Assembly (NCBI RefSeq): GCF_008124875.1
Contig: NZ_VNIA01000004.1
Coordinates: 1 to 64,000, forward strand
Direction: 5' to 3'
Source of the DNA: Tenacibaculum adriaticum
GTDB lineage: Bacteria; Bacteroidota; Bacteroidia; Flavobacteriales; Flavobacteriaceae
DNA: 64,000 nucleotides
In this document: positions 1-64,000 of the stretch, piece by piece
How the letters are laid out: each line of letters begins with the position of its first letter
How positions within the stretch are numbered: position 1 is the stretch's first letter
The notes under the pieces: generated by a model
Databases searched by the model: none
Told to the model about the DNA's origin: nothing
What the model saw: the letters and a program-made list of their open reading frames with translations, nothing else
Translations under genes and position numbers: made by a program

Positions 1-36
1 TACTGCCAATGGTGGGAGAGTAGGTCGTCGCCTTTC
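1..36 (+). rRNA. 5S ribosomal RNA, 3' end only
   Basis: The first 36 bases match the conserved 3' arm of flavobacterial 5S rRNA (the GGTGGGAGAGTAGGTCG segment at 11-27 followed by the closing helix strand). The 5' part lies outside the window. It is followed at once by a strong intrinsic terminator, as expected for the last gene of an rrn operon. The exact 3' end is estimated. Confidence 0.8.
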
Positions 37-46
37 TTTATACAGA

Positions 47-78
47 AACCCAATCTTATATAAGATTGGGTTTTTTTT
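47..78 (+). terminator. rrn operon terminator
   Basis: Perfect 13+13 bp inverted repeat (47-72) followed by a T run to 78. It closes the 5S rRNA transcript. The opposite strand has no comparable T run, so it works mainly for the plus strand. The remaining bases 79-160 show nothing recognisable. Confidence 0.85.
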
Positions 79-160
79 GTTTATAATACTTGCTAATTTT
101 TTTGACTTCTTAATCTAAATCTGGTTAACTAGCTTATATTTTGTGAAAACTTAATTTAAA

Positions 161-1621
161 CTAGGCACTCAATAAATCCCCTTTACCTTTGGTAGGTAAA
201 ACATCCTTTTCTGATAGATATTTATTAACCTCTTTGGCTGCTTCCCTTCCTTCGGAGATTGCCCAGACAATTAAGGATTGTCCTCGTCGCATATCACCCG
301 CTGTAAATATTTTTGGTACATTTGTTTGGTATTTACCATACTCAGTTTTATAATTAGAACGAACATTTGTTTCTACACCTAATTTATCTGCAAGTGTACT
401 TTCCGGACCTGTAAAACCTAGGGCTAATAATGCTAAGTCACAGGGCCATATTTTTTCTGTACCTTCAATTTCTATTAATTTAGGACGTTCACCAGGAATC
501 ATTTTCCATTTTACATTTATTGTTTTTAAAGCAGTTAATTTTCCGTTTTTATCTTTAATAAACTCTTTTGTATTTATTAACCAATTACGTTCAACTCCTT
601 CTTTATGTGAAGTAGAAGTTTTTAATTGTAAAGGCCAATAAGGCCAAGGGGTTTTTGGAGAACGATGTTCAGGTGGTTTTGGCATAATTTCAAAATTAAT
701 TATCGATTTTGCTCCATGTCGGTTAGAGGTTCCAATACAATCTGAACCTGTATCTCCACCACCAATAACAATTACATTTTTATCCGTAGCCATTACTTGA
801 TCTTTAATTTCTTGACCAAATACTACTTTTGTTTGTTGGGTTAAGAAATCCATTGCTTGTACCACGCCATCAGCATCAATACCTGGAGTTGGTAAACTTC
901 TTTTTTCTGTAGCACCACCACAAAGTACTATAGAATCAAATGAATCTAAATGTTCAACATGAAAGTTAACACCTACATTTACGTTGGTTTTAAAAGTTAT
1001 CCCTTCTGCTTCTAAAATAGCAACACGACGATCTATAATTCCTTTTTCCATTTTGAAATTAGGAATTCCATAACGTAATAATCCACCGATAGCATCATCT
1101 CTTTCAAAAACTGTAATTGTATGACCAGCTCTGTTTAATTGTTGTGCCGTGGCTAAACCAGCAGGACCAGAACCTATCACAGCAACTGACTTTCCTGTTC
1201 TTTGAATTGGTGGGTTAGGAAGTATCCATCCTTCAGAAAATCCTTTTTCAATAATATATTTTTCTATATTCTCTATAGAAACAGGTTCATTTATTATACC
1301 TAATACACATGCTTTTTCACAAGGAGCTGGACAAAGTCTTCCTGTGAATTCTGGAAAATTATTGGTAGCATGTAGAATATCTAACGCTTTTTTCCATTCA
1401 CCTTTATGCACCATCTCATTAAAATCAGGTATTAGATTGCCTAATGGACAACCACTGTGACAAAATGGTACACCACAACTCATACAACGTGCCCCTTGAT
1501 TTTTTAGGGAATCATTTTTTAAAGGAATAGTAAATTCTTGAAAATTTTTTATACGTTCTTTTACAGGTGTTGTTGATTCGTTTTCTCTTTTATGTATTTT
1601 GAACCCTTCTATTTGTCCCAT
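161..1621 (-). CDS. gltD: Glutamate synthase (NADPH) small subunit
   Basis: 486 aa, the usual GltD length. GltD takes electrons from NADPH through FAD and passes them to the large subunit, which makes two glutamates from glutamine plus 2-oxoglutarate in the cytoplasm. Visible features: N-terminal cysteine clusters for iron-sulfur centres (C46, C49, C54, C58 and C97, C101, C105), the FAD-binding GSGPAG loop at 150-155, and a second dinucleotide loop GGGDTG near residue 290 for NADPH. It lies three bases after gltB on the same strand, so the two are surely cotranscribed as gltB-gltD. No intrinsic terminator is visible between its stop and the rrn operon facing it. Confidence 0.97.
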   Translation of the reverse strand: MGQIEGFKIHKRENESTTPVKERIKNFQEFTIPLKNDSLKNQGARCMSCGVPFCHSGCPLGNLIPDFNEMVHKGEWKKALDILHATNNFPEFTGRLCPAPCEKACVLGIINEPVSIENIEKYIIEKGFSEGWILPNPPIQRTGKSVAVIGSGPAGLATAQQLNRAGHTITVFERDDAIGGLLRYGIPNFKMEKGIIDRRVAILEAEGITFKTNVNVGVNFHVEHLDSFDSIVLCGGATEKRSLPTPGIDADGVVQAMDFLTQQTKVVFGQEIKDQVMATDKNVIVIGGGDTGSDCIGTSNRHGAKSIINFEIMPKPPEHRSPKTPWPYWPLQLKTSTSHKEGVERNWLINTKEFIKDKNGKLTALKTINVKWKMIPGERPKLIEIEGTEKIWPCDLALLALGFTGPESTLADKLGVETNVRSNYKTEYGKYQTNVPKIFTAGDMRRGQSLIVWAISEGREAAKEVNKYLSEKDVLPTKGKGDLLSA

Positions 1622-1624
1622 ATC

Positions 1625-4600
1625 TTAAACTGTTAATTGTTGTACTTGATTTTCTGATTGTAAATTTTCTAATGCTTTTTTATAATCAGTAGGAAAAACT
1701 TTTATAAAATTAGTAGATTCATGAGCCCAATTATTTAATAATTTATTTGCTAACTTGCTTTGAGTATAAGTAGCATGCTTTTGTATTAGCTCTTCTAATT
1801 CTTCTACATCATAATGCATTAAAGTCTCTAATTCAACCATTTCTAAATTGCATAAGGTTTTTGAGAACTGTTTATTTTTATCATAAACATAAGCAATTCC
1901 TCCACTCATTCCTGCTGCAAAATTTTTCCCCGTTTTTCCTAATACTACTATTTTTCCACCAGTCATGTATTCACAACCATGATCTCCAACACCTTCAACA
2001 ACGGCAGTAACTCCAGAGTTACGAACAGCAAAGCGTTCGCCAGCAATTCCATTAATATAAGCTTCACCGCTTACTGCTCCATAAAAACTAACATTACCTG
2101 TAATTATATTTTCTTCTGCAACGAAAGTTGCTTTTTGAGGTTTTTTTATAATTATTTTTGCTCCAGATAATCCTTTTCCTAGGTAATCATTAGTTTCTCC
2201 TTCAACAATTAAGGTTAGTCCCTTTGTGGCAAAAGCACCGAAACTTTGTCCTGCAGATCCTTTGAAATTTAATTTAATGGTATCGTCTGGAAGACCATTA
2301 ATACCGTGAACCTTAGAAATTTCATTTGAGGTTATGGCTCCAACGGCTCGATCTGTATTTTTTATTTTATAATTACGACTGGTCGATTTTTTATTTTGAA
2401 TTGCATTTTTAACGTCAGAACAAATTTTTATATCTAAGACATTAATTAATTGATGGTCTTGTTTCTCTGTATTGTGTAATATTTTTTCTTCTTCTTTTGT
2501 TTGATATAGTATAGCAGACAAATCAATAGATTTAGCTTTATAATGATTTATGGCTTTATTAGCACTGATTTTATGTACTTGGCCAACCATTTCTTTAACG
2601 GTTCTAAACCCTAATTGTGCCATTATTTCTCGAAGTTCTTCAGCTACGAAATACATAAAATTGATAACATTTTCAGGCGTACCTTTAAAGTTTTTACGTA
2701 ATTCAGGATCTTGAGTAGCAATACCTACAGGACATGTGTTTAAATGACATGCACGCATCATAATACAACCAGAGGCAACCAAAGGAGCAGTAGCAAAACC
2801 AAATTCTTCAGCACCTAATAGTGCGGCAATAGCAACATCTCTACCTGTTTTTAATTGTCCGTCACATTCTAAAACGACCCTACTTCTTAAATTGTTAAGG
2901 ACCAAAGTTTGTTGAGCTTCTGCAAGACCTAATTCCCACGGCAGCCCCGCATGTTTTAAAGAGGTGAGAGGGGAAGCACCTGTTCCTCCATCAAAACCAG
3001 AGATAAGAATTACATCTGCTTTGGCTTTTGCCACACCTGCAGCGATAGTACCCACACCAACTTTTGATACGAGTTTCACATTTATCCGAGCTTTACGATT
3101 GGCATTTTTTAAATCAAAAATTAGTTGAGCTAAGTCTTCAATAGAATAAATATCATGATGGGGAGGAGGAGAGATTAAGCCAACGTAAGGAGTTGAATTT
3201 CTAACTTCAGCAATCCAAGGAAGTACTTTTTCACCAGGTAACTGTCCGCCTTCTCCTGGTTTAGCTCCTTGTGCCATTTTAATCTGTATTTCTTTAGCAT
3301 TCGTTAGATAGTTACTTGTTACCCCAAATCTACCAGATGCTACTTGCTTGATTGCACTATTTTTAGAATCTCCGTTTGGAAGTTTTTTAAATCTATTTAG
3401 ATCTTCACCACCTTCTCCTGAATTACTTTTACCTCCAATCCGGTTCATTGCAATTGCTAAATTTTCATGAGCCTCTTTACTAATAGAACCGTAGGACATT
3501 GCGCCTGTTTTAAAACGTTTTACAATTTCTGTCCAAGGCTCTACTTCATCGATAGAAATAGGGTCGAGATTATTAAATTCAAATAAACCTCTAATAGTCA
3601 TTAAATTTTCACTTTGCTCATTAATTAGTTTAGAATAAGTAGCATAACTTTCTTTACTTTTTGTATTAACTGCCTGTTGAAGTTTTGCAATAGAATTTGG
3701 ATTAAACATATGTTTTTCTTCATTTCTTCTCCACCTATACTCTCCTCCAATAGGAAGTTGTAAATTACCATCAATTTTTATACTAGGGAAAGCATTATTA
3801 TGGCGTTTAAAAATATCTTTTTCTATAACATATAAACCGATTCCGCCAATACGAGAAGGAGTATTTGGAAAATATTTATTAGTAAAAGATTTTTTTAAAC
3901 CCAAAATTTCAAAAATTTGAGAAGCCCTATAAGAATGGAGTGTAGAAATTCCGATTTTATTCATAATCTTTAAAATTCCTTTACCAATAGCGGTATTGAA
4001 ATTTTCCACAGCTTCTTCCTTATTGATGTTTTTTATATTTCCTTCTTTTACTTCACTTCTTATAATTTCATTTACTAGATAAGGATTAATAGCGCTAGCT
4101 CCATAGCCAAATAAAGTAGCGAAATGATGAGGCTCTCTTGCTTCCGCAGTTTCAATAACAATACCGAATTTTGAGCGTTTTCCTTTCTTATTTAAAGAAT
4201 GATGCAGGTATGAGCAAGCTAATAAAGCTGGTATAGGAGCATTTTGAGCATCAACACCTCTATCTGACAGAATAATAATATTTGTATTGTTGTTGATTAC
4301 TTTTTCAGCTTTGATTAATATATTATCCAATGCTCTTTCTAATGCGTTAACTCCTTTTTCAAATTCGTATAAAATTGGAATAGAAACCGCTTTAAAATCG
4401 GGATGATTTATATTTTTAATTTTATCTAAGTCATTATTTGAGATTACAGGATTTTGGATACGTAATTTTTTAGCTTGTTCAGGAATAATATCAAAGATAT
4501 TTCTGTCTCCTCCTATCGCTAGACTTATATCGGTGATTATTTCCTCTCTAATTCCGTCTAAAGGAGGGTTGGTAACCTGTGCAAATAATTGCTTAAAATA

Positions 4601-6133
4601 GTTGTAAAGTAATTGAGGTTTATCTGATAAAACTGCCAAAGGAGTATCTGTTCCCATAGAACCAATAGCTTCTTTTGCCTTTGTAGCCATAGGAGTAATT
4701 ATCGTTGAAATATCTTCAGAAGTATACCCAAAAACATTTAGTCTTGTTGTATAATCAGTTTGTTCGGTTGGAGTAAGATTATTTGTGTATGGAACTTTGG
4801 CTAATGGTAAAGTATGCTCTTTTACCCAAGCTTTATAAGGATGCTTAGAAATGATTTTATCTTTTACTTCTTGGTCTTCAATTATGCGACCTTTAATCAT
4901 ATCAACCAAAAATATTTTTCCTGGTTCTAATCTACCATGTTTTACTACATTTTCTGGAGCAATTTCAATAACACCAATTTCTGAAGACATAATGACATAT
5001 CCATCTTTTGTAACTGTATACCTTGATGGGCGTAAACCATTTCTATCCAATAAAGCTCCTATGTAATTACCATCTGTAAAAGGTATAGAAGCGGGACCAT
5101 CCCAAGGTTCCATAATACATGAATGGTATTCGTAAAAAGCTTTTTTATCAGCAGGCATTGAAATATCTTTTTCCCAAGCTTCAGGAACCATAATCATTAA
5201 AACTTCGGGTAAAGACCTTCCTGTTAATAATAATAATTCAACGACCATATCCATAGAAGCCGAATCAGACTTTCCCTCTAATACAATAGGAAATAACTTT
5301 TTAAGGGTATCATTATCAAATAAATCACTTTTAATCAATTCTTCACGAGCACGCATTCTACTAATGTTTCCTTTAAGCGTATTAATTTCTCCATTGTGGC
5401 ACATATAACGAAAAGGCTGAGCTAAATCCCAAGAAGGAAAGGTGTTGGTAGAAAAACGTTGATGCACTAAGGCTAAACGTGTAACTACATCTGATTGATG
5501 TAAATCCGTATAATATCTACCGATGTCTTCTGGAACCAAAAGGCCTTTATAAATTATGGTAGTAGTTGACAAACTAGAGAAATAAAAATATTTTTTTTCA
5601 GAGAGCTTAGATTTTTCTATTTGATGTTCTGCTATTTTTCTGGCAGCATAGAGTTTTGCATTAAATTGTAAATTTGTTAAAGTAGTATCTTTTTTAGTAA
5701 TAAATAACTGGTAAATATTTGGTTCTGATTTTGCTGCTATTTTACCTAAATAAGAGGTGTTAACAGGAACTCTTCTCCAACCTAAAACCTGTAAATCTTG
5801 TTTTGCTAGTTCTGTTTCTAATTTTTCTTTACAATATTCAAACTGATTTCTACTTTTAGGTAAAAACAGCATCCCTACAGCATATTCAGAAGGTTTAGGT
5901 AAGTTAAAAGAACAAACACGTTTAAAATAATTATGAGGAATATCGATTAAAATACCAGCTCCATCTCCCGTTTTTCCATCAGATCCCACAGCACCTCTAT
6001 GTTCTAGTTTTACTAAAATTTCTAGAGCATCATGTATAATACTATGTGATTTTTTTCCATGTAGGTTACATATAAAACCAGCACCACAATTAGCGGTTTC
6101 AAATTCTTTTAAATAGAGTCCTTTAGAGTTCAT
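1625..6133 (-). CDS. gltB: Glutamate synthase large subunit
   Basis: 1502 aa, full length. Domain order fits GltB: N-terminal class II glutamine amidotransferase with the catalytic cysteine exposed after a short propeptide (C16, in CGAGF), central domain, FMN-binding synthase barrel with the GGTGASPL segment, the 3Fe-4S cysteine cluster near residues 1120-1133 (CIMMRACHLNTCPVG), and the C-terminal GXGXG beta-helix domain. It releases ammonia from glutamine and channels it to 2-oxoglutarate, giving net glutamate in nitrogen assimilation. First gene of the gltBD pair. No TAnnTTTG promoter box was found in the upstream gap, so its promoter remains unplaced. Confidence 0.97.
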   Translation of the reverse strand: MNSKGLYLKEFETANCGAGFICNLHGKKSHSIIHDALEILVKLEHRGAVGSDGKTGDGAGILIDIPHNYFKRVCSFNLPKPSEYAVGMLFLPKSRNQFEYCKEKLETELAKQDLQVLGWRRVPVNTSYLGKIAAKSEPNIYQLFITKKDTTLTNLQFNAKLYAARKIAEHQIEKSKLSEKKYFYFSSLSTTTIIYKGLLVPEDIGRYYTDLHQSDVVTRLALVHQRFSTNTFPSWDLAQPFRYMCHNGEINTLKGNISRMRAREELIKSDLFDNDTLKKLFPIVLEGKSDSASMDMVVELLLLTGRSLPEVLMIMVPEAWEKDISMPADKKAFYEYHSCIMEPWDGPASIPFTDGNYIGALLDRNGLRPSRYTVTKDGYVIMSSEIGVIEIAPENVVKHGRLEPGKIFLVDMIKGRIIEDQEVKDKIISKHPYKAWVKEHTLPLAKVPYTNNLTPTEQTDYTTRLNVFGYTSEDISTIITPMATKAKEAIGSMGTDTPLAVLSDKPQLLYNYFKQLFAQVTNPPLDGIREEIITDISLAIGGDRNIFDIIPEQAKKLRIQNPVISNNDLDKIKNINHPDFKAVSIPILYEFEKGVNALERALDNILIKAEKVINNNTNIIILSDRGVDAQNAPIPALLACSYLHHSLNKKGKRSKFGIVIETAEAREPHHFATLFGYGASAINPYLVNEIIRSEVKEGNIKNINKEEAVENFNTAIGKGILKIMNKIGISTLHSYRASQIFEILGLKKSFTNKYFPNTPSRIGGIGLYVIEKDIFKRHNNAFPSIKIDGNLQLPIGGEYRWRRNEEKHMFNPNSIAKLQQAVNTKSKESYATYSKLINEQSENLMTIRGLFEFNNLDPISIDEVEPWTEIVKRFKTGAMSYGSISKEAHENLAIAMNRIGGKSNSGEGGEDLNRFKKLPNGDSKNSAIKQVASGRFGVTSNYLTNAKEIQIKMAQGAKPGEGGQLPGEKVLPWIAEVRNSTPYVGLISPPPHHDIYSIEDLAQLIFDLKNANRKARINVKLVSKVGVGTIAAGVAKAKADVILISGFDGGTGASPLTSLKHAGLPWELGLAEAQQTLVLNNLRSRVVLECDGQLKTGRDVAIAALLGAEEFGFATAPLVASGCIMMRACHLNTCPVGIATQDPELRKNFKGTPENVINFMYFVAEELREIMAQLGFRTVKEMVGQVHKISANKAINHYKAKSIDLSAILYQTKEEEKILHNTEKQDHQLINVLDIKICSDVKNAIQNKKSTSRNYKIKNTDRAVGAITSNEISKVHGINGLPDDTIKLNFKGSAGQSFGAFATKGLTLIVEGETNDYLGKGLSGAKIIIKKPQKATFVAEENIITGNVSFYGAVSGEAYINGIAGERFAVRNSGVTAVVEGVGDHGCEYMTGGKIVVLGKTGKNFAAGMSGGIAYVYDKNKQFSKTLCNLEMVELETLMHYDVEELEELIQKHATYTQSKLANKLLNNWAHESTNFIKVFPTDYKKALENLQSENQVQQLTV

Positions 6134-6442
6134 TTTTATTGTGTTTTTTTTAATAAAAAGCTCAATAAGTTATGATTTCTTTATTGAAATAAAAAATTAT
6201 ACATTAAAAATATAATTAATTTAATTATTTGATTTTTTTTTATCAATAGTTGAATTTATCAAGAAAATATTATGTATTTGATATTTTTTCACTTAGGCTT
6301 TTTATTCAAAACGATAAAATAATTTAATGAATTTGGGTTTTATTCCTTATAATTTAAATACGAAAGTTGGCTAAATAGCTTAATATTAATTGTATAAAAT
6401 ATTTTAATAAAGGTATATAAGATGTAATTGTTAATATTATCT
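6134..6442. other. Non-coding gap upstream of gltB
   Basis: About 310 very AT-rich bases between the gltB start and the katG terminator. I see no ORF of note, no tRNA and no exact Bacteroidota promoter box on either strand. The gltB promoter and any nitrogen-responsive site must lie here, but I cannot point to one. Confidence 0.5.
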
Positions 6443-6482
6443 AAAAAAAACAGTGATGTAGAAAATTTTCTACATCACTGTT
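6443..6482 (-). terminator. katG terminator
   Basis: Perfect 34-base palindrome (6449-6482) which, read on the minus strand, is followed by eight T residues. It sits 21 bases after the katG stop codon. Confidence 0.85.
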
Positions 6483-6503
6483 ATATTTATGAAAAAAAAT
6501 AGA

Positions 6504-8816
<2,313 letters not shown>

Positions 8817-8841
8817 TTAACATTTTTATTTATAAAAACGA

Positions 8842-8849
8842 TATATTTG
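8842..8849 (+). promoter_or_regulatory. oxyR promoter, -7 box
   Basis: Exact match to the Bacteroidota consensus TAnnTTTG (TATATTTG), 46 bases before the oxyR start. No TTG at the expected -33 distance is seen, which is common for activator- or repressor-controlled genes. The predicted start point would fall at the edge of the 8853-8877 inverted repeat. Confidence 0.5.
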
Positions 8850-8852
8850 AAC

Positions 8853-8877
8853 TTAATATCTACAGTATAGATATTAA
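8853..8877. promoter_or_regulatory. Candidate OxyR operator
   Basis: Perfect inverted repeat with 10-base arms (TTAATATCTA / TAGATATTAA) around five central bases, in the gap between divergent katG and oxyR. LysR-type regulators bind such interrupted dyads. Lying over the predicted oxyR start point it could give autorepression; seen from katG it lies well upstream, where LysR activators bind. Assignment to OxyR is inferred from position and symmetry. Confidence 0.6.
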
Positions 8878-8894
8878 TTTGTAATATTTTAATA

Positions 8895-9830
8895 ATGAAC
8901 ATACAACAGTTTCAATATGTGTTAGCAGTTGTTGATTTAAAAAATTTTGAAGCAGCTGCAGAAAAGTGTTTTGTAACACAATCTACTTTAAGTACAATGA
9001 TTGGTAGGTTTGAAGATGAAATGGAAATAAAAATTTTTAATAGAAAAACAAAACCTGTTTCAATTACAGCAGAAGGAGAGGAGCTTATTAAGAGGTTGCG
9101 AATTATTTTAAATGAAATAGATTCTTTAAAAAATCTGGTTCAGGAACTTAAAGGAGAAATGGTAGGTGAGTTAAAAATAGGGATTATTCCAACTATTGCA
9201 CCCTATTTGTTACCACTGTTTCTTACCAATTTTGCAAGTGTTTTTCCAAAAGTTAAGATGATAATTAAAGAAATGACTACTTCAGAAATTCAGAAAAGTT
9301 TAAAAATTAGAACCATAGATGTTGGTGTATTAGCATTACCTTTAGAAGATGACGATTTAAATGAGTTTAATTTATACTCAGAACCTTTTTTATTGTATGA
9401 TTGTTCTGATGAAATATTAAATACAAAAGTATCTATTAATAAGTTAGACTATTCAAAATTATGCCTTTTACAAAAAGGACATTGTTTAAGAACACAGGTT
9501 CAGAGAATATGTGATTTGTCTAACAAGTTTTCTAAAACAGATGTAAATTTTGAGTTTGAATCTGGCTCTATGGATAGTTTATTAAGAATTACGGAAGCAA
9601 GAAAAGGAATGACAATTTTACCTTATTTAGCTTCAATTAATTTAACTGATGAAACAGCTAAAAAAATTGTTGAATTTGAATCACCGGTTCCTGTTAGGCA
9701 AGTTGGTTTAATTACCTACAAGTTTTTTGTTAAAAAGAAATTGTTAAATAAATTAATAGAAGTAATACAAAACTCCGTATCTGATTATATTCCAAAAACA
9801 GATGATTATAGGGTTTTAAAGCCTATATAA
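8895..9830 (+). CDS. oxyR: Peroxide-sensing LysR-type regulator OxyR
   Basis: 311 aa, normal OxyR length. Residues 1-60 form the LysR winged helix-turn-helix; the rest is the effector domain. The redox pair is present: C197 and C206 in an HCLR-x5-C context, matching the spacing of C199 and C208 in Escherichia coli OxyR, which is what separates OxyR from other LysR proteins. Peroxide forms a disulfide between them and switches the tetramer's DNA contacts. Its divergent neighbour is katG, the classic target. A TruA-like gene follows after 18 bases and may share the transcript. Confidence 0.93.
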   Translation: MNIQQFQYVLAVVDLKNFEAAAEKCFVTQSTLSTMIGRFEDEMEIKIFNRKTKPVSITAEGEELIKRLRIILNEIDSLKNLVQELKGEMVGELKIGIIPTIAPYLLPLFLTNFASVFPKVKMIIKEMTTSEIQKSLKIRTIDVGVLALPLEDDDLNEFNLYSEPFLLYDCSDEILNTKVSINKLDYSKLCLLQKGHCLRTQVQRICDLSNKFSKTDVNFEFESGSMDSLLRITEARKGMTILPYLASINLTDETAKKIVEFESPVPVRQVGLITYKFFVKKKLLNKLIEVIQNSVSDYIPKTDDYRVLKPI

Positions 9831-9848
9831 TCTTCTTAGTTTTGCTGT

Positions 9849-10637
9849 ATGAGTTATCAATTTTCGTATTTAGTTAGATTTCAATATTTAGGTTTTCGTT
9901 TACATGGTTGGCAAAAGCAACCTAATTTAAAAACGGTTCATTTTTTTGTAGACAAAACTTTAAAGTTTGTTTGCAAAGGAATCCGTTTTAAAACGGTAGG
10001 AGTTGGAAGAACAGACGCTAAAGTTTCTTCTATAGATTATTATTATCAGTTGTTTATTGATAAAGAATTAGACGAGGATTTTTTTGTTAAAGATTTTAAT
10101 GTTAATTCCCCTTCGGATATCAGAGTTCTTTCTCTGGAGAGAATTATAGATGATGATTTTAATATTATTCAGCAACCAAAAATTAAAGAATACAGATATT
10201 ATTTTTCTTTCGGCGAAAAAAACCATCCGTATTGTGCTGCATTGCTAACGGGATATTTAGACGAATTAAATATTGAATTGATGCAAGAAGCAGCAGAATT
10301 ATTTAAAGGAACTCATAATTTTAAGCGGTATTGTACTAAGCCTTCCGCAGAAACAAAAATAGTTAGAGTTATCGAAGAATGTAAAATTGAAGTTAATATG
10401 GAATTATCAGCTTCGTTTTTTCCAGAGAAAAGTTATGTATTAATTATAAGGGGAGAAGGGTTTTTAAGAAATCAAATTAGATTAATTATGGGATCTCTAG
10501 CAGAACTTGGAAAAGGTAATTATGATTTGGATTTTATAAAAGATAGTTTAAATCCTGAAAGTGATATTGATTTTTTAAAAACCATTGCACCGGCTTCAGG
10601 ATTACATTTATACAAGATTGAATTTAAGAAAGATTAA
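9849..10637 (+). CDS. TruA-like tRNA pseudouridine synthase
   Basis: 262 aa. TruA converts uridines 38-40 of tRNA anticodon stems to pseudouridine. The family signature is visible: an N-terminal GWQKQ segment with a TV pair, the catalytic aspartate D56 within GVGRTDA, and a C-terminal part with the FLRNQIR motif typical of TruA. The residues after the catalytic Asp (KVSS in place of the usual GVHA) depart from canonical TruA, so this may be a divergent paralog rather than the main enzyme. It starts 18 bases after oxyR and its 3' end overlaps the facing GT-C gene by four bases. Confidence 0.75.
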   Translation: MSYQFSYLVRFQYLGFRLHGWQKQPNLKTVHFFVDKTLKFVCKGIRFKTVGVGRTDAKVSSIDYYYQLFIDKELDEDFFVKDFNVNSPSDIRVLSLERIIDDDFNIIQQPKIKEYRYYFSFGEKNHPYCAALLTGYLDELNIELMQEAAELFKGTHNFKRYCTKPSAETKIVRVIEECKIEVNMELSASFFPEKSYVLIIRGEGFLRNQIRLIMGSLAELGKGNYDLDFIKDSLNPESDIDFLKTIAPASGLHLYKIEFKKD

Positions 10638-12280
10638 ACTTCCTTTTTTATTTTTACAAGATAGACTTTACCTGTTTTAGAACTTCTCGTTTTAGGGTTT
10701 AAGAATTTTAAATTAAGTCGTGTCACTCTAAAATTTTCAGCCTCTATTTTCTCAGTAATAATGAATTCTTGTTTTTTAAGATTTTCAATATCATTTTTCT
10801 TTTTTGTAAAAAGCCAAATTTCATCCTTTATATCTTTTATTTCATCAGTAGAGATCCAAGGAATATTTTTTTTAGTATAAAAGTCTAAGCTCCAAGAATA
10901 ATTGTTTTCATAAATATAAATATCATCAATATTGATGTTTTTTTCTTTTATAATTTTAGCAATATTCATTCCCCCTTGATATTGTAATAGTTTAGGGTAA
11001 AAATATGAGTTGAGTACTACATTAACAAAAATCATTAAAAGAACGGAATTCACTAGTATTTTATTTGAAATCTCTTCCTTTTTAACAAGAGTTAAAATTA
11101 ATATTATAAAGCTTAACAAGGCCAATATTACTGTAAGTATAGTTGGTGTGTTAAATGTGAAAAATAAAATTAAAAAAGAAGCAATTGCAAGAACTAAAAC
11201 GAAGAAGTACACAAAACCTAAGAAAACTTTTAAGGTTTTTTGTTTACCATCTACATTTAAGTTATACAAGACTCCTGCGGTAAAAATTGATAAAGACGGA
11301 ATTAATGGATTTAAATAGTGAGGTAATTTAAATTTAGAAAAACTTATTATTACAAGAATTATTAAGATTCCTCCTATGGTTAAAAATTCAACTCCTTTTG
11401 TTTTTTTAAAGCCATTTTTTACCCATTTTTTAATTTGGTAAAATAATCCAAAATACATTAAAAATGCCCAAGGTAAAAATACCCAAAGAAGAGAATGGAA
11501 GAAGAAAGCATAATCGGGACTGTTTTGTTTAAACCCACTTGCAGTAGCCCTATTAACGTTTTGTTTCCATAAAATAAATTCAACTCCATCCCAACCAAAT
11601 TGAACATAATACGCATATAGAATAGGAGTGATGGAAAGAAAAAATACAACAAAAGCAATTAATATTTTGTAAGAAAAGATAAAAGAAAACTTTTTATTAT
11701 AAATAATATGTGCAAATAAAGAAAAGCAAATGATTGCAACACCATAAAAACCTTTAGTAGAAAAAGCTATTCCCATAGCAACAGCTCCTAAAATAATTGG
11801 AAGTGTTTTTTTAGTCAAAAGATATTCAAAAAATTGCCATATAGAAAATATTACAGCACCTGTTAAAACAGCATCTGTTCTTACATCATGATTAGCTAAA
11901 ATTATAGATTGACTTGTTAAAAAGATTAATGATCCATAATGAGCAATGCTTTTATCATATAATTTTTTAGTTAAATGATAAGTTGAAATAGCGCCTAAAA
12001 CGGTAAATAATATAGCTGGCAATCTATATGCCCACTCTTGTAAACCAAAAATTTTATATGAAATAGCAGCCAACCAAAAATGCATATGAGGTTTATCTAA
12101 ATATGGATTTGGACCTTTATAAAACTCAAATAAATTATCATTTAGGTACATTCTCATAGCCATTACAGCATGTTGAGCAGAATCATTTTCCATCAGAGGA
12201 ATAAATAATCCGATAGCATAAACAATGGCAATAAGTATGTATAAATATTTGATATTTTTCTTTTTATAGAAGAAGTCCAT
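10634..12280 (-). CDS. GT-C fold membrane glycosyltransferase (GT39/ArnT-like)
   Basis: 548 aa with about a dozen hydrophobic segments. Proteins of the PMT/ArnT class take a sugar from a polyprenyl-phosphate carrier and attach it to lipid, glycan or protein on the outer face of the inner membrane. The first periplasmic loop holds the acidic motif (NDSAQHA near residues 32-38) and a later HDVRTD segment fits the second conserved acidic site. It is the last gene of a minus-strand operon: an ArnC-like transferase that could make the polyprenyl-linked donor, a membrane protein that could be a flippase, and this enzyme. The acceptor is unknown. Confidence 0.8.
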   Translation of the reverse strand: MDFFYKKKNIKYLYILIAIVYAIGLFIPLMENDSAQHAVMAMRMYLNDNLFEFYKGPNPYLDKPHMHFWLAAISYKIFGLQEWAYRLPAILFTVLGAISTYHLTKKLYDKSIAHYGSLIFLTSQSIILANHDVRTDAVLTGAVIFSIWQFFEYLLTKKTLPIILGAVAMGIAFSTKGFYGVAIICFSLFAHIIYNKKFSFIFSYKILIAFVVFFLSITPILYAYYVQFGWDGVEFILWKQNVNRATASGFKQNSPDYAFFFHSLLWVFLPWAFLMYFGLFYQIKKWVKNGFKKTKGVEFLTIGGILIILVIISFSKFKLPHYLNPLIPSLSIFTAGVLYNLNVDGKQKTLKVFLGFVYFFVLVLAIASFLILFFTFNTPTILTVILALLSFIILILTLVKKEEISNKILVNSVLLMIFVNVVLNSYFYPKLLQYQGGMNIAKIIKEKNINIDDIYIYENNYSWSLDFYTKKNIPWISTDEIKDIKDEIWLFTKKKNDIENLKKQEFIITEKIEAENFRVTRLNLKFLNPKTRSSKTGKVYLVKIKKEV

Positions 12281-12290
12281 GAGTTAATTT

Positions 12291-13151
12291 TTATGTTTGG
12301 TTGCCTACTAACTTCAATTTAGTATTTAAAAATAGAAGTCCAATTAATGAAATTATTGCAGTAATTATATTAAATGAAAGCCCAATACTCGCAGAAATAG
12401 TTTGTTTAACTGATAAAAAAGTTGAAGCTTTTAAAAACACATATTCTCTAGCTCCAAAACCAGCAAACGAAATTACTGATGATATGGATGAAACTAGAAA
12501 GGTAAAACAATAATTTAGGTAATTAACGACATCAAGATTAAAAGCTATAATAATACAGATTATACTAGCTATTTGTAACAATTGAATGATTAAAGAATAA
12601 ATAAAGCTTTTAGTATATATTGAGTCTATACTTTTAAAAAAACGATTTAAAATCAACTTTGTTATAAAGAAGAAAATTATTGATAATGTCAAACCAACTA
12701 AAAGCATTACAATACGAGGAGAAAAAATGTACACTCCAACAAAAAGTAATAAACAAATAATTGCCAACAGACCAATTAGTCTATCATAAAAAATAGATTT
12801 GGTTACATCTTTCACATTCCAACTAAATTGTTTGTTTAAAACAAAGACTTTATAAGCATCACCACCAATACCACCAGGAATAAAAAAATTATAGAACATT
12901 CCAACAAAGTATAACTTTAAATTGCTCAGATGATCTATGTGAAAATTATTTTGATGAAAAATATAATTTAATCTTAAAGATGATATTAACTGAGAAAAAA
13001 CAAAAAATAGAATTCCTAATGCAATGATAAAAGGATTTGATTTTTTAAATAAATCAATAATCTGACTTAAATCAATTTTTGTGTAAACAAAGTATAAGAG
13101 TAAAAGACTTATACTAATTTTAGCAAAAGTTTTAAACTGCTTTTTATTCAC
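12291..13151 (-). CDS. Lysylphosphatidylglycerol synthase TM-like (UPF0104) membrane protein
   Basis: 286 aa, almost wholly hydrophobic, about eight predicted membrane segments. The sequence fits the YbhN/AglD/LPG-synthase transmembrane family, including the FIPGGIGGDAYK loop near residue 95 and the SFAGFGAREY loop near residue 235. The aminoacyltransferase domain of true MprF is absent. Members are often found with polyprenyl-phosphate sugar transferases and are suspected lipid flippases. It overlaps the upstream GT2 gene by eight bases and the GT-C gene follows after ten, so the three are translationally linked. Confidence 0.8.
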   Translation of the reverse strand: MNKKQFKTFAKISISLLLLYFVYTKIDLSQIIDLFKKSNPFIIALGILFFVFSQLISSLRLNYIFHQNNFHIDHLSNLKLYFVGMFYNFFIPGGIGGDAYKVFVLNKQFSWNVKDVTKSIFYDRLIGLLAIICLLLFVGVYIFSPRIVMLLVGLTLSIIFFFITKLILNRFFKSIDSIYTKSFIYSLIIQLLQIASIICIIIAFNLDVVNYLNYCFTFLVSSISSVISFAGFGAREYVFLKASTFLSVKQTISASIGLSFNIITAIISLIGLLFLNTKLKLVGNQT

Positions 13152-14097
13152 TTAAATGAATTTTTCTAATTGCATATGGTCTTTTTTTCTGAGACTCATA
13201 ATAAGTTCTCATCAGTAAATCGGCAATAATACCAACGGTAAAAAATTGCAAACTAATTATTATAGATATTACACCAAATATAAGCAAAGGCCTACCCCAG
13301 ATATCTTGCCCTAAAAGTTTTAATGCAAATAAGTACAAGTTTATTAATAATCCTGCGACTAAAAAGAACAAGCCAAAATTACCAAATAAGTGTATGGGTC
13401 TTTGTAAATACTTACGTTGAAAAATTATTAAAATAATATCATTAATAACTTTAATTGTTCTACCCAAACCATATTTAGATTGTCCAAATTGTCTTGGGTG
13501 ATGTTTTACAGGAACTTGAGTAATTCTTGCTCCGTTTAAATGTGCTAACAGATTTATAAAACGGTGCATTTCGCCATATAAATTTAAATCTTTAGCAATA
13601 TCTCTCGTAAATACTTTTATGGCACAGCCTTGATCTTTTAGATCTAAGCGAGTAGCTTTACGAATTAAAAAGTTTGCTATTTTAGAAGGAAAAGTTCTTA
13701 TAAAAGAATCTTTTCTTTTTGCTCTAATACCCGTAACAACATCCCAATCTTCGCTCTTAGCTTTCTCCAACATATGCTCAATATCAGAAGGATCGTTTTG
13801 CATATCTCCATCAAGAGTAACAATATAATCTCCTTTAGCATAATCAAAACCAGCAGCAAGCGCTAAACTTTGTCCATAATTTTTACGTAATTCAATAAGA
13901 ACAACTCTGGGGTTGTTCATCTTATTGATGTTTATTTTGGTATTATCAGTAGAAAAATCATCCACATAGATTATTTCATAATCAAAGCCTTCTAAACTTT
14001 CGTCAATTTTTTGAGTTAAAGGGGTTACATTGTCTTCTTCGTTATATACTGGAATTACAATAGAAATTAATCCGAACGAGTTTTTATTAAATTGCAT
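13144..14097 (-). CDS. ArnC/DPM1-like polyprenyl-phosphate glycosyltransferase (GT2)
   Basis: 317 aa from the ATG at 14097; a longer reading to 14118 would need TTG and adds a poor N-terminus. Residues 10-235 form the GT-A domain, with VIPVYNEE near the start, VDDFSTDNT, and the DGDMQND metal-binding motif. Two C-terminal membrane segments (about 235-305) fit ArnC/GtrB proteins that load a sugar onto undecaprenyl phosphate at the inner membrane. First gene of the three-gene operon with the LPG-synthase-TM-like and GT-C proteins. Confidence 0.88.
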   Translation of the reverse strand: MQFNKNSFGLISIVIPVYNEEDNVTPLTQKIDESLEGFDYEIIYVDDFSTDNTKININKMNNPRVVLIELRKNYGQSLALAAGFDYAKGDYIVTLDGDMQNDPSDIEHMLEKAKSEDWDVVTGIRAKRKDSFIRTFPSKIANFLIRKATRLDLKDQGCAIKVFTRDIAKDLNLYGEMHRFINLLAHLNGARITQVPVKHHPRQFGQSKYGLGRTIKVINDIILIIFQRKYLQRPIHLFGNFGLFFLVAGLLINLYLFALKLLGQDIWGRPLLIFGVISIIISLQFFTVGIIADLLMRTYYESQKKRPYAIRKIHLSE

Positions 14098-14156
14098 AAG
14101 AAATATATATTGAAGCAAAAATACTAATTATTGTATATGGTAGACCTTATTAAAAA

Positions 14157-14192
14157 TAAAAAGTCCACTATTATTAAAAATAATGGACTTTT
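14157..14192 (-). terminator. Acyl-CoA dehydrogenase terminator
   Basis: Stem of AAAAGTCCA / TGGACTTTT extended by TTATT / AATAA with a three-base bulge; on the minus strand it is followed by a T-rich tail. It lies 24 bases after the acyl-CoA dehydrogenase stop. Confidence 0.75.
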
Positions 14193-14215
14193 AGGATGTT
14201 ATCAGTTATTTCAAC

Positions 14216-15358
14216 CTAACCTTTTATTAAACTACGAGAAATAACAATTTTTTGAATTTCTGAAGTTCCTTCGTATATTTGAGTAATTTTTGCATCACGC
14301 ATTAAACGCTCTACATGGTATTCTTTAACGAAACCGTTTCCACCGTGAATTTGAACAGCTTCCACAGTATGTTCCATCGCTACTTTAGATGCGTATAATT
14401 TAGCCATTGCACTAGATTGATCGTAGTTGTTACCTTGATCTTTATCCCAAGCCGCTTTCATTACTAAATGACGTGCTGCCGAAATTTCTGTGTACATATC
14501 TGCTAATTTAAAAGCAATAGCTTGATGATTACAAATCTCGGTACCAAAAGCCTTACGCTCTTTAGAATATTTTAAAGCCAATTCATAAGCTCCAGATGCA
14601 ATACCTAAAGCTTGTGCAGCAATACCGATACGACCTCCAGATAATGTTTTCATGGCAAACTTAAATCCGAAACCATCTTCACCAATACGATTTTCTTTAG
14701 GAACTTTCACATCGTTAAATTGTAACGTGTGCGTGTCAGAACCACGAATTCCTAATTTATCTTCTTTTGGACCAACGTGGAAACCTTCCATGCCTTTTTC
14801 AACAATAAAAGCGTTGATTCCTCTGTGTCCTTTAGCTCTATCAGTTTGTGCAATTACTAAATAAATACCTGCACGACCACCGTTAGTAATCCAGTTTTTT
14901 GTTCCGTTTAATAAATAGTAATCTCCTTTATCTTCTGCAGTTGTAGCTTGAGAAGTAGCATCAGATCCAGCCTCTGGCTCACTTAAACAAAAAGCACCAA
15001 TTTGTTCGCCAGTTGCTAATTTTGTTAAGTATTTTTGTTTTTGTTCTTCGTTTCCGTAAGCTTCTAAACCATAGCAAACTAATGAGTTGTTTACAGAAAC
15101 CATTACAGAAGCAGAAGCATCTATTTTAGATAATTCTTCCATAATTAATACGTAAGAAATAGCATCCATTCCACTTCCTCCATATTTCGGGTCAACCATA
15201 ATTCCCATAAAACCAAGGTCTCCCATTTTACGAACTAATTCGTTAGGAAATTCTTGTTTATTGTCTCTTTCTATAACCCCAGGTAACAATTCGTTTTGAG
15301 CAAAATCACGTGCTGCATCACGAATCATTAAATGTTCTTCTGTAAGATTAAAATCCAT
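14216..15358 (-). CDS. Acyl-CoA dehydrogenase (short/butyryl-chain type)
   Basis: 380 aa, full length for the family. It catalyses FAD-dependent alpha,beta-desaturation of acyl-CoA, passing electrons to ETF. Visible hallmarks: the AFCLSEPEAGSDA flavin/substrate segment near 130, the GGRIGIAAQALG helix near 245, and the C-terminal YEGTSEIQ segment whose glutamate is the catalytic base of the short- and medium-chain enzymes. It has its own promoter (15395-15425) and terminator, so it is a single-gene unit. Exact chain length preference cannot be read from sequence; branched-chain or butyryl substrates are likely. Confidence 0.92.
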   Translation of the reverse strand: MDFNLTEEHLMIRDAARDFAQNELLPGVIERDNKQEFPNELVRKMGDLGFMGIMVDPKYGGSGMDAISYVLIMEELSKIDASASVMVSVNNSLVCYGLEAYGNEEQKQKYLTKLATGEQIGAFCLSEPEAGSDATSQATTAEDKGDYYLLNGTKNWITNGGRAGIYLVIAQTDRAKGHRGINAFIVEKGMEGFHVGPKEDKLGIRGSDTHTLQFNDVKVPKENRIGEDGFGFKFAMKTLSGGRIGIAAQALGIASGAYELALKYSKERKAFGTEICNHQAIAFKLADMYTEISAARHLVMKAAWDKDQGNNYDQSSAMAKLYASKVAMEHTVEAVQIHGGNGFVKEYHVERLMRDAKITQIYEGTSEIQKIVISRSLIKG

Positions 15359-15394
15359 CTATATAATTTTTGTTAAATTCGTAAAAAATGTGCC

Positions 15395-15425
15395 CAAATA
15401 TACTTCTTTAATAACAAATTTTCAA
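15395..15425 (-). promoter_or_regulatory. Acyl-CoA dehydrogenase promoter
   Basis: On the minus strand: TTG (15425-15423), 20-base spacer, TATATTTG (15402-15395), an exact Bacteroidota TTG / TAnnTTTG promoter. The predicted transcript starts some 30 bases before the coding start at 15358. Confidence 0.7.
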
Positions 15426-15448
15426 CAGTGTTTTAGTAATTTTACAGT

Positions 15449-16522
15449 ATGAAGAATGAATTAATTTATGTGATTGGGTTGATGTCTGGGACATCACTAG
15501 ATGGTATCGATTTAGTTTATGTTGAGTTTAACAAGACTAACTATAAAGACTTTAAAATCATATCAGCTAAAACAATCGGGTATTCTGCTGAATGGAAAAG
15601 TGATCTTCAAAATGCTATTATTTTTTCGAAAGAAAGAATTAGTGAATTGGATATTGAGTATGGTATTTTATTAGGAGAAACCATTAATAATTTTATTAAT
15701 GAACTTAATATTGAGAAGGTAAACTTTATAGCTTCTCATGGCCATACGATTTTTCATCAACCAGAAAAAGGAATTACACTTCAAGTAGGAAACGGACAAA
15801 AAATAGCAAATATTACCAAGAACAAAGTTATTTGTGATTTTAGAACTCAAGATGTTTTATTAGGTGGGCAAGGAGCTCCGTTGGTTCCAATAGGGGATGA
15901 ATTACTTTTTTCAGATTATGATTATTGTTTAAACCTCGGTGGATTTGCAAATATTTCATTTAAAAGAGGTAATGAAAGAATAGCTTTTGATATTTGTCCA
16001 GTGAACATTGTTATGAATCATTATATGCAAAAATTAGGGTTTGCTTATGATGATGATGGGAAAATAGCTAGCGAAGGAAAAATAAATAATGAATTGTTAG
16101 CCGAACTTAATTCTTTAGATTTTTATAAAAAAGAGCCTCCAAAATCGTTAGGTTTAGAATGGGTTAAAAAAGAAATTTTTCCTATAATTAACAATTTAGA
16201 GACTGATATACCTACAGTTTTAAGAACATTTGTAGAACATTGTGCTGTACAGATAAGTAGTGTTTTAGAAAAAAATAAATCAATATTAATTACTGGCGGC
16301 GGAGCTTTTAATGGTTTTTTAATCCGAAAAATAAAAGAATATTTAGGGTTAGAAATAGAGTTGCCTTCTAAGGAAATAATAGATTTTAAAGAAGCATTGA
16401 TCTTCGCGTTTTTAGGATTATTAAAAAGTGAAGAAAAAGTAAATTGTTTAAAAAGTGTAACAGGAGCAAAAAAAAATCATTCTTCTGGTGAAATTTTTTA
16501 TCCAGTTTTTAAAAGCCAATGA
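15449..16522 (+). CDS. anmK: Anhydro-N-acetylmuramic acid kinase
   Basis: 357 aa. AnmK cleaves and phosphorylates 1,6-anhydro-MurNAc from cell-wall turnover to MurNAc-6-phosphate. The N-terminal GLMSGTSLDGID motif, the SHGHTIFHQP segment near 95, the GGQGAPLVP and NLGGFANIS segments, and the late ITGGGAFN ATP-binding loop are all characteristic. A TAATTTTA box sits directly before the start codon, which could give a very short leader. No partner such as MurQ lies nearby. Confidence 0.94.
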   Translation: MKNELIYVIGLMSGTSLDGIDLVYVEFNKTNYKDFKIISAKTIGYSAEWKSDLQNAIIFSKERISELDIEYGILLGETINNFINELNIEKVNFIASHGHTIFHQPEKGITLQVGNGQKIANITKNKVICDFRTQDVLLGGQGAPLVPIGDELLFSDYDYCLNLGGFANISFKRGNERIAFDICPVNIVMNHYMQKLGFAYDDDGKIASEGKINNELLAELNSLDFYKKEPPKSLGLEWVKKEIFPIINNLETDIPTVLRTFVEHCAVQISSVLEKNKSILITGGGAFNGFLIRKIKEYLGLEIELPSKEIIDFKEALIFAFLGLLKSEEKVNCLKSVTGAKKNHSSGEIFYPVFKSQ

Positions 16523-16533
16523 TTTTTTTACAG

Positions 16534-16554
16534 TAAGTTTGTAGCAACTACAAA
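16534..16554 (+). promoter_or_regulatory. Promoter box overlapping an inverted repeat before the dehydrogenase gene
   Basis: TAAGTTTG (16534-16541) fits the -7 consensus and overlaps the 7-base inverted repeat TTTGTAG / CTACAAA (16538-16554, 3-base centre). No T run follows the repeat, so it is not a terminator for anmK. A repressor site over a start point is a reasonable reading. No -33 TTG is visible. Confidence 0.35.
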
Positions 16555-16605
16555 TGTTTAAATAATTCATTAAAAACTATAAATAATGACACAACTTTAA
16601 CTTAC

Positions 16606-16662
16606 ATGATATTAGAAAATATATTGGATGAAAGAGAAAGAATAGAGTTAACATTATTATAA
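16606..16662 (+). CDS. Possible 18-residue leader peptide (uORF)
   Basis: ATG to TAA reading frame of 18 codons (MILENILDERERIELTLL) in the leader of the following dehydrogenase gene, ending four bases before its ATG. It could couple translation of the dehydrogenase or could be chance. No attenuator hairpin and no run of regulatory codons is seen. Confidence 0.2.
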   Translation: MILENILDERERIELTLL

Positions 16663-16666
16663 TATC

Positions 16667-17893
16667 ATGAAAGAATTACTTAAAAAGTACGAGAATAAGC
16701 AACCAGAAATTATTTTTAATTGGAAAGATCCTGAAACTGAAGCCGAAGGATGGACTGTGATAAACTCTTTACGTGGTGGAGCAGCTGGTGGTGGAACAAG
16801 AATGCGTGAAGGATTAGATATGAATGAAGTTTTATCGTTAGCAAAAACGATGGAAGTAAAATTTACAGTTTCTGGTCCAGCTATAGGTGGCGCAAAATCA
16901 GGAATTAACTTTGATCCACAAGACCCAAGAAAAAAAGGCGTTTTAGAGCGTTGGTATAAAGCAGTAGCACCATTACTAAAAAATTACTACGGAACAGGTG
17001 GTGATTTAAATGTAGATGAAATTCATGAGGTAATTCCTATGACAGAAGATGTAGGAGTTTGGCATCCTCAAGAAGGTGTTTTTAACGGTCACTTTAAACC
17101 CACGGAAGCAGATAAGATTAATAGAATTGGACAATTGCGTCATGGAGTTATAAAGGTTATTGAAAATAAAAATTTCTCACCATCAGTATTAAGAAAATAC
17201 ACAATTGCCGATATGATTACTGGTTATGGTGTTGCAGAAGCTGTTCGTCACTATTATGATATTTACGGAGGAACAGTTGTGGGAAAAAGAGCCATTGTTC
17301 AAGGATTTGGTAATGTAGGTTCTGCAGCTGCATATTATTTAGCTCAAATGGGAGCCAAAGTTGTAGGTATAATTGATAGGGTTGGTGGAGTTATTAGTAA
17401 AGACGGGTTTACTTTTGAAGAAATTAAGGATCTCTTTTTACATAAAGAAGGTAACACTTTAGTTGCTAAAAACATGATTTCGTTTGAAGAAATAAACGAA
17501 AAAATTTGGAATTTACCTTGTGAAATTTTTGCACCTTGTGCAGCATCAAGATTAGTAACGCAAGATCAGATTAACCAAATGATTTCAACAGGGTTAGAAG
17601 TAATTTCATGCGGAGCAAATGTGCCTTTTGCTGATAAGGAAATCTTTTTCGGTTCTATTATGGAAGATACTGATAAAAAAGTAAGCTTAATTCCAGATTT
17701 TATTTCAAATTGCGGAATGGCTAGAGTATTTGCTTACTTTATGGAACGTCGTGTGGAAATGACTGATGAAGCGATATTTGAAGATACATCTAACACCATA
17801 AAAAAAGCATTACAAAGAACTTTTGCGAGAAGCGCATCAAAAACTAAAATTAGCGAGACAGCTTTTGAAATTGCATTGAAAGAGTTAGTTTAA
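16667..17893 (+). CDS. Glu/Leu/Phe/Val dehydrogenase family enzyme
   Basis: 408 aa NAD(P)-dependent oxidative deaminase of an L-amino acid. The dimerisation domain holds the catalytic set: K65 (in MEVKFTV), K77 (in GGAKSG) and D113 (in GTGGDLN). The Rossmann domain follows with GFGNVG near residue 210. The motifs are variants of those in classical GDH (GGGKGG, PAPD) and leucine dehydrogenase (GGGK, AED), so substrate cannot be assigned; glutamate or a branched-chain amino acid are the main options. A leader of about 120 bases with a promoter-overlapping dyad suggests regulation. nhaB follows after 30 bases. Confidence 0.85.
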   Translation: MKELLKKYENKQPEIIFNWKDPETEAEGWTVINSLRGGAAGGGTRMREGLDMNEVLSLAKTMEVKFTVSGPAIGGAKSGINFDPQDPRKKGVLERWYKAVAPLLKNYYGTGGDLNVDEIHEVIPMTEDVGVWHPQEGVFNGHFKPTEADKINRIGQLRHGVIKVIENKNFSPSVLRKYTIADMITGYGVAEAVRHYYDIYGGTVVGKRAIVQGFGNVGSAAAYYLAQMGAKVVGIIDRVGGVISKDGFTFEEIKDLFLHKEGNTLVAKNMISFEEINEKIWNLPCEIFAPCAASRLVTQDQINQMISTGLEVISCGANVPFADKEIFFGSIMEDTDKKVSLIPDFISNCGMARVFAYFMERRVEMTDEAIFEDTSNTIKKALQRTFARSASKTKISETAFEIALKELV

Positions 17894-17923
17894 AAATAAT
17901 AACAATAATAATATATTAAAAAC

Positions 17924-19396
17924 ATGTTCAAATATTTTTTAGGAAATACACCGAAATGGTTTAAAATGACCATGATTGGTTTTTTAATTTTTAACGTTTT
18001 TTCAATTTTTGTGTTAGGAAAAACAATTACAGCTTGGTTATTTATTGCTGAATTTATTTTTACGTTGGCAATGGCATTAAAATGTTATCCACTTCAGTCT
18101 GGAGGGTTATTAGCAATTGAAGCAATTATACTTGGACTAACTACACCAAAAAACGCATACCATGAAGTAGATCAAAACTTGGAAGTAGTATTACTTTTAG
18201 TATTTATGGTTGCAGGTATTTACTTTATGAAGCCTTTATTGATGTATATTTTCAGTAAGGTGTTTACTAAAATAAAATCAAAAGTAGTTTTATCATTATT
18301 GTTTGTTTTTTTAGCAGCAATATTATCAGCATTTTTAGATGCATTAACAGTAACAGCTGTATTAATTAGTGTTGCTGTTGGTTTTTATGGCGTGTACCAT
18401 AAAATACATTCTAGTGATGCAGATTATGATGAAAGCGGAACGTTAGATAGAAAGCAGTTAAGTGGAGAAACTTTAGAGCAATTTCGTGGTTTTTTAAGAA
18501 GCTTAATTATGCATGGGGTTGTAGGTACTGCACTTGGTGGAGTTTGTACTTTAGTAGGTGAGCCGCAAAACTTATTAATTGGAGAAAGAATGGGGTGGGA
18601 TTTTATTGAATTTTTCACACATATGGCGCCAATAACAATTCCTGTTTTGGCAGCTGGTTTGTTAACAACTGTTGTCTTAGAGTATACTGGATGGTTTGGT
18701 TTTGGGGCAAAATTACCTGAAGTTGCCAGAACCATTATAGAAAGTTATACAGTTGAACAAGATGCCAATCGTTCTGATAAAGAAAAATATGGATTAATTA
18801 TTCAAGGAGTATCTGCTGTTTTATTAATTATAGGTTTAGCATTGCATTTGGCACCTGTAGGTTTTATTGGTTTAGCCCTAATTATTGTACAAACAGCATT
18901 TATGGGTATTATTGAAGAACACCAGTTAGGTCATGCTTTTGAAGAAGCATTACCTTTTACAGGTTTATTAGTAGTGTTCTTTGTAATTGTAGCAATGATT
19001 CATGATCAGCATTTATTTAGACCTATAATTCATTGGGCATTACAACAAAATCCAGAAGCTCAACCAGGATTGTTTTATATAGCAAATGGGTTGTTATCAG
19101 CTATTAGTGATAATGTTTTTGTAGCAACTGTTTATATTGGGGAAGTACAAGAAGCATTTAAAAGTGGAGCAATTACAAAAGAACATTTTGAAAAATTAGC
19201 AATAGCGATTAATACAGGTACAAATTTACCAAGTGTAGCAACGCCAAACGGTCAAGCAGCATTTTTATTCTTATTAACATCATCATTAGCGCCATTAATA
19301 AACCTTTCTTATGGGAAAATGGTAAAAATGGCTTTGCCTTATACAATAGTTTTGGGTGGACTAGGCTATATAATGGTTAAATTTGTATTATCGTAA
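17924..19396 (+). CDS. nhaB: Na+/H+ antiporter NhaB
   Basis: 490 aa inner-membrane antiporter, about a dozen membrane segments. It extrudes sodium in exchange for protons. Long stretches match what I know of Escherichia coli NhaB: the [16 protein letters not shown] helix near 45, the [10 protein letters not shown] helix near 130, GTALGGV and VGEPQNL near 205, and [19 protein letters not shown] near 430. This rules out NhaD or other IT-superfamily members. It ends in an intrinsic terminator and probably shares a transcript with the preceding amino-acid dehydrogenase. Confidence 0.93.
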
Positions 19397-19416
19397 GCGA
19401 ATTCAATTAAAATATT

Positions 19417-19447
19417 AAATCCTGAATTAGCGTTCAGGATTTTTTTT
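19417..19447 (+). terminator. nhaB terminator
   Basis: Ten-base stem AAATCCTGAA / TTCAGGATTT with a 6-base loop, followed by a T run, 20 bases after the nhaB stop. Confidence 0.85.
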
Positions 19448-19502
19448 GAAACAATTTAAAATAAAACCAGTCGTTTAATTAAAAACTTTAAATCAATTTT
19501 TA

Positions 19503-20189
19503 ATGTTTATACCTTTTCAAGAAACTACAGATTTAATCGAGGAAGTATCTCAAGAAAAAACATTGTCTATTTATAATCTAATTATGGATGGTGGTTTAGG
19601 AGGGCAAATTATTATAGCGTTGTTGTTTGTGTTATTAGCAGTTGCGTTATATATCTATTTTGAACGCTTCTTTGCTATTAAAGCAGCTTCTCAAGTAGAT
19701 AAAAATTTTATGAATCAAATCCGTGATCATATTTCTAGTGGAAAATTAGAAGCGGCTAAGGCGTTATGTGATAATACCAATACTCCGACAGCTAGATTAA
19801 TTGGGAAAGGAATTTCTAGAATAGGAAAGCCGTTAGATGATATTAATAAAGCAATTGAAAATGCTGGGAAGTTAGAAGTTTATCAATTAGAGAGAAATGT
19901 TTCTGTACTAGCAACAATAGCAGGAGCAGCGCCCATGATTGGTTTTCTAGGAACGGTAATCGGAATGATTGTAGCGATTCACGAAATCGCTAATTCAGGA
20001 GGTCAAATAGATATTAAAATGCTTTCTGATGGATTGTATACGGCAATGACCACTACAGTTGCAGGTTTAATTGTTGGTATTATTGCTTATGTAACCTATA
20101 ATCATTTGGTAGTTCGTACCGATAAAGTTGTCTATCAAATGGAAGCTAAATCAGTAGAATTTTTAGATTTATTAAACGAGCCAGTATAA
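19503..20189 (+). CDS. exbB: MotA/TolQ/ExbB proton channel protein
   Basis: 228 aa with three membrane segments: one near 30-50 and a pair in the last 120 residues (near 135-155 and 175-200), the MotA/TolQ/ExbB layout. With ExbD it forms the proton-driven motor that energises TonB (or acts in Tol-Pal). The segment GAAPMIGFLGTVIGMI near 140-155 is the family's conserved channel helix. Its stop overlaps the exbD start (TAATG), and a TonB-like protein follows, favouring an ExbB role over TolQ. Confidence 0.9.
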   Translation: MFIPFQETTDLIEEVSQEKTLSIYNLIMDGGLGGQIIIALLFVLLAVALYIYFERFFAIKAASQVDKNFMNQIRDHISSGKLEAAKALCDNTNTPTARLIGKGISRIGKPLDDINKAIENAGKLEVYQLERNVSVLATIAGAAPMIGFLGTVIGMIVAIHEIANSGGQIDIKMLSDGLYTAMTTTVAGLIVGIIAYVTYNHLVVRTDKVVYQMEAKSVEFLDLLNEPV

Positions 20190-20581
20190 TGAATTTACGA
20201 GGAAGAAATAAAGTTGATCCTACTTTCAATATGTCGTCTATGACGGATATTGTTTTTTTGCTACTTATCTTTTTTATGTTAACATCTACTTTGGTAACGG
20301 TAAGTGCAATAGATGTTTTATTACCAAAAGCGGGTGGGAAAACAGAGAATCAAACTTCAGTAGCGGTAACTATTACTGGAGATTCTTCATTTTATATTGA
20401 TAAAACGAAAGTAAGTTCAAGCAATTTGGAACGAGAATTGCTGTCTAAAGTAGGGACCGATAAAAAGAAAACGGTTGTCATTCGAGGCGATCAAAATGTT
20501 GCTTATAAAAATGTGATGAAAGTTATCGATATCGCAAATAAGAATAAACTTAAAATGATTTTGGCTGTTAAAGGTCAATAA
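20189..20581 (+). CDS. exbD: Biopolymer transport protein ExbD
   Basis: 130 aa: short cytoplasmic N-terminus, one membrane helix (about 18-38) with the conserved channel aspartate in SMTDIVFLLLIFFML, then a periplasmic domain. Partner of ExbB in the proton-driven motor. Start overlaps the exbB stop by one base. The next gene encodes a TonB-like transducer 41 bases on. Confidence 0.93.
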   Translation: MNLRGRNKVDPTFNMSSMTDIVFLLLIFFMLTSTLVTVSAIDVLLPKAGGKTENQTSVAVTITGDSSFYIDKTKVSSSNLERELLSKVGTDKKKTVVIRGDQNVAYKNVMKVIDIANKNKLKMILAVKGQ

Positions 20582-20622
20582 ATAAAATTGTCATTCCTGT
20601 GTAAACAGAGATTTATCAATAA

Positions 20623-21486
20623 ATGAAGGTTTTAGATACACAACATAAACGTAAATCCGCAATTATAACAGCTGCCATTCTATTGTTATTTCTACTATGG
20701 ATTTTTAACTATGGAATGAAATACCTTGATCCACCAGTAGAATATGGTTTAGCGATTAATTTTGGAAATTCTGAAGAGGGTAGTGGAGAATCAGTGGAAA
20801 ACACTAAAACAGCATCCCAACTTAAAGAAAAAGTTGTAGAAGAGCAGCAAGAAGAAACTTCCGAAGAAAAATCAGAAGAAGTTATTGAAGAGAAAGCTGA
20901 GGATGCTCCAAAAGAAATAATTAAAGAAGAAGTTATTACTGAAGAAACTTCTAAGGAAGTACCTGTAGTTAAAAAATCAGCACCCAAAAAGACTGAGTCC
21001 GTAAAAGAAACTCCTAAAAAAGTTGAGCAAAAAAAAGAAAAACCAAAACCATCTAAGGCAACTACCGATGCTTTAAATAGCTTGCTTAATGGAAATTCTT
21101 CCGAAGGACAACCAAAAGGGGAAGGAGACGATAAACAACCAGGAGCAAAAGGAAATGAAAAAGGGGATCCTAACTCTAATAAATACTATGGGAATTCAGG
21201 AAGTGGTTCTGGAGGAAACTATAATTTAGCAGGAAGGAAAGCATTATCAAAACCTATACAAAAACCCGATTGCGAAGAAGAAGGGACAGTTGTGGTAAGT
21301 ATTGAGGTGGATAATAATGGAAAAGTAATTAAAGCAGATCCAGGTGTAAAAGGGTCAACGAATACACATTCATGTTTAAAAAAGGCAGCAAAACAAGCGG
21401 CATTGAAAACTAAATGGAATGCCGACAGTAAAGCCCCAGAAAAACAACGAGGGACTATAATTTATAAGTTTTCTTTGTCAAAATAA
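20623..21486 (+). CDS. TonB-like energy transducer
   Basis: 287 aa. One N-terminal membrane anchor (about 13-33), a long Glu/Lys/Pro-rich linker (about 60-150) suited to span the periplasm, a Gly/Ser/Asn-rich stretch (about 155-205), and a C-terminal domain (about 215-287) with the VVSIEVDNNGKV strand and final IIYKFSL strand of TonB-like domains. With ExbB/ExbD upstream it should pass proton-motive energy to outer-membrane receptors. The C-terminal domain is less typical than in classical TonB, so a TolA-like role is possible. Confidence 0.8.
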   Translation: MKVLDTQHKRKSAIITAAILLLFLLWIFNYGMKYLDPPVEYGLAINFGNSEEGSGESVENTKTASQLKEKVVEEQQEETSEEKSEEVIEEKAEDAPKEIIKEEVITEETSKEVPVVKKSAPKKTESVKETPKKVEQKKEKPKPSKATTDALNSLLNGNSSEGQPKGEGDDKQPGAKGNEKGDPNSNKYYGNSGSGSGGNYNLAGRKALSKPIQKPDCEEEGTVVVSIEVDNNGKVIKADPGVKGSTNTHSCLKKAAKQAALKTKWNADSKAPEKQRGTIIYKFSLSK

Positions 21487-21510
21487 CAACGGGTAAATAT
21501 TTGTTAAATA

Positions 21511-22521
21511 ATGAAAATATTAGTTACAGGAGCTGCAGGATTTATTGGGTATCATTTAGTTGAAAAATTATTGAATGAAAACCATGAAGTAATCGGATTA
21601 GATAATATTAATGATTATTACGAAGTTAGTTTAAAATATAATAGATTAAATCAGCTAGGAATTGATAAAAAGGAAGCAGAAAAATATCATACACTAACAA
21701 AGAGCAATATTTATAATGACTCTTTTAAGTTTATCCGAATGAATTTAGAAGATAAACAAGAGTTGTTTTTGTTATTTGAAAACGAAAAGTTTGATGTAGT
21801 TTGTAATTTAGCTGCTCAAGCGGGAGTTCGTTACAGTATTGAAAATCCAGATGTATACATACAAAGTAATATTGTTGGTTTTTTAAATATTTTAGAAGTA
21901 TCAAGAAGTTTTAAAATTAAGCATTTGGTGTATGCGAGTAGTTCAAGTGTTTATGGAGCAAATATCAAAATCCCTTTTGAAGTAGAAGATAGGGTTGATA
22001 ATCCTGTAAGTTTGTATGCTGCAACTAAAAAAAGTAACGAATTAATGGCACATACTTATAGCCACTTGTATAAAATTCCTACTACAGGGTTGCGATTTTT
22101 TACTGTGTATGGCCCATGGGGTAGACCTGATATGGCGCCAATTCTATTTGCAAGAGCAATCAGCAAAAACAAACCTATCAATGTTTTTAATTATGGTAAA
22201 ATGGAACGCGATTTTACCTATATTGATGATATAGTTGAAAGCGTAAAAAGAGTTCTTGAAAAACCTGTAACTGAAAGAGAATTATATAAACTGTATAATA
22301 TCGGAAATGGTAGTCCAATTAAATTGTTGGATTTTATTGAAGAAATTGAATCAAATTTAGGAGTAAAAAGTAAAAAAAACATGATGCCAATTCAGCAAGG
22401 AGATGTTGAGAGAACTTGGGCAGATGTTTCTGAACTTCAAAAGGATTATAACTATAGTCCGAAAGTAGATGTAAAAACTGGTGTAAAACAATTTATAGAT
22501 TGGTTTAAAAACTACGAATAA
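21511..22521 (+). CDS. UDP-glucuronate 4-epimerase-like (NAD-dependent epimerase)
   Basis: 336 aa extended SDR. GAAGFIG near residue 7 binds NAD; SSSSVYG and YAATK supply the catalytic Ser/Thr-Tyr-Lys. The DNINDYYEVSLKYNRL segment, AAQAGVRYSIENPDVYI segment and RFFTVYGPWGRPDMA segment are typical of UDP-glucuronate 4-epimerases that supply UDP-galacturonate for capsules and O-antigens. It would use the product of ugd at 26783. It stands between the tonB-like gene and folC, apart from the main polysaccharide locus, which starts about 1.6 kb on. Confidence 0.85.
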   Translation: MKILVTGAAGFIGYHLVEKLLNENHEVIGLDNINDYYEVSLKYNRLNQLGIDKKEAEKYHTLTKSNIYNDSFKFIRMNLEDKQELFLLFENEKFDVVCNLAAQAGVRYSIENPDVYIQSNIVGFLNILEVSRSFKIKHLVYASSSSVYGANIKIPFEVEDRVDNPVSLYAATKKSNELMAHTYSHLYKIPTTGLRFFTVYGPWGRPDMAPILFARAISKNKPINVFNYGKMERDFTYIDDIVESVKRVLEKPVTERELYKLYNIGNGSPIKLLDFIEEIESNLGVKSKKNMMPIQQGDVERTWADVSELQKDYNYSPKVDVKTGVKQFIDWFKNYE

Positions 22522-22528
22522 AAAATCA

Positions 22529-23737
22529 ATGGCTTATCAAAAAACACTCGATTGGATGTTTGCTCAGCTTCCTATGTATCAAAGACAAGGTAAAACCGCA
22601 TTCAAAAAAGACTTAACCAATATTTTAGCTTTTTCTAAAGAATTAAATCACCCTGAAAGGAAATTTAAAAGTATTCATGTAGGTGGAACCAACGGAAAAG
22701 GTTCTACAAGCCATATGATAGCTTCCATTTTACAAGAAGCAGGTTGTAAAGTGGGATTGTACACATCGCCACATCTTAAAAATTTTACTGAAAGAATTCG
22801 AATAAACGGAGAAGAAATTCCGCAGGGAAAAGTAGTAGAATTTATCACAGAAAATAAAACATTTCTTAAAAAACAAGGTTTATCCTTTTTTGAAATGACC
22901 GTGGGTATGGCGTTTGATTATTTTGCAGAGGAAAAAGTTGATATAGCGGTAGTTGAGGTAGGTTTAGGAGGTAGATTAGACTCTACAAATATTATAACAC
23001 CAGAAGTTTCTGTAATTACAAATATTGGATTAGATCACACACAGTTTCTAGGAGAAACGTTGCCTGAAATAGCAGTTGAAAAAGCAGGAATTATTAAGGA
23101 AAATGTTCCGGTGGTAATAGGAGAAAGACAATCAGAAATAGAAGGGGTATTTAAAACAAAAGCAATTGTAAATAATGCTGAAATTACTTTTGCTTCGGAT
23201 GATAATTGGGTATATAAAACAGATTTATTAGGGGATTACCAAAAAAACAATACGAAAACAGCGGTTGCAGCTATTCAAAAATTAGAAGGATTTAAAATTT
23301 CTGAAGAAAATATAACCAAAGGATTATTGAATGTTGTAAAAAACACAAACCTAAAAGGGAGATGGCAAATTTTACAAGAAAATCCGAAAATAATTTGTGA
23401 TACAGCGCACAACAAAGAAGGGTTGCAGTATGTAATACAACAATTAAAAAAAGAAAAATTTGAGAGGATGCATATCGTTTTAGGGGTCGTTTCGGATAAG
23501 AAATTAGATGAAATTTTACCAATGTTTCCAAAAAAAAGCTCATATTATTTTTGTAAACCAGATATTCCAAGAGGATTATCAGAAATTATTTTACAAGAAA
23601 AAGCAAAAGAGTTTGGCTTATTTGGAGAGGTTTTCGAATCTGTGAATCAGGCACTTGAAGAAGCTTTGTCATCAGCAAAAGAAAGCGATGTTGTCTTTAT
23701 TGGAGGGAGTACTTTTGTCGTTGCTGAGGTTTTGTAG
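22529..23737 (+). CDS. folC: Dihydrofolate synthase / folylpolyglutamate synthase
   Basis: 402 aa Mur-ligase-like enzyme that adds glutamate to dihydropteroate and to folates. Visible: GGTNGKGSTSHM P-loop near 52, TSPHLKNFTERIRING, the FFEMTVGMAFDYF segment, VVEVGLGGRLDSTN and TNIGLDHTQFLG, all standard FolC motifs. Starts seven bases after the epimerase stop, so it is probably in the same transcript. Housekeeping gene. Confidence 0.95.
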   Translation: MAYQKTLDWMFAQLPMYQRQGKTAFKKDLTNILAFSKELNHPERKFKSIHVGGTNGKGSTSHMIASILQEAGCKVGLYTSPHLKNFTERIRINGEEIPQGKVVEFITENKTFLKKQGLSFFEMTVGMAFDYFAEEKVDIAVVEVGLGGRLDSTNIITPEVSVITNIGLDHTQFLGETLPEIAVEKAGIIKENVPVVIGERQSEIEGVFKTKAIVNNAEITFASDDNWVYKTDLLGDYQKNNTKTAVAAIQKLEGFKISEENITKGLLNVVKNTNLKGRWQILQENPKIICDTAHNKEGLQYVIQQLKKEKFERMHIVLGVVSDKKLDEILPMFPKKSSYYFCKPDIPRGLSEIILQEKAKEFGLFGEVFESVNQALEEALSSAKESDVVFIGGSTFVVAEVL

Positions 23738-23757
23738 AAAAAAGTAGAAAAAAGTTA

Positions 23758-23787
23758 TTGCTAATATCTAAAACTGTTATATATTTG
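23758..23787 (+). promoter_or_regulatory. tRNA-Val promoter
   Basis: TTG (23758-23760), 19-base spacer, TATATTTG (23780-23787): an exact Bacteroidota promoter ending 20 bases before the first tRNA. Confidence 0.8.
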
Positions 23788-23807
23788 CATCCGCAATTAA
23801 CAATTAA

Positions 23808-23882
23808 GGGCGCGTAGCTCAGTTGGTTCAGAGCACTTGGTTTACACCCAAGGGGTCAGGGGTTCGAATCCCTTCGCGCCCA
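23808..23882 (+). tRNA. tRNA-Val (anticodon TAC)
   Basis: 75 bases folding as a full cloverleaf: acceptor GGGCGCG / CGCGCCC, anticodon stem CTTGG / CCAAG with loop TTTACAC (anticodon TAC, valine GTA codons), T arm with TTCGAAT. Discriminator A; the CCA end is not encoded. Confidence 0.96.
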
Positions 23883-23912
23883 CTAAGAAACCTTAATGTT
23901 AATTGCGAAAAA

Positions 23913-23987
23913 GGGCGCGTAGCTCAGTTGGTTCAGAGCACTTGGTTTACACCCAAGGGGTCAGGGGTTCGAATCCCTTCGCGCCCA
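23913..23987 (+). tRNA. tRNA-Val (anticodon TAC), second copy
   Basis: Identical over all 75 bases to the copy at 23808, separated from it by 30 bases, and followed by a terminator. The two are one transcript. Confidence 0.96.
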
Positions 23988-23993
23988 CTGGAT

Positions 23994-24023
23994 AATCCTC
24001 ATCAAAACGATGAGGATTTTTTT
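23994..24023 (+). terminator. tRNA-Val terminator
   Basis: Ten-base stem AATCCTCATC / GATGAGGATT with a 5-base loop and a T run, seven bases after the second tRNA. Confidence 0.85.
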
Positions 24024-24034
24024 GTTTAATAGTA

Positions 24035-24063
24035 TTGTTTTAATGTTGTTTTTTGTAATTTCG
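24035..24063 (+). promoter_or_regulatory. Candidate promoter of the polysaccharide locus
   Basis: TTG (24035-24037), 18-base spacer, TAATTTCG (24056-24063), one mismatch from TAnnTTTG. It lies between the tRNA terminator and the first gene at 24090, where a promoter for the long operon is expected. Confidence 0.4.
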
Positions 24064-24089
24064 AGGTTCGTATAGATTCATAAAAATTA

Positions 24090-25373
24090 ATGAATATCAA
24101 TAAAATTGCAGTTATTGGATTAGGGTATGTGGGGTTGCCATTAGCAAGATTGTTTGCAACAAAATATTCTGTTGTAGGTTATGATCTTAATCAAGAGCGT
24201 ATAGCTGAATTAGTGTCAGGAATAGATTCTACACTGGAAGTATCCAGTAAGGAGCTTAAAAGTGTTTTAAATAAAAAAAACACTTCGAGTAGAGGGCTGT
24301 TTTGTTCATCAGTGCTAGAAGATGTGAAAAATTGTAATATTTATATAGTTACAGTACCTACGCCTATAGATAAAAATAATCGACCTGTTTTAAAACCTTT
24401 ACTAAAGGTAAGTAAAGCTGTCGGATCAGTTTTAAAAAAAGGAGATTTGGTAATATATGAATCTACTGTATATCCAGGAGTGACAGAAGAAGAATGTGTT
24501 CCTGTTCTTGAAAATGTTTCTGGGTTAATATTTAATAAAGATTTTTTTGTAGGGTATTCACCTGAGAGGGTTAATCCAGGAGATAGAAAGCATACGGTCG
24601 AAAACATTTTAAAAGTAACATCAGGATCAACTTCAGAGATTGCGGTTAAAGTCGATGAGTTATATAAATCTGTTATAAAAGCAGGTACTCATTTAGCACC
24701 AAGTATAAAAGTAGCAGAAGCGGCAAAAGTAATTGAGAATTCTCAAAGGGATATCAATATAGCTTTTGTTAATGAATTAGCTAAGATTTTCGGATTGATG
24801 AATATTAATACAAACGATGTTTTAGAAGCAGCTGGGACAAAATGGAATTTTTTACCGTTTAAGCCAGGGTTAGTGGGAGGGCATTGTATTGGTGTGGATC
24901 CGTATTATTTAGCTCAAAAAGCTCAAGAGTTTGGGTATCATCCAGGAATCATTTTAGCCGGAAGAAGGTTGAATGATGGAATGGGGGAATATGTAGCTTC
25001 TCAGGTTATTAAGTTGATGATTGATAAAGATTTAAAAATTAAAAACGCTAGCGTTTTAATATTAGGAATTACCTTTAAAGAAAACTGCCCTGATGTAAGA
25101 AATACAAAAGTGGTTGATGTTATTTCTTCATTGAGAGAATATGGTGCAAATGTTGAAGTTTATGATCCATGGGCAGATGAAAAAGAGGTAATGAATGAAT
25201 ATAAGGTTTTGTCATCTAAAGAAATTCCACAAAAAAAATTCGATGCAATTGTTTTGGCAGTTGCTCATAATGAATTTAAAGACCTGAATTTAGATCTTTT
25301 AAGAAAAGAGGAATCAATAGTTTATGATGTTAAAAACGTATTAGCAAAGGATAAGAGAGATAAAGCATTATAA
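24090..25373 (+). CDS. UDP-N-acetylhexosamine 6-dehydrogenase (TviB/WbpO-like)
   Basis: 427 aa. Oxidises the C6 of a UDP-HexNAc to the uronic acid with two NAD+. GLGYVG near residue 10 binds NAD; the central domain has ESTVYPGVTEE; the catalytic cysteine is in GGHCIGVDPYYL near 270; the C-terminal domain has GITFKENCPDVRN. This motif set fits the TviB/VipA/WbpO group making UDP-GalNAcA or UDP-GlcNAcA rather than Ugd, which is encoded separately at 26783. The next gene overlaps its stop codon and is a WlbA-like enzyme that uses UDP-GlcNAcA, so UDP-GlcNAcA is the likelier product. Confidence 0.88.
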   Translation: MNINKIAVIGLGYVGLPLARLFATKYSVVGYDLNQERIAELVSGIDSTLEVSSKELKSVLNKKNTSSRGLFCSSVLEDVKNCNIYIVTVPTPIDKNNRPVLKPLLKVSKAVGSVLKKGDLVIYESTVYPGVTEEECVPVLENVSGLIFNKDFFVGYSPERVNPGDRKHTVENILKVTSGSTSEIAVKVDELYKSVIKAGTHLAPSIKVAEAAKVIENSQRDINIAFVNELAKIFGLMNINTNDVLEAAGTKWNFLPFKPGLVGGHCIGVDPYYLAQKAQEFGYHPGIILAGRRLNDGMGEYVASQVIKLMIDKDLKIKNASVLILGITFKENCPDVRNTKVVDVISSLREYGANVEVYDPWADEKEVMNEYKVLSSKEIPQKKFDAIVLAVAHNEFKDLNLDLLRKEESIVYDVKNVLAKDKRDKAL

Positions 25374-26305
25374 TGAAGAATTTTGCACTTTTAGGAGTAG
25401 GAGGATATATAGCTCCAAGACATTTGAAAGCAATTAAAGATACTAACAATAATTTAATTGCTTCGTTAGATAAGTTTGATAGTGTTGGTATTTTAGATAG
25501 TTTTTTTCCGAATTCTGATTTTTTTGTTGAGTTTGAACGTTTTGATCGTCATATAGAAAAGCTAAAGCGCCAGCAGAACATACAGTTAGATTATGTAAGT
25601 ATTTGTACTCCGAATTACTTGCATGATTCCCATATACGCATGGCACTACGAAGAGGAGCAGATGCAATTTGTGAAAAGCCTTTAGTTTTAAATCCGTGGA
25701 ACTTAGAAGCACTTCAGTCTATAGAGAAGGAGTCTTATAGTAAGGTGAATACAATTTTACAGTTACGATTACATCCTAGTATTATTGAGTTAAAAAGAAA
25801 AGTTGATTTAGAGAATAAAAATAAAAAGTACGATGTTGATTTGACGTATATCACTTCACGAGGGAATTGGTATGATGTTTCATGGAAAGGAGACGAAAGT
25901 AAATCAGGAGGAATAGCCACAAATATTGGAATTCATTTCTTTGATATGTTATCTTGGGTTTTTGGAGATGTACAAGAAAACATTGTGCATTTGAGAGAAA
26001 AAGATAAATCTGCTGGGTATTTAGAGTTTGAACATGCGAGAGTGCGTTGGTTTTTATCTATTGATGAAAAGACATTGCCGAATGAAATTAAACAAAAAGG
26101 ACAAAGAACCTATCGTTCTATAACAGTTGATGGAGATGAGATTGAGTTTAGTGGAGGCTTTACTGATTTACATACAAAAAGCTATCAAGAAATTTTAAAA
26201 GGAAACGGTTTTAGCTTGCAAGATGCTAAGCAATCTATTGAAATTGCACATACAATACGAAACAAGAAGCTAGAGATTAAAGGAGAAAAGCATTTATTTT
26301 TATAA
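25373..26305 (+). CDS. WlbA/WbpB-like UDP-GlcNAcA 3-dehydrogenase (Gfo/Idh/MocA)
   Basis: 310 aa. N-terminal Rossmann half with GVGGYIAPRHLKAI; the signature EKPLVLNPWN near 100 holds the conserved EKP lysine; the second half is the Gfo/Idh/MocA C-terminal domain. The sequence closely resembles WlbA/WbpB, which oxidise UDP-GlcNAcA at C3 as a step towards 2,3-diacetamido uronic acids. Those pathways need an aminotransferase (WbpE) and an acetyltransferase (WbpD) next; neither is found in this window. Start overlaps the upstream dehydrogenase stop. Confidence 0.85.
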   Translation: MKNFALLGVGGYIAPRHLKAIKDTNNNLIASLDKFDSVGILDSFFPNSDFFVEFERFDRHIEKLKRQQNIQLDYVSICTPNYLHDSHIRMALRRGADAICEKPLVLNPWNLEALQSIEKESYSKVNTILQLRLHPSIIELKRKVDLENKNKKYDVDLTYITSRGNWYDVSWKGDESKSGGIATNIGIHFFDMLSWVFGDVQENIVHLREKDKSAGYLEFEHARVRWFLSIDEKTLPNEIKQKGQRTYRSITVDGDEIEFSGGFTDLHTKSYQEILKGNGFSLQDAKQSIEIAHTIRNKKLEIKGEKHLFL

Positions 26306-26314
26306 GATAAAGAA

Positions 26315-26322
26315 TATATTTG
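26315..26322 (+). promoter_or_regulatory. Possible internal promoter, -7 box
   Basis: TATATTTG, an exact -7 box, in the 46-base gap before the cytidylyltransferase-like gene. The -33 position has TTT/TTA rather than TTG. A secondary start inside the locus is possible. Confidence 0.4.
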
Positions 26323-26351
26323 CAGTCAAAAAGAAGAAAAAAAGAAATAAA

Positions 26352-26783
26352 ATGAAAATAGGAATAACATTTAGTGCGTTCGATTTACTTCATGCAGGTC
26401 ATATAAAAATGTTAGAAGAGGCAAAAAGACAATGTGATTATTTAATTTGTGCACTCCAAACTGACCCTACCTTAGATAGACCAGAAAAAAATAGACCCGT
26501 TCAATCTGTTGTTGAAAGATACATTCAATTAAAAGGGTGTAGGTATGTAGATGAGATTGTGCCTTATGCGACAGAACAAGACTTAGAAGATGTTTTGCGT
26601 TCATTTAAAATAGACGTTAGAGTTATTGGAGATGAGTATGCAAATAAACAGTTTACAGGTAGAGATTATTGTGAGAAAAAAGGAATAAAACTTTATTTTA
26701 ATAAAAGAGAACACCGTTTTTCAAGCAGTGGTTTGCGTAAGGAGGTTCAAGAAAAAGAAAATTTAAAAAATAAAGATAAATAA
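26352..26783 (+). CDS. Cytidylyltransferase-like protein (TagD family)
   Basis: 143 aa, a single nucleotidyltransferase domain. HAGH near residues 15-18 is the HxGH motif; RYIQLKG and the C-terminal SSSGLRKEV correspond to the other conserved nucleotide-binding segments of glycerol-3-phosphate cytidylyltransferase relatives. It would activate a phosphorylated alcohol or sugar with CTP (or ATP), but the substrate cannot be told. It lies between the WlbA-like gene and ugd; its stop overlaps the ugd start, so it is translated with ugd. Confidence 0.75.
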   Translation: MKIGITFSAFDLLHAGHIKMLEEAKRQCDYLICALQTDPTLDRPEKNRPVQSVVERYIQLKGCRYVDEIVPYATEQDLEDVLRSFKIDVRVIGDEYANKQFTGRDYCEKKGIKLYFNKREHRFSSSGLRKEVQEKENLKNKDK

Positions 26784-28105
26784 TGAATATAACTGTTGTA
26801 GGAACGGGGTATGTAGGATTAGTATCGGGCACCTGTTTTTCAGAAATGGGAAATAGAGTAACTTGTGTAGATATAGATCAACATAAAATAGATAAACTAC
26901 ATGAAGGCATTATTCCAATTTATGAACCAGGTTTAGAGGTAATGGTTTTAAAGAATGTAGAGAATAGAAATCTTTTTTTTACAACAAAGTTAGAAGATGC
27001 TATAAAAGATTCAGAAATTGTTTTTATAGCAGTAGGAACTCCAATGGGGAGTGATGGTTCAGCTGATTTAAAATTTGTTTTATCGGTAGCGAGAGAAATT
27101 GGTCAAAAGATGCAACATAGGTTAGTTGTTGTTGATAAGTCTACTGTTCCTGTTGGGACTGCAGATAAAGTAAAGGAAACGATTCAGGAAGAGCTTAATA
27201 AAAGGGGAGTTACAATTGATTTCGATGTAGTTTCAAATCCAGAATTTTTAAAAGAAGGGGCAGCTATTAATGACTTTATGAAACCAGATAGAGTTGTGAT
27301 TGGAGCCGAAAGTGAATATGCATTTGATAAGATGAGACAATTATATTCTCCTTTTACGATGTCTCATGAAAGATTTATAGCGATGGATATACGTTCTGCA
27401 GAAATGACAAAATATGCGGCGAACGCTATGTTAGCAACAAAAATTTCTTTTATGAATGAGATTGCTAATATTTGTGAAAGAGTTGGAGCTGACGCTAATC
27501 AAGTTAGAATTGGTATCGGATCGGATTCTAGGATTGGGTATAGTTTTATATATCCTGGAGCTGGTTATGGAGGGTCATGTTTTCCTAAAGATGTAAAAGC
27601 ATTAAAGAAGATTGCAGAAGAGAATAATTACAATGCAGAATTAATTAAAGCTGTAGAACAGGTTAATGATAGACAAAAGTTAGTTATAGCTGATAAAATT
27701 ATAAAGCATTTTGGGGAGAATTTAACAGGAGTGAGTTTTGCTGTTTGGGGATTGGCTTTTAAACCAGGAACGGATGATATGAGAGAAGCTCCGGCCATAT
27801 ATGTAATTAAAGAATTAGTAAAAAGAGGGGCGAAAATAAAAGCATATGACCCTAAAGCGATAGAAGAAGCAAAGCATTTTTATTTAAAGGATGTTGAAAA
27901 CGTAGAATATTTTCAAACAAAATATGAAGTTTTGAAAGATAGTAATGCTCTGGTCTTATTAACGGAATGGAAAGAGTTTAGATCTCCAGATTTTGAGGAG
28001 ATTAAGAATCAATTAATCGAACCAGTCATTTTTGATGGTAGAAATCAATATATAGCATATAATCTTGAAGAGAAAGGTGTGCAGTATTATAGGATAGGTA
28101 AGTAA
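26783..28105 (+). CDS. ugd: UDP-glucose 6-dehydrogenase
   Basis: 440 aa. Converts UDP-glucose to UDP-glucuronate. GTGYVGLVSG near residue 7 and the YEPGLEVMV segment are typical of Ugd; catalytic cysteine lies in GGSCFPKDVKAL near 270; the C-terminal domain has WGLAFKPGTDDMREAP. Its product could feed the UDP-glucuronate epimerase at 21511 or be built into the polymer directly. Start overlaps the preceding stop. Confidence 0.95.
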   Translation: MNITVVGTGYVGLVSGTCFSEMGNRVTCVDIDQHKIDKLHEGIIPIYEPGLEVMVLKNVENRNLFFTTKLEDAIKDSEIVFIAVGTPMGSDGSADLKFVLSVAREIGQKMQHRLVVVDKSTVPVGTADKVKETIQEELNKRGVTIDFDVVSNPEFLKEGAAINDFMKPDRVVIGAESEYAFDKMRQLYSPFTMSHERFIAMDIRSAEMTKYAANAMLATKISFMNEIANICERVGADANQVRIGIGSDSRIGYSFIYPGAGYGGSCFPKDVKALKKIAEENNYNAELIKAVEQVNDRQKLVIADKIIKHFGENLTGVSFAVWGLAFKPGTDDMREAPAIYVIKELVKRGAKIKAYDPKAIEEAKHFYLKDVENVEYFQTKYEVLKDSNALVLLTEWKEFRSPDFEEIKNQLIEPVIFDGRNQYIAYNLEEKGVQYYRIGK

Positions 28106-28107
28106 AT

Positions 28108-28500
28108 ATGATTAGAGAACTTAATTATTTTTTAAAATTAGCACCTATTTTGCAACAAAAGATTTGTGAAGGTAATAGAATAGTACTAGAATTTAACAAG
28201 GTTTCTGAAGGAGATAATGTTGGAGAAAGTAGGGAAATTTTAGGAGTTAAAAATTTTATTTCTATAGTTTCAAAAGGAAAACTAGTAGCTAATAAATTAA
28301 CAGATTTAATTAAAGAGTTTAAAGCATATCTTGTTGGTAAAAAAAACACAAACAATTTGGATGTGAGTTTCTGTTACTTTTCAAATTTATCAATGCTTCT
28401 GGTAATTTATTTATTCAGTTGCCCCCAAAAAACAAGTCAACAAAAGAAAGACCTGTTTTTTTCGAAAACAGAAATGCGGTACGTTTTAAATGCAAATTAA
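28108..28500 (+). CDS. Unrecognised 130-residue ORF
   Basis: ATG two bases after the ugd stop, 130 aa. I do not recognise a family. The first 80 residues are mixed and lysine-rich; one hydrophobic stretch (about 92-104) could be a membrane segment; the C-terminus is again basic. It ends 50 bases before the manC start. Another frame is open from 28341 straight into manC and overlaps its 3' half, so this may be a degraded gene rather than a working one. Confidence 0.35.
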   Translation: MIRELNYFLKLAPILQQKICEGNRIVLEFNKVSEGDNVGESREILGVKNFISIVSKGKLVANKLTDLIKEFKAYLVGKKNTNNLDVSFCYFSNLSMLLVIYLFSCPQKTSQQKKDLFFSKTEMRYVLNAN

Positions 28501-28550
28501 GTAATCTTACACCTATTATTTTCTTTGTTGAAAGGTTATATATAGCAACT

Positions 28551-29567
28551 ATGAAAAAAAATAAAATTATCAATGTTGTTTTAAGTGGAGGTTCAGGAAC
28601 TAGGTTGTGGCCATTATCTAGAGCAAGTAAACCCAAACAATTCTTAAAGATTTTTGATAAAAAATCTTTGTTTCAACATACAGTTAAGAGAAATAGTAAT
28701 ATCGTTGATGAATATATGATAATAACAAATTCATTGCAAATTGTTGAAGCAGAAGAGCAATCTAAAGATATAGGTTTTTCAATATCAAAAAAGATCATAG
28801 AGCCAATTGGAAGGAATACAGCTCCAGCTATAGCATTGGCTGCTTTTGATTTAAAAGGAGATGATATTATGATTGTAACTCCTTCTGATCATATGATTAA
28901 CAATCCTAATTCTTATGAAAAAGCTATGAAAAGAGCTATAGAGCTTGCTGAAGAAGATTACTTAGTAACATTTGGAATTACACCAACTTCTCCAAATACA
29001 GGTTTTGGTTATATTGAATACGAAAATGAAGAAGTATTGAGTTTCAGAGAGAAGCCTGACTTTAAGACAGCTGAAGAATTTTTGAAGAAAGGTAACTTTA
29101 GTTGGAATAGCGGAATTTTTTGTTTTAAAGCTTCTGTTTTTTTACAAGAACTGGAGAAGTATAATGTTGAAATGTATTTAGCTTGTGTAGAGGCTTATAA
29201 AACGATAGAGAATGGTTTAATTGATTTAGGAGCCATGAAAAATATTCCTGCAGATAGTATAGATTATGCCGTTTTAGAAAAGAGCAAAAAAATTAAAACA
29301 ATTTCATCTAATTTTTATTGGACTGATTTAGGAACTTTTGATTCCATTATAAACTATTTTGAAGAATCAAATCAAGTAGATGGTCTATCAAAAACAGAAG
29401 ACGAGTCTGGTTTTAATTTTTCAAAGAAAAAAGTATTTTCATCAATTGACAATCTAATTATAGTAGATACAGATGATTGCCTTTTAGTTTTAAAGAGAAA
29501 TGAAACAGATGCAGTTAAAGAAATATACAACAAGATTAAGATTGAAAATATAGAACTAACAGAATAG
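28551..29567 (+). CDS. manC: Mannose-1-phosphate guanylyltransferase
   Basis: 338 aa from the ATG at 28551; an upstream TTG in the same frame at 28419 would add 44 unrelated residues. Makes GDP-mannose from mannose-1-phosphate and GTP. VVLSGGSGTRLWPLSRASKPKQF near the start is the nucleotide-binding signature, PIGRNTAPA and TPSDHMI follow, and FREKP lies in the middle. It is the short form without the phosphomannose isomerase domain. Supplies gmd and fcl just downstream. Confidence 0.93.
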   Translation: MKKNKIINVVLSGGSGTRLWPLSRASKPKQFLKIFDKKSLFQHTVKRNSNIVDEYMIITNSLQIVEAEEQSKDIGFSISKKIIEPIGRNTAPAIALAAFDLKGDDIMIVTPSDHMINNPNSYEKAMKRAIELAEEDYLVTFGITPTSPNTGFGYIEYENEEVLSFREKPDFKTAEEFLKKGNFSWNSGIFCFKASVFLQELEKYNVEMYLACVEAYKTIENGLIDLGAMKNIPADSIDYAVLEKSKKIKTISSNFYWTDLGTFDSIINYFEESNQVDGLSKTEDESGFNFSKKKVFSSIDNLIIVDTDDCLLVLKRNETDAVKEIYNKIKIENIELTE

Positions 29568-29577
29568 TTTTAAATAA

Positions 29578-30528
29578 ATGAAAAAAGAAGATAAAATATA
29601 TATAGCAGGGCATAAAGGCATGGTAGGATCTGCTATTTGGAGAGTTTTAGTCTCTAAAGGATATAAAAATATTATAGGACGTACGAGTAAAGAACTAGAT
29701 TTAAGAAACCAGCAAGAAGTTTTAGCTTTTTTTGAAGAAGAAAAACCAGATGTAGTAATTGATGCCGCTGCAAGAGTGGGGGGAATTTTGGCAAATAATA
29801 ATTATCCATATCAATTTATTATGGAGAATATGCAAATTCAAAATAACTTAATAGATATTGCTTTAAAAAATGAAGTTGAAAAATTTATATTTTTAGGAAG
29901 TTCATGTATATACCCTAAGTTAGCAAAACAACCGCTTAAAGAAGAGTATTTATTAACGGATTCTTTAGAGCCCACTAATGAATGGTATGCCATTGCGAAA
30001 ATAACAGGAGTAAAAGCTTGTCAAGCTATAAGAAAACAGTTTAATAAAGATTATGTGAGTTTAATGCCAACTAACTTATATGGGACTCATGATAATTTTG
30101 ATCTAGAAACATCTCATGTATTACCAGCAATGCTTCGAAAATTTTATGAAGCCAAAGAAAATGGAAATGCACCTGTAACTTTATGGGGAAGCGGTACACC
30201 AATGCGCGAATTTTTATTTGTTGATGATATGGCAGAGGCCGTTGTTTTTGCATTAGAGAATAAATTGCCAGACTATTTATACAATGTGGGAACAGGAGAA
30301 GATTTAACAATTAAAGAATTAGCAGAAACTATTCAAAAAGTTGTTGGCCATACTGGAAATTTAATTTGGGATAAAACAAAACCAGATGGAACCCCAAGAA
30401 AATTAATGGATATTTCGAGAATGCATTCTTTAGGGTGGAAGCATCAAATAAATTTAGAAAGAGGAATTCAAAAAACTTATGACTGGTTTTTAAGTAATAT
30501 TAAAGAAATTAAAGAAGTAAAATTGTAA
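29578..30528 (+). CDS. fcl: GDP-L-fucose synthase
   Basis: 316 aa SDR epimerase-reductase that turns GDP-4-keto-6-deoxymannose into GDP-L-fucose. [12 protein letters not shown] near 12 binds NADPH, the [10 protein letters not shown] loop is diagnostic, SSCIYP and the YAIAK motif carry the catalytic Ser, Tyr and Lys. It precedes gmd by four bases. It provides the donor for the GT11 fucosyltransferase at 37792. Confidence 0.96.
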
Positions 30529-30532
30529 AAGA

Positions 30533-31645
30533 ATGAAGGTAGCATTAATAACAGGAGTAACTGGACAAGACGGAGCATATTTAAGTGAGTTTTTATTAAA
30601 AAAAGGATATCAAGTTCACGGTATGAAAAGAAGATCTTCTTTATTTAATACAGATAGAATTGATCATTTATATCAAGACCCTCATGTTGACAATCGTAAT
30701 TTCTTTTTGCATTATGGAGATATGACAGATAGTACTAATATCACTCGTTTGATTAAAGAAATTCAACCAGATGAAATCTATAATTTGGCAGCTATGAGTC
30801 ATGTAGCTGTTTCTTTTGAAACACCAGAATATACTGGTAATGCTGATGGATTAGGAACGCTTCGTATTTTAGATGCTGTAAGATTACTTGGCTTAGAAAA
30901 GAAAACTAGAATTTATCAAGCTTCAACATCTGAACTCTATGGAAAGGTTCAAGAAGTTCCTCAGTCAGAAACTACTCCGTTTTATCCGCGTTCACCTTAT
31001 GCAGTTGCAAAAATGTATGCTTATTGGATTACGGTAAATTATCGAGAAGCTTATGGAATGTACACTTGCAATGGAATTTTATTTAACCACGAATCTCCTT
31101 TACGTGGAGAAACTTTCGTAACACGTAAAATTACAAGAGCAACGTCTAGAATAGCTTTAGGATTACAAGATAAATTTTATTTAGGGAATTTAGATGCAAA
31201 AAGAGACTGGGGACATGCAAAAGATTATGTCAGAATGATGTGGATGATATTACAAGCTGAAGAGGCTGAAGATTGGGTTATTGCTACAGGAAAAACAACA
31301 ACAGTTAGAGATTTTGTGAAAATGAGTTTCGCTGAAGTTGGAATTGAATTAGAATTTAAAGGAGAGGGTGTTGATGAGAAAGCATTTGTAAAAGCTTGTA
31401 ATAAGTCTGAATACCAAATTCAAATAGGTAAGGAGGTTTTATCAGTTGATCCCAAGTATTTTAGACCTACAGAGGTAGATTTGCTAATTGGAGACCCTAC
31501 AAAAGCAAAAACAAAGTTAGGTTGGGTTCCTGAACATGATTTAGCATCATTAGTAAAAGATATGATGAAAAGTGATGTTAAGTTGATGAAGAAAGATCAA
31601 TACTTAAAAGAAGGTGGATATACTACTCTAAACTATTTTGAGTAA
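30533..31645 (+). CDS. gmd: GDP-mannose 4,6-dehydratase
   Basis: 370 aa SDR. First step from GDP-mannose to GDP-fucose. [10 protein letters not shown] near residue 8, [37 protein letters not shown] and [12 protein letters not shown] are near-invariant Gmd motifs. Coupled with fcl. Confidence 0.97.
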
Positions 31646-31680
31646 TTACTATAATTTTTTTTACTAAAACTTTTGAGTTA

Positions 31681-33138
31681 ATGAATTCTTACAAAAAAAT
31701 TGTAAAAACAACAGGGTTAATTGGTTTAGTACAAGTATTCAAGTTGTTTTTTGGTTTTGCACAGAATAAAGTTTTAGCCGTTTTATTAGGTCCTTCTGGT
31801 ATAGGTATTTGGGGGCTATATAATTCTTTTGTTCAATTAGTTTCATCTTTTTCTACCTTAGGAATGGATCAAGCAGGTGTTAAGCAAATTGCAGAAAAAG
31901 GAGATGATAAAACTAAAGTACATAAAATTATATGGGTTTTCAGGATTACTATTTATATAGTGTCTTCATTATTTACAATTTTTGTTATTTTTAAGTCAAA
32001 ATATATTAGTAAACTTTTATTTGGAAATGAGAATTATTTTGAAGGTATTATTGTTGTGTCTTTTGCTATTTTCTTTAATAGTGTTTCTCAATGTCAAGTA
32101 TCTATTTTAAATGGATTAAGAGATATAAAAAGTATAGCTAAGAGTCAAATTTCTGGAGTAGTTTTAGGAGGTGTTTTTGCAGTAGTTTTTGTAACTTTTT
32201 ATAAGGAAAAAGGAATACCTTTTTTTATTCTTATCGTTAGTTTGGCTACAGTTTTTTTTTCGGGTATTTTTTTGCGAAAACATAAAATAAAAAATGTTAA
32301 ATCGAATTTCACTGAATTTAGAAAAGAATTTTATTCATTATTTTCTGTAGGCATAGGGATTGCTTATTCTGCAGTATTGGTAGCTATTACAACTTATTTA
32401 ATTCAAGTTTATTTAAGACGAAAGTTTGGGCTAGAAATATTAGGGATTTATAATGCTAGTTTTACAATATCTAATATATATATAGGTGTAATTTTAAGTG
32501 CAATGGGGGTTGATTTAATGCCTAGGCTATCAAAGGTTGTACAAAATAAGAAAGAAGTAGATAGTTTACTTAATAATCAAATGGAATTAGGAGTTTTGAT
32601 ATCAAGTTTAGGTGTAATAATTGTTATAATGTTCTCTCCTTTTATATTATCTTTATTATATTCTGATAAGTTTATTTTAGGAAAAGAAATAATTAGATGG
32701 CAAGTTTTAGGTGTCTTTTTACGTGTATTAGCTTTTCCTTTAGGGTACCTCTTAATTATAAAAAAGAAAACGGTAAAGTATATTATTGTTCAAACAACTA
32801 TGTGGTTGGGTAACTATATTTTATTAGTTATTCTAGTAGAATATTTTGGGGTTAAAGCATTAGGGATTAATTATCTTTTGGCTTATGTTTTATACGTGTT
32901 AATTCTGTATTTTTTTACTTACAGGGAATTCAAAATTTCAACACTATTAAGAAAGGTGTTTTTAAGTAGTATTTCCATTATATTAATTTCTTGGTTTTTA
33001 ACATTTTATGTTTCAGGTATGTATTTCTACTTTTTTGGAGGGCTATTATTGATATTAAATATAATATGGATTATTAATACTTTAAATAAAGAGATGGGTA
33101 TTAATATTTTCTCTTTTTTGAAAATTAAAAATGATTAA
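31681..33138 (+). CDS. Wzx-type oligosaccharide flippase
   Basis: 485 aa with about 12-14 membrane segments, the MOP/PST superfamily layout. Moves undecaprenyl-diphosphate-linked repeat units across the inner membrane for Wzy polymerisation. The N-terminal GLIGLVQVFKLFFGFAQNKVLAVLLGPSGIGIWGL region (residues 13-47) is typical of the O-antigen translocase type. A T9 homopolymer lies in the coding region at 32252-32260. Follows gmd by 35 bases. Confidence 0.87.
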   Translation: MNSYKKIVKTTGLIGLVQVFKLFFGFAQNKVLAVLLGPSGIGIWGLYNSFVQLVSSFSTLGMDQAGVKQIAEKGDDKTKVHKIIWVFRITIYIVSSLFTIFVIFKSKYISKLLFGNENYFEGIIVVSFAIFFNSVSQCQVSILNGLRDIKSIAKSQISGVVLGGVFAVVFVTFYKEKGIPFFILIVSLATVFFSGIFLRKHKIKNVKSNFTEFRKEFYSLFSVGIGIAYSAVLVAITTYLIQVYLRRKFGLEILGIYNASFTISNIYIGVILSAMGVDLMPRLSKVVQNKKEVDSLLNNQMELGVLISSLGVIIVIMFSPFILSLLYSDKFILGKEIIRWQVLGVFLRVLAFPLGYLLIIKKKTVKYIIVQTTMWLGNYILLVILVEYFGVKALGINYLLAYVLYVLILYFFTYREFKISTLLRKVFLSSISIILISWFLTFYVSGMYFYFFGGLLLILNIIWIINTLNKEMGINIFSFLKIKND

Positions 33139-33141
33139 ATT

Positions 33142-33832
33142 ATGAATTTTTTAAAAAAAACTGTTGATTCAATAGAGTATAAACTGGCTTTGCTTACTAA
33201 TAAAAGTTTTACAAATTATTTAAGACGTAAAGGTATTAAAGTAGGAGAAAATGTTTTGTTTACTAATAGAAAAACGTTAGATATTGATTTACATAAACCA
33301 TCTTTAGTTGAGATCGGTAATAATGTATTTATTAATAGAGGGTTTAGTTTGCTAACCCACGATTATGTTTCTCACGTATTTCTTAATATTTATCATGATT
33401 ATATGTTTCTTCTACAGGTAAAGTTAAGATTGGAAACAATGTAGCTTTTGGGAGAAATGTGAGTATTTTAAAAGGGTGCACAATAGGAGACAATGTTTTT
33501 ATTGGTTTTGGTTCTATAGTAACAAAGGACATACCATCTAATTGTTGGCTGTAGGTATACCAGCAAAAGTAGTATGTACAATTGATGAATATTATAAAAA
33601 AAGAAAAAGTTTATATATGGAAGAAGCTTTTGAATACGCAAGAAGTATTAAAGAAGTTTTTAAAAGAAAGCCTAAAATATCTGATTTCTATGAAGAGTTT
33701 CCTTTATTTGTTGATGGGAATAAAAGTTATAAATATACAAGTGTATTACCAATAAAATCACAATATGGAGATTCATTTAATAATTATGTAAATGAACATA
33801 AGCTATATTTAATGGATTTGAAGAGTTTCTAA
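33142..33832 (+). pseudogene. Left-handed beta-helix acyltransferase, broken by two frameshifts
   Basis: Three frames join to one acetyltransferase. The first (to about 33402) reads KPSLVEIGNNVFINRG and THDYVSHVF; the second (33402-33545) reads GKVKIGNNVAFGRNVS and GFGSIVTKDIPSN; the third (33545-33832) reads LAVGIPAKVVCTIDEYY. The hexapeptide repeats and IPAKV are typical of serine/sugar O-acetyltransferases. Each change is a -1 shift, as from loss of one base near 33397-33405 and one near 33543-33547. Neither site is a long homopolymer. An intact acyltransferase follows at 33848. Two independent lesions argue for real decay. Confidence 0.82.
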
Positions 33833-33847
33833 TTAAAGCGAATATAA

Positions 33848-34360
33848 ATGAAAAAAATAATTAGATTTATAATTAAGGTATTTAAATATCTTTATAGAGA
33901 AACTATACTACACTTATTGTGGTATTTTTCTTCTTATTTCCCAATGTTTCCTACATTAATGTTTACAAAAGGACGTTCTTTCTTTTGGAGGTTAATAGGT
34001 GTGCAAATTGGTAAAAAAGTGCAAATAAATTATGGTAATTATTTAGATGTACCTTCTGCCAAAAGATTAATAATAGAAGATAATGTTTTAATTGCGTCTG
34101 AATGTTTGTTTCTGTTACACAAAAGAGATATGAGTAAATATACCGGTTTTAATTTACAAAACTCTTTACCTATGAAGGAAGCGTATATTAAAATATGTAA
34201 AAATGCTTCTATTGGTATGAGAACTGTTATTTTACCTGGTGTAACTATTGGTGAGGGTGCTGTGGTTGGGGCTAATTCTTTAGTCGTTAAAGATATACCA
34301 CCATATACAATTGCGGTTGGGAATCCAGCAAGAGTTATTAAATATATAAAGAAGAATTAG
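33848..34360 (+). CDS. Left-handed beta-helix acyltransferase
   Basis: 170 aa. Membrane-leaning basic N-terminus, then hexapeptide repeats ([42 protein letters not shown] as successive turns between about residues 55 and 150) and the ending [10 protein letters not shown] found in CatB/WbbJ-like acetyltransferases. Expected to add an acetyl or other acyl group to a sugar of the repeat unit. It lies 15 bases after the broken acyltransferase and two before the next gene. Confidence 0.82.
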
Positions 34361-34361
34361 A

Positions 34362-35900
34362 ATGATAAATGTTGGAGTGTATCTTAATGATTATAAAAAT
34401 AGCGATGTCTGGGAGAATATTATTTTAGATGAAATCTCAAGAGAAAAAAATTTTAATGTTATTCTGATAAAGAATGAAGTAAAATTTGAGAAGAAGACTA
34501 ATAAAAAAACTAGTGCATTAAAGTTTTTACTATTACACTTTCAAATTAAAATAGAAAATATTGTATTAAAAACATTTTCAAAAAAATCAAAAAATCAAAA
34601 AATCAAAAAATCATTTTTAAAAGAGAATAATTTTGATTTTATAGTAAATTTTAGTCATAACATAAAAAAAGAAATTTTAATTGAAAAAGCTAATATAGGA
34701 TTGTTAGAAGTTTTTAAAGATAGTTTTTTAATATATAAGTACAATTTATTGTGTATTAACGAGGTAGTTAAAAAGATGCCCTGCGTAAACCTTAAATTAA
34801 AAGTTTACAATAAAAAAATAAATAAAGGTGTTTTTATTGAGGACATGTTTTTTACCTATGATTGGAAAGGAAGTAAAAATTTAGCATCTTTAAGTGTTAG
34901 AGTTTCTAAATTTTTAATTAAAAATATAAATATATATATAATAAATGAAAGAGAATACAATATTTGTAAAAATAAAACAGAAAATTTTGAAGAAAGAATT
35001 TCTATATACACTCAATTTATTTACATAATTAAATTCTATTTAATGATTTTTAAAAGATTTTATAAATCCTTATTATATAAGTTTTTTAATAGAAAAAAGG
35101 ATAATTGGACATTAGTTTTTGGAAATAATTATAGTAAAAATAAATTTTTTAAAAATTTAAAACCAGTAGTATTACCAAAGGATGAATTTTGGGCAGATCC
35201 TTTTTTATTTAAATTTAAAAAAGAATATTATGTTTTTTTTGAAAAATACATAAATAAAATAGGTAGAGGAATTATCTCATGTGGTAAACTTGTGAATGGT
35301 GAAATTAATGATATTGAAGATGTTCTAATAACAGATTATCATTTGTCGTATCCTAATGTTTTTGAAGAGGAAGGAGAAATTTACATGATACCAGAAATAA
35401 GTGAAAAGAGAAGATTAGAGATATATAAGTGTATAAACTTTCCTAATCAATGGGAGTTATACTCTTATGCTTTTGATGGTGAATATGTAGTTGATACTAT
35501 ATACTATAAGGATGAGAACAATAATAAATGGCTGTTTTTAAGTAAAACAAACAATAATTTAAATGATAACTGTTCTGAATTATACATTTATCAAATAGAT
35601 TCACTAAAATTAAATAAGGTAATTAATCATAAGCAAAACCCAATTTTTGCTGATTGTAGAAAATCTAGAAATGCAGGAGCAATACTTAAGCTTAATAATA
35701 AACTAATCAGACCATCGCAAAATAATAGTTATGGTATCTATGGATACAACATTAATTTTAATCAAATAAAAGTATTGAATATAGAAGAATATAAAGAAGA
35801 AAATATTAAAATCCATAACAATAGTTTTAAAAAATACAAACGTGTGCATCATTTCCACTTTTTAGATGAAATATTTGTTTTTGATTGTTATCTAAATTAA
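34362..35900 (+). CDS. GINT1-like sugar-transferase-associated protein (beta-propeller type)
   Basis: 512 aa. The C-terminal half (about 255-512) shows the DEFWADPFLFKF, YYVFFEKY and YPNVFEEEGEIYMIPE pattern found in the N-terminal beta-propeller domain named after plant glucosamine inositolphosphorylceramide transferase 1 and in many bacterial polysaccharide loci. The N-terminal half recalls the formyltransferase-like part of those bacterial proteins (FDFIVNFSHNIKKEIL near 90). Enzymatic role is not established. The base composition is very AT-rich even for this window, and four copies of an 8-base repeat lie at codons 74-84. Two bases separate it from the acyltransferase upstream. Confidence 0.6.
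   Translation: MINVGVYLNDYKNSDVWENIILDEISREKNFNVILIKNEVKFEKKTNKKTSALKFLLLHFQIKIENIVLKTFSKKSKNQKIKKSFLKENNFDFIVNFSHNIKKEILIEKANIGLLEVFKDSFLIYKYNLLCINEVVKKMPCVNLKLKVYNKKINKGVFIEDMFFTYDWKGSKNLASLSVRVSKFLIKNINIYIINEREYNICKNKTENFEERISIYTQFIYIIKFYLMIFKRFYKSLLYKFFNRKKDNWTLVFGNNYSKNKFFKNLKPVVLPKDEFWADPFLFKFKKEYYVFFEKYINKIGRGIISCGKLVNGEINDIEDVLITDYHLSYPNVFEEEGEIYMIPEISEKRRLEIYKCINFPNQWELYSYAFDGEYVVDTIYYKDENNNKWLFLSKTNNNLNDNCSELYIYQIDSLKLNKVINHKQNPIFADCRKSRNAGAILKLNNKLIRPSQNNSYGIYGYNINFNQIKVLNIEEYKEENIKIHNNSFKKYKRVHHFHFLDEIFVFDCYLN
34581..34612 (+). repeat. Octanucleotide tandem repeat, 4 copies
   Basis: Four exact copies of AAAAAATC in a row, inside the coding region of the GINT1-like gene. Eight is not a multiple of three, so gain or loss of one copy shifts the frame. 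Confidence 0.9.
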
Positions 35901-35905
35901 AAATT

Positions 35906-36988
35906 ATGCTTCAAATATTTTTATCTATAATATCCATTCCTTTTTTCTCTTTTTTATTAAATACTAAAAGTAAAGTTTTTAATAAAGTTGAGATGCTTTT
36001 TTTCTTTTTAGTATTGTTTTTAATTGCAGGATTAAGACATGTTGATATTGCAAACGATAGTTTAGCTTATGCAACAAGTTTTATTGATATTGAGTACTTT
36101 AATTCTTTTTGGGATTTTGAAGGACGTTTTGAATTTGGTTTTCAATACTTAACTAAATTTATTAAGTTTTACATTTCTGATGAAGTTTATGTATATTTTA
36201 TTATAACAAGTTTTATTATCCAATTTTTTTTAATAGATTTTATATTTAAAAATAGTAGAATATTATGGTTTTCTGTTTTTTTACTAATAACTCTAAGATT
36301 TTATTTTTTTTCAGTTAGTGCAATAAGGCAAGGTATGGCATTGGGTGTTTGCATGTATAGTTATGAATATTTAAAAAGAGGAAAACTTAACAAATTTTTT
36401 ATTAGTGTTTTACTAGCTTTTTCATTTCATTATTCTGCTTTAGTATTTTTGATACTGCCTGTTTTAAGTAAAATAAAACCAAGCGTTAAAAAAATATTAT
36501 TTTTTGGCGGTATATCTATGATTGTTTTTAGCACATTAGGTTATTTTATAGAAATTTTCTCTTCTGTTTTAGATTATGGGAAAGATTATATCGATCAAGG
36601 GTTAGCAAATAATTTTTATCAACGATTAGGAGCTATTTTTATAATGCTCTTATCATTCATAATTTTAATATTCGTTTATAAATCTGATTACTTCAAAAAA
36701 AATAAAAATGATAAAGTTTTTAGAATACAGTTTTGGTCAATTTATTTAGCCTTTTTGATAAATGTTCTAGCAATAAAATTTAGTATATTAATTAGGTTTT
36801 ATTATTATTTTGGAATATTTTCAATAATCCTTTTACCTAATGTAATTAATTTCATGCAAAATAAAAGAAGCAAGAATATTGCTTTAAAATTTTGGTTTTT
36901 AATTTCTTTAGTTTTTATAATGATAATTTTATATAATAAACCAGAATGGTATAATTTTTACCCATATAAGTTTTTCTGGGAAAAATAA
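35906..36988 (+). CDS. EpsG-family (Wzy-type) polysaccharide polymerase
   Basis: 360 aa from the ATG at 35906, just after the preceding stop; a TTG at 35885 would overlap that gene. About ten membrane segments. The RHVDIANDSLAYA segment near 50 and the large periplasmic loop before SVSAIRQGMALGVCMYSYEYL fit the EpsG family, which polymerises lipid-linked repeat units at the outer face of the inner membrane. Pairs with the Wzx flippase at 31681 in a Wzx/Wzy-dependent route. Confidence 0.85.
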   Translation: MLQIFLSIISIPFFSFLLNTKSKVFNKVEMLFFFLVLFLIAGLRHVDIANDSLAYATSFIDIEYFNSFWDFEGRFEFGFQYLTKFIKFYISDEVYVYFIITSFIIQFFLIDFIFKNSRILWFSVFLLITLRFYFFSVSAIRQGMALGVCMYSYEYLKRGKLNKFFISVLLAFSFHYSALVFLILPVLSKIKPSVKKILFFGGISMIVFSTLGYFIEIFSSVLDYGKDYIDQGLANNFYQRLGAIFIMLLSFIILIFVYKSDYFKKNKNDKVFRIQFWSIYLAFLINVLAIKFSILIRFYYYFGIFSIILLPNVINFMQNKRSKNIALKFWFLISLVFIMIILYNKPEWYNFYPYKFFWEK

Positions 36989-37000
36989 TTTTAAATATAA

Positions 37001-37780
37001 ATGAGAATAGCAATACTATATATATGTACTGGTAAATACAGCATTTTTTGGAAGGATTTTTATGCTTCTTGTGAAAAATTTTTTTTTAAAGAACAAGACA
37101 AACATTACTTTGTTTTCACTGATGATTTAGATATTAACAAAAAACACAACACCACTTTAATTAAAGAAAATTGTAGAGGCTTTCCTCTTGATTCATTATT
37201 TAGATTTGATATGTTTTTGAAAATAGAAAATGAAGTTAAATCTTACGACTATGTTTTTTTTTTCAATGCTAACATGCTTTTTGTAGAAAAAGTATCATAT
37301 GAAATTTTCCCTAATAAAAATTTTAAAGGGTTAATAGGGGTTATTCATCCTATGGGATTTAAATATAGAAAATTTCCTTCTATGTATACATATGAGAGAA
37401 ATAAAAAATCTAGAGCGTATATAAAGAAAGAGAAAAAAAAATATGAGTATTTTATGGGGGGTGTTAACGGAGGATCAACAGAAGAGTATTATAAGATGGT
37501 AAAAGAATGTAGTAAGAATATTCATCATGATTATAAAAATAATATAGTTGCTATTTTTCACGATGAGTCACATATGAATAAATATTTTTCAGAGAATGAA
37601 GTTCATAGTCTATCGACAGCTTATGGTTTTCAAGAAGGAGCGAAATACCCTTTTAAACCCAAAATAATTATTAGAGATAAAACAAAAATAAGTAACTTTT
37701 TTAACAAATATAGAGAAGAACGTTTTATAGGTAGAGTTTTAAGATACTTGAACCAAATTTATAAAGCTATTACTTGGTAA
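37001..37780 (+). CDS. Family GT6 glycosyltransferase (ABO blood-group family)
   Basis: 259 aa, the compact soluble size of bacterial GT6 enzymes. Members transfer galactose or GalNAc in alpha-1,3 linkage to galactose, often to Fuc-alpha-1,2-Gal. Visible: FRFDMFLKIENEV near 68-79, the motif N89-A90-N91 where mammalian GT6 has DxD, GGVNGG near 154, and HDESHMNKYF near 189-198 with the catalytic glutamate. The NxN form is known from bacterial GT6 such as the Bacteroides ovatus enzyme, which is metal-independent. The coding region has T9, T10 and A9 tracts (37079, 37254, 37433). The next gene is an alpha-1,2-fucosyltransferase. Confidence 0.88.
   Translation: MRIAILYICTGKYSIFWKDFYASCEKFFFKEQDKHYFVFTDDLDINKKHNTTLIKENCRGFPLDSLFRFDMFLKIENEVKSYDYVFFFNANMLFVEKVSYEIFPNKNFKGLIGVIHPMGFKYRKFPSMYTYERNKKSRAYIKKEKKKYEYFMGGVNGGSTEEYYKMVKECSKNIHHDYKNNIVAIFHDESHMNKYFSENEVHSLSTAYGFQEGAKYPFKPKIIIRDKTKISNFFNKYREERFIGRVLRYLNQIYKAITW
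37254..37263 (+). repeat. Poly-T tract (T10) inside the GT6 gene
   Basis: Ten consecutive T residues encoding the Val-Phe-Phe-Phe stretch just before the NAN motif. I noticed no longer homopolymer inside a coding region here. Slippage by one base would truncate the enzyme ahead of its active site. Confidence 0.9.
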
Positions 37781-37791
37781 AAAAAATATAT

Positions 37792-38658
37792 ATGATTTAT
37801 AGCAGTATACATGGAGGTTTAGGTAATCAAATGTTTCAATATGCATTAGGATTGAGCATTTCATTAAAAACTAACTCCGAATTTAAATTCGATTTACATA
37901 AAATGAATAATTATAATTTGAGAGATTTTTCTCTTAATAAATTTAATATTTCTGCAAAAAAATGTGAAGATTATATATCAGAAAAATATAAATCTAATAA
38001 ATATAAAGAAGCATTAGAAAAAAAAATAAATAAATTTGGTTTATATACAGGAAATAAATTTTATGAAAAAAAAGAATTTTGCTACGATCAATCTGTTTTT
38101 AGTAATAAAAAAGCATATTTTAAAGGTTATTGGCAGAGCTTTAAATATTTTGAGTCAATAAGAGATATAATTTTAAAAGAATTTTCATTAAAAGATGATT
38201 TATCTGAAGAGAATTTAAGCATTTTAAATAAAATTGAAAATTCAGATAATTCTGTATCTATTCATATTAGAAGGGGTGATTATATTAATAATGCTAAGAA
38301 TAATAAGATTTATAATGTAATAGGTTTAGATTATTATGAGAAAGCTATTAATGAAATTAACAATAATTTTGAAAAGCCATATTTTTTTGTGTTTTCAGAC
38401 GATATAGAATGGGTTGATAAAAATTTGAATATTTCTGGTAGAGTTATTTATGTGTCATCTGATAAAACTAATAAAGCAGAAGAAGAACTGATATTGATGA
38501 GCAAGTGTAATCATAATATTATAGCTAATAGTACTTTCAGTTGGTGGGGAGCATGGTTAAATAATAATGAAGATAAGTTAGTTATAGCGCCAAAAATATG
38601 GATGAAAGGAATTAAATCATCAAAAGACTTAATTCCTAATACTTGGTTAAAAATTTAA
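37792..38658 (+). CDS. Family GT11 alpha-1,2-fucosyltransferase
   Basis: 288 aa from the ATG at 37792, after the GT6 stop; a TTG at 37774 would overlap it. GT11 transfers fucose from GDP-L-fucose in alpha-1,2 linkage, usually to galactose. GGLGNQMFQYALGLSISLK near the N-terminus, the donor-binding SIHIRRGDY motif near residue 158, and the C-terminal NSTFSWWGAWLN segment are diagnostic. GDP-fucose is made by manC, gmd and fcl in the same locus. Directly downstream of the GT6 gene. Contains an A9 tract (38018-38026). Confidence 0.93.
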   Translation: MIYSSIHGGLGNQMFQYALGLSISLKTNSEFKFDLHKMNNYNLRDFSLNKFNISAKKCEDYISEKYKSNKYKEALEKKINKFGLYTGNKFYEKKEFCYDQSVFSNKKAYFKGYWQSFKYFESIRDIILKEFSLKDDLSEENLSILNKIENSDNSVSIHIRRGDYINNAKNNKIYNVIGLDYYEKAINEINNNFEKPYFFVFSDDIEWVDKNLNISGRVIYVSSDKTNKAEEELILMSKCNHNIIANSTFSWWGAWLNNNEDKLVIAPKIWMKGIKSSKDLIPNTWLKI

Positions 38659-38679
38659 ACTCAGTTATAAATATCCCAG

Positions 38680-39498
38680 ATGAATAATAAAATAAGTGTT
38701 GTAATGTCCGTGTATTACAACGATAATGCAATACATTTTGAACAAGCTGTTGAAAGTTTATTAAATCAAACCTATAAACCTTCAGAAATAGTTATAGTTG
38801 TTGATGGCTGTGTATCAAAAGAATTAGAAGAAGTTATAAAAAAATATAATAACAACGATATAATTATTATCATAAAGCTATCAAATAATCAAGGATTGGC
38901 GAATGCTCTTAATATAGCAATTAGAAGTTCTAGTCATGAGCTCATAGCAAGAATGGATTCCGATGACATCTGCTTCAAAGATAGATTTGAAAAGCAAATG
39001 AAGTTTCTAATAGATAATGATTTAGATTTTGTTGGTGGGCAAATGATTGAATTTGGAAAAAATTTAGAAGATATAGTTTCATATAGAAGAGTACCTTTAA
39101 AGCATGAAGATATAATAGATTTCATGAAATATAGAGCTGCTTTTAGTCATCCAACAATTTTATTTAAGAAAAAAGTTTTTAAAAGTCTTAAAGGATATGA
39201 TATTAATATTTTTCCTGAAGATTATGATTTTTTTGTAAGGGTATATTTAGGAGGGTTTAAGATGGGGAATATAGATGAGAACGTACTGTGGTTTCGTTTA
39301 GGAGAAAACTTATCTGAAGCGATTAAAAGGAGATGGGGAAAAAAGTATGCTATAAATGAATTCAAATTATATAAAAAATTTCTCGATATTGGTTTTTATT
39401 CAAAAAGTCATTTTATAAAAGCTGTATTATTTAAGATACCTCTGAGGTTTTTACCATTCAAATTATTTAAATTTTTGTACTTTAAATTATCAAGATAA
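38680..39498 (+). CDS. Family GT2 glycosyltransferase
   Basis: 272 aa GT-A fold enzyme. VVMSVYYNDNAIHFEQAVES at the start, NQGLANALNIAI near 75, and the metal-binding ARMDSDD near 90 fit the AmsE/WfgD-like group that extends O-antigen or exopolysaccharide repeats. The C-terminal 60 residues are basic and hydrophobic, suggesting membrane association. Sugar specificity cannot be told. Confidence 0.88.
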   Translation: MNNKISVVMSVYYNDNAIHFEQAVESLLNQTYKPSEIVIVVDGCVSKELEEVIKKYNNNDIIIIIKLSNNQGLANALNIAIRSSSHELIARMDSDDICFKDRFEKQMKFLIDNDLDFVGGQMIEFGKNLEDIVSYRRVPLKHEDIIDFMKYRAAFSHPTILFKKKVFKSLKGYDINIFPEDYDFFVRVYLGGFKMGNIDENVLWFRLGENLSEAIKRRWGKKYAINEFKLYKKFLDIGFYSKSHFIKAVLFKIPLRFLPFKLFKFLYFKLSR

Positions 39499-39499
39499 A

Positions 39500-40459
39500 A
39501 TGTATTTAAAGATTTTTATTTTGACATTAACTATATCATTAATTTATCTAAAAATTGCTGATAAATTTAATATTATAGACAAACCTAATCACCGAAGTTC
39601 TCATACAACTCCAACTATAAGAGGCGGGGGGATTTTATTCTTCTTAGCAATTTTAATTTATTTTATTCTTTCAGGATTTCAATATCCATATTTTGTAATT
39701 GGAGTTTCTCTTATTGCTATTGTTAGTTTTGTAGATGATATTGTTACCTTGAGTTCTAATGTTAGATTACCTTTTCAATTCATAGCTATTGGTTTGTGTT
39801 TATTGCAAATAGGTTTTACATTAAATAATTTTTTGATACTAATTCCTTTATTAATAGCAGGAGTAGGGTTTATTAATATCTATAATTTTATGGATGGTAT
39901 TAATGGAATAACAGGAATGTACAGTATTGTTGTTTTATTAGGAATGTTATTTATCAATTTAAAGGAAAATATAGTTAGTATTGATTTAATCATTTACAGT
40001 TTAATTTCATTGGTGGTTTTTGGATTTTACAACTTCAGAAAAAAAGCAAGAATGTTTGCCGGAGATATCGGTAGTATATCAATAGCGGTTCTTTTGTTTT
40101 TTATAGGATCCTATTTAATTAAAGAATTAAAATCACCATTAATTTTATTATTCATTCTTGTTTATGGAGCTGATGCAATTCTAACACTAGGATACCGAAA
40201 ATCGATAGGAGAAAGAATAACAGAGCCGCATAGAAAACATATTTATCAAAAATTGGTTCATACTTTAAAATTACCACACTTAAAAGTTTCTTTATTTTAT
40301 GCTATAACACAAGCCATTATAAATGTTATTGTTTATTTCGGATATCAATTGAGTTTGAGGAATCAACTTATTATATTGTTCTCTTGTATAGTTGTGTTTG
40401 TTCTAATATATGTTTATCTGTTTAGAGTAATTGAGAAGAGGAAAGTTTTAACGACATGA
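39500..40459 (+). CDS. Initiating glycosyl-phosphate transferase (WecA/WbpL type, GT4/MraY family)
   Basis: 319 aa, about ten membrane segments. It transfers a HexNAc-1-phosphate or FucNAc-type sugar phosphate to undecaprenyl phosphate, starting the repeat unit. Visible: DKPNHRSSHTTPTIRGGG near 22, the FVDDIVTLS acidic pair, NIYNFMDGINGI near 135, AGDIGS near 195, and EPHRKHIYQKL near 245 (the HxH-type cytoplasmic loop). The shorter length and motif set favour the WbpL/WecA branch over MraY. Its stop overlaps the next start by four bases. Confidence 0.92.
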   Translation: MYLKIFILTLTISLIYLKIADKFNIIDKPNHRSSHTTPTIRGGGILFFLAILIYFILSGFQYPYFVIGVSLIAIVSFVDDIVTLSSNVRLPFQFIAIGLCLLQIGFTLNNFLILIPLLIAGVGFINIYNFMDGINGITGMYSIVVLLGMLFINLKENIVSIDLIIYSLISLVVFGFYNFRKKARMFAGDIGSISIAVLLFFIGSYLIKELKSPLILLFILVYGADAILTLGYRKSIGERITEPHRKHIYQKLVHTLKLPHLKVSLFYAITQAIINVIVYFGYQLSLRNQLIILFSCIVVFVLIYVYLFRVIEKRKVLTT

Positions 40460-41046
40460 AAAAAATAGCAATAATTGGTGCTGGAGGATTAGGAAGAGAA
40501 ATTCTTGGAATTATTGAATGTATTAATAGCATAAATAAAGTTTGGGATTTTATAGGTTTTTATGATGATAATGCTTCTTCTAAATCCGTAAACGGACATT
40601 CAGTTATAGGAAATATAGACTCATTAAATTTTACAAAGGAGAATGTACATGTAATCATCGGTATAGGAAATCCATCAATTAAAGAAAAGATTAAGGAAAA
40701 AATAACAAATCCTAAAATTATCTTTCCAAATTTAATACATCCTTCAGCAGTTATTTATTCATTTGAAAATGTTAAGTTAGGAAAAGAAGGTGTTGTTATC
40801 GGAGCCAATTGTGTTTTAACCGTAAATATTTCAATCGGTAACTATGTTTATTTAAATACTTCTTCAGTAATATCTCACGATACAATTATTGGCGATTATA
40901 GTATGATTATGCCAACAGTATCTATTTCTACAGGAGCTAAAATCGGTAAACGTGTGTATCTCGGTAATGGTGTGAAAATTGATTCTCCAATAGAAATAGA
41001 AGATGATACTATAATTAAAGCAGGTTCTATCTTGTCTTCTCCCTAA
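40456..41046 (+). CDS. NeuD/PglD-like sugar N- or O-acyltransferase
   Basis: 196 aa: N-terminal Rossmann-like domain (IGAGGLGREILGIIE) followed by left-handed beta-helix repeats (about 95-190), the layout of NeuD and PglD. PglD acetylates UDP-4-amino sugars; NeuD acts on sialic acids. It overlaps the WecA/WbpL-like gene by four bases, an arrangement often seen for the synthesis of N-acetylated 4-amino-6-deoxy sugars, but no aminotransferase is found beside it. Confidence 0.85.
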   Translation: MKKIAIIGAGGLGREILGIIECINSINKVWDFIGFYDDNASSKSVNGHSVIGNIDSLNFTKENVHVIIGIGNPSIKEKIKEKITNPKIIFPNLIHPSAVIYSFENVKLGKEGVVIGANCVLTVNISIGNYVYLNTSSVISHDTIIGDYSMIMPTVSISTGAKIGKRVYLGNGVKIDSPIEIEDDTIIKAGSILSSP

Positions 41047-41099
41047 TTTCTCAATCATTGTTAGTATATTTAACAAGTTTTATAATCAATTAGTTTTTA

Positions 41100-41975
41100 A
41101 TGAAAGGAATAATATTAGCAGGAGGTTCAGGAACAAGATTATACCCTATTACAAAAGGAATATCTAAACAGTTACTACCTGTTTATGACAAACCAATGAT
41201 TTATTACCCATTATCGGTATTAATGTTAGCGGACATTAGAGAGATCTTGATTATATCCACTCCATATGATTTACCAAATTTTGAAAAATTGTTAGGTACT
41301 GGTGAAGAGTTAGGTTTACAGTTAAGTTATAAAGAACAGCTTTCTCCAGATGGATTAGCACAAGCCTTTATTATAGGTAAAGAGTTTATAGGAAAGGATG
41401 ATGTTTGTTTAATTTTAGGGGATAATATTTTTTATGGCCATGGATTTCCAGAAATGTTGAAAAAGGCTGTGTTAAATGCTACAAAAGAACAGAAAGCAAC
41501 TGTGTTTGGATATAATGTTAGAGATCCTGAAAGGTATGGTGTTGTTGAGTTTGATAACTTAGGGAATGTTATATCTATTGAAGAGAAACCGAAAAAACCA
41601 AAATCTAATTATGCTGTTGTAGGATTATATTTTTATCCGAATAGTGTTGTAGAAGTTGCTACAAAAATAAAACCTTCTCATAGAGGGGAGTTAGAGATTA
41701 CTTCAGTGAATCAAGAATATTTAAAAAAGGAATCTTTAAAAGTTGAGTTATTAGGACGAGGTTTTGCATGGTTAGACACAGGGACTCATGATTCTTTAAT
41801 GGAAGCTGGTCAGTTTATAGAAACTATAGAAAAACGGCAAGGTTTAAAAGTAGCTTGTTTGGAAGAGATAGCTTATTATATGGGATACATTGATGCAAAT
41901 CAAGTTGAAAAATTAGCTCAACCTTTAAAAAAGAGCGATTATGGACAATATTTATTAAACTTAGCTAAGAAATAA
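41100..41975 (+). CDS. rfbA: Glucose-1-phosphate thymidylyltransferase
   Basis: 291 aa, standard RmlA length. Makes dTDP-glucose from glucose-1-phosphate and d[35 protein letters not shown] (residues 8-39), [11 protein letters not shown] and [19 protein letters not shown] are the expected motifs. rfbB follows after 22 bases. Confidence 0.97.
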
Positions 41976-41997
41976 AACTTTTCTAGAATTATTATCC

Positions 41998-43047
41998 ATG
42001 AAAAATATTTTAATAACAGGTGGGGCAGGATTTATAGGTTCTCATGTGGTACGATTATTTGTAAATAAGTATCCTAATTATAACATCATTAATTTAGATG
42101 CTTTAACCTATGCGGGGAATCTTGAGAACTTGAAGGATATTGAAAATAAATCTAATTATACTTTTATTAAAGGTGATATTTGTGAACATGATGCTGTTAA
42201 AGAGATCTTTTCTAAGTATAAAATCGATGGAGTTATTCATTTGGCTGCAGAATCGCATGTAGATAGATCAATTAAAAATCCCTTTGCTTTTGCACAAACT
42301 AATATAATGGGGACTTTAAGTTTACTGCAAGCAGCAAAAGAATTTTGGAAAGACAATTATAAAGATAAATTGTTTTATCATATTTCTACGGATGAGGTAT
42401 ATGGTAGCCTAACAGAAAATGGTTTCTTTACAGAAGATACAGCTTATGATCCGCATTCACCGTATTCGGCATCTAAAGCCTCCTCAGATCATTTTGTAAG
42501 ATCTTTTCATGACACATATGGTTTGCCAATTATTATTTCTAATTGTTCAAATAACTATGGGGCGAATCAATTTCCAGAAAAGTTAATTCCATTATTCATT
42601 AATAATATCTGTAAAAACAAACCACTTCCGGTGTACGGAAAAGGAGAAAATGTAAGAGATTGGTTATATGTTGAAGATCATGCTAGCGCAATTGACGTAA
42701 TTTTTCATCAAGGAAAAATAGGGGAGACTTACAATGTTGGTGGATTTAATGAATGGAAAAATATAGATCTAATAAAAATATTAATTAAAACAGTTGACAC
42801 ACTGTTGGGTAGAGAAGAAGGCAGCTCAGAAAGCTTAATTACTTTTGTAAATGATAGAGCAGGCCACGATTATCGTTATGCGATTGATTCATCAAAATTA
42901 AAAAATGAATTAGGTTGGGAACCTTCATTACAATTCGAAGAAGGAATTGAAAAAACGATAAAATGGTACTTAGAAGATAAAGAATGGGTTAAACACGTTA
43001 CTTCTGGAGATTATAAGAAGTATTATGATGAAATGTATACTAAATAA
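41998..43047 (+). CDS. rfbB: dTDP-glucose 4,6-dehydratase
   Basis: 349 aa SDR giving dTDP-4-keto-6-deoxyglucose. TGGAGFIGSHVVR near residue 7, HLAAESHVDRSI near 80, STDEVYG near 130 and YSASKASSDHF near 158 are the RmlB signatures. rfbC and rfbD, needed for dTDP-L-rhamnose, are not in the window. Last gene of the long plus-strand locus, closed by the terminator just after it. Confidence 0.97.
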   Translation: MKNILITGGAGFIGSHVVRLFVNKYPNYNIINLDALTYAGNLENLKDIENKSNYTFIKGDICEHDAVKEIFSKYKIDGVIHLAAESHVDRSIKNPFAFAQTNIMGTLSLLQAAKEFWKDNYKDKLFYHISTDEVYGSLTENGFFTEDTAYDPHSPYSASKASSDHFVRSFHDTYGLPIIISNCSNNYGANQFPEKLIPLFINNICKNKPLPVYGKGENVRDWLYVEDHASAIDVIFHQGKIGETYNVGGFNEWKNIDLIKILIKTVDTLLGREEGSSESLITFVNDRAGHDYRYAIDSSKLKNELGWEPSLQFEEGIEKTIKWYLEDKEWVKHVTSGDYKKYYDEMYTK

Positions 43048-43077
43048 AAAGGACCCTGAAATTTCAGCGTCCTTTTT
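43046..43077. terminator. Bidirectional terminator between rfbB and the LysM lipoprotein gene
   Basis: AAAAAGGAC / GTCCTTTTT stem with the self-complementary CTGAAATTTCAG inside, flanked by A and T runs, between two genes that end towards each other. Confidence 0.85.
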
Positions 43078-43101
43078 ATTTTAATAAACCTTAGAGAAGT
43101 A

Positions 43102-44946
43102 CTATTTCAATCTTTCTAAGCTTAAGTCCTTATTGTATTTTACTATAAACAATCCGTTGTTATTAGTTGCTCCAAACATTTTTTTATTGTAATCAAATTT
43201 ACTTTCTAATCGTATAGAAGCCCCTTCTTTAAATGTAGTTGATAATTTTTCTCCGGAAGCTAAACGCATTAAAACATCATACGTTACATCAAACCCTTTA
43301 ATTGAATATTCAGAAGGGATGGCGTAATTTTTGGCTCTATATTTAGCATTAAAAATTTTTGTAGATTCTGCGTTTTCGTCAGAGAAGGTGTTAGTTACAT
43401 ACCCGAATTGAATTCTAGCAAGTTTATTATTGTCAATATTGTCATAAGCACTATTTTTATCAATAGCAAAAACTTGAGCAGTTACATTTTCAGGCAAAAC
43501 AACCATGCTATTCAATGCGTCTGCTACTACAACATTGTCCTCTGAAGTCATAATAATCCAACAATGCGTGTTAGGTTTCATTTCATCGGTAAAGCGCTCT
43601 TTTTTAATATATCCATTTTCTGGTTTTAATACGTGAATTTTATTAATAGAATCATGTTTTTGTAAGTCAGAAACTACTTTTTTAATTTGGTTTTCTGATT
43701 TTTCATCACCCACTACAAAAATAGTTTCACCATTATATTTTTCTATCAAATACCTAGTTAAATAACTAGTATGAGTTTCCATATCTGGTTCTGCTTTTAT
43801 CAATTTTGATGAAGAAAATTCATCTTGATTTTTAGAGAAATGAGGAAAAACGACAGGAGCACTTACTTTGTTTGCTACCATTTCTGCTTTGTCAGAGTAA
43901 AAAGGACCAATAATAACATCAACATCATCTAATTGATTATTGTCTAAAATGGTAGGAATATTATTCCCTCTATTTCCTGTGTCATAAACTGAAACATCAA
44001 TATGCACTCCCTGAGTTTTTATAGAGTCTATAGCAATTTCTGCACCCATATAAAAGTCCGTGACCATATTTGCTAGCTTATTGTTTTTAAAAACATCAAC
44101 AGTTCTAATAGAGTCGTATTCATTCGCTTTAAAAGGCAAGAGAATAGCTAATTTTACAGAAGCATTTTCAGAAATTGTATCGAGATAGAATTTTTTGTCG
44201 TCTGTATCTATTTTTTCTTCAATTGGTCTAATTCTTAAAACTTGTCCTATTCCTAATTTATCATCTTTTAAGTCTGGAAATTCTGGATTTAAACGGATTA
44301 ACTGTTCCTTAGAAATATTGTAGAAACGGGTTAACCCGTACATGGTTTCTTTTGGTTTTACTTCATGAGTAACATGATTTTTTAAATCTTCCTCTAAAGA
44401 AATATAACTTTTGTTTTCAATAGCTTGAACTTTTAATACTTGGCCAATACTTAACTTATTGTCTTTTAAATCTGGAAACTCCGGATTCCATTTTAACAAG
44501 TCATTTTTAGAAACATTATACATTTTAGTTAAAGCATATACAGTTTCTTTAGCTTTTACTTCGTGTGTTACATATTCATAAGTTACTCTAACAACTTGAG
44601 TGGTGTCTAAAGCTATTTCATTTTCGGTCTCGGTTGTTGTATCTTCAACAGTTTCTTCAATATCAATTTCAGGTGTAGTTTCAGTTTCTTCAGTAGATTC
44701 CCCAATTGAAGGATTATTAACCTTTACTTTAGGGTTAGGAATAATAATCATAGTATTTGCATTGGGTCTTCTACCAACGTCTGGATTTAAACGTAACAAG
44801 TCTTTAGTACGTATATCTAAACGATCTGCAATATCACGCATAGTTTCTCCTTCCTTAACCTTATATGTAATATATCTTTTTTGTTGACCACATGAAATAG
44901 CAATAGTTAAAATACTAGTTAAGATGATAAGCTTGAATTTTTTCAT
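43102..44946 (-). CDS. Lipoprotein with three LysM domains and a PBP1-like domain
   Basis: 614 aa from the ATG at 44946, eight bases... after the guaA stop codon region; a start at 44961 would overlap guaA. Lipobox ends at C19 (IAISC). LysM repeats lie near 25-72, 124-172 and 190-238; the second and third are near copies (NPEFPDLKD, IGQVLK). A Glu/Thr-rich linker (about 75-115) separates the first two. Residues 262-610 resemble type 1 periplasmic binding proteins, with VKLAILLPFKANEY and DVIIGPFYSDKAEMVA. Likely a periplasmic peptidoglycan-anchored protein; ligand unknown. Similar fusions are common but uncharacterised in flavobacteria. Confidence 0.82.
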   Translation of the reverse strand: MKKFKLIILTSILTIAISCGQQKRYITYKVKEGETMRDIADRLDIRTKDLLRLNPDVGRRPNANTMIIIPNPKVKVNNPSIGESTEETETTPEIDIEETVEDTTTETENEIALDTTQVVRVTYEYVTHEVKAKETVYALTKMYNVSKNDLLKWNPEFPDLKDNKLSIGQVLKVQAIENKSYISLEEDLKNHVTHEVKPKETMYGLTRFYNISKEQLIRLNPEFPDLKDDKLGIGQVLRIRPIEEKIDTDDKKFYLDTISENASVKLAILLPFKANEYDSIRTVDVFKNNKLANMVTDFYMGAEIAIDSIKTQGVHIDVSVYDTGNRGNNIPTILDNNQLDDVDVIIGPFYSDKAEMVANKVSAPVVFPHFSKNQDEFSSSKLIKAEPDMETHTSYLTRYLIEKYNGETIFVVGDEKSENQIKKVVSDLQKHDSINKIHVLKPENGYIKKERFTDEMKPNTHCWIIMTSEDNVVVADALNSMVVLPENVTAQVFAIDKNSAYDNIDNNKLARIQFGYVTNTFSDENAESTKIFNAKYRAKNYAIPSEYSIKGFDVTYDVLMRLASGEKLSTTFKEGASIRLESKFDYNKKMFGATNNNGLFIVKYNKDLSLERLK

Positions 44947-44951
44947 AAATT

Positions 44952-46487
44952 TTATTCCCATTCTATTGTTGCTGGTGGTTTAGAGCTAATATCATATACA
45001 ACTCTATTTACACCTTTTACATTATTTATTATTTTATTTGATGTTTTTTGTAAAAACTCATAAGGTAAATTTACCCAATCTGCTGTCATTCCATCCGTAC
45101 TTTCTACAGCTCGTAAAGCGACTACTTTTTCATAAGTTCTTTCATCTCCCATAACCCCTACAGAGTTAACTGGTAATAAAATTGCTCCTGCCTGCCAAAC
45201 ACTATCATATAGATTACTTTCTTTTAATCCGTTGATGAAAATAGCATCTACTTCTTGCAAAATACGAACTTTTTCTGAGGTGATATCTCCTAAAATTCTA
45301 ATTGCCAAACCAGGACCAGGAAAAGGATGACGCCCTAATAATTCTTTATCTATTCCCATAGAAGCCCCTACACGACGAACCTCGTCTTTAAAAATCATAC
45401 GTAAGGGTTCTACTACTTTTAATTTCATAAAATCAGGTAACCCACCTACGTTATGATGACTTTTTATTGTTTCAGATGGACCTCCATTTACTGAAACAGA
45501 TTCAATCACATCAGGATAAATAGTTCCTTGAGCCAACCACTTTGCATTTTCAATTTGATGAGCCTCATCATCAAAAACATCAATGAAAATCTTACCAATA
45601 GCTTTACGTTTAGCCTCAGGATCCGATAATCCTGCAAGAGCATCCAAAAAACGTGCCGAAGCATCTACACCTTTAACGTTTAAACCCATCCCTTCGTATT
45701 GTGTAAGGACATTTTCGTATTCATTTTTACGAAGCAAACCGTTATTAACAAAAATGCAATGCAAATTATTTCCAATAGCTTTATGTAAAAGAACTGCGGC
45801 TACTGTAGAATCTACTCCCCCTGATAACCCTAGAACAACTTTGTCATTGCCTATTTTTTCTTTTAGTTCAGAAACTGTTTCATCAACAAAAGAATCTGGA
45901 GTCCATGTTTGCGCTACTCCAGCTATAGTAACTAAAAAATTTTGTAATAATTGTTTTCCATCAGAAGAATGGTATACTTCTGGATGAAATTGAATAGCAT
46001 AAGTGTTTTCGCCTTCAATTTTATAAGCAGCATTCTCTACATCATGAGTGCTGGCAAGTAAAATTCCATTGGTTGGTAATTCTTTAATCGTATCTGAATG
46101 ACTCATCCAAACTTGGCTTCCTTCAGAAATATTTTTAAAGAACTCTTCTTCTTTTTTGATGAAAGATAAATTTGCTCTTCCATATTCTCGAGTATTTGAA
46201 GGGGCTACCAATCCACCAGAAAAATGGGCTAAATATTGTGCTCCATAGCAAATTGCCAATAAAGGTTTTTTACCTCTAATTTCTGATAAATCTGGATGAA
46301 GAGTTACCTCTGAACGGACAGAAGAAGGGCTTCCCGATAAGATTACTGCTTTAAAACTGTTTAAGTTTTCTGGAACTTTATTGTAAGGATGAATTTCACA
46401 GTAAATGTTTAACTCTCTTACACGGCGAGCAATAAGTTGAGTGTATTGCGATCCGAAATCTAAAATAAGTACGTTGTGTTGTTGCAT
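44952..46487 (-). CDS. guaA: GMP synthase (glutamine-hydrolysing)
   Basis: 511 aa from the ATG at 46487; a TTG two codons upstream is less likely. Converts XMP to GMP. N-terminal class I amidotransferase with C80 in [11 protein letters not shown] and the IQFHPEV triad segment near 170; ATP-pyrophosphatase domain with [13 protein letters not shown] near 222; C-terminal dimerisation domain ending KPPATIEWE, the usual GuaA end. The start codon lies in one arm of a 10-base inverted repeat (46485-46524). Confidence 0.97.
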
Positions 46488-46524
46488 CCGCAAAAATAAT
46501 AGTTTGATTTTATATTTGCGGATG
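46485..46524 (-). promoter_or_regulatory. Stem-loop enclosing the guaA start codon
   Basis: Ten-base arms CATCCGCAAA (46485-46494) and TTTGCGGATG (46515-46524) with a 20-base loop. On the guaA transcript the AUG forms the base of the stem. The minus strand also reads TATTTTTG at 46498-46491, a -7-like box that would give an almost leaderless transcript. Either reading is tentative. Confidence 0.35.
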
Positions 46525-46539
46525 TTTTTTTAATAGATT

Positions 46540-47604
46540 TTAATATCTGTACACAATAGCGTTAATATTCATACCTGCACCTACAGATGCTAAGATAATT
46601 ACATCACCTTTCTCTATTTTTTGATTCTCTATTTGTCCTTTAATAACTAAATCTAATAAAGTAGGTACAGTAGCGACAGAACTATTCCCCAACTTATGGA
46701 TACTCATTGGCATTATACCTTCAGGAGTTGGTTTTTTGTAGAGTCTATAAAATCGTTTAATAATTGCTTCATCCATTTTTTCATTAGCTTGATGGATAAA
46801 TACTTTTTTAACTTCATCAATAGAAATTCCACTCTTGTCCAAGGCAATTTTCATTGCATTAGGTACATTTGTTAAAGCAAATTCATAAATTTTTCGCCCA
46901 TACATTTTTATATAGCGAATATTTGGATCTTCATTTTTATCGTTAGAATTTCCGAAATATAAATGGTAAGCTTCTTCTTTTGCAAATGTTTGTGAAGCGT
47001 GACTTAGAATTCCACTTTCTGAGTTCTCGGATGCTTCTACTATACAAGCACCTGCGCCATCACTATAAATCATCGAATCGCGATCGTGTTTATCAATAAC
47101 TCTTGATAAAGTTTCTCCACCTATAACTAATACTTTTTTTGCGATCCCAGCCTTAATAAAAGCTTGCGCTTGTATAACACCTTCTATCCAACCAGGACAT
47201 CCAAATAAAATATCATACGCAACGCAATTAGGGTTATTTATACGAAGTAAATGCTTTACTCTGGTAGCCAAACTGGGTAAAATATCACTCTGGATTGCAG
47301 CACTTTTTACATCTCCAAAATTATGTGCAAAAATAATATAGTCTAATTCTTCAGAATTAATGCCAGCATCTTCAATTGCTTTTTCAGCGGCGAAGTACCC
47401 AAGATCGGAAGCATTAAAATGACTTTCGGCATATCTCCGTTCTTCAATTCCTGTTATAGTTTTAAATTTTTCAATAATTAAAGGGTTTTCAGATTGAAAA
47501 CATGTTCCATCAGCGTTTAAAAATCGACTATTAGCAAATTTTTCATTTTCCTTTTTTATCGTTGGAATATACGAACCTGTTCCTGTTATTACAGAGTTTA
47601 CCAT
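46540..47604 (-). CDS. 3-oxoacyl-ACP synthase III-like (KAS III) protein
   Basis: 354 aa from the ATG at 47604 (a longer frame to 47643 has an unlikely N-terminus). Thiolase fold with the KAS III triad visible: C136 in LFGCPGW, His in FIHQANEKMDEA near 275, and Asn in LGNSSVATVPT near 305. Such enzymes join acetyl-CoA or a branched starter to malonyl-ACP. It carries the long insert seen in the FabH-like paralogs of Bacteroidota, so it may not be the main initiator of fatty-acid synthesis. Ends 53 bases before the guaA start. Confidence 0.85.
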   Translation of the reverse strand: MVNSVITGTGSYIPTIKKENEKFANSRFLNADGTCFQSENPLIIEKFKTITGIEERRYAESHFNASDLGYFAAEKAIEDAGINSEELDYIIFAHNFGDVKSAAIQSDILPSLATRVKHLLRINNPNCVAYDILFGCPGWIEGVIQAQAFIKAGIAKKVLVIGGETLSRVIDKHDRDSMIYSDGAGACIVEASENSESGILSHASQTFAKEEAYHLYFGNSNDKNEDPNIRYIKMYGRKIYEFALTNVPNAMKIALDKSGISIDEVKKVFIHQANEKMDEAIIKRFYRLYKKPTPEGIMPMSIHKLGNSSVATVPTLLDLVIKGQIENQKIEKGDVIILASVGAGMNINAIVYRY

Positions 47605-47771
47605 TTTGTTAAAATTTAAAGTACGATAACAGCAAAAAAACAAGTTTTATTATCTGTAACCTATTAATTTTCAGTAAAAAATTTAAGATTTATTATATTC
47701 TTAAAATAGAAGAATTTAATTCTAAAATTAATAAAAAATTACATTAAAAACAAAGATTATATTAAATAAGG

Positions 47772-48152
47772 CTAGTTATAGAGGTTCATTTTTAACTGCA
47801 TAACTGTAGCTATAGATTGGGCTCTATTTTTCATTAACTCAGATTTTAACCCAGAAAAATGGATGTCTATAGTTGAGAAGAGATATTGTAACCAAATAGA
47901 AAAATGCTCTTTTTTAAAGGCTATAAAAACATTTTTATCTACATGTTTTTGTAACACATTGCTTTTATAGGTTGTGGTGTCGAATAGAATGTCTTGCCAA
48001 AAATCTGTGATAACATCCAAATGATGGGCTAATGTTTTTTGTTGAACAAACTCCTTAAAGAAAGGATACATAGTATCATCATCAATTAACTGATCATAAA
48101 ATTTAGTGATAATTAATAGGATGTCTTCTCTTGAGGTTATATCGGATTTCAT
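47772..48152 (-). CDS. Group III truncated hemoglobin
   Basis: 126 aa globin of the 2-on-2 type. Fits group III: YPFF near residue 29, FWQDILFDTTTYKSN near 51, and the FKKEHFSIWLQYLFSTI helix near 80 carrying the proximal histidine. Role in this bacterium is unknown; relatives bind oxygen, NO or other ligands. Its ATG directly follows the cytidine deaminase stop (TAAATG), so the two are translated from one message. Confidence 0.85.
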   Translation of the reverse strand: MKSDITSREDILLIITKFYDQLIDDDTMYPFFKEFVQQKTLAHHLDVITDFWQDILFDTTTYKSNVLQKHVDKNVFIAFKKEHFSIWLQYLFSTIDIHFSGLKSELMKNRAQSIATVMQLKMNLYN

Positions 48153-48635
48153 TTATAGGTATGAGCTATCGAAGGAGAAAGGTAACAAAGAAAGTAGTGA
48201 TTCTGTTTTTATAATTTGACCAACTTCACCCATAAATAATATTTCAATTGGTTCTTTTTGATTAATCTCATATTCAGAAAGTGTTTGACGACAGGCGCCA
48301 CAAGGACCAACAGGTTTATTTACTTCTGTTTGTGAAGAGGCTGCAGTAATTGCTATTTTTTTTACAACCATATTCGGAAATTCAGAACCTGCTTTCCAAA
48401 TAGCAACTCTTTCGGCACACATACCTGAGGGATATGCTGCACTTTCTTGATTATTTCCTAAAATAATTTTCCCATTGTCTAACAATAAGGCACACCCAAC
48501 ACTAAATTTAGAATAAGGCGCGTAAGCTTTTTTACGGGCTTCCACAGCTTTTTCCATAAGTAATTGATCATCCGAAGATAATTGTGAAATGTTATCGAAT
48601 ATGCTTGCTGAAGTTGTTACTTCTATTTTTTTCAT
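48153..48635 (-). CDS. cdd: Cytidine deaminase
   Basis: 160 aa. Deaminates cytidine and deoxycytidine to uridine forms in pyrimidine salvage. Zinc ligands and catalytic Glu are visible: CAERVAIW near 71 and PCGACRQTL near 103. YAPYSKFSVGCAL near 38 is the substrate-binding segment. Upstream lies the porV terminator; downstream it is fused in translation to the hemoglobin gene. Confidence 0.95.
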   Translation of the reverse strand: MKKIEVTTSASIFDNISQLSSDDQLLMEKAVEARKKAYAPYSKFSVGCALLLDNGKIILGNNQESAAYPSGMCAERVAIWKAGSEFPNMVVKKIAITAASSQTEVNKPVGPCGACRQTLSEYEINQKEPIEILFMGEVGQIIKTESLLSLLPFSFDSSYL

Positions 48636-48648
48636 TTAAATATTGAGT

Positions 48649-48676
48649 CAAAAAAAGCAGTCGAATATGACTGCTT
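48649..48676 (-). terminator. porU-porV terminator
   Basis: Eight-base stem AAGCAGTC / GACTGCTT with 6-base loop; on the minus strand it is followed by seven T residues. Lies 39 bases after the porV stop. Confidence 0.82.
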
Positions 48677-48714
48677 GTTATGTTGATTCGAAATTACTAA
48701 AAAAAAATGAATTC

Positions 48715-49794
48715 CTAGTAATCTTCATAAATTTCTCCTAAATCAAAGGCTAACGAGAAACGTAATGTGTTTTCTAATGGGTTGTTTACATCAGATGAAT
48801 TCATTAAGTAAGATAAATCCAAAGAAAAGGCCTTGGCCTCAAAACCTGCTCCTAAAGTGAAATATTGACGATTTCCGTTTGTTTCACTTTCATGAAAATA
48901 CCCAGCTCTTAAAGCAAATGCATCGTTATATAAATACTCGGCTCCCAATGCCCAAGTTGTTTCTTTTAATTCTTCGCTAAAACTTCTATCTCCTAAAGAA
49001 GTAAACATTCCTTCGAACCAACCTCTTGAAGAATTAGGGCTAGAAGGGACTAATAGTTTTGTAAATTCTAAATTAACTCCTACAGTATTAAAGTCATCTA
49101 AAATAAAGTCAAAACCACCACCGATTTTGGCATTGGTTGGAATGAAGTTTTCTACACCTGGTGTGTATTCTACTTTAGGACCGATGTTCGCTATATTAAA
49201 ACCTAAACGATAACGACCATTAAATGTTCCATAATTTTCTTCTTCAGACCGATAATAACCAGAAACATCTACAGCAAATGTGTTTACAGCTTCTAAATTT
49301 GTATCAGAACTATTTATTTTATAGTTAGAGTTTATATACTTTAGACCAACACCCATAGAAAAATGTTCACTTAATTTTAAAGCATATGTTCCGGTAATTG
49401 CAAATTCACTTGGGTTTTCTGTCCCAATTTCAGTGCCACCAGTATCTGTTAAAATAATTTCACCTAAAGAAAAATATTTTAAATCTACACCCCATGCAGA
49501 ATTTTCATCAAATCTATTAACAAATGAAGCTCCTCCTACAAAAATATCATCTGTCAAATTACGTAGCCAAGGTGTGTAGTTTACACCTATACTTATCTGA
49601 TTTTCGTTAAAAGCTATTTTAGATGGGTTATGATATATCGAGAAAGCATCAGAGGATGTTGCAACACCTATATCTCCCATACCACCAGCTCTTGCATCTG
49701 GAGTAATTAATAAGAAAGGCATAGAAGACGTTGATTGTGCTTGAGATTTTAATCCATAAGCTATAAGTAGGCTAAGGAAAACTAATTTTTTCAT
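48715..49794 (-). CDS. porV: Type IX secretion outer-membrane protein PorV
   Basis: 359 aa from the ATG at 49794, which gives a standard signal peptide (MKKLVFLSLLIAYG, cleaved after QAQ near 20); an ATG at 49809 would add five residues. Predicted outer-membrane beta-barrel of the PorV/LptO family with the SMPFLLITPDARAGGMGD start of the mature protein and a barrel ending in alternating hydrophobic strands. PorV shuttles cargo from the translocon to the sortase PorU. porU lies directly upstream on the same strand, 39 bases away. Confidence 0.94.
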   Translation of the reverse strand: MKKLVFLSLLIAYGLKSQAQSTSSMPFLLITPDARAGGMGDIGVATSSDAFSIYHNPSKIAFNENQISIGVNYTPWLRNLTDDIFVGGASFVNRFDENSAWGVDLKYFSLGEIILTDTGGTEIGTENPSEFAITGTYALKLSEHFSMGVGLKYINSNYKINSSDTNLEAVNTFAVDVSGYYRSEEENYGTFNGRYRLGFNIANIGPKVEYTPGVENFIPTNAKIGGGFDFILDDFNTVGVNLEFTKLLVPSSPNSSRGWFEGMFTSLGDRSFSEELKETTWALGAEYLYNDAFALRAGYFHESETNGNRQYFTLGAGFEAKAFSLDLSYLMNSSDVNNPLENTLRFSLAFDLGEIYEDY

Positions 49795-49833
49795 TGTATT
49801 TTTTAACATTATTTCGGTAAATATATAATTTTA

Positions 49834-52800
49834 TTAAAGGATTACTAATTTTTCGTATTTTTCTGATGATAAATTGTTGGTATTTGATGTAACTTTTAGT
49901 TTATAAACGTAAACCCCTTTACCAATTTTGTTTCCGAAATCATCTAAACCATTCCAATTTATTGAACGTGATAATCCGCCAGTAGTTTGCACTAATTGAT
50001 TAATCGTTTTAATCAGCTTCCCTGATACAGTAAATATTTGAACTTGTACTTCTAAAGGTTCGTTAGGTTTGTTGTGGTTAAACCAGAATTCGGTATAGTT
50101 TACAAATGGGTTTGGGTAATTTAATACATTATCTAATGTTAAACCTGTATCACTAACAACCACAAAAGTTAACGTTACTTCGGATGAGTTATTGTAAGTG
50201 TCCCATGCTTTTATTGTAAGTGTGTGATCTCCAACAGGTAAGTTCCTGAGTTGATATGTGACTTGACCTTTTGTGAAATCATCAAGTTCCGTTTCATAAT
50301 AATCATTTAAAATGATTGGTTCTAATTGATTTCCATCTAAAATAGCCACAATATCATGATCAACTGCAGTAATTGAAGTATTGATTCCACTTATATCTGA
50401 TAATTTAATAATTAGGTTAGGAGAAGTATTGGTATTCCCTCCATCAATAAACGATTCATCATTCATGAAAGCTTGTACTTCTGGTCCAATAGTATCTTCA
50501 GGTGCATTTTCATTAATTCCTCCAACTGTTATGTCAAAATTAGCCCCTGATTTATCTATTTGTTGATTATCGGCGTACATGCTTACTTTTCCTTTTCCAT
50601 AGGCAATTTTAACATCTTTAGGAACAATAAACTCGAATTGAAAAGCACCGTTTTGCACTGATGATTTTCCTTTAAAAAGTTTACTTTCTTGAGAATCAAA
50701 AGTATTTATAATTCCAAAATTATTATTATCTAATGTTTGTTTATCGATAGGTTTGTCAAAAATAGTCGTTGAGACTGTTCCGTTGAAATTAGGTAAAAGA
50801 GTATTTGTATTGTCGGTAATTATTCCTTCAAAACTAACTTTAGATAATGCTTTTAAAGTATCAATTGATTGGGTGATATCAACACCATTCATTTTATTGA
50901 TGCGAATATTAGGTTTTGGTATAGCTAATTTCATTGCAGGATCTCCAAAATAAAATATGAAAAAACGCTGATTACTTGTTGTCTCGTTTTTTGTCTTTAC
51001 TAAATTTTCTGCAATAGAATTATCACTTTCGTTAAAATCTAAAACATAAGGAGTGAGCTTTTCATTAAATTTTTCCCCAATGTTTATGAATACATCACGC
51101 GTAGTAGTAATCATACTTACTGCACCACCATTTTGATTTAAAAATAATTGTTCTCCAGCAGTATTTCGAAGAGGATTATCAAATCTTGAAAACTCACAAG
51201 TGACTGTAATAAAAAGAGGTAATACCTTTGAATTATTAAAACCTTGTATTTGTGGGGTTTCTAAAATACGTTCACTTGCTAAACCATCTTCACCTCCATG
51301 ACCAAAATAATCGAAAACCAATGTTCCTTTTTCAATAGTGTTGGTAATAGCTTCATTAACTTGTGGATATCTTTCACCTCCTGATGAGGTTTGTTGTTGA
51401 TAAGCATCCGCATAGATTTTATTAATATTAAAGATTGGTTTGTACTTTTTAATAGTATCGGCAACTTCTTCTAATCCGCTCTGTAAAGTTGTATCAGAAC
51501 TAGCATCAATATCATCAGCGAGAAGTGTGATGGTGTTTCTCCAATCTCCGAATGATTTTTTATCGTAATAACTCAAAATTTTATCGATTACGACTTTAGC
51601 TTCTTGTGTAGTGGTGACAGGAATTCTTCCTGAAGCAATATCAATTGAGTCCAGGCCTGTCATTCCACCATCAGTATCATCTATCATAACAAAAAAATCA
51701 TCGGTAACATAGGAATTAACTAAGTCAAAACTTTGTATAGCATGAAAAGTTGGAACAACATTATTGTTACCTGTAATTCTATCTTTAAAATCATAAGAAG
51801 AGTCACCCAAAAAGCAAACATATTTTAGTTTTCTTGTTGAGGAAGAATTGTCGTGCAAATGTTTTATAAAATCTCGTATTCCAACGATGTCTGACGCACC
51901 AGAAGAAAATTCATTATAAATTTTTGAGAGCTCAACAACTTGAGTTGTTAAGTTAGAGTTAGTTTGATGGTAATCGGCTAACCTTTTTGCTTCTCTACTT
52001 AACTCTCCATTTGTAATAATTAAATATTGAATGTTTTTAAGTGCATGTAAATTTTGATTACTTACTCTTGGATTTTCTATTTGTAGAGGAGTATAAAAAT
52101 CACTTTCATTCAGCACTATATACTCTTTTAAATCCCCTCCGTTATCATTAAATATAAAATTGCTTGAGGAGCTTTCATTTGAGATGTTTTGTGGATTTAT
52201 GTTGTCGGTAACATCCCAAACTTGAAAAATATTAGAGTTGTTAGAAATTTGATATTCTATAAGTCCAGTAGTGTTTGCGGCTAAAAAACTTCTAAAAGAA
52301 AATTGATTTCCTAAAGCTAGTAATTGTTTTTTTCCGAAGATTTCTATAAAGTCTAGGTATGCTTTCGCGGATGGATTTCCATTATTATTATAATTAATAT
52401 TGATGTTAACATTATTGCTCGTATTTATTGTTCCTTCATTTTCTTCACGACGAGCCAATCCTGAGGTTGGAGAACCAGAAACAGAAGGAAAGGAGAGTGT
52501 CGTTAAAACTTGACCGTTAGCAGTAACATCCATAATCGAAGAAGTAGTCGATTGAGTAACTCCAGCAATTTTTATTGAAAGAGTTGAGTTAGGCACAGCA
52601 TTGGGAAAAGGAATCGAAAAGGTTCGATTATTTTCTATATTAAAGCTTTCACCAAACCATAATCTTCCCAAAGCAAGTAGGTTGGTTTCTTCTTTTTCAT
52701 AAAAAATATAATCTTCAAATTCATTAATTATAGTTGATGTACTTCCTGTAACAGGATTTTTTTGCGTAATTCTTTTTCCTAGACCATTATCAATTGTTAA

Positions 52801-53217
52801 AAAGTAATATGCTTTATCGGAATAAATATTTTGAATATGACTTACCGTATTATTTACTACGCTTACGTCCCAATTATGAGGGCCTTTAGCGTAAAATAAA
52901 ATATAATCATCACTGTTAAAAACAATATCATCTTCTCCTTTAACATAAATTGCATTCTCTTGTAAATTAGAAAATCGTATATTATTTAGTCTTTCTGGTA
53001 ATAAATCTCCTCCGTTTCCATAAATTTTAATATTTTTAGGATTTATTGAATTAATATTAACCCCTAAGTGTTGTAAAAAAGGAGCATCAATTTTAAAGAC
53101 ACCAGTGGTGTCAATAGCAAATTTATACCATGTTCCAGTAGATAAAACCGAGTTTGTATTTTGAGCTTTAACAAGGACAGTAGTTAATAGAAAAATATAT
53201 AGTATCTTTTTTTTCAT
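49834..53217 (-). CDS. porU: Type IX secretion sortase PorU
   Basis: 1127 aa from the ATG at 53217. Cell-surface gingipain-type (C25) cysteine protease that cuts the C-terminal signal of T9SS cargo and attaches it to lipid. Signal peptide ends near VKAQ. The catalytic His is in DYFGHGGEDG near residue 640 and the Cys in TVTCEFSRFDNP near 673. The last 90 residues (YPNPFVN to the end) form a T9SS C-terminal domain, as in known PorU, where it is retained. Operon with porV; gldJ diverges from it. Confidence 0.95.
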   Translation of the reverse strand: MKKKILYIFLLTTVLVKAQNTNSVLSTGTWYKFAIDTTGVFKIDAPFLQHLGVNINSINPKNIKIYGNGGDLLPERLNNIRFSNLQENAIYVKGEDDIVFNSDDYILFYAKGPHNWDVSVVNNTVSHIQNIYSDKAYYFLTIDNGLGKRITQKNPVTGSTSTIINEFEDYIFYEKEETNLLALGRLWFGESFNIENNRTFSIPFPNAVPNSTLSIKIAGVTQSTTSSIMDVTANGQVLTTLSFPSVSGSPTSGLARREENEGTINTSNNVNININYNNNGNPSAKAYLDFIEIFGKKQLLALGNQFSFRSFLAANTTGLIEYQISNNSNIFQVWDVTDNINPQNISNESSSSNFIFNDNGGDLKEYIVLNESDFYTPLQIENPRVSNQNLHALKNIQYLIITNGELSREAKRLADYHQTNSNLTTQVVELSKIYNEFSSGASDIVGIRDFIKHLHDNSSSTRKLKYVCFLGDSSYDFKDRITGNNNVVPTFHAIQSFDLVNSYVTDDFFVMIDDTDGGMTGLDSIDIASGRIPVTTTQEAKVVIDKILSYYDKKSFGDWRNTITLLADDIDASSDTTLQSGLEEVADTIKKYKPIFNINKIYADAYQQQTSSGGERYPQVNEAITNTIEKGTLVFDYFGHGGEDGLASERILETPQIQGFNNSKVLPLFITVTCEFSRFDNPLRNTAGEQLFLNQNGGAVSMITTTRDVFINIGEKFNEKLTPYVLDFNESDNSIAENLVKTKNETTSNQRFFIFYFGDPAMKLAIPKPNIRINKMNGVDITQSIDTLKALSKVSFEGIITDNTNTLLPNFNGTVSTTIFDKPIDKQTLDNNNFGIINTFDSQESKLFKGKSSVQNGAFQFEFIVPKDVKIAYGKGKVSMYADNQQIDKSGANFDITVGGINENAPEDTIGPEVQAFMNDESFIDGGNTNTSPNLIIKLSDISGINTSITAVDHDIVAILDGNQLEPIILNDYYETELDDFTKGQVTYQLRNLPVGDHTLTIKAWDTYNNSSEVTLTFVVVSDTGLTLDNVLNYPNPFVNYTEFWFNHNKPNEPLEVQVQIFTVSGKLIKTINQLVQTTGGLSRSINWNGLDDFGNKIGKGVYVYKLKVTSNTNNLSSEKYEKLVIL

Positions 53218-53407
53218 AAATTTTAGATACAATAACGTTTAAATAAAGGTGTTATTTTAATCTTTTGCAAGATTAATTATAATAAAGAAAAAAAACAATC
53301 GTTTTTAATTTTGTTATTGAACGGCAAAAAGAAATAATTTATTATAAATGTCTTGTAATAAATCATAAATATTGTAAATTGCCGCTCCCTTAAATAGTAA
53401 ATAATAG

Positions 53408-55111
53408 ATGAAAAGTACATTAAAGTTATTTAGTTTTTTTATCCTCGCTAGCATACTTTTTACTTCTTGTAAAAGTTCAAGAAGTAGTGGTTCTAGTAAA
53501 TCTAATTTAACCGGATGGAATTTTAACGATCCTAGTTATGGTGGGTATTTGAAAGGAAAATTTAAAGATGGTAACGTTCCTCCAGGAATGGTACATATTG
53601 AAGGAGGAACCTATACTATGGGGTTAGTACAAGATGACGTAATGTTTGATTGGAATACGACTCCAAAACAAATGCATGTTCGTTCATTTTATATGGATGA
53701 ATCTGAGGTCACTAATGCAGAATATGGTTTATTTTTACAATACACTAAAGATGTATTTCCACCAGAAGACCCTCAATTTAAACATATTTATCCATCAATA
53801 TTACCAGATACTTTGGTGTGGAGAAAAGGTTTGGGGAATACAAATTTATTATCTGAAAATTACTTAAGACACCCGGCGTATGCAGATTATCCTGTTGTAG
53901 GTGTTAGTTGGATTCAAGCAAATAAGTACTGTAAATGGAGAACAAATGCAGTTAATTTAAAAATATTAATGGATAAAGGTGTTATTAAAAACATCTTTAA
54001 AGAAGATTCTTTAAGTTTCAAAGGGAAGAATAACTTTGACACAGATGCATATTTAACAAACCCTTATGCATTATTTGATGGAGATTCTACTATATACAAA
54101 AAAGGATTACCTGTACCACGTAAAAAAGGTGACCCCAAACCACCCAAAGATGCTTTTTCAGGAAGACAAGTAACGTCATCAGATGGTATTTTGTCTCAAA
54201 AATTTAGATTACCAACTGAAGCTGAATGGGAATATGCAGCAAAAGCAGTTTTTGAAAATAGAGAGTATAATAATATTCGTGGTAGAAAAAAATATGCTTG
54301 GTCAGGTAAATACACTAGAAATAAGAGTAGAGCAAAAAGAGGAGATCAGTTAGCTAACTTCAAACAAGGGACAGGTAACTATAGTGGTATAGCAGGATGG
54401 AGTAGTGATGGTTCTGATATTCCTAACGCTGTAAAAAGTTACCCTCCAAATGCCTTTGGTTTATTTGATATGTCTGGTAACGTAGCTGAGTGGGTTTCGG
54501 ATGTTTACCGCCCAATTATAGATTCTGAAGCAAATGACTTTAATTATTTTAGAGGAAATATATTCACTAAAAAATTAATTAATCAAGATGGTAAAGTTGT
54601 TATTGTTGGAGATGGAGAAGTAGAATATGATACACTTGTTAATGGTATAGTTGTACCTAAAGATTTACCTGGTAGTGTTAAGTATATTCCTATTACCAAA
54701 GATGACACCTTTATGAGAAGAAATTATTTATTAGCAGATAATTCTTCTCTGAATGATGGTGATAAAAATTCTTCGAAAGATTTTGAATTGGAGAAAGACC
54801 AATTAATTGGAAGACCAAGAATGTATAATTCGCCTACAAAACCTCAAGAAGAACTAGATTCACTAGGGAATGTAATAAATAAATTAGAGTACGATAGTAA
54901 AAGAAGAACAACTTTAATTAGTGATAAAACGAGAGTGTATAAAGGAGGTTCTTGGGCAGATAGAGAGTATTGGTTAGATCCAGCTCAAAGAAGATATTTT
55001 CCACAATATATAGCTACAAATTTTATTGGATTTAGATGTGCTACCGATAAAGTAGGACCGATGATGATGAATGAAAAAAAGACTGCTACACCTAAATATG
55101 TTAGAAAATAA
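53408..55111 (+). CDS. gldJ: Gliding motility lipoprotein GldJ
   Basis: 567 aa. Lipobox ending at C21 (ILFTSC). The body has the formylglycine-generating-enzyme/sulfatase-modifying-factor fold: GMVHIEGGTYTMG near 61, DESEVTNAEY near 98, YPVVGVSWIQANKYC near 160, RLPTEAEWEYAA near 268, MSGNVAEWVSD near 355 and KGGSWADREYW near 515. GldJ belongs to the T9SS and gliding machinery of flavobacteria and is needed for stability of GldK. It diverges from porU and is followed by a terminator and murF, the arrangement known in Flavobacterium johnsoniae. Confidence 0.95.
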   Translation: MKSTLKLFSFFILASILFTSCKSSRSSGSSKSNLTGWNFNDPSYGGYLKGKFKDGNVPPGMVHIEGGTYTMGLVQDDVMFDWNTTPKQMHVRSFYMDESEVTNAEYGLFLQYTKDVFPPEDPQFKHIYPSILPDTLVWRKGLGNTNLLSENYLRHPAYADYPVVGVSWIQANKYCKWRTNAVNLKILMDKGVIKNIFKEDSLSFKGKNNFDTDAYLTNPYALFDGDSTIYKKGLPVPRKKGDPKPPKDAFSGRQVTSSDGILSQKFRLPTEAEWEYAAKAVFENREYNNIRGRKKYAWSGKYTRNKSRAKRGDQLANFKQGTGNYSGIAGWSSDGSDIPNAVKSYPPNAFGLFDMSGNVAEWVSDVYRPIIDSEANDFNYFRGNIFTKKLINQDGKVVIVGDGEVEYDTLVNGIVVPKDLPGSVKYIPITKDDTFMRRNYLLADNSSLNDGDKNSSKDFELEKDQLIGRPRMYNSPTKPQEELDSLGNVINKLEYDSKRRTTLISDKTRVYKGGSWADREYWLDPAQRRYFPQYIATNFIGFRCATDKVGPMMMNEKKTATPKYVRK

Positions 55112-55138
55112 CTAAAATAGTTTACATTATATAAATTA

Positions 55139-55166
55139 AACCTCGTTATTATTAGCGAGGTTTTTT
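55139..55166 (+). terminator. gldJ terminator
   Basis: AACCTCG / CGAGGTT stem extendable by three weaker pairs, 4-base loop, then a T run, 28 bases after the gldJ stop. Confidence 0.82.
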
Positions 55167-55177
55167 ATTTTTACTTT

Positions 55178-56434
55178 ATGAATATAGAAGAGTTATATCA
55201 ATTATATATTAAGTATTATCTAGTAGATTCTGATACTAGAAGAATACGTCAAAACACAATTTTTTTCGCTTTAAAAGGAGATAATTTTAATGGAAATAAG
55301 TTTGCTGTAGAAGCACTTGCTAAAGGGGCTTCTTATTGTGTGGTAGATGAAGAGAAATATCAAACCAATTCTAATATAATTTTAGTAGATGATGTATTAA
55401 AAACATTACAGAACTTAGCAAGTTATCATAGAGAGCAACTTAATATCCCAATAATTGGATTGACTGGTAGTAATGGGAAAACAACGACAAAAGAACTGAT
55501 TAATGCTGTTATTTCAAAGAAATATAAAACTACCGCAACAAAAGGTAATTTAAACAACCATATTGGTGTTCCATTAACACTTCTATCTATGGATAAAAGT
55601 ACTGAAATTGGTATTGTAGAAATGGGAGCAAATCACCTTAATGAAATAGCTTTTTTATCAAATATTGCAAAACCCGATTATGGTTACATTACGAATTTTG
55701 GAAAAGCACATTTAGAAGGTTTTGGATCAGTTGAAGGAGTTATTAAAGCTAAATCCGAATTGTACGACTTCTTGATTTCAAATAATAAAAAGATTTTTGT
55801 GAATCCAGGTGATGAAATTCAGGTAGAAAAAACAAAAGAAGCTAATAGAATATTATTTAACGATACCATTGAGTTTATTGAAATAAACCCTTTTGTAAAA
55901 CTTTTATATAATGGAATTGAAATGCAAAGTAACCTTATAGGAAAGTATAATTTTAATAATATTGCAGCAGCTATTACTATAGGGAAGTATTTTGGAGTGT
56001 CAGATGAAATAATTAAAGAAGCTATTGAGAATTATGTACCTGATAATAATCGTTCTCAGATTATTAAAACAAACCAGAATGAAATTATTTTAGATGCTTA
56101 CAATGCAAACCCTACAAGTATGAAGGTTGCTATTGAAAATTTTAGTTTACTTACAGCAAAACATAAAACCTTAATCTTGGGAGATATGTTTGAGTTAGGT
56201 CGTGATAGCAAAGAAGAACATCAAAGCATTGTAGACTTTACAAGTCAATATCAATTAGATAAAGTTATTTTTGTTGGAGAAAACTTCTTTAAATCTATTA
56301 CAAATCATCTTCAATTTAGAACATTTGATGAGTTGAAAGAGCATCTTAAAGGAAATCCCATTGAAAATAATTTTATCCTGATTAAAGGATCTAGAGGAAT
56401 GGCCTTAGAACGAACTTTAGAATTTATTAATTAA
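55178..56434 (+). CDS. murF: UDP-MurNAc-tripeptide D-Ala-D-Ala ligase
   Basis: 418 aa Mur ligase completing the cytoplasmic peptidoglycan precursor. ATP loop GLTGSNGKTTTKE near 97; EMGANHLNEIAFL near 150, TNFGKAHLEGFGS near 172, and DAYNANPTSMK near 307 are MurF motifs. It starts 12 bases after the gldJ terminator. Its last eight bases overlap the end of the convergent kinase-like gene. Confidence 0.95.
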   Translation: MNIEELYQLYIKYYLVDSDTRRIRQNTIFFALKGDNFNGNKFAVEALAKGASYCVVDEEKYQTNSNIILVDDVLKTLQNLASYHREQLNIPIIGLTGSNGKTTTKELINAVISKKYKTTATKGNLNNHIGVPLTLLSMDKSTEIGIVEMGANHLNEIAFLSNIAKPDYGYITNFGKAHLEGFGSVEGVIKAKSELYDFLISNNKKIFVNPGDEIQVEKTKEANRILFNDTIEFIEINPFVKLLYNGIEMQSNLIGKYNFNNIAAAITIGKYFGVSDEIIKEAIENYVPDNNRSQIIKTNQNEIILDAYNANPTSMKVAIENFSLLTAKHKTLILGDMFELGRDSKEEHQSIVDFTSQYQLDKVIFVGENFFKSITNHLQFRTFDELKEHLKGNPIENNFILIKGSRGMALERTLEFIN

Positions 56435-57278
56435 TATTTTCTTTATGGTAATCGAGTAAATTATCTATAGGTCTTTGAATGATGCCTGTAACTTCTAAAT
56501 TATGTTTATTGGCTACTTTTTCTAGAATATCTTTAAAATAGTAAGCTATTGAACCAATAAAGTATATTGGAGTTTCAGCAGTTTTATTGTATGGTAAGAT
56601 ACGGCAGCTAAAAAATTCTTGAAATCCTTTTTTAATTACCTTTTTAATATATTTTTCATCTTTAAAATCAAACATAAACTTGGCAAATGAAGCTAAATAC
56701 ATATTAGGGTTAGGTTGCCTATATAAATTCATTTTAATAAAATCAGCATCTAAGTTATATTGTTCTTCAAAGCTTTTAGAAATTTTCTTAGGCATTTTTT
56801 TGTAAAAATAATCACGTAGTAGTTGTTTACCAAAGTAATTACCACTAGCCTCGTCCATTACAGTATATCCTAGAGAAGGGACTAACATTTCTATTTCATT
56901 TCCATTAAAATAACAACTGTTTGATCCAGTACCCAAAATACAAACAATTGCAGGGTTCTTACCGGTTGCTGCATAGACTGCTGCTAACATGTCTTCTGCA
57001 ATATTAATTTCTGCGTTACTAAATATTTCTTGCATTACCTCATGAAGAATTTCAACAGGCTTTGGTGTACCGCAACCTGCTCCGTAAAAATGAACCTCAG
57101 TAACTTCATCTTTTACATTGATGAGTTGAAACATGTTTACAATCCTATTTGTAAGTTCTTCTTGAGGAATTACAGCAGGATTTAGCCCCAAAGTTCTTAC
57201 TCTAAAAATTTCATTTTTATTGTTATCTAAGGCAATCCAATCAGCTTTTGTTGAGCCACCATCTGCAATTAATATCAT
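56427..57278 (-). CDS. BadF/BadG-type N-acetylglucosamine kinase-like protein
   Basis: 283 aa ASKHA-fold protein. LIADGGSTKADW at the N-terminus is the phosphate-1 loop, GAGCGTP near 67 and CILGTGSNSCYF near 113 are the following ATP-binding segments, and DEASGNYFGKQLL near 142 the sugar site. The family phosphorylates GlcNAc or related amino sugars from wall turnover or chitin. It has its own strong promoter (57299-57329). Confidence 0.85.
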   Translation of the reverse strand: MILIADGGSTKADWIALDNNKNEIFRVRTLGLNPAVIPQEELTNRIVNMFQLINVKDEVTEVHFYGAGCGTPKPVEILHEVMQEIFSNAEINIAEDMLAAVYAATGKNPAIVCILGTGSNSCYFNGNEIEMLVPSLGYTVMDEASGNYFGKQLLRDYFYKKMPKKISKSFEEQYNLDADFIKMNLYRQPNPNMYLASFAKFMFDFKDEKYIKKVIKKGFQEFFSCRILPYNKTAETPIYFIGSIAYYFKDILEKVANKHNLEVTGIIQRPIDNLLDYHKENIN

Positions 57279-57298
57279 CTTTAATTTATTAAGTATAC

Positions 57299-57329
57299 CA
57301 AATATATGTTTTCAAATATTATTACACAA
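57299..57329 (-). promoter_or_regulatory. Promoter of the N-acetylglucosamine kinase-like gene
   Basis: Minus strand TTG (57329-57327), 20-base spacer, TATATTTG (57306-57299): exact Bacteroidota promoter ending 20 bases before the start codon. Confidence 0.7.
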
Positions 57330-57376
57330 TAGCAAGGTAAAACTCAATCGATTTCGTGCTTGTTTTGGTATGTATT

Positions 57377-57410
57377 TTGTATTACTATTGTACTTAATAT
57401 TTTAAATTTG
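57377..57410 (+). promoter_or_regulatory. Promoter of the CpsB-like phosphatase gene
   Basis: TTG (57377-57379), 23-base spacer, TAAATTTG (57403-57410). The -7 box is exact; the spacer is at the long end. The start codon lies 18 bases further. Confidence 0.5.
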
Positions 57411-57428
57411 TATTAATTAAATTTATAT

Positions 57429-58169
57429 ATGATTTTTTTAAAAAAGAAAGAAATTCCGTTAACAGATATCTTTTCTGATGATTTCGTTGATATACATTCT
57501 CATTTATTACCTGGAATTGATGATGGGGCGAAAGACATACAACATTCTATAGAGTTAATTTCTAAAATGAGATCTTATGGGATTAAAAATTTTATTACGA
57601 CACCGCATGTTTTAGGAGATGTTTACCCAAATTCTTCTGAAACAATTAAAAACAAAGTAAAAGAAGTACAGACTGAATTAAAGGTACAAGGATTTGATGA
57701 TATAACTTTTAGAGCAGCTGCTGAATACATGTTAGATGAACAATTTGTCAAGCGTTTAGAAAATGATGATATATTAACACTTAAGGATAATTTCATTTTA
57801 GTTGAAATGTCATATTTTAACGCCCCTTATAATCTATATGATGTTTTATTTGACGTTCAATTAAAAGGATATAAACCTGTTTTGGCACATCCAGAACGAT
57901 ATAATTTTTATCATAACGATTTTGAAAGTTATTATAAGTTAAAAAAAGCAGGGTGTGTTTTTCAGTTGAATTTATTATCACTAACCGAGCAATATGGAAA
58001 AGGGGTTCAAAAAACAGCAAAAAAATTATTAAAAGAAAATTTATATGATTTTGTAGGTTCAGATACACATCATCAAAATCATTTAAGATTGCTTCAAAAG
58101 ATAGGTGATAAAAAAATAAAGAAAGAAATAAAACATTTGTTAGAGAATAATAAAAAATTTTTAATATAA
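57429..58169 (+). CDS. CpsB/YwqE-type tyrosine-protein phosphatase (PHP family)
   Basis: 246 aa metal-dependent phosphatase. DIHSHLLPGIDDGA near 22 gives the first metal ligands, TTPHV near 58, AAEYMLDE near 100, AHPERY near 154 and GSDTHHQNH near 213 the rest, as in CpsB and YwqE. These enzymes remove phosphate from the tyrosine tail of Wzc/CpsD-type kinases. The facing gene is such a kinase, which makes the pairing convincing. Confidence 0.92.
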   Translation: MIFLKKKEIPLTDIFSDDFVDIHSHLLPGIDDGAKDIQHSIELISKMRSYGIKNFITTPHVLGDVYPNSSETIKNKVKEVQTELKVQGFDDITFRAAAEYMLDEQFVKRLENDDILTLKDNFILVEMSYFNAPYNLYDVLFDVQLKGYKPVLAHPERYNFYHNDFESYYKLKKAGCVFQLNLLSLTEQYGKGVQKTAKKLLKENLYDFVGSDTHHQNHLRLLQKIGDKKIKKEIKHLLENNKKFLI

Positions 58170-58199
58170 AAAAAGGAAGCTATATAGCTTCCTTTTTTT
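58168..58199. terminator. Bidirectional terminator
   Basis: Perfect 32-base palindrome with GGAAGCTAT / ATAGCTTCC core flanked by seven A and seven T residues, between the convergent phosphatase and kinase genes. Confidence 0.92.
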
Positions 58200-58227
58200 A
58201 TATTATGTTTTAGGTATAGACACTAAA

Positions 58228-60612
58228 CTAACTAAAAATCTTTTTATACCAAGGCTTTTGATCATCTTTTACGTTTCCATATCCGTATCCATAACCATAA
58301 CCATAGCCATAACCGTAACCTCTATTCATATCTGTATCGTTTAATACAATGGCCATATTTGGTAATTTTTTATCTTTATATAAGGTTTGAGGAACAGTTA
58401 GCATTCTTTTATCTAGATAGTTTGCTCTTGTAACATATAAGAAAACATCAGCATATTTAGAAATTAACAAGGTGTCAGTTACTAAGTTAACGGGAGCAGT
58501 ATCAACCAAAATATAATCATAATCATTTCTAACTTCATTAAATAATTCTGATATTCTACCCGTCATTAATAATTCAGCTGGATTTGGTGGGATTGCACCT
58601 GAAGCTATAATATCTAAATCTTTTAACTCTGGAACTCTAAATTTTAAAGAATCTAATGTAATATCCTCGTTAGTAATAAAATTGGTAATTCCTTTTCTAT
58701 CAGGAATGCCTAAATATTCAGTAACTTTTGGAGCACGTAAATCTACTCCCATTAATAGCACTTTCTTACCAGAGAGGGCTAATGTAGCCGCTAAATTAAT
58801 AGAAATAAAAGATTTTCCTTCTCCACTTGTGGTAGAAGTTATAAAGATTGTCTTTCCTTTTTCTTGATTCACATTTGATAATATGAAATCAAGGTTGGTT
58901 CTAATTAACCTAAAGGCTTCAGCTGTACTAGAACGAGCATCAGAATTTATTACAATTTTTTCTTTTGTTTCAGAATGGGGAACATCCCCTAAGAAGGGAA
59001 TTGTTGTTTGTTCTTCAATATCTCTCTTAGTGTGTACTTTAGTGTCTAAAAGATCTCGGATATAAATTATAATAAACGGAAATAATAATCCAAGTAATAA
59101 AGCAACTAGATAGATAGTTTTTTTCTTTGGACTTACAGGAGATTTAAAACCATATGCTTTGTCAATAATTTTAGCATTAGGAACCGTAACTGCTAAAGAA
59201 ATAGCAGTTTCTTCTTTCTTTTTTAATAAATAAGAATACAATCCAGCAATAATTTCTTGTTGTCTAGCAATGTCTAAAAACTCTCTTTCTTTGGAAGGAA
59301 TAGAAGAGATTTTTGAGTTAAATCTTCCTGCTTCTCTTGCTAAATTATCAACATTTAATTGTAAAGATTTTTCTTGATTACGTAAACTACTTTTTAAAGA
59401 ATTTTTAATATTATCAATATTATCTTTCAATTCTATAAAAACGATATTTTTTTCTCCAGCACTTTTTAATAGTCTATTTTTCTTAACAACCAATTCATTG
59501 TATTCCCCAATGGCTTTAGCTATATTAGGATCCTGTAATCCTAAATTAGCCGGTAAAAGATCTTCTGTATTTGTAGTTAATTCACTATTCAAACCTTTAA
59601 CCAAACTTAATTGTGTATTGGCATCAATTAATTTTTGTCTGTTTATAGCATTTGATTCTAAAAATAATTGTGCTTCAGATTGAATATCTGTAATGTTATT
59701 TTTCTTTTTAAAATTACTAACGCTGTTGTCAACAATAGCTAGTTCTTTTCCTATATTTTCTAATCTATCAGCAATAAATTCATTTGTTTTGTTAGATACT
59801 TGATTTTTATCACTAATAGCATCTTTGTTATATTGAGTAACTATTTCATCAAGAATATTTTCTGCTTTTTCAATAACAGCTGAATTTAAAGATAATTTTA
59901 AAACACTAGCATTTTTATTAATTGGAGAAATTGATAGTTTAGAAATATAATTATCTATCGTGTTATTTAGTGAAGATACATGTATATTAATTCGATCATC
60001 TATATGTTCATTATCAAAATAAGATGTTTTATTTATTGAAAATTGACCAATACTTTCAAATGATAATGTATCTCCAAAAGTAGCTTCTTTTTTAATCAAG
60101 TTGTCTTCCTTGTCAAATATATTGAATTTGTTATCTGATAAAACATCAATAAAAAAGAGTTCGTTTTCTTCTAAATCAATCTTTAAACTATCTAAAAGCA
60201 TAAAATTGATTGGACAAATTTTATATATTTCTGAATTTTTTACTCGGCCCTCGCTAACATAAGTAATATTTAAGTTTAACTTTTCAACAACATTATTAAT
60301 GATTTTTCTTGATTTTAAAATTTCAATTTCATTATCAATATTTTTGTTTGAGCCTCCTACAATTCCAAGATCTTCAAAAGCAGCAAGTTCTTCAGAAAGC
60401 CCTCCTTTTTTATCATTTTTTATTAAAATTGTTGTAGAAGCAGAGTATTGTGGAGTCACATATCTTAAGTATAAATAAGCTCCTAAAAGAGCCAATAAAA
60501 TCCCTAATACAAACCATTTCCAATGGATTAAATACTTTTCTAATTCAGCTCTTATATTGATGGTGTCGTTCTCTTCTATTTGCTGAATATAATTATTAGA
60601 TTGATTATTCAT
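58228..60612 (-). CDS. Wzc-like polysaccharide co-polymerase / tyrosine kinase
   Basis: 794 aa. Wzz domain with a membrane helix near 32-50 and a second near 505-525; a long periplasmic coiled-coil region between; then a cytoplasmic BY-kinase domain with Walker A TSGEGKS near 595, Walker A' GVDLRAP near 622 and Walker B LVDTAP near 700. The C-terminal tail has about seven Gly-Tyr pairs, the autophosphorylation cluster. It controls chain length and export with the Wza-like lipoprotein just upstream; the facing PHP phosphatase should reset it. Confidence 0.94.
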   Translation of the reverse strand: MNNQSNNYIQQIEENDTINIRAELEKYLIHWKWFVLGILLALLGAYLYLRYVTPQYSASTTILIKNDKKGGLSEELAAFEDLGIVGGSNKNIDNEIEILKSRKIINNVVEKLNLNITYVSEGRVKNSEIYKICPINFMLLDSLKIDLEENELFFIDVLSDNKFNIFDKEDNLIKKEATFGDTLSFESIGQFSINKTSYFDNEHIDDRINIHVSSLNNTIDNYISKLSISPINKNASVLKLSLNSAVIEKAENILDEIVTQYNKDAISDKNQVSNKTNEFIADRLENIGKELAIVDNSVSNFKKKNNITDIQSEAQLFLESNAINRQKLIDANTQLSLVKGLNSELTTNTEDLLPANLGLQDPNIAKAIGEYNELVVKKNRLLKSAGEKNIVFIELKDNIDNIKNSLKSSLRNQEKSLQLNVDNLAREAGRFNSKISSIPSKEREFLDIARQQEIIAGLYSYLLKKKEETAISLAVTVPNAKIIDKAYGFKSPVSPKKKTIYLVALLLGLLFPFIIIYIRDLLDTKVHTKRDIEEQTTIPFLGDVPHSETKEKIVINSDARSSTAEAFRLIRTNLDFILSNVNQEKGKTIFITSTTSGEGKSFISINLAATLALSGKKVLLMGVDLRAPKVTEYLGIPDRKGITNFITNEDITLDSLKFRVPELKDLDIIASGAIPPNPAELLMTGRISELFNEVRNDYDYILVDTAPVNLVTDTLLISKYADVFLYVTRANYLDKRMLTVPQTLYKDKKLPNMAIVLNDTDMNRGYGYGYGYGYGYGYGNVKDDQKPWYKKIFS
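58279..58320 (-). repeat. Hexanucleotide repeats coding the Gly-Tyr tail of the kinase
   Basis: Seven consecutive six-base units of the form GGN-TAY on the minus strand. They keep the frame, so copy-number change would alter the number of tyrosines, not the frame. Confidence 0.85.
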
Positions 60613-60618
60613 GATTAC

Positions 60619-61395
60619 TTACTTAGGTCTTGTTAAAATAGAGATTAAGGCAACAAGTACAGAGCCTACTGAAATAAACAACCCTGAGTTCTTATTATAT
60701 GCTGCGTCTTGTGAAGATGATTTATTAGGTTCTACGTATACAACATCATTTTGTTGTAAATAATAAGCAGGAGAAGTGAAAACGGTATTAGAACGTAAGT
60801 CTAATTCGTACACTTTTTTCATTCCTAATTCTTCCCTATGAATTTTCACATTACTTCGAATCCCAGAAATATTTAAATCTCCAGCTAGACCAATTGCTTC
60901 AAGTATAGTAATTCTCTCATTAGGTATTATGAAGCTTCCAGGGGTTTTAACATCACCTAAAACAGTAATTTTATAATTATTAATACGAATATTAATATTA
61001 GGTTTTTTTACATAATCAGGATCTAATTTACCTTTCAATAAAGTGATAGCCTCTTCTCTTGTTAATCCTCCAATTTTTATTTTACCTAATATAGGAAAAT
61101 TAATTTCTCCATTGTTATCTACCAAATAAGATTGTTGCTGAGGTGTGCCAACAACACTGTTTGTTGTAGTTGAATAGGTTACAGCAGGCAGATTGAAAGG
61201 CTTTACAGCATCTAAATCTTGTGAAGATATAGTAATTTGTAATAAATCATCTGGTTTAAATATAGTTTTATAAGAATTAGAAACTTTAGATTGATCTACT
61301 TGATCGTTTTGAAAATAAACTATATTTTTTTTTGAAACACAAGACGTTAATACAGATAAAAAGAGAATAAAAATAATTTTTTTAACTTTTTGCAT
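60619..61395 (-). CDS. Wza-like polysaccharide export lipoprotein
   Basis: 258 aa. Lipobox ends at C19 (VLTSC). Poly_export domain with FKPDDLLQITI near 46, then an SLBB domain (NYKITVLGDVKTPGSF near 148), and a C-terminal hydrophobic segment (about 238-254) in place of the amphipathic helix of E. coli Wza. It should form the outer-membrane channel for the polymer. Six bases before the Wzc-like gene; a T9 tract lies near its 5' end (61325-61333). Confidence 0.9.
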   Translation of the reverse strand: MQKVKKIIFILFLSVLTSCVSKKNIVYFQNDQVDQSKVSNSYKTIFKPDDLLQITISSQDLDAVKPFNLPAVTYSTTTNSVVGTPQQQSYLVDNNGEINFPILGKIKIGGLTREEAITLLKGKLDPDYVKKPNINIRINNYKITVLGDVKTPGSFIIPNERITILEAIGLAGDLNISGIRSNVKIHREELGMKKVYELDLRSNTVFTSPAYYLQQNDVVYVEPNKSSSQDAAYNKNSGLFISVGSVLVALISILTRPK

Positions 61396-61424
61396 AAAAT
61401 AAAATTTTCGCGAAAATACTAATT

Positions 61425-63326
61425 TTAATTTGAAATCTGTTTGTCCAATTCCTCGTAAATAGAATTGTTGGATTTAAATTCTGGTACAATTTCTTTAATG
61501 AGCTTAACTGAAATTTTGTTGTTATAATTTTTATTAATTATGCATAAATTAACTATTTTTTCTTGAATATAATCAATGTCTATGTTTTGAGTCCTAGCAA
61601 TCATAATTTTTTCATGATAAGTAGGTGTAGTATTTTCCCCACAGGCTAATAGTTCTTCATACAATTTTTCCCCAGGACGCAAACCAGTTATTTTAATATC
61701 AATATCTTCAGGGTATTTAAATCCGGATAAATGAATCATCCTTTTTGCTATATCGTAAATTTTAACCGATTTACCCATGTCGAAAATATAAATTTCACCT
61801 CCATTACCCATAGTGCCCGCTTCAAGGACTAGCTGACAAGCTTCAGGAATGGTCATAAAAAAACGAGTAATTTCTCGATGAGTTACAGTTAATGGACCAC
61901 CATTTTCAATTTGCTTTTTAAATAAGGGAATTACAGAACCATTTGAACCTAAAACATTACCAAAACGAGTCGTTGTGAATTTTGTTGTATGGTTTTGTTT
62001 ACTTAAGCAGCTAATATACATTTCTGCAACACGTTTTGTTGCCCCCATTACGTTTGTTGGATTTACAGCCTTATCCGTTGAAATCATAACAAATCTCTCC
62101 ACATTATATTTGACCGATAAATCTGCAATTGTTTTGGTGCCTCCTATGTTTATTTTAACCGCTTCATAAGGACTTGTTTCCATTAAAGGAACGTGTTTAT
62201 AAGCGGCAGCATGATATACTTTATTAGGTTTGAATTTTTTAAAGATTCCTTCCATACGAACTTCATCTCTAACATCAGCAACTATTGAAGTGAAATTAAC
62301 AATCCCATCTCTAATTAGTTCTTGTTGTAATTCATATAAAGGAGATTCTGCTTGATCTATAATAATTAGATGCTCATGATTATAATTACTAACTTGTCTA
62401 GATATTTCGCTACCAATAGAACCTGCTGCTCCTGTAACTAAAATAACTTTTCCGTTTACATCCCTTTTTATGATCGGATTATCAATAGATATGGGTTTTC
62501 TGTCTAGTAAATCTTCAATCTTAACTTGTTTAATTTGATTAGCATCAAAATCACCACCAATCCATTTTGAAAAAGGAGGAACAATTTTTGGACTCACGCC
62601 AAGAGCTAATAACTTATCAGTAATGTAAAGAAGTCTTTCAGATTTAATATTTTGAATTGAAATAATGACTTCGTTTATTTTTTTACTCTCAACAAATTCC
62701 TTTGTAATTTCATCTCGATCGTAAATTTTCACACGATCTATTTTCTTTCCGATTTTATTAGTATCATCATCAATAAAACCAACAACTTCATAGCTATTTT
62801 GAGTATCTCTGTTTAGAGCACCGTAAGTAATTAAACCAGAATCGCCTGCTCCATAAATCATTACATTGGTAATGACATCTAATTCAGAAGAAATAATTTC
62901 ATAAAAAGATTTAAAAATAAACCGACTTACGACCAAGATAAAAACGGTGATAAAATAATGTATAAGAATTATTGTTTTAGGAATCGTAAAAGAAGGAATA
63001 ATTTTAAAAGCGCTATTTATAGCAACTAAAAAAAGAATACAAAAGGATGTCATTGTAACACCTAAAAACACGTTGAAAGCATCTCTCATTCCCGTATGAC
63101 GAATAATTCCCCTGTTAGACCCAACAATCCAGAAACAAATTAAGGAGATACCGCCTACAAAAGGTAATTGGAAAACAAAATGTTCAGTATTGAAATTTAG
63201 AGAAGCATTAAATCGAATTGAATATGCAAGTAAAAAAGAAATACACACCAAAAACACATCGATGAATAGAACTATCCAATGCGATGCATGTTTGTCTAGA
63301 GACCTTAAAAGAAGTTTTCTAATCAT
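61425..63326 (-). CDS. WbpM/CapD-like membrane nucleotide-sugar 4,6-dehydratase
   Basis: 633 aa. Four N-terminal membrane segments (about 18-130), a first Rossmann-like domain (IYGAGDSGLITYGAL near 156), then the catalytic SDR domain with VTGAAGSIGSEISRQ near 295, STDKAVNPTNVMGATKR near 412 and FGNVLGSNGSVIPLF near 448. Family members make UDP-4-keto-6-deoxy-HexNAc for FucNAc, QuiNAc or bacillosamine-type sugars. It heads the operon with the Wza- and Wzc-like genes, so sugar synthesis and export are coupled here. Confidence 0.92.
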   Translation of the reverse strand: MIRKLLLRSLDKHASHWIVLFIDVFLVCISFLLAYSIRFNASLNFNTEHFVFQLPFVGGISLICFWIVGSNRGIIRHTGMRDAFNVFLGVTMTSFCILFLVAINSAFKIIPSFTIPKTIILIHYFITVFILVVSRFIFKSFYEIISSELDVITNVMIYGAGDSGLITYGALNRDTQNSYEVVGFIDDDTNKIGKKIDRVKIYDRDEITKEFVESKKINEVIISIQNIKSERLLYITDKLLALGVSPKIVPPFSKWIGGDFDANQIKQVKIEDLLDRKPISIDNPIIKRDVNGKVILVTGAAGSIGSEISRQVSNYNHEHLIIIDQAESPLYELQQELIRDGIVNFTSIVADVRDEVRMEGIFKKFKPNKVYHAAAYKHVPLMETSPYEAVKINIGGTKTIADLSVKYNVERFVMISTDKAVNPTNVMGATKRVAEMYISCLSKQNHTTKFTTTRFGNVLGSNGSVIPLFKKQIENGGPLTVTHREITRFFMTIPEACQLVLEAGTMGNGGEIYIFDMGKSVKIYDIAKRMIHLSGFKYPEDIDIKITGLRPGEKLYEELLACGENTTPTYHEKIMIARTQNIDIDYIQEKIVNLCIINKNYNNKISVKLIKEIVPEFKSNNSIYEELDKQISN

Positions 63327-63391
63327 TTTAATGAAATGATAACGAGTAAAGTTACAATAATTTGTTTAATTCTTATTTAGAAAAATGGGGT

Positions 63392-63907
63392 TTATATTTT
63401 TTTCATTTGCTGTTTCATCATTTGCATTTGCTCTTTTAACATTCCATGTTTGTCTAATTTCTTTGCTTCAGCCATTAAGTTGGTAGCTTCACGCTTACGA
63501 CGTTTCGTCATTGCAATACCTGCTAATTGAAGTTTAGCCATTGCTAAATCATGATCCATAGATAAACCAAGTTTCACCGCTTTTTTTAAGAATTTTTCTG
63601 CTTGAGTAATATTGGTTTGAGAAAGCATAATTCCATGTAAATAGTTAAAATAACCTTCTTGTTTTTTTATTAGTGCAGTTTCAGGATTTTTAATATATCC
63701 TAACCATTTCTGTGCGCCTTCGAAGTTTTGCTTGCGTAATTGTAAAAAGGCTAATAAAATGAATTCATTTTTAAAGTAGAAGAAAACAAAAATCCCTGCT
63801 AATAATAAGATGGAAATTCCGTTCATAATATGCCCTTGCGCAAATTCATAAACAGCCCAAACTGATATTAAACCCGCTATAATTAATTTTATATTTTTAT
63901 TAAACAT
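63392..63907 (-). CDS. Small membrane protein with TPR-like C-terminus, function unknown
   Basis: 171 aa from the ATG at 63907; an ATG at 63973 would add 22 residues before the first membrane helix and is less likely. Two membrane segments (about 6-23 and 28-46), then a helical region of TPR character (QLRKQNFEGAQKWLGYI near 54, ITQAEKFLKKAVKLGL near 98, AKLQLAGIAMTKRRKREAT near 121), ending in a Met/Lys/Gln-rich tail. I do not recognise a named family. It reads towards the WbpM-like operon, 65 bases upstream of it on the same strand. Confidence 0.65.
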   Translation of the reverse strand: MFNKNIKLIIAGLISVWAVYEFAQGHIMNGISILLLAGIFVFFYFKNEFILLAFLQLRKQNFEGAQKWLGYIKNPETALIKKQEGYFNYLHGIMLSQTNITQAEKFLKKAVKLGLSMDHDLAMAKLQLAGIAMTKRRKREATNLMAEAKKLDKHGMLKEQMQMMKQQMKKI

Positions 63908-64000
63908 AATTTGATTTTTCTGATTCAAAGTTCGATGTAAAATCGAGATTTTAATTAATGCACAAAAGTACATTTTTCTTGCAAACTTAGCCTACTTCTT

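Follow-up and report, generated by a model that had tools for sequence, protein, structure and literature searches.

A GT6–GT11 gene pair in Tenacibaculum adriaticum, predicted to build an ABO-like glycan branch, and its recurrence across bacteria and cyanophages

Results

We analysed a stretch of 64,000 nucleotides from Tenacibaculum adriaticum (NCBI RefSeq assembly GCF_008124875.1, contig NZ_VNIA01000004.1, positions 1 to 64,000), referred to here as the window. On its forward strand, a gene for a GT6 glycosyltransferase of 259 amino acids (37001–37780; assigned from Pfam PF03414, fold and residue alignment) is followed directly by one for a 294-residue GT11 fucosyltransferase family protein (37774–38658; PF01531), which is read from a TTG and has an in-frame ATG at 37792, 11 bases past the GT6 stop. 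A sequence-only reading of the same DNA had given these gene coordinates correctly, and had placed GDP-L-fucose synthesis in the same operon. This second point also held: upstream of the pair and on its strand lie a manC-like mannose-1-phosphate guanylyltransferase gene (28419–29567; TIGR01479, 297 bits, below the cut-off of 373), listed from a TTG with the real start probably further in; fcl, for GDP-L-fucose synthase (29578–30528; NF047922, 476 bits, just below the cut-off of 500); and gmd, for GDP-mannose 4,6-dehydratase (30533–31645; TIGR01472, 595 bits, cut-off 415).

The remainder of the cluster is also on the forward strand. Between gmd and the pair are genes for a Wzx-type flippase (31681–33138), a hexapeptide-repeat O-acetyltransferase-like protein (33848–34360), a protein with a GINT1_N-like domain in residues 275–493 that is a possible further glycosyltransferase (34362–35900), and an EpsG-family Wzy-type polymerase (35885–36988). 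Just before the O-acetyltransferase-like gene, a second acetyltransferase-like gene (33142–33832) is apparently broken: its pieces lie in three reading frames, through either disruption of the gene or an error in sequencing. Downstream of GT11 follow a GT2 glycosyltransferase that is a candidate for adding the Gal acceptor (38680–39498), a WecA-type (PNPT) initiating sugar-phosphate transferase (39500–40459), a PglD/NeuD-like acetyltransferase (40456–41046), and rmlA and rmlB for dTDP-sugar synthesis (41100–43047). The genes from GINT1_N through GT11 have a GC content of 21–26%, versus 29.9% for the window. The gene order Wzx, acetyltransferase, GINT1_N, Wzy, GT6, one gene, GT11 is also found in one of the loci compared below (L014). 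Close relatives of the GINT1_N protein among those loci were limited to L014, with the same gene order, and, more weakly, L081. Its domain resembles the N-terminal region of plant GINT1, and its N-terminal half has no domain match; a single-sequence structure model was uninformative (pLDDT 32). On the opposite strand, at a distance of 15 kb, are Wzc-like, Wza-like and CapD-like genes (58228–63326), and another contig of the genome encodes one protein of the Wzy_C/ligase family. With both present, capsule export and O-antigen attachment are each an option for the product.

The interval from folC to a LysM-protein gene (window 22529–43102) varies in length within the genus, in the manner of a serotype-like locus. 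Of 58 genomes searched, 36 carry both genes on one contig, and we tabulated the flank distances of 34 of these by hand; the other two (G022 and G081) were left out, their folC and LysM-protein genes being about 2 Mb apart. In the 11 tabulated genomes whose LysM match is full-length (the window's own included) the distance was 14–31 kb; in 22 further genomes of the genus it was 41–68 kb, and in one outlier (G163) 230 kb. GT6 is rare: scans of 166 genomes from the genus, 397 from the family and 395 from the phylum yielded 1, 1 and 3 carriers, respectively, the window's own genome being counted each time. GT11 is frequent in the genus, where 52 of 162 genomes match, 51 of them above the cut-off. 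Because GT6 is confined to a single genome of the 166 and the locus is variable, the GT6 cassette was probably acquired.

The assignment of 37001–37780 to GT6, made earlier from the letters of the sequence, was borne out by both profile and fold. The ORF matches PF03414 with an E-value of 4.2e-25 and 88.6 bits, against a curated cut-off of 25. By sequence search, the closest solved relative is BoGT6a (PDB 4AYJ; E 9e-57), with the human ABO transferases next (E about 1e-20). An AlphaFold2 model built from 52 sequences, those of the window and the loci, had a mean pLDDT of 95 and the GT-A fold of the ABO transferases and BoGT6a (Foldseek E 1.3e-27). Structural alignment with 4AYJ gave a Z of 33.6 and an rmsd of 1.6 over 229 aligned residues, with 44% identity over those residues (47% in another comparison); the human ABO chains aligned with a Z of about 29 and 28–31% identity.

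NXN replaces DXD in the window GT6 (N89-A90-N91), as in metal-independent bacterial GT6 enzymes, and the donor and catalytic residues T10, Y13, R68, N89, H116, D188, E189 and K227 are kept. Human positions 266–268 correspond to M152-G153-G154, and human 300 to F186. A BoGT6a-like A-antigen synthase would have Ala at BoGT6a 155 and Trp at 189, positions at which the window enzyme has Met and Phe. The GTB-like pattern is Met266 plus Ala268; the window GT6 has Met aligned with 266, but Gly at 268, as in GTA. We predict from its sequence that the window GT6 is a retaining alpha-1,3 transferase for Gal or GalNAc.

The window GT11 matches PF01531 with an E-value of 1e-38 and 133.7 bits, well over the cut-off of 23.9, confirming the earlier call of a GT11 gene directly after GT6. 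It keeps the HxRRxD motif (H164, R166, R167, D169); a sequence search of solved structures returned no relative up to an E-value of 0.1. The presence of gmd and fcl argues for fucose as its predicted sugar. Colitose as the sugar, as for WbgN of E. coli O55, which we take to be a GT11 enzyme, was also considered and is disfavoured, as gmd and fcl are present. Colitose use by WbgN is reported in PMC12723683, and the GT11 family is reported also to include HhFT2, which makes an alpha-1,3 linkage (PMC4202792).

Scanning named bacterial genomes with a GT6 alignment, we obtained 187 relatives and kept the best 80, a ranked and not a random sample; with the window and two loci from the phylum scan, these made up 83 GT6 loci. 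GT11 directly neighboured GT6 in 47, was separated from it by a single gene in 20, lay further off in 3 and was not seen in 13, a close pair (adjacent or one gene away) being present in 67 of 83 loci. GT6 and GT11 were adjacent in 46 of the 69 loci that have GT11 plus a gene on either side of GT6, versus 13.5 ± 3.1 expected if placement within each locus were random. GT11 was on the opposite strand in 6 of the 67 close pairs. The 13 loci in which GT11 was not seen include all three Paenibacillus loci and four in which GT6 lacks a called neighbour on one side; in one of these four (L067), counted as lacking GT11, a cut GT11 piece abuts GT6. The GT11 profile used for the counts was built from the same loci and had 76 matches; when GT11 calls were checked against Pfam, 67 of 68 sequences (the window and 67 loci, of the 76 profile matches) matched PF01531. 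Judged by record titles, the hosts of close pairs include Bacteroidota, Lachnospiraceae, Patescibacteria, Gastranaerophilales, Desulfovibrio, and beta-, gamma- and epsilonproteobacteria, and in both of two plasmid-record loci that we fetched GT11 is adjacent to GT6. These data demonstrate that GT6–GT11 pairing is the rule across the family and not a product of chance.

Gene fusions bear on how the enzymes might cooperate. In 40 of the 69 GT6–GT11 loci, GT11 directly adjoins a GT2 like that of the window or forms one protein with it, a raw count obtained with a broad GT2 profile. GT2–GT11 fusions were found at L029:6178–8001, L048:6241–7989 and L019:10595–12448, the last involving a second GT11 and not the GT6-adjacent one. 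In four Prevotellaceae, GT6 is fused in frame to a Wzx-type flippase (L010:4381–6405, L011:7995–10007, L012:5392–7416 and L013:7995–10004). The two kinds of fusion suggest that GT11 works with GT2 and that GT6 acts close to flipping, an order that agrees with the sequence of steps in E. coli O86. Extended forms of GT6 also occur in Nomurabacteria: in L043 and L045 (526–527 amino acids) the extra C-terminal part has no Pfam match, and in L049 (537 amino acids) it is GT2-like.

We compared the divergence of the two genes by Mantel correlation. GT6 and GT11 gave an r of 0.55 over 67 pairs and 0.26 after dereplication to 43, with 0 of 5000 permutations as high in either set. The window GT11 was equally close to the GT11 of L033 and that of L004. 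The dereplicated correlation and these distances suggest that the histories of GT6 and GT11 are partly separate.

The pair was also found in phages. A GT6 relative (E up to 0.001) was present in 71 of 50,697 phage records, 60 of the 71 being Synechococcus phages; coordinates within the phage records come from the matches listed, 60 of 71 and 60 of 102 records. In ten hand-picked phage loci, of which at least four (L093, L095, L096 and L103) already carried an annotated GT11 or fucosyltransferase, GT11 lay within the fetched stretch in six (directly adjacent in three) and in none of the other four. The six (L093–L096, L100 and L103) are cyanophages from sea and lake with GT11 beside GT6 or within 1.5 kb, and the four (L098, L099, L101 and L102) are other phage records with GT6 and no GT11 in view. 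Further adjacent pairs, among the matches listed, were those of S-CAM9, S-PRM1, S-8S53, S-8S55, DSL-LC02 and SynMITS9220M01. A scan of viral contigs with the window GT6 gave no match. The cyanophage loci indicate that phages infecting free-living cyanobacteria transport the pair as well.

A GT6 tree, from a quick search without bootstrap, separated a 26-row clade containing the window (SH-aLRT 97) from a 58-row clade containing BoGT6a. At human 300 (BoGT6a 189), the window clade has Tyr, Val, Phe or Arg, and Trp in none of its 26 rows; outside it, Trp occupies this position in 55 of 57 loci, the exceptions being L047 and L064. At BoGT6a 66 the clade has Phe in 25 rows and Tyr in 1, and 56 of the 57 other loci have Trp; at BoGT6a 70 it has Ser in 25 and Thr in 1, and all 57 others have Thr. 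Its hosts are Bacteroidota wherever named, and its members mostly have Met at 266. Trp300 presumably contacts the acceptor in the mammalian enzymes. Because the window clade lacks Trp at this position, the acceptor of the window GT6 may differ from the usual ABO-type acceptor. A fucosylated acceptor is our best guess, since GT11 stays within 1.7 kb of GT6 in 24 of the 26 clade rows.

Across the 83 loci, Met occupies the human-266 position in 49 (the window among them), Ala in 17 and Gln in 10. GTB likewise has Met, and Ala is found in BoGT6a and its three nearest rows (L057, L068 and L077). For the human enzyme, a clash between Met266 and GalNAc has been described (PMC4202792, PMC4692239), and Gly at 266 or 268 has been proposed, as a hypothesis, to admit GalNAc (PMC4692239). 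The genome encodes one GalE above cut-off, from an intact ORF of 335 amino acids, and no other epimerase above the GalE cut-off. With Met at human 266 and an intact galE, the prediction favours Gal over GalNAc as donor, by about two to one.

Discussion

From the enzyme families, fold, motifs, gene linkage and conservation observed here, we infer the linkages, donors and order of a pathway in which GT6 and GT11 would act last among the glycosyltransferases that assemble the repeat of a Wzy-dependent surface polysaccharide. The PNPT enzyme would load a sugar phosphate onto undecaprenyl phosphate, and the GT2 would then add beta-Gal. GT11 would add L-fucose alpha-1,2 to that Gal, using GDP-Fuc made through manC, gmd and fcl, and the metal-independent GT6 would add alpha-1,3 Gal (GalNAc being less likely) to the same Gal. 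Wzx would flip the repeat unit, and the EpsG-type polymerase would join the units. By this order of steps, the product is probably an ABO-like branch, most likely the B-like alpha-Gal(1-3)[Fuc(1-2)]Gal. The sequence-only reading had argued that GT11 makes an H-type structure which GT6 converts to an A or B antigen, and had called the gene set complete for this. The H-then-A/B logic gains from the families, the operon, the pairing over 83 loci, the fusions and the intact galE; the claim of completeness overstates the case, since in the absence of Trp300 the acceptor may differ. As to the choice of antigen, the B-like half of that proposal is favoured by Met at human 266, and the A-like half is less likely.

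It is highly improbable that two unrelated genes were merely brought together by chance in a variable polysaccharide locus. The locus does vary within the genus, and such loci shuffle glycosyltransferase genes, but a chance grouping accords poorly with the excess of adjacent pairs over random placement within the same loci (46 of 69 versus 13.5 ± 3.1) and with the same GT6–GT11 pairing in cyanophages. We consider it somewhat unlikely that GT6 enzymes of the window clade act on a changed acceptor, such as an unfucosylated or non-Gal sugar, with Fuc elsewhere in the repeat and no ABO-like epitope formed. The replacement of Trp at human 300 in every clade row would fit such a change, as would Phe and Ser at BoGT6a 66 and 70, where other loci have Trp and Thr; however, 24 of 26 clade rows keep GT11 within 1.7 kb of GT6, and the window GT6 retains H116 and T130 (BoGT6a 122 and 134).

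The favoured reading, an ABO-like branch on a fucosylated Gal, includes as a sub-case an A-type product, in which GT6 would move GalNAc as BoGT6a does; we regard this as unlikely. In its favour, UDP-GalNAc is reported as the donor of BoGT6a, the nearest solved relative (PMC3961637), the window has at human 268 a Gly of the kind proposed to admit GalNAc (PMC4692239), and GalE itself might make UDP-GalNAc. However, BoGT6a and its three nearest rows have Ala where the window has Met, such a Met is reported to keep GalNAc out of the human enzyme (PMC4202792, PMC4692239), and the genome has no second epimerase over the GalE cut-off.

The locus adds an ABO-type cluster to a genus whose 166 scanned genomes yielded no second GT6, and the survey, with a close pair in 67 of 83 loci, extends a guess about a single locus to a rule for the family. 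Because the pair occurs in free-living and candidate-phylum bacteria and in cyanobacterial phages as well as in gut bacteria, the rule bears on the open question of whether microbial ABO-like sugars imitate hosts. It is possible, although we hold the idea with some doubt, that GT2–GT11–GT6 is an ancient glycan-epitope module that moves between genomes and has reached several bacterial phyla and cyanophages, that its ABO-like branches are mostly not vertebrate mimicry, and that the window clade follows an acceptor rule of its own, yielding a B-like or new branched epitope. For enzymology, the clade without Trp300 is a well-delimited target that might also yield new alpha-1,3-Gal transferases.

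In the literature searched, represented in part by excerpts, we found no report of GT6 beside GT11 across bacteria or in flavobacteria, and earlier notice is possible. GT6/GT11 clustering in Bacteroides ovatus may already have been noted.

Among known systems, E. coli O86 is close in organisation. Its cluster (GT6 WbnI, GT11 WbnK/WbwK, WbnJ and WbnH; blood group B) resembles the window in having GT6 and GT11 for one repeat, a likeness drawn from published description of these enzymes. The O86-type gene set, namely GT6, GT11, GT2, a WecA-type initiator, GDP-fucose genes, Wzx and Wzy, is present in the window. A DNA search of an E. coli genome collection with the GT6–GT11 stretch of L053 gave no match. 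In O86, WbnH, WbnJ, WbnK and WbnI are reported to act one after another (PMC4506291), WbnI being an alpha-1,3-galactosyltransferase (PMC12723683) of the GT6 family (PMC4202792).

BoGT6a of Bacteroides ovatus (PDB 4AYJ, 4CJ8), reported to make A-antigen-like products from 2'-fucosyllactose (PMC3961637), is like the window enzyme a metal-independent NXN GT6 of the same fold; it differs in having Ala and not Met at the donor position and Trp66 and Trp189 where the window has Phe, and it belongs to the other main clade. Helicobacter mustelae BgtA, likened here by description, is another bacterial GT6, reported to make the blood-group-A determinant (PMC4202792). Human GTA and GTB share family and fold with the window GT6, and Met at 266 is common to GTB and the window, but the human enzymes are metal-dependent with DXD in place of NXN, and the window enzyme carries Gly at 268 and replaces Trp300 by Phe. 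In cyanophages, where GT6 was reported in two phages in 2014 (PMC3961637), Prochlorococcus phage P-SSM2 and Synechococcus phages have GT11 directly beside GT6 or two genes away; unlike the window, these are phage genomes, and their GT6 is 31–33% identical to that of the window (named cyanophages, among the matches listed). GT6–GT11 pairing is thus already known from E. coli O86 (PMC4202792, PMC4506291), and the window locus belongs with such O86-like clusters and is not a new system; new here are how widely the pair recurs, with cyanophages and fusions among the cases, and the existence of a clade that lacks Trp300.
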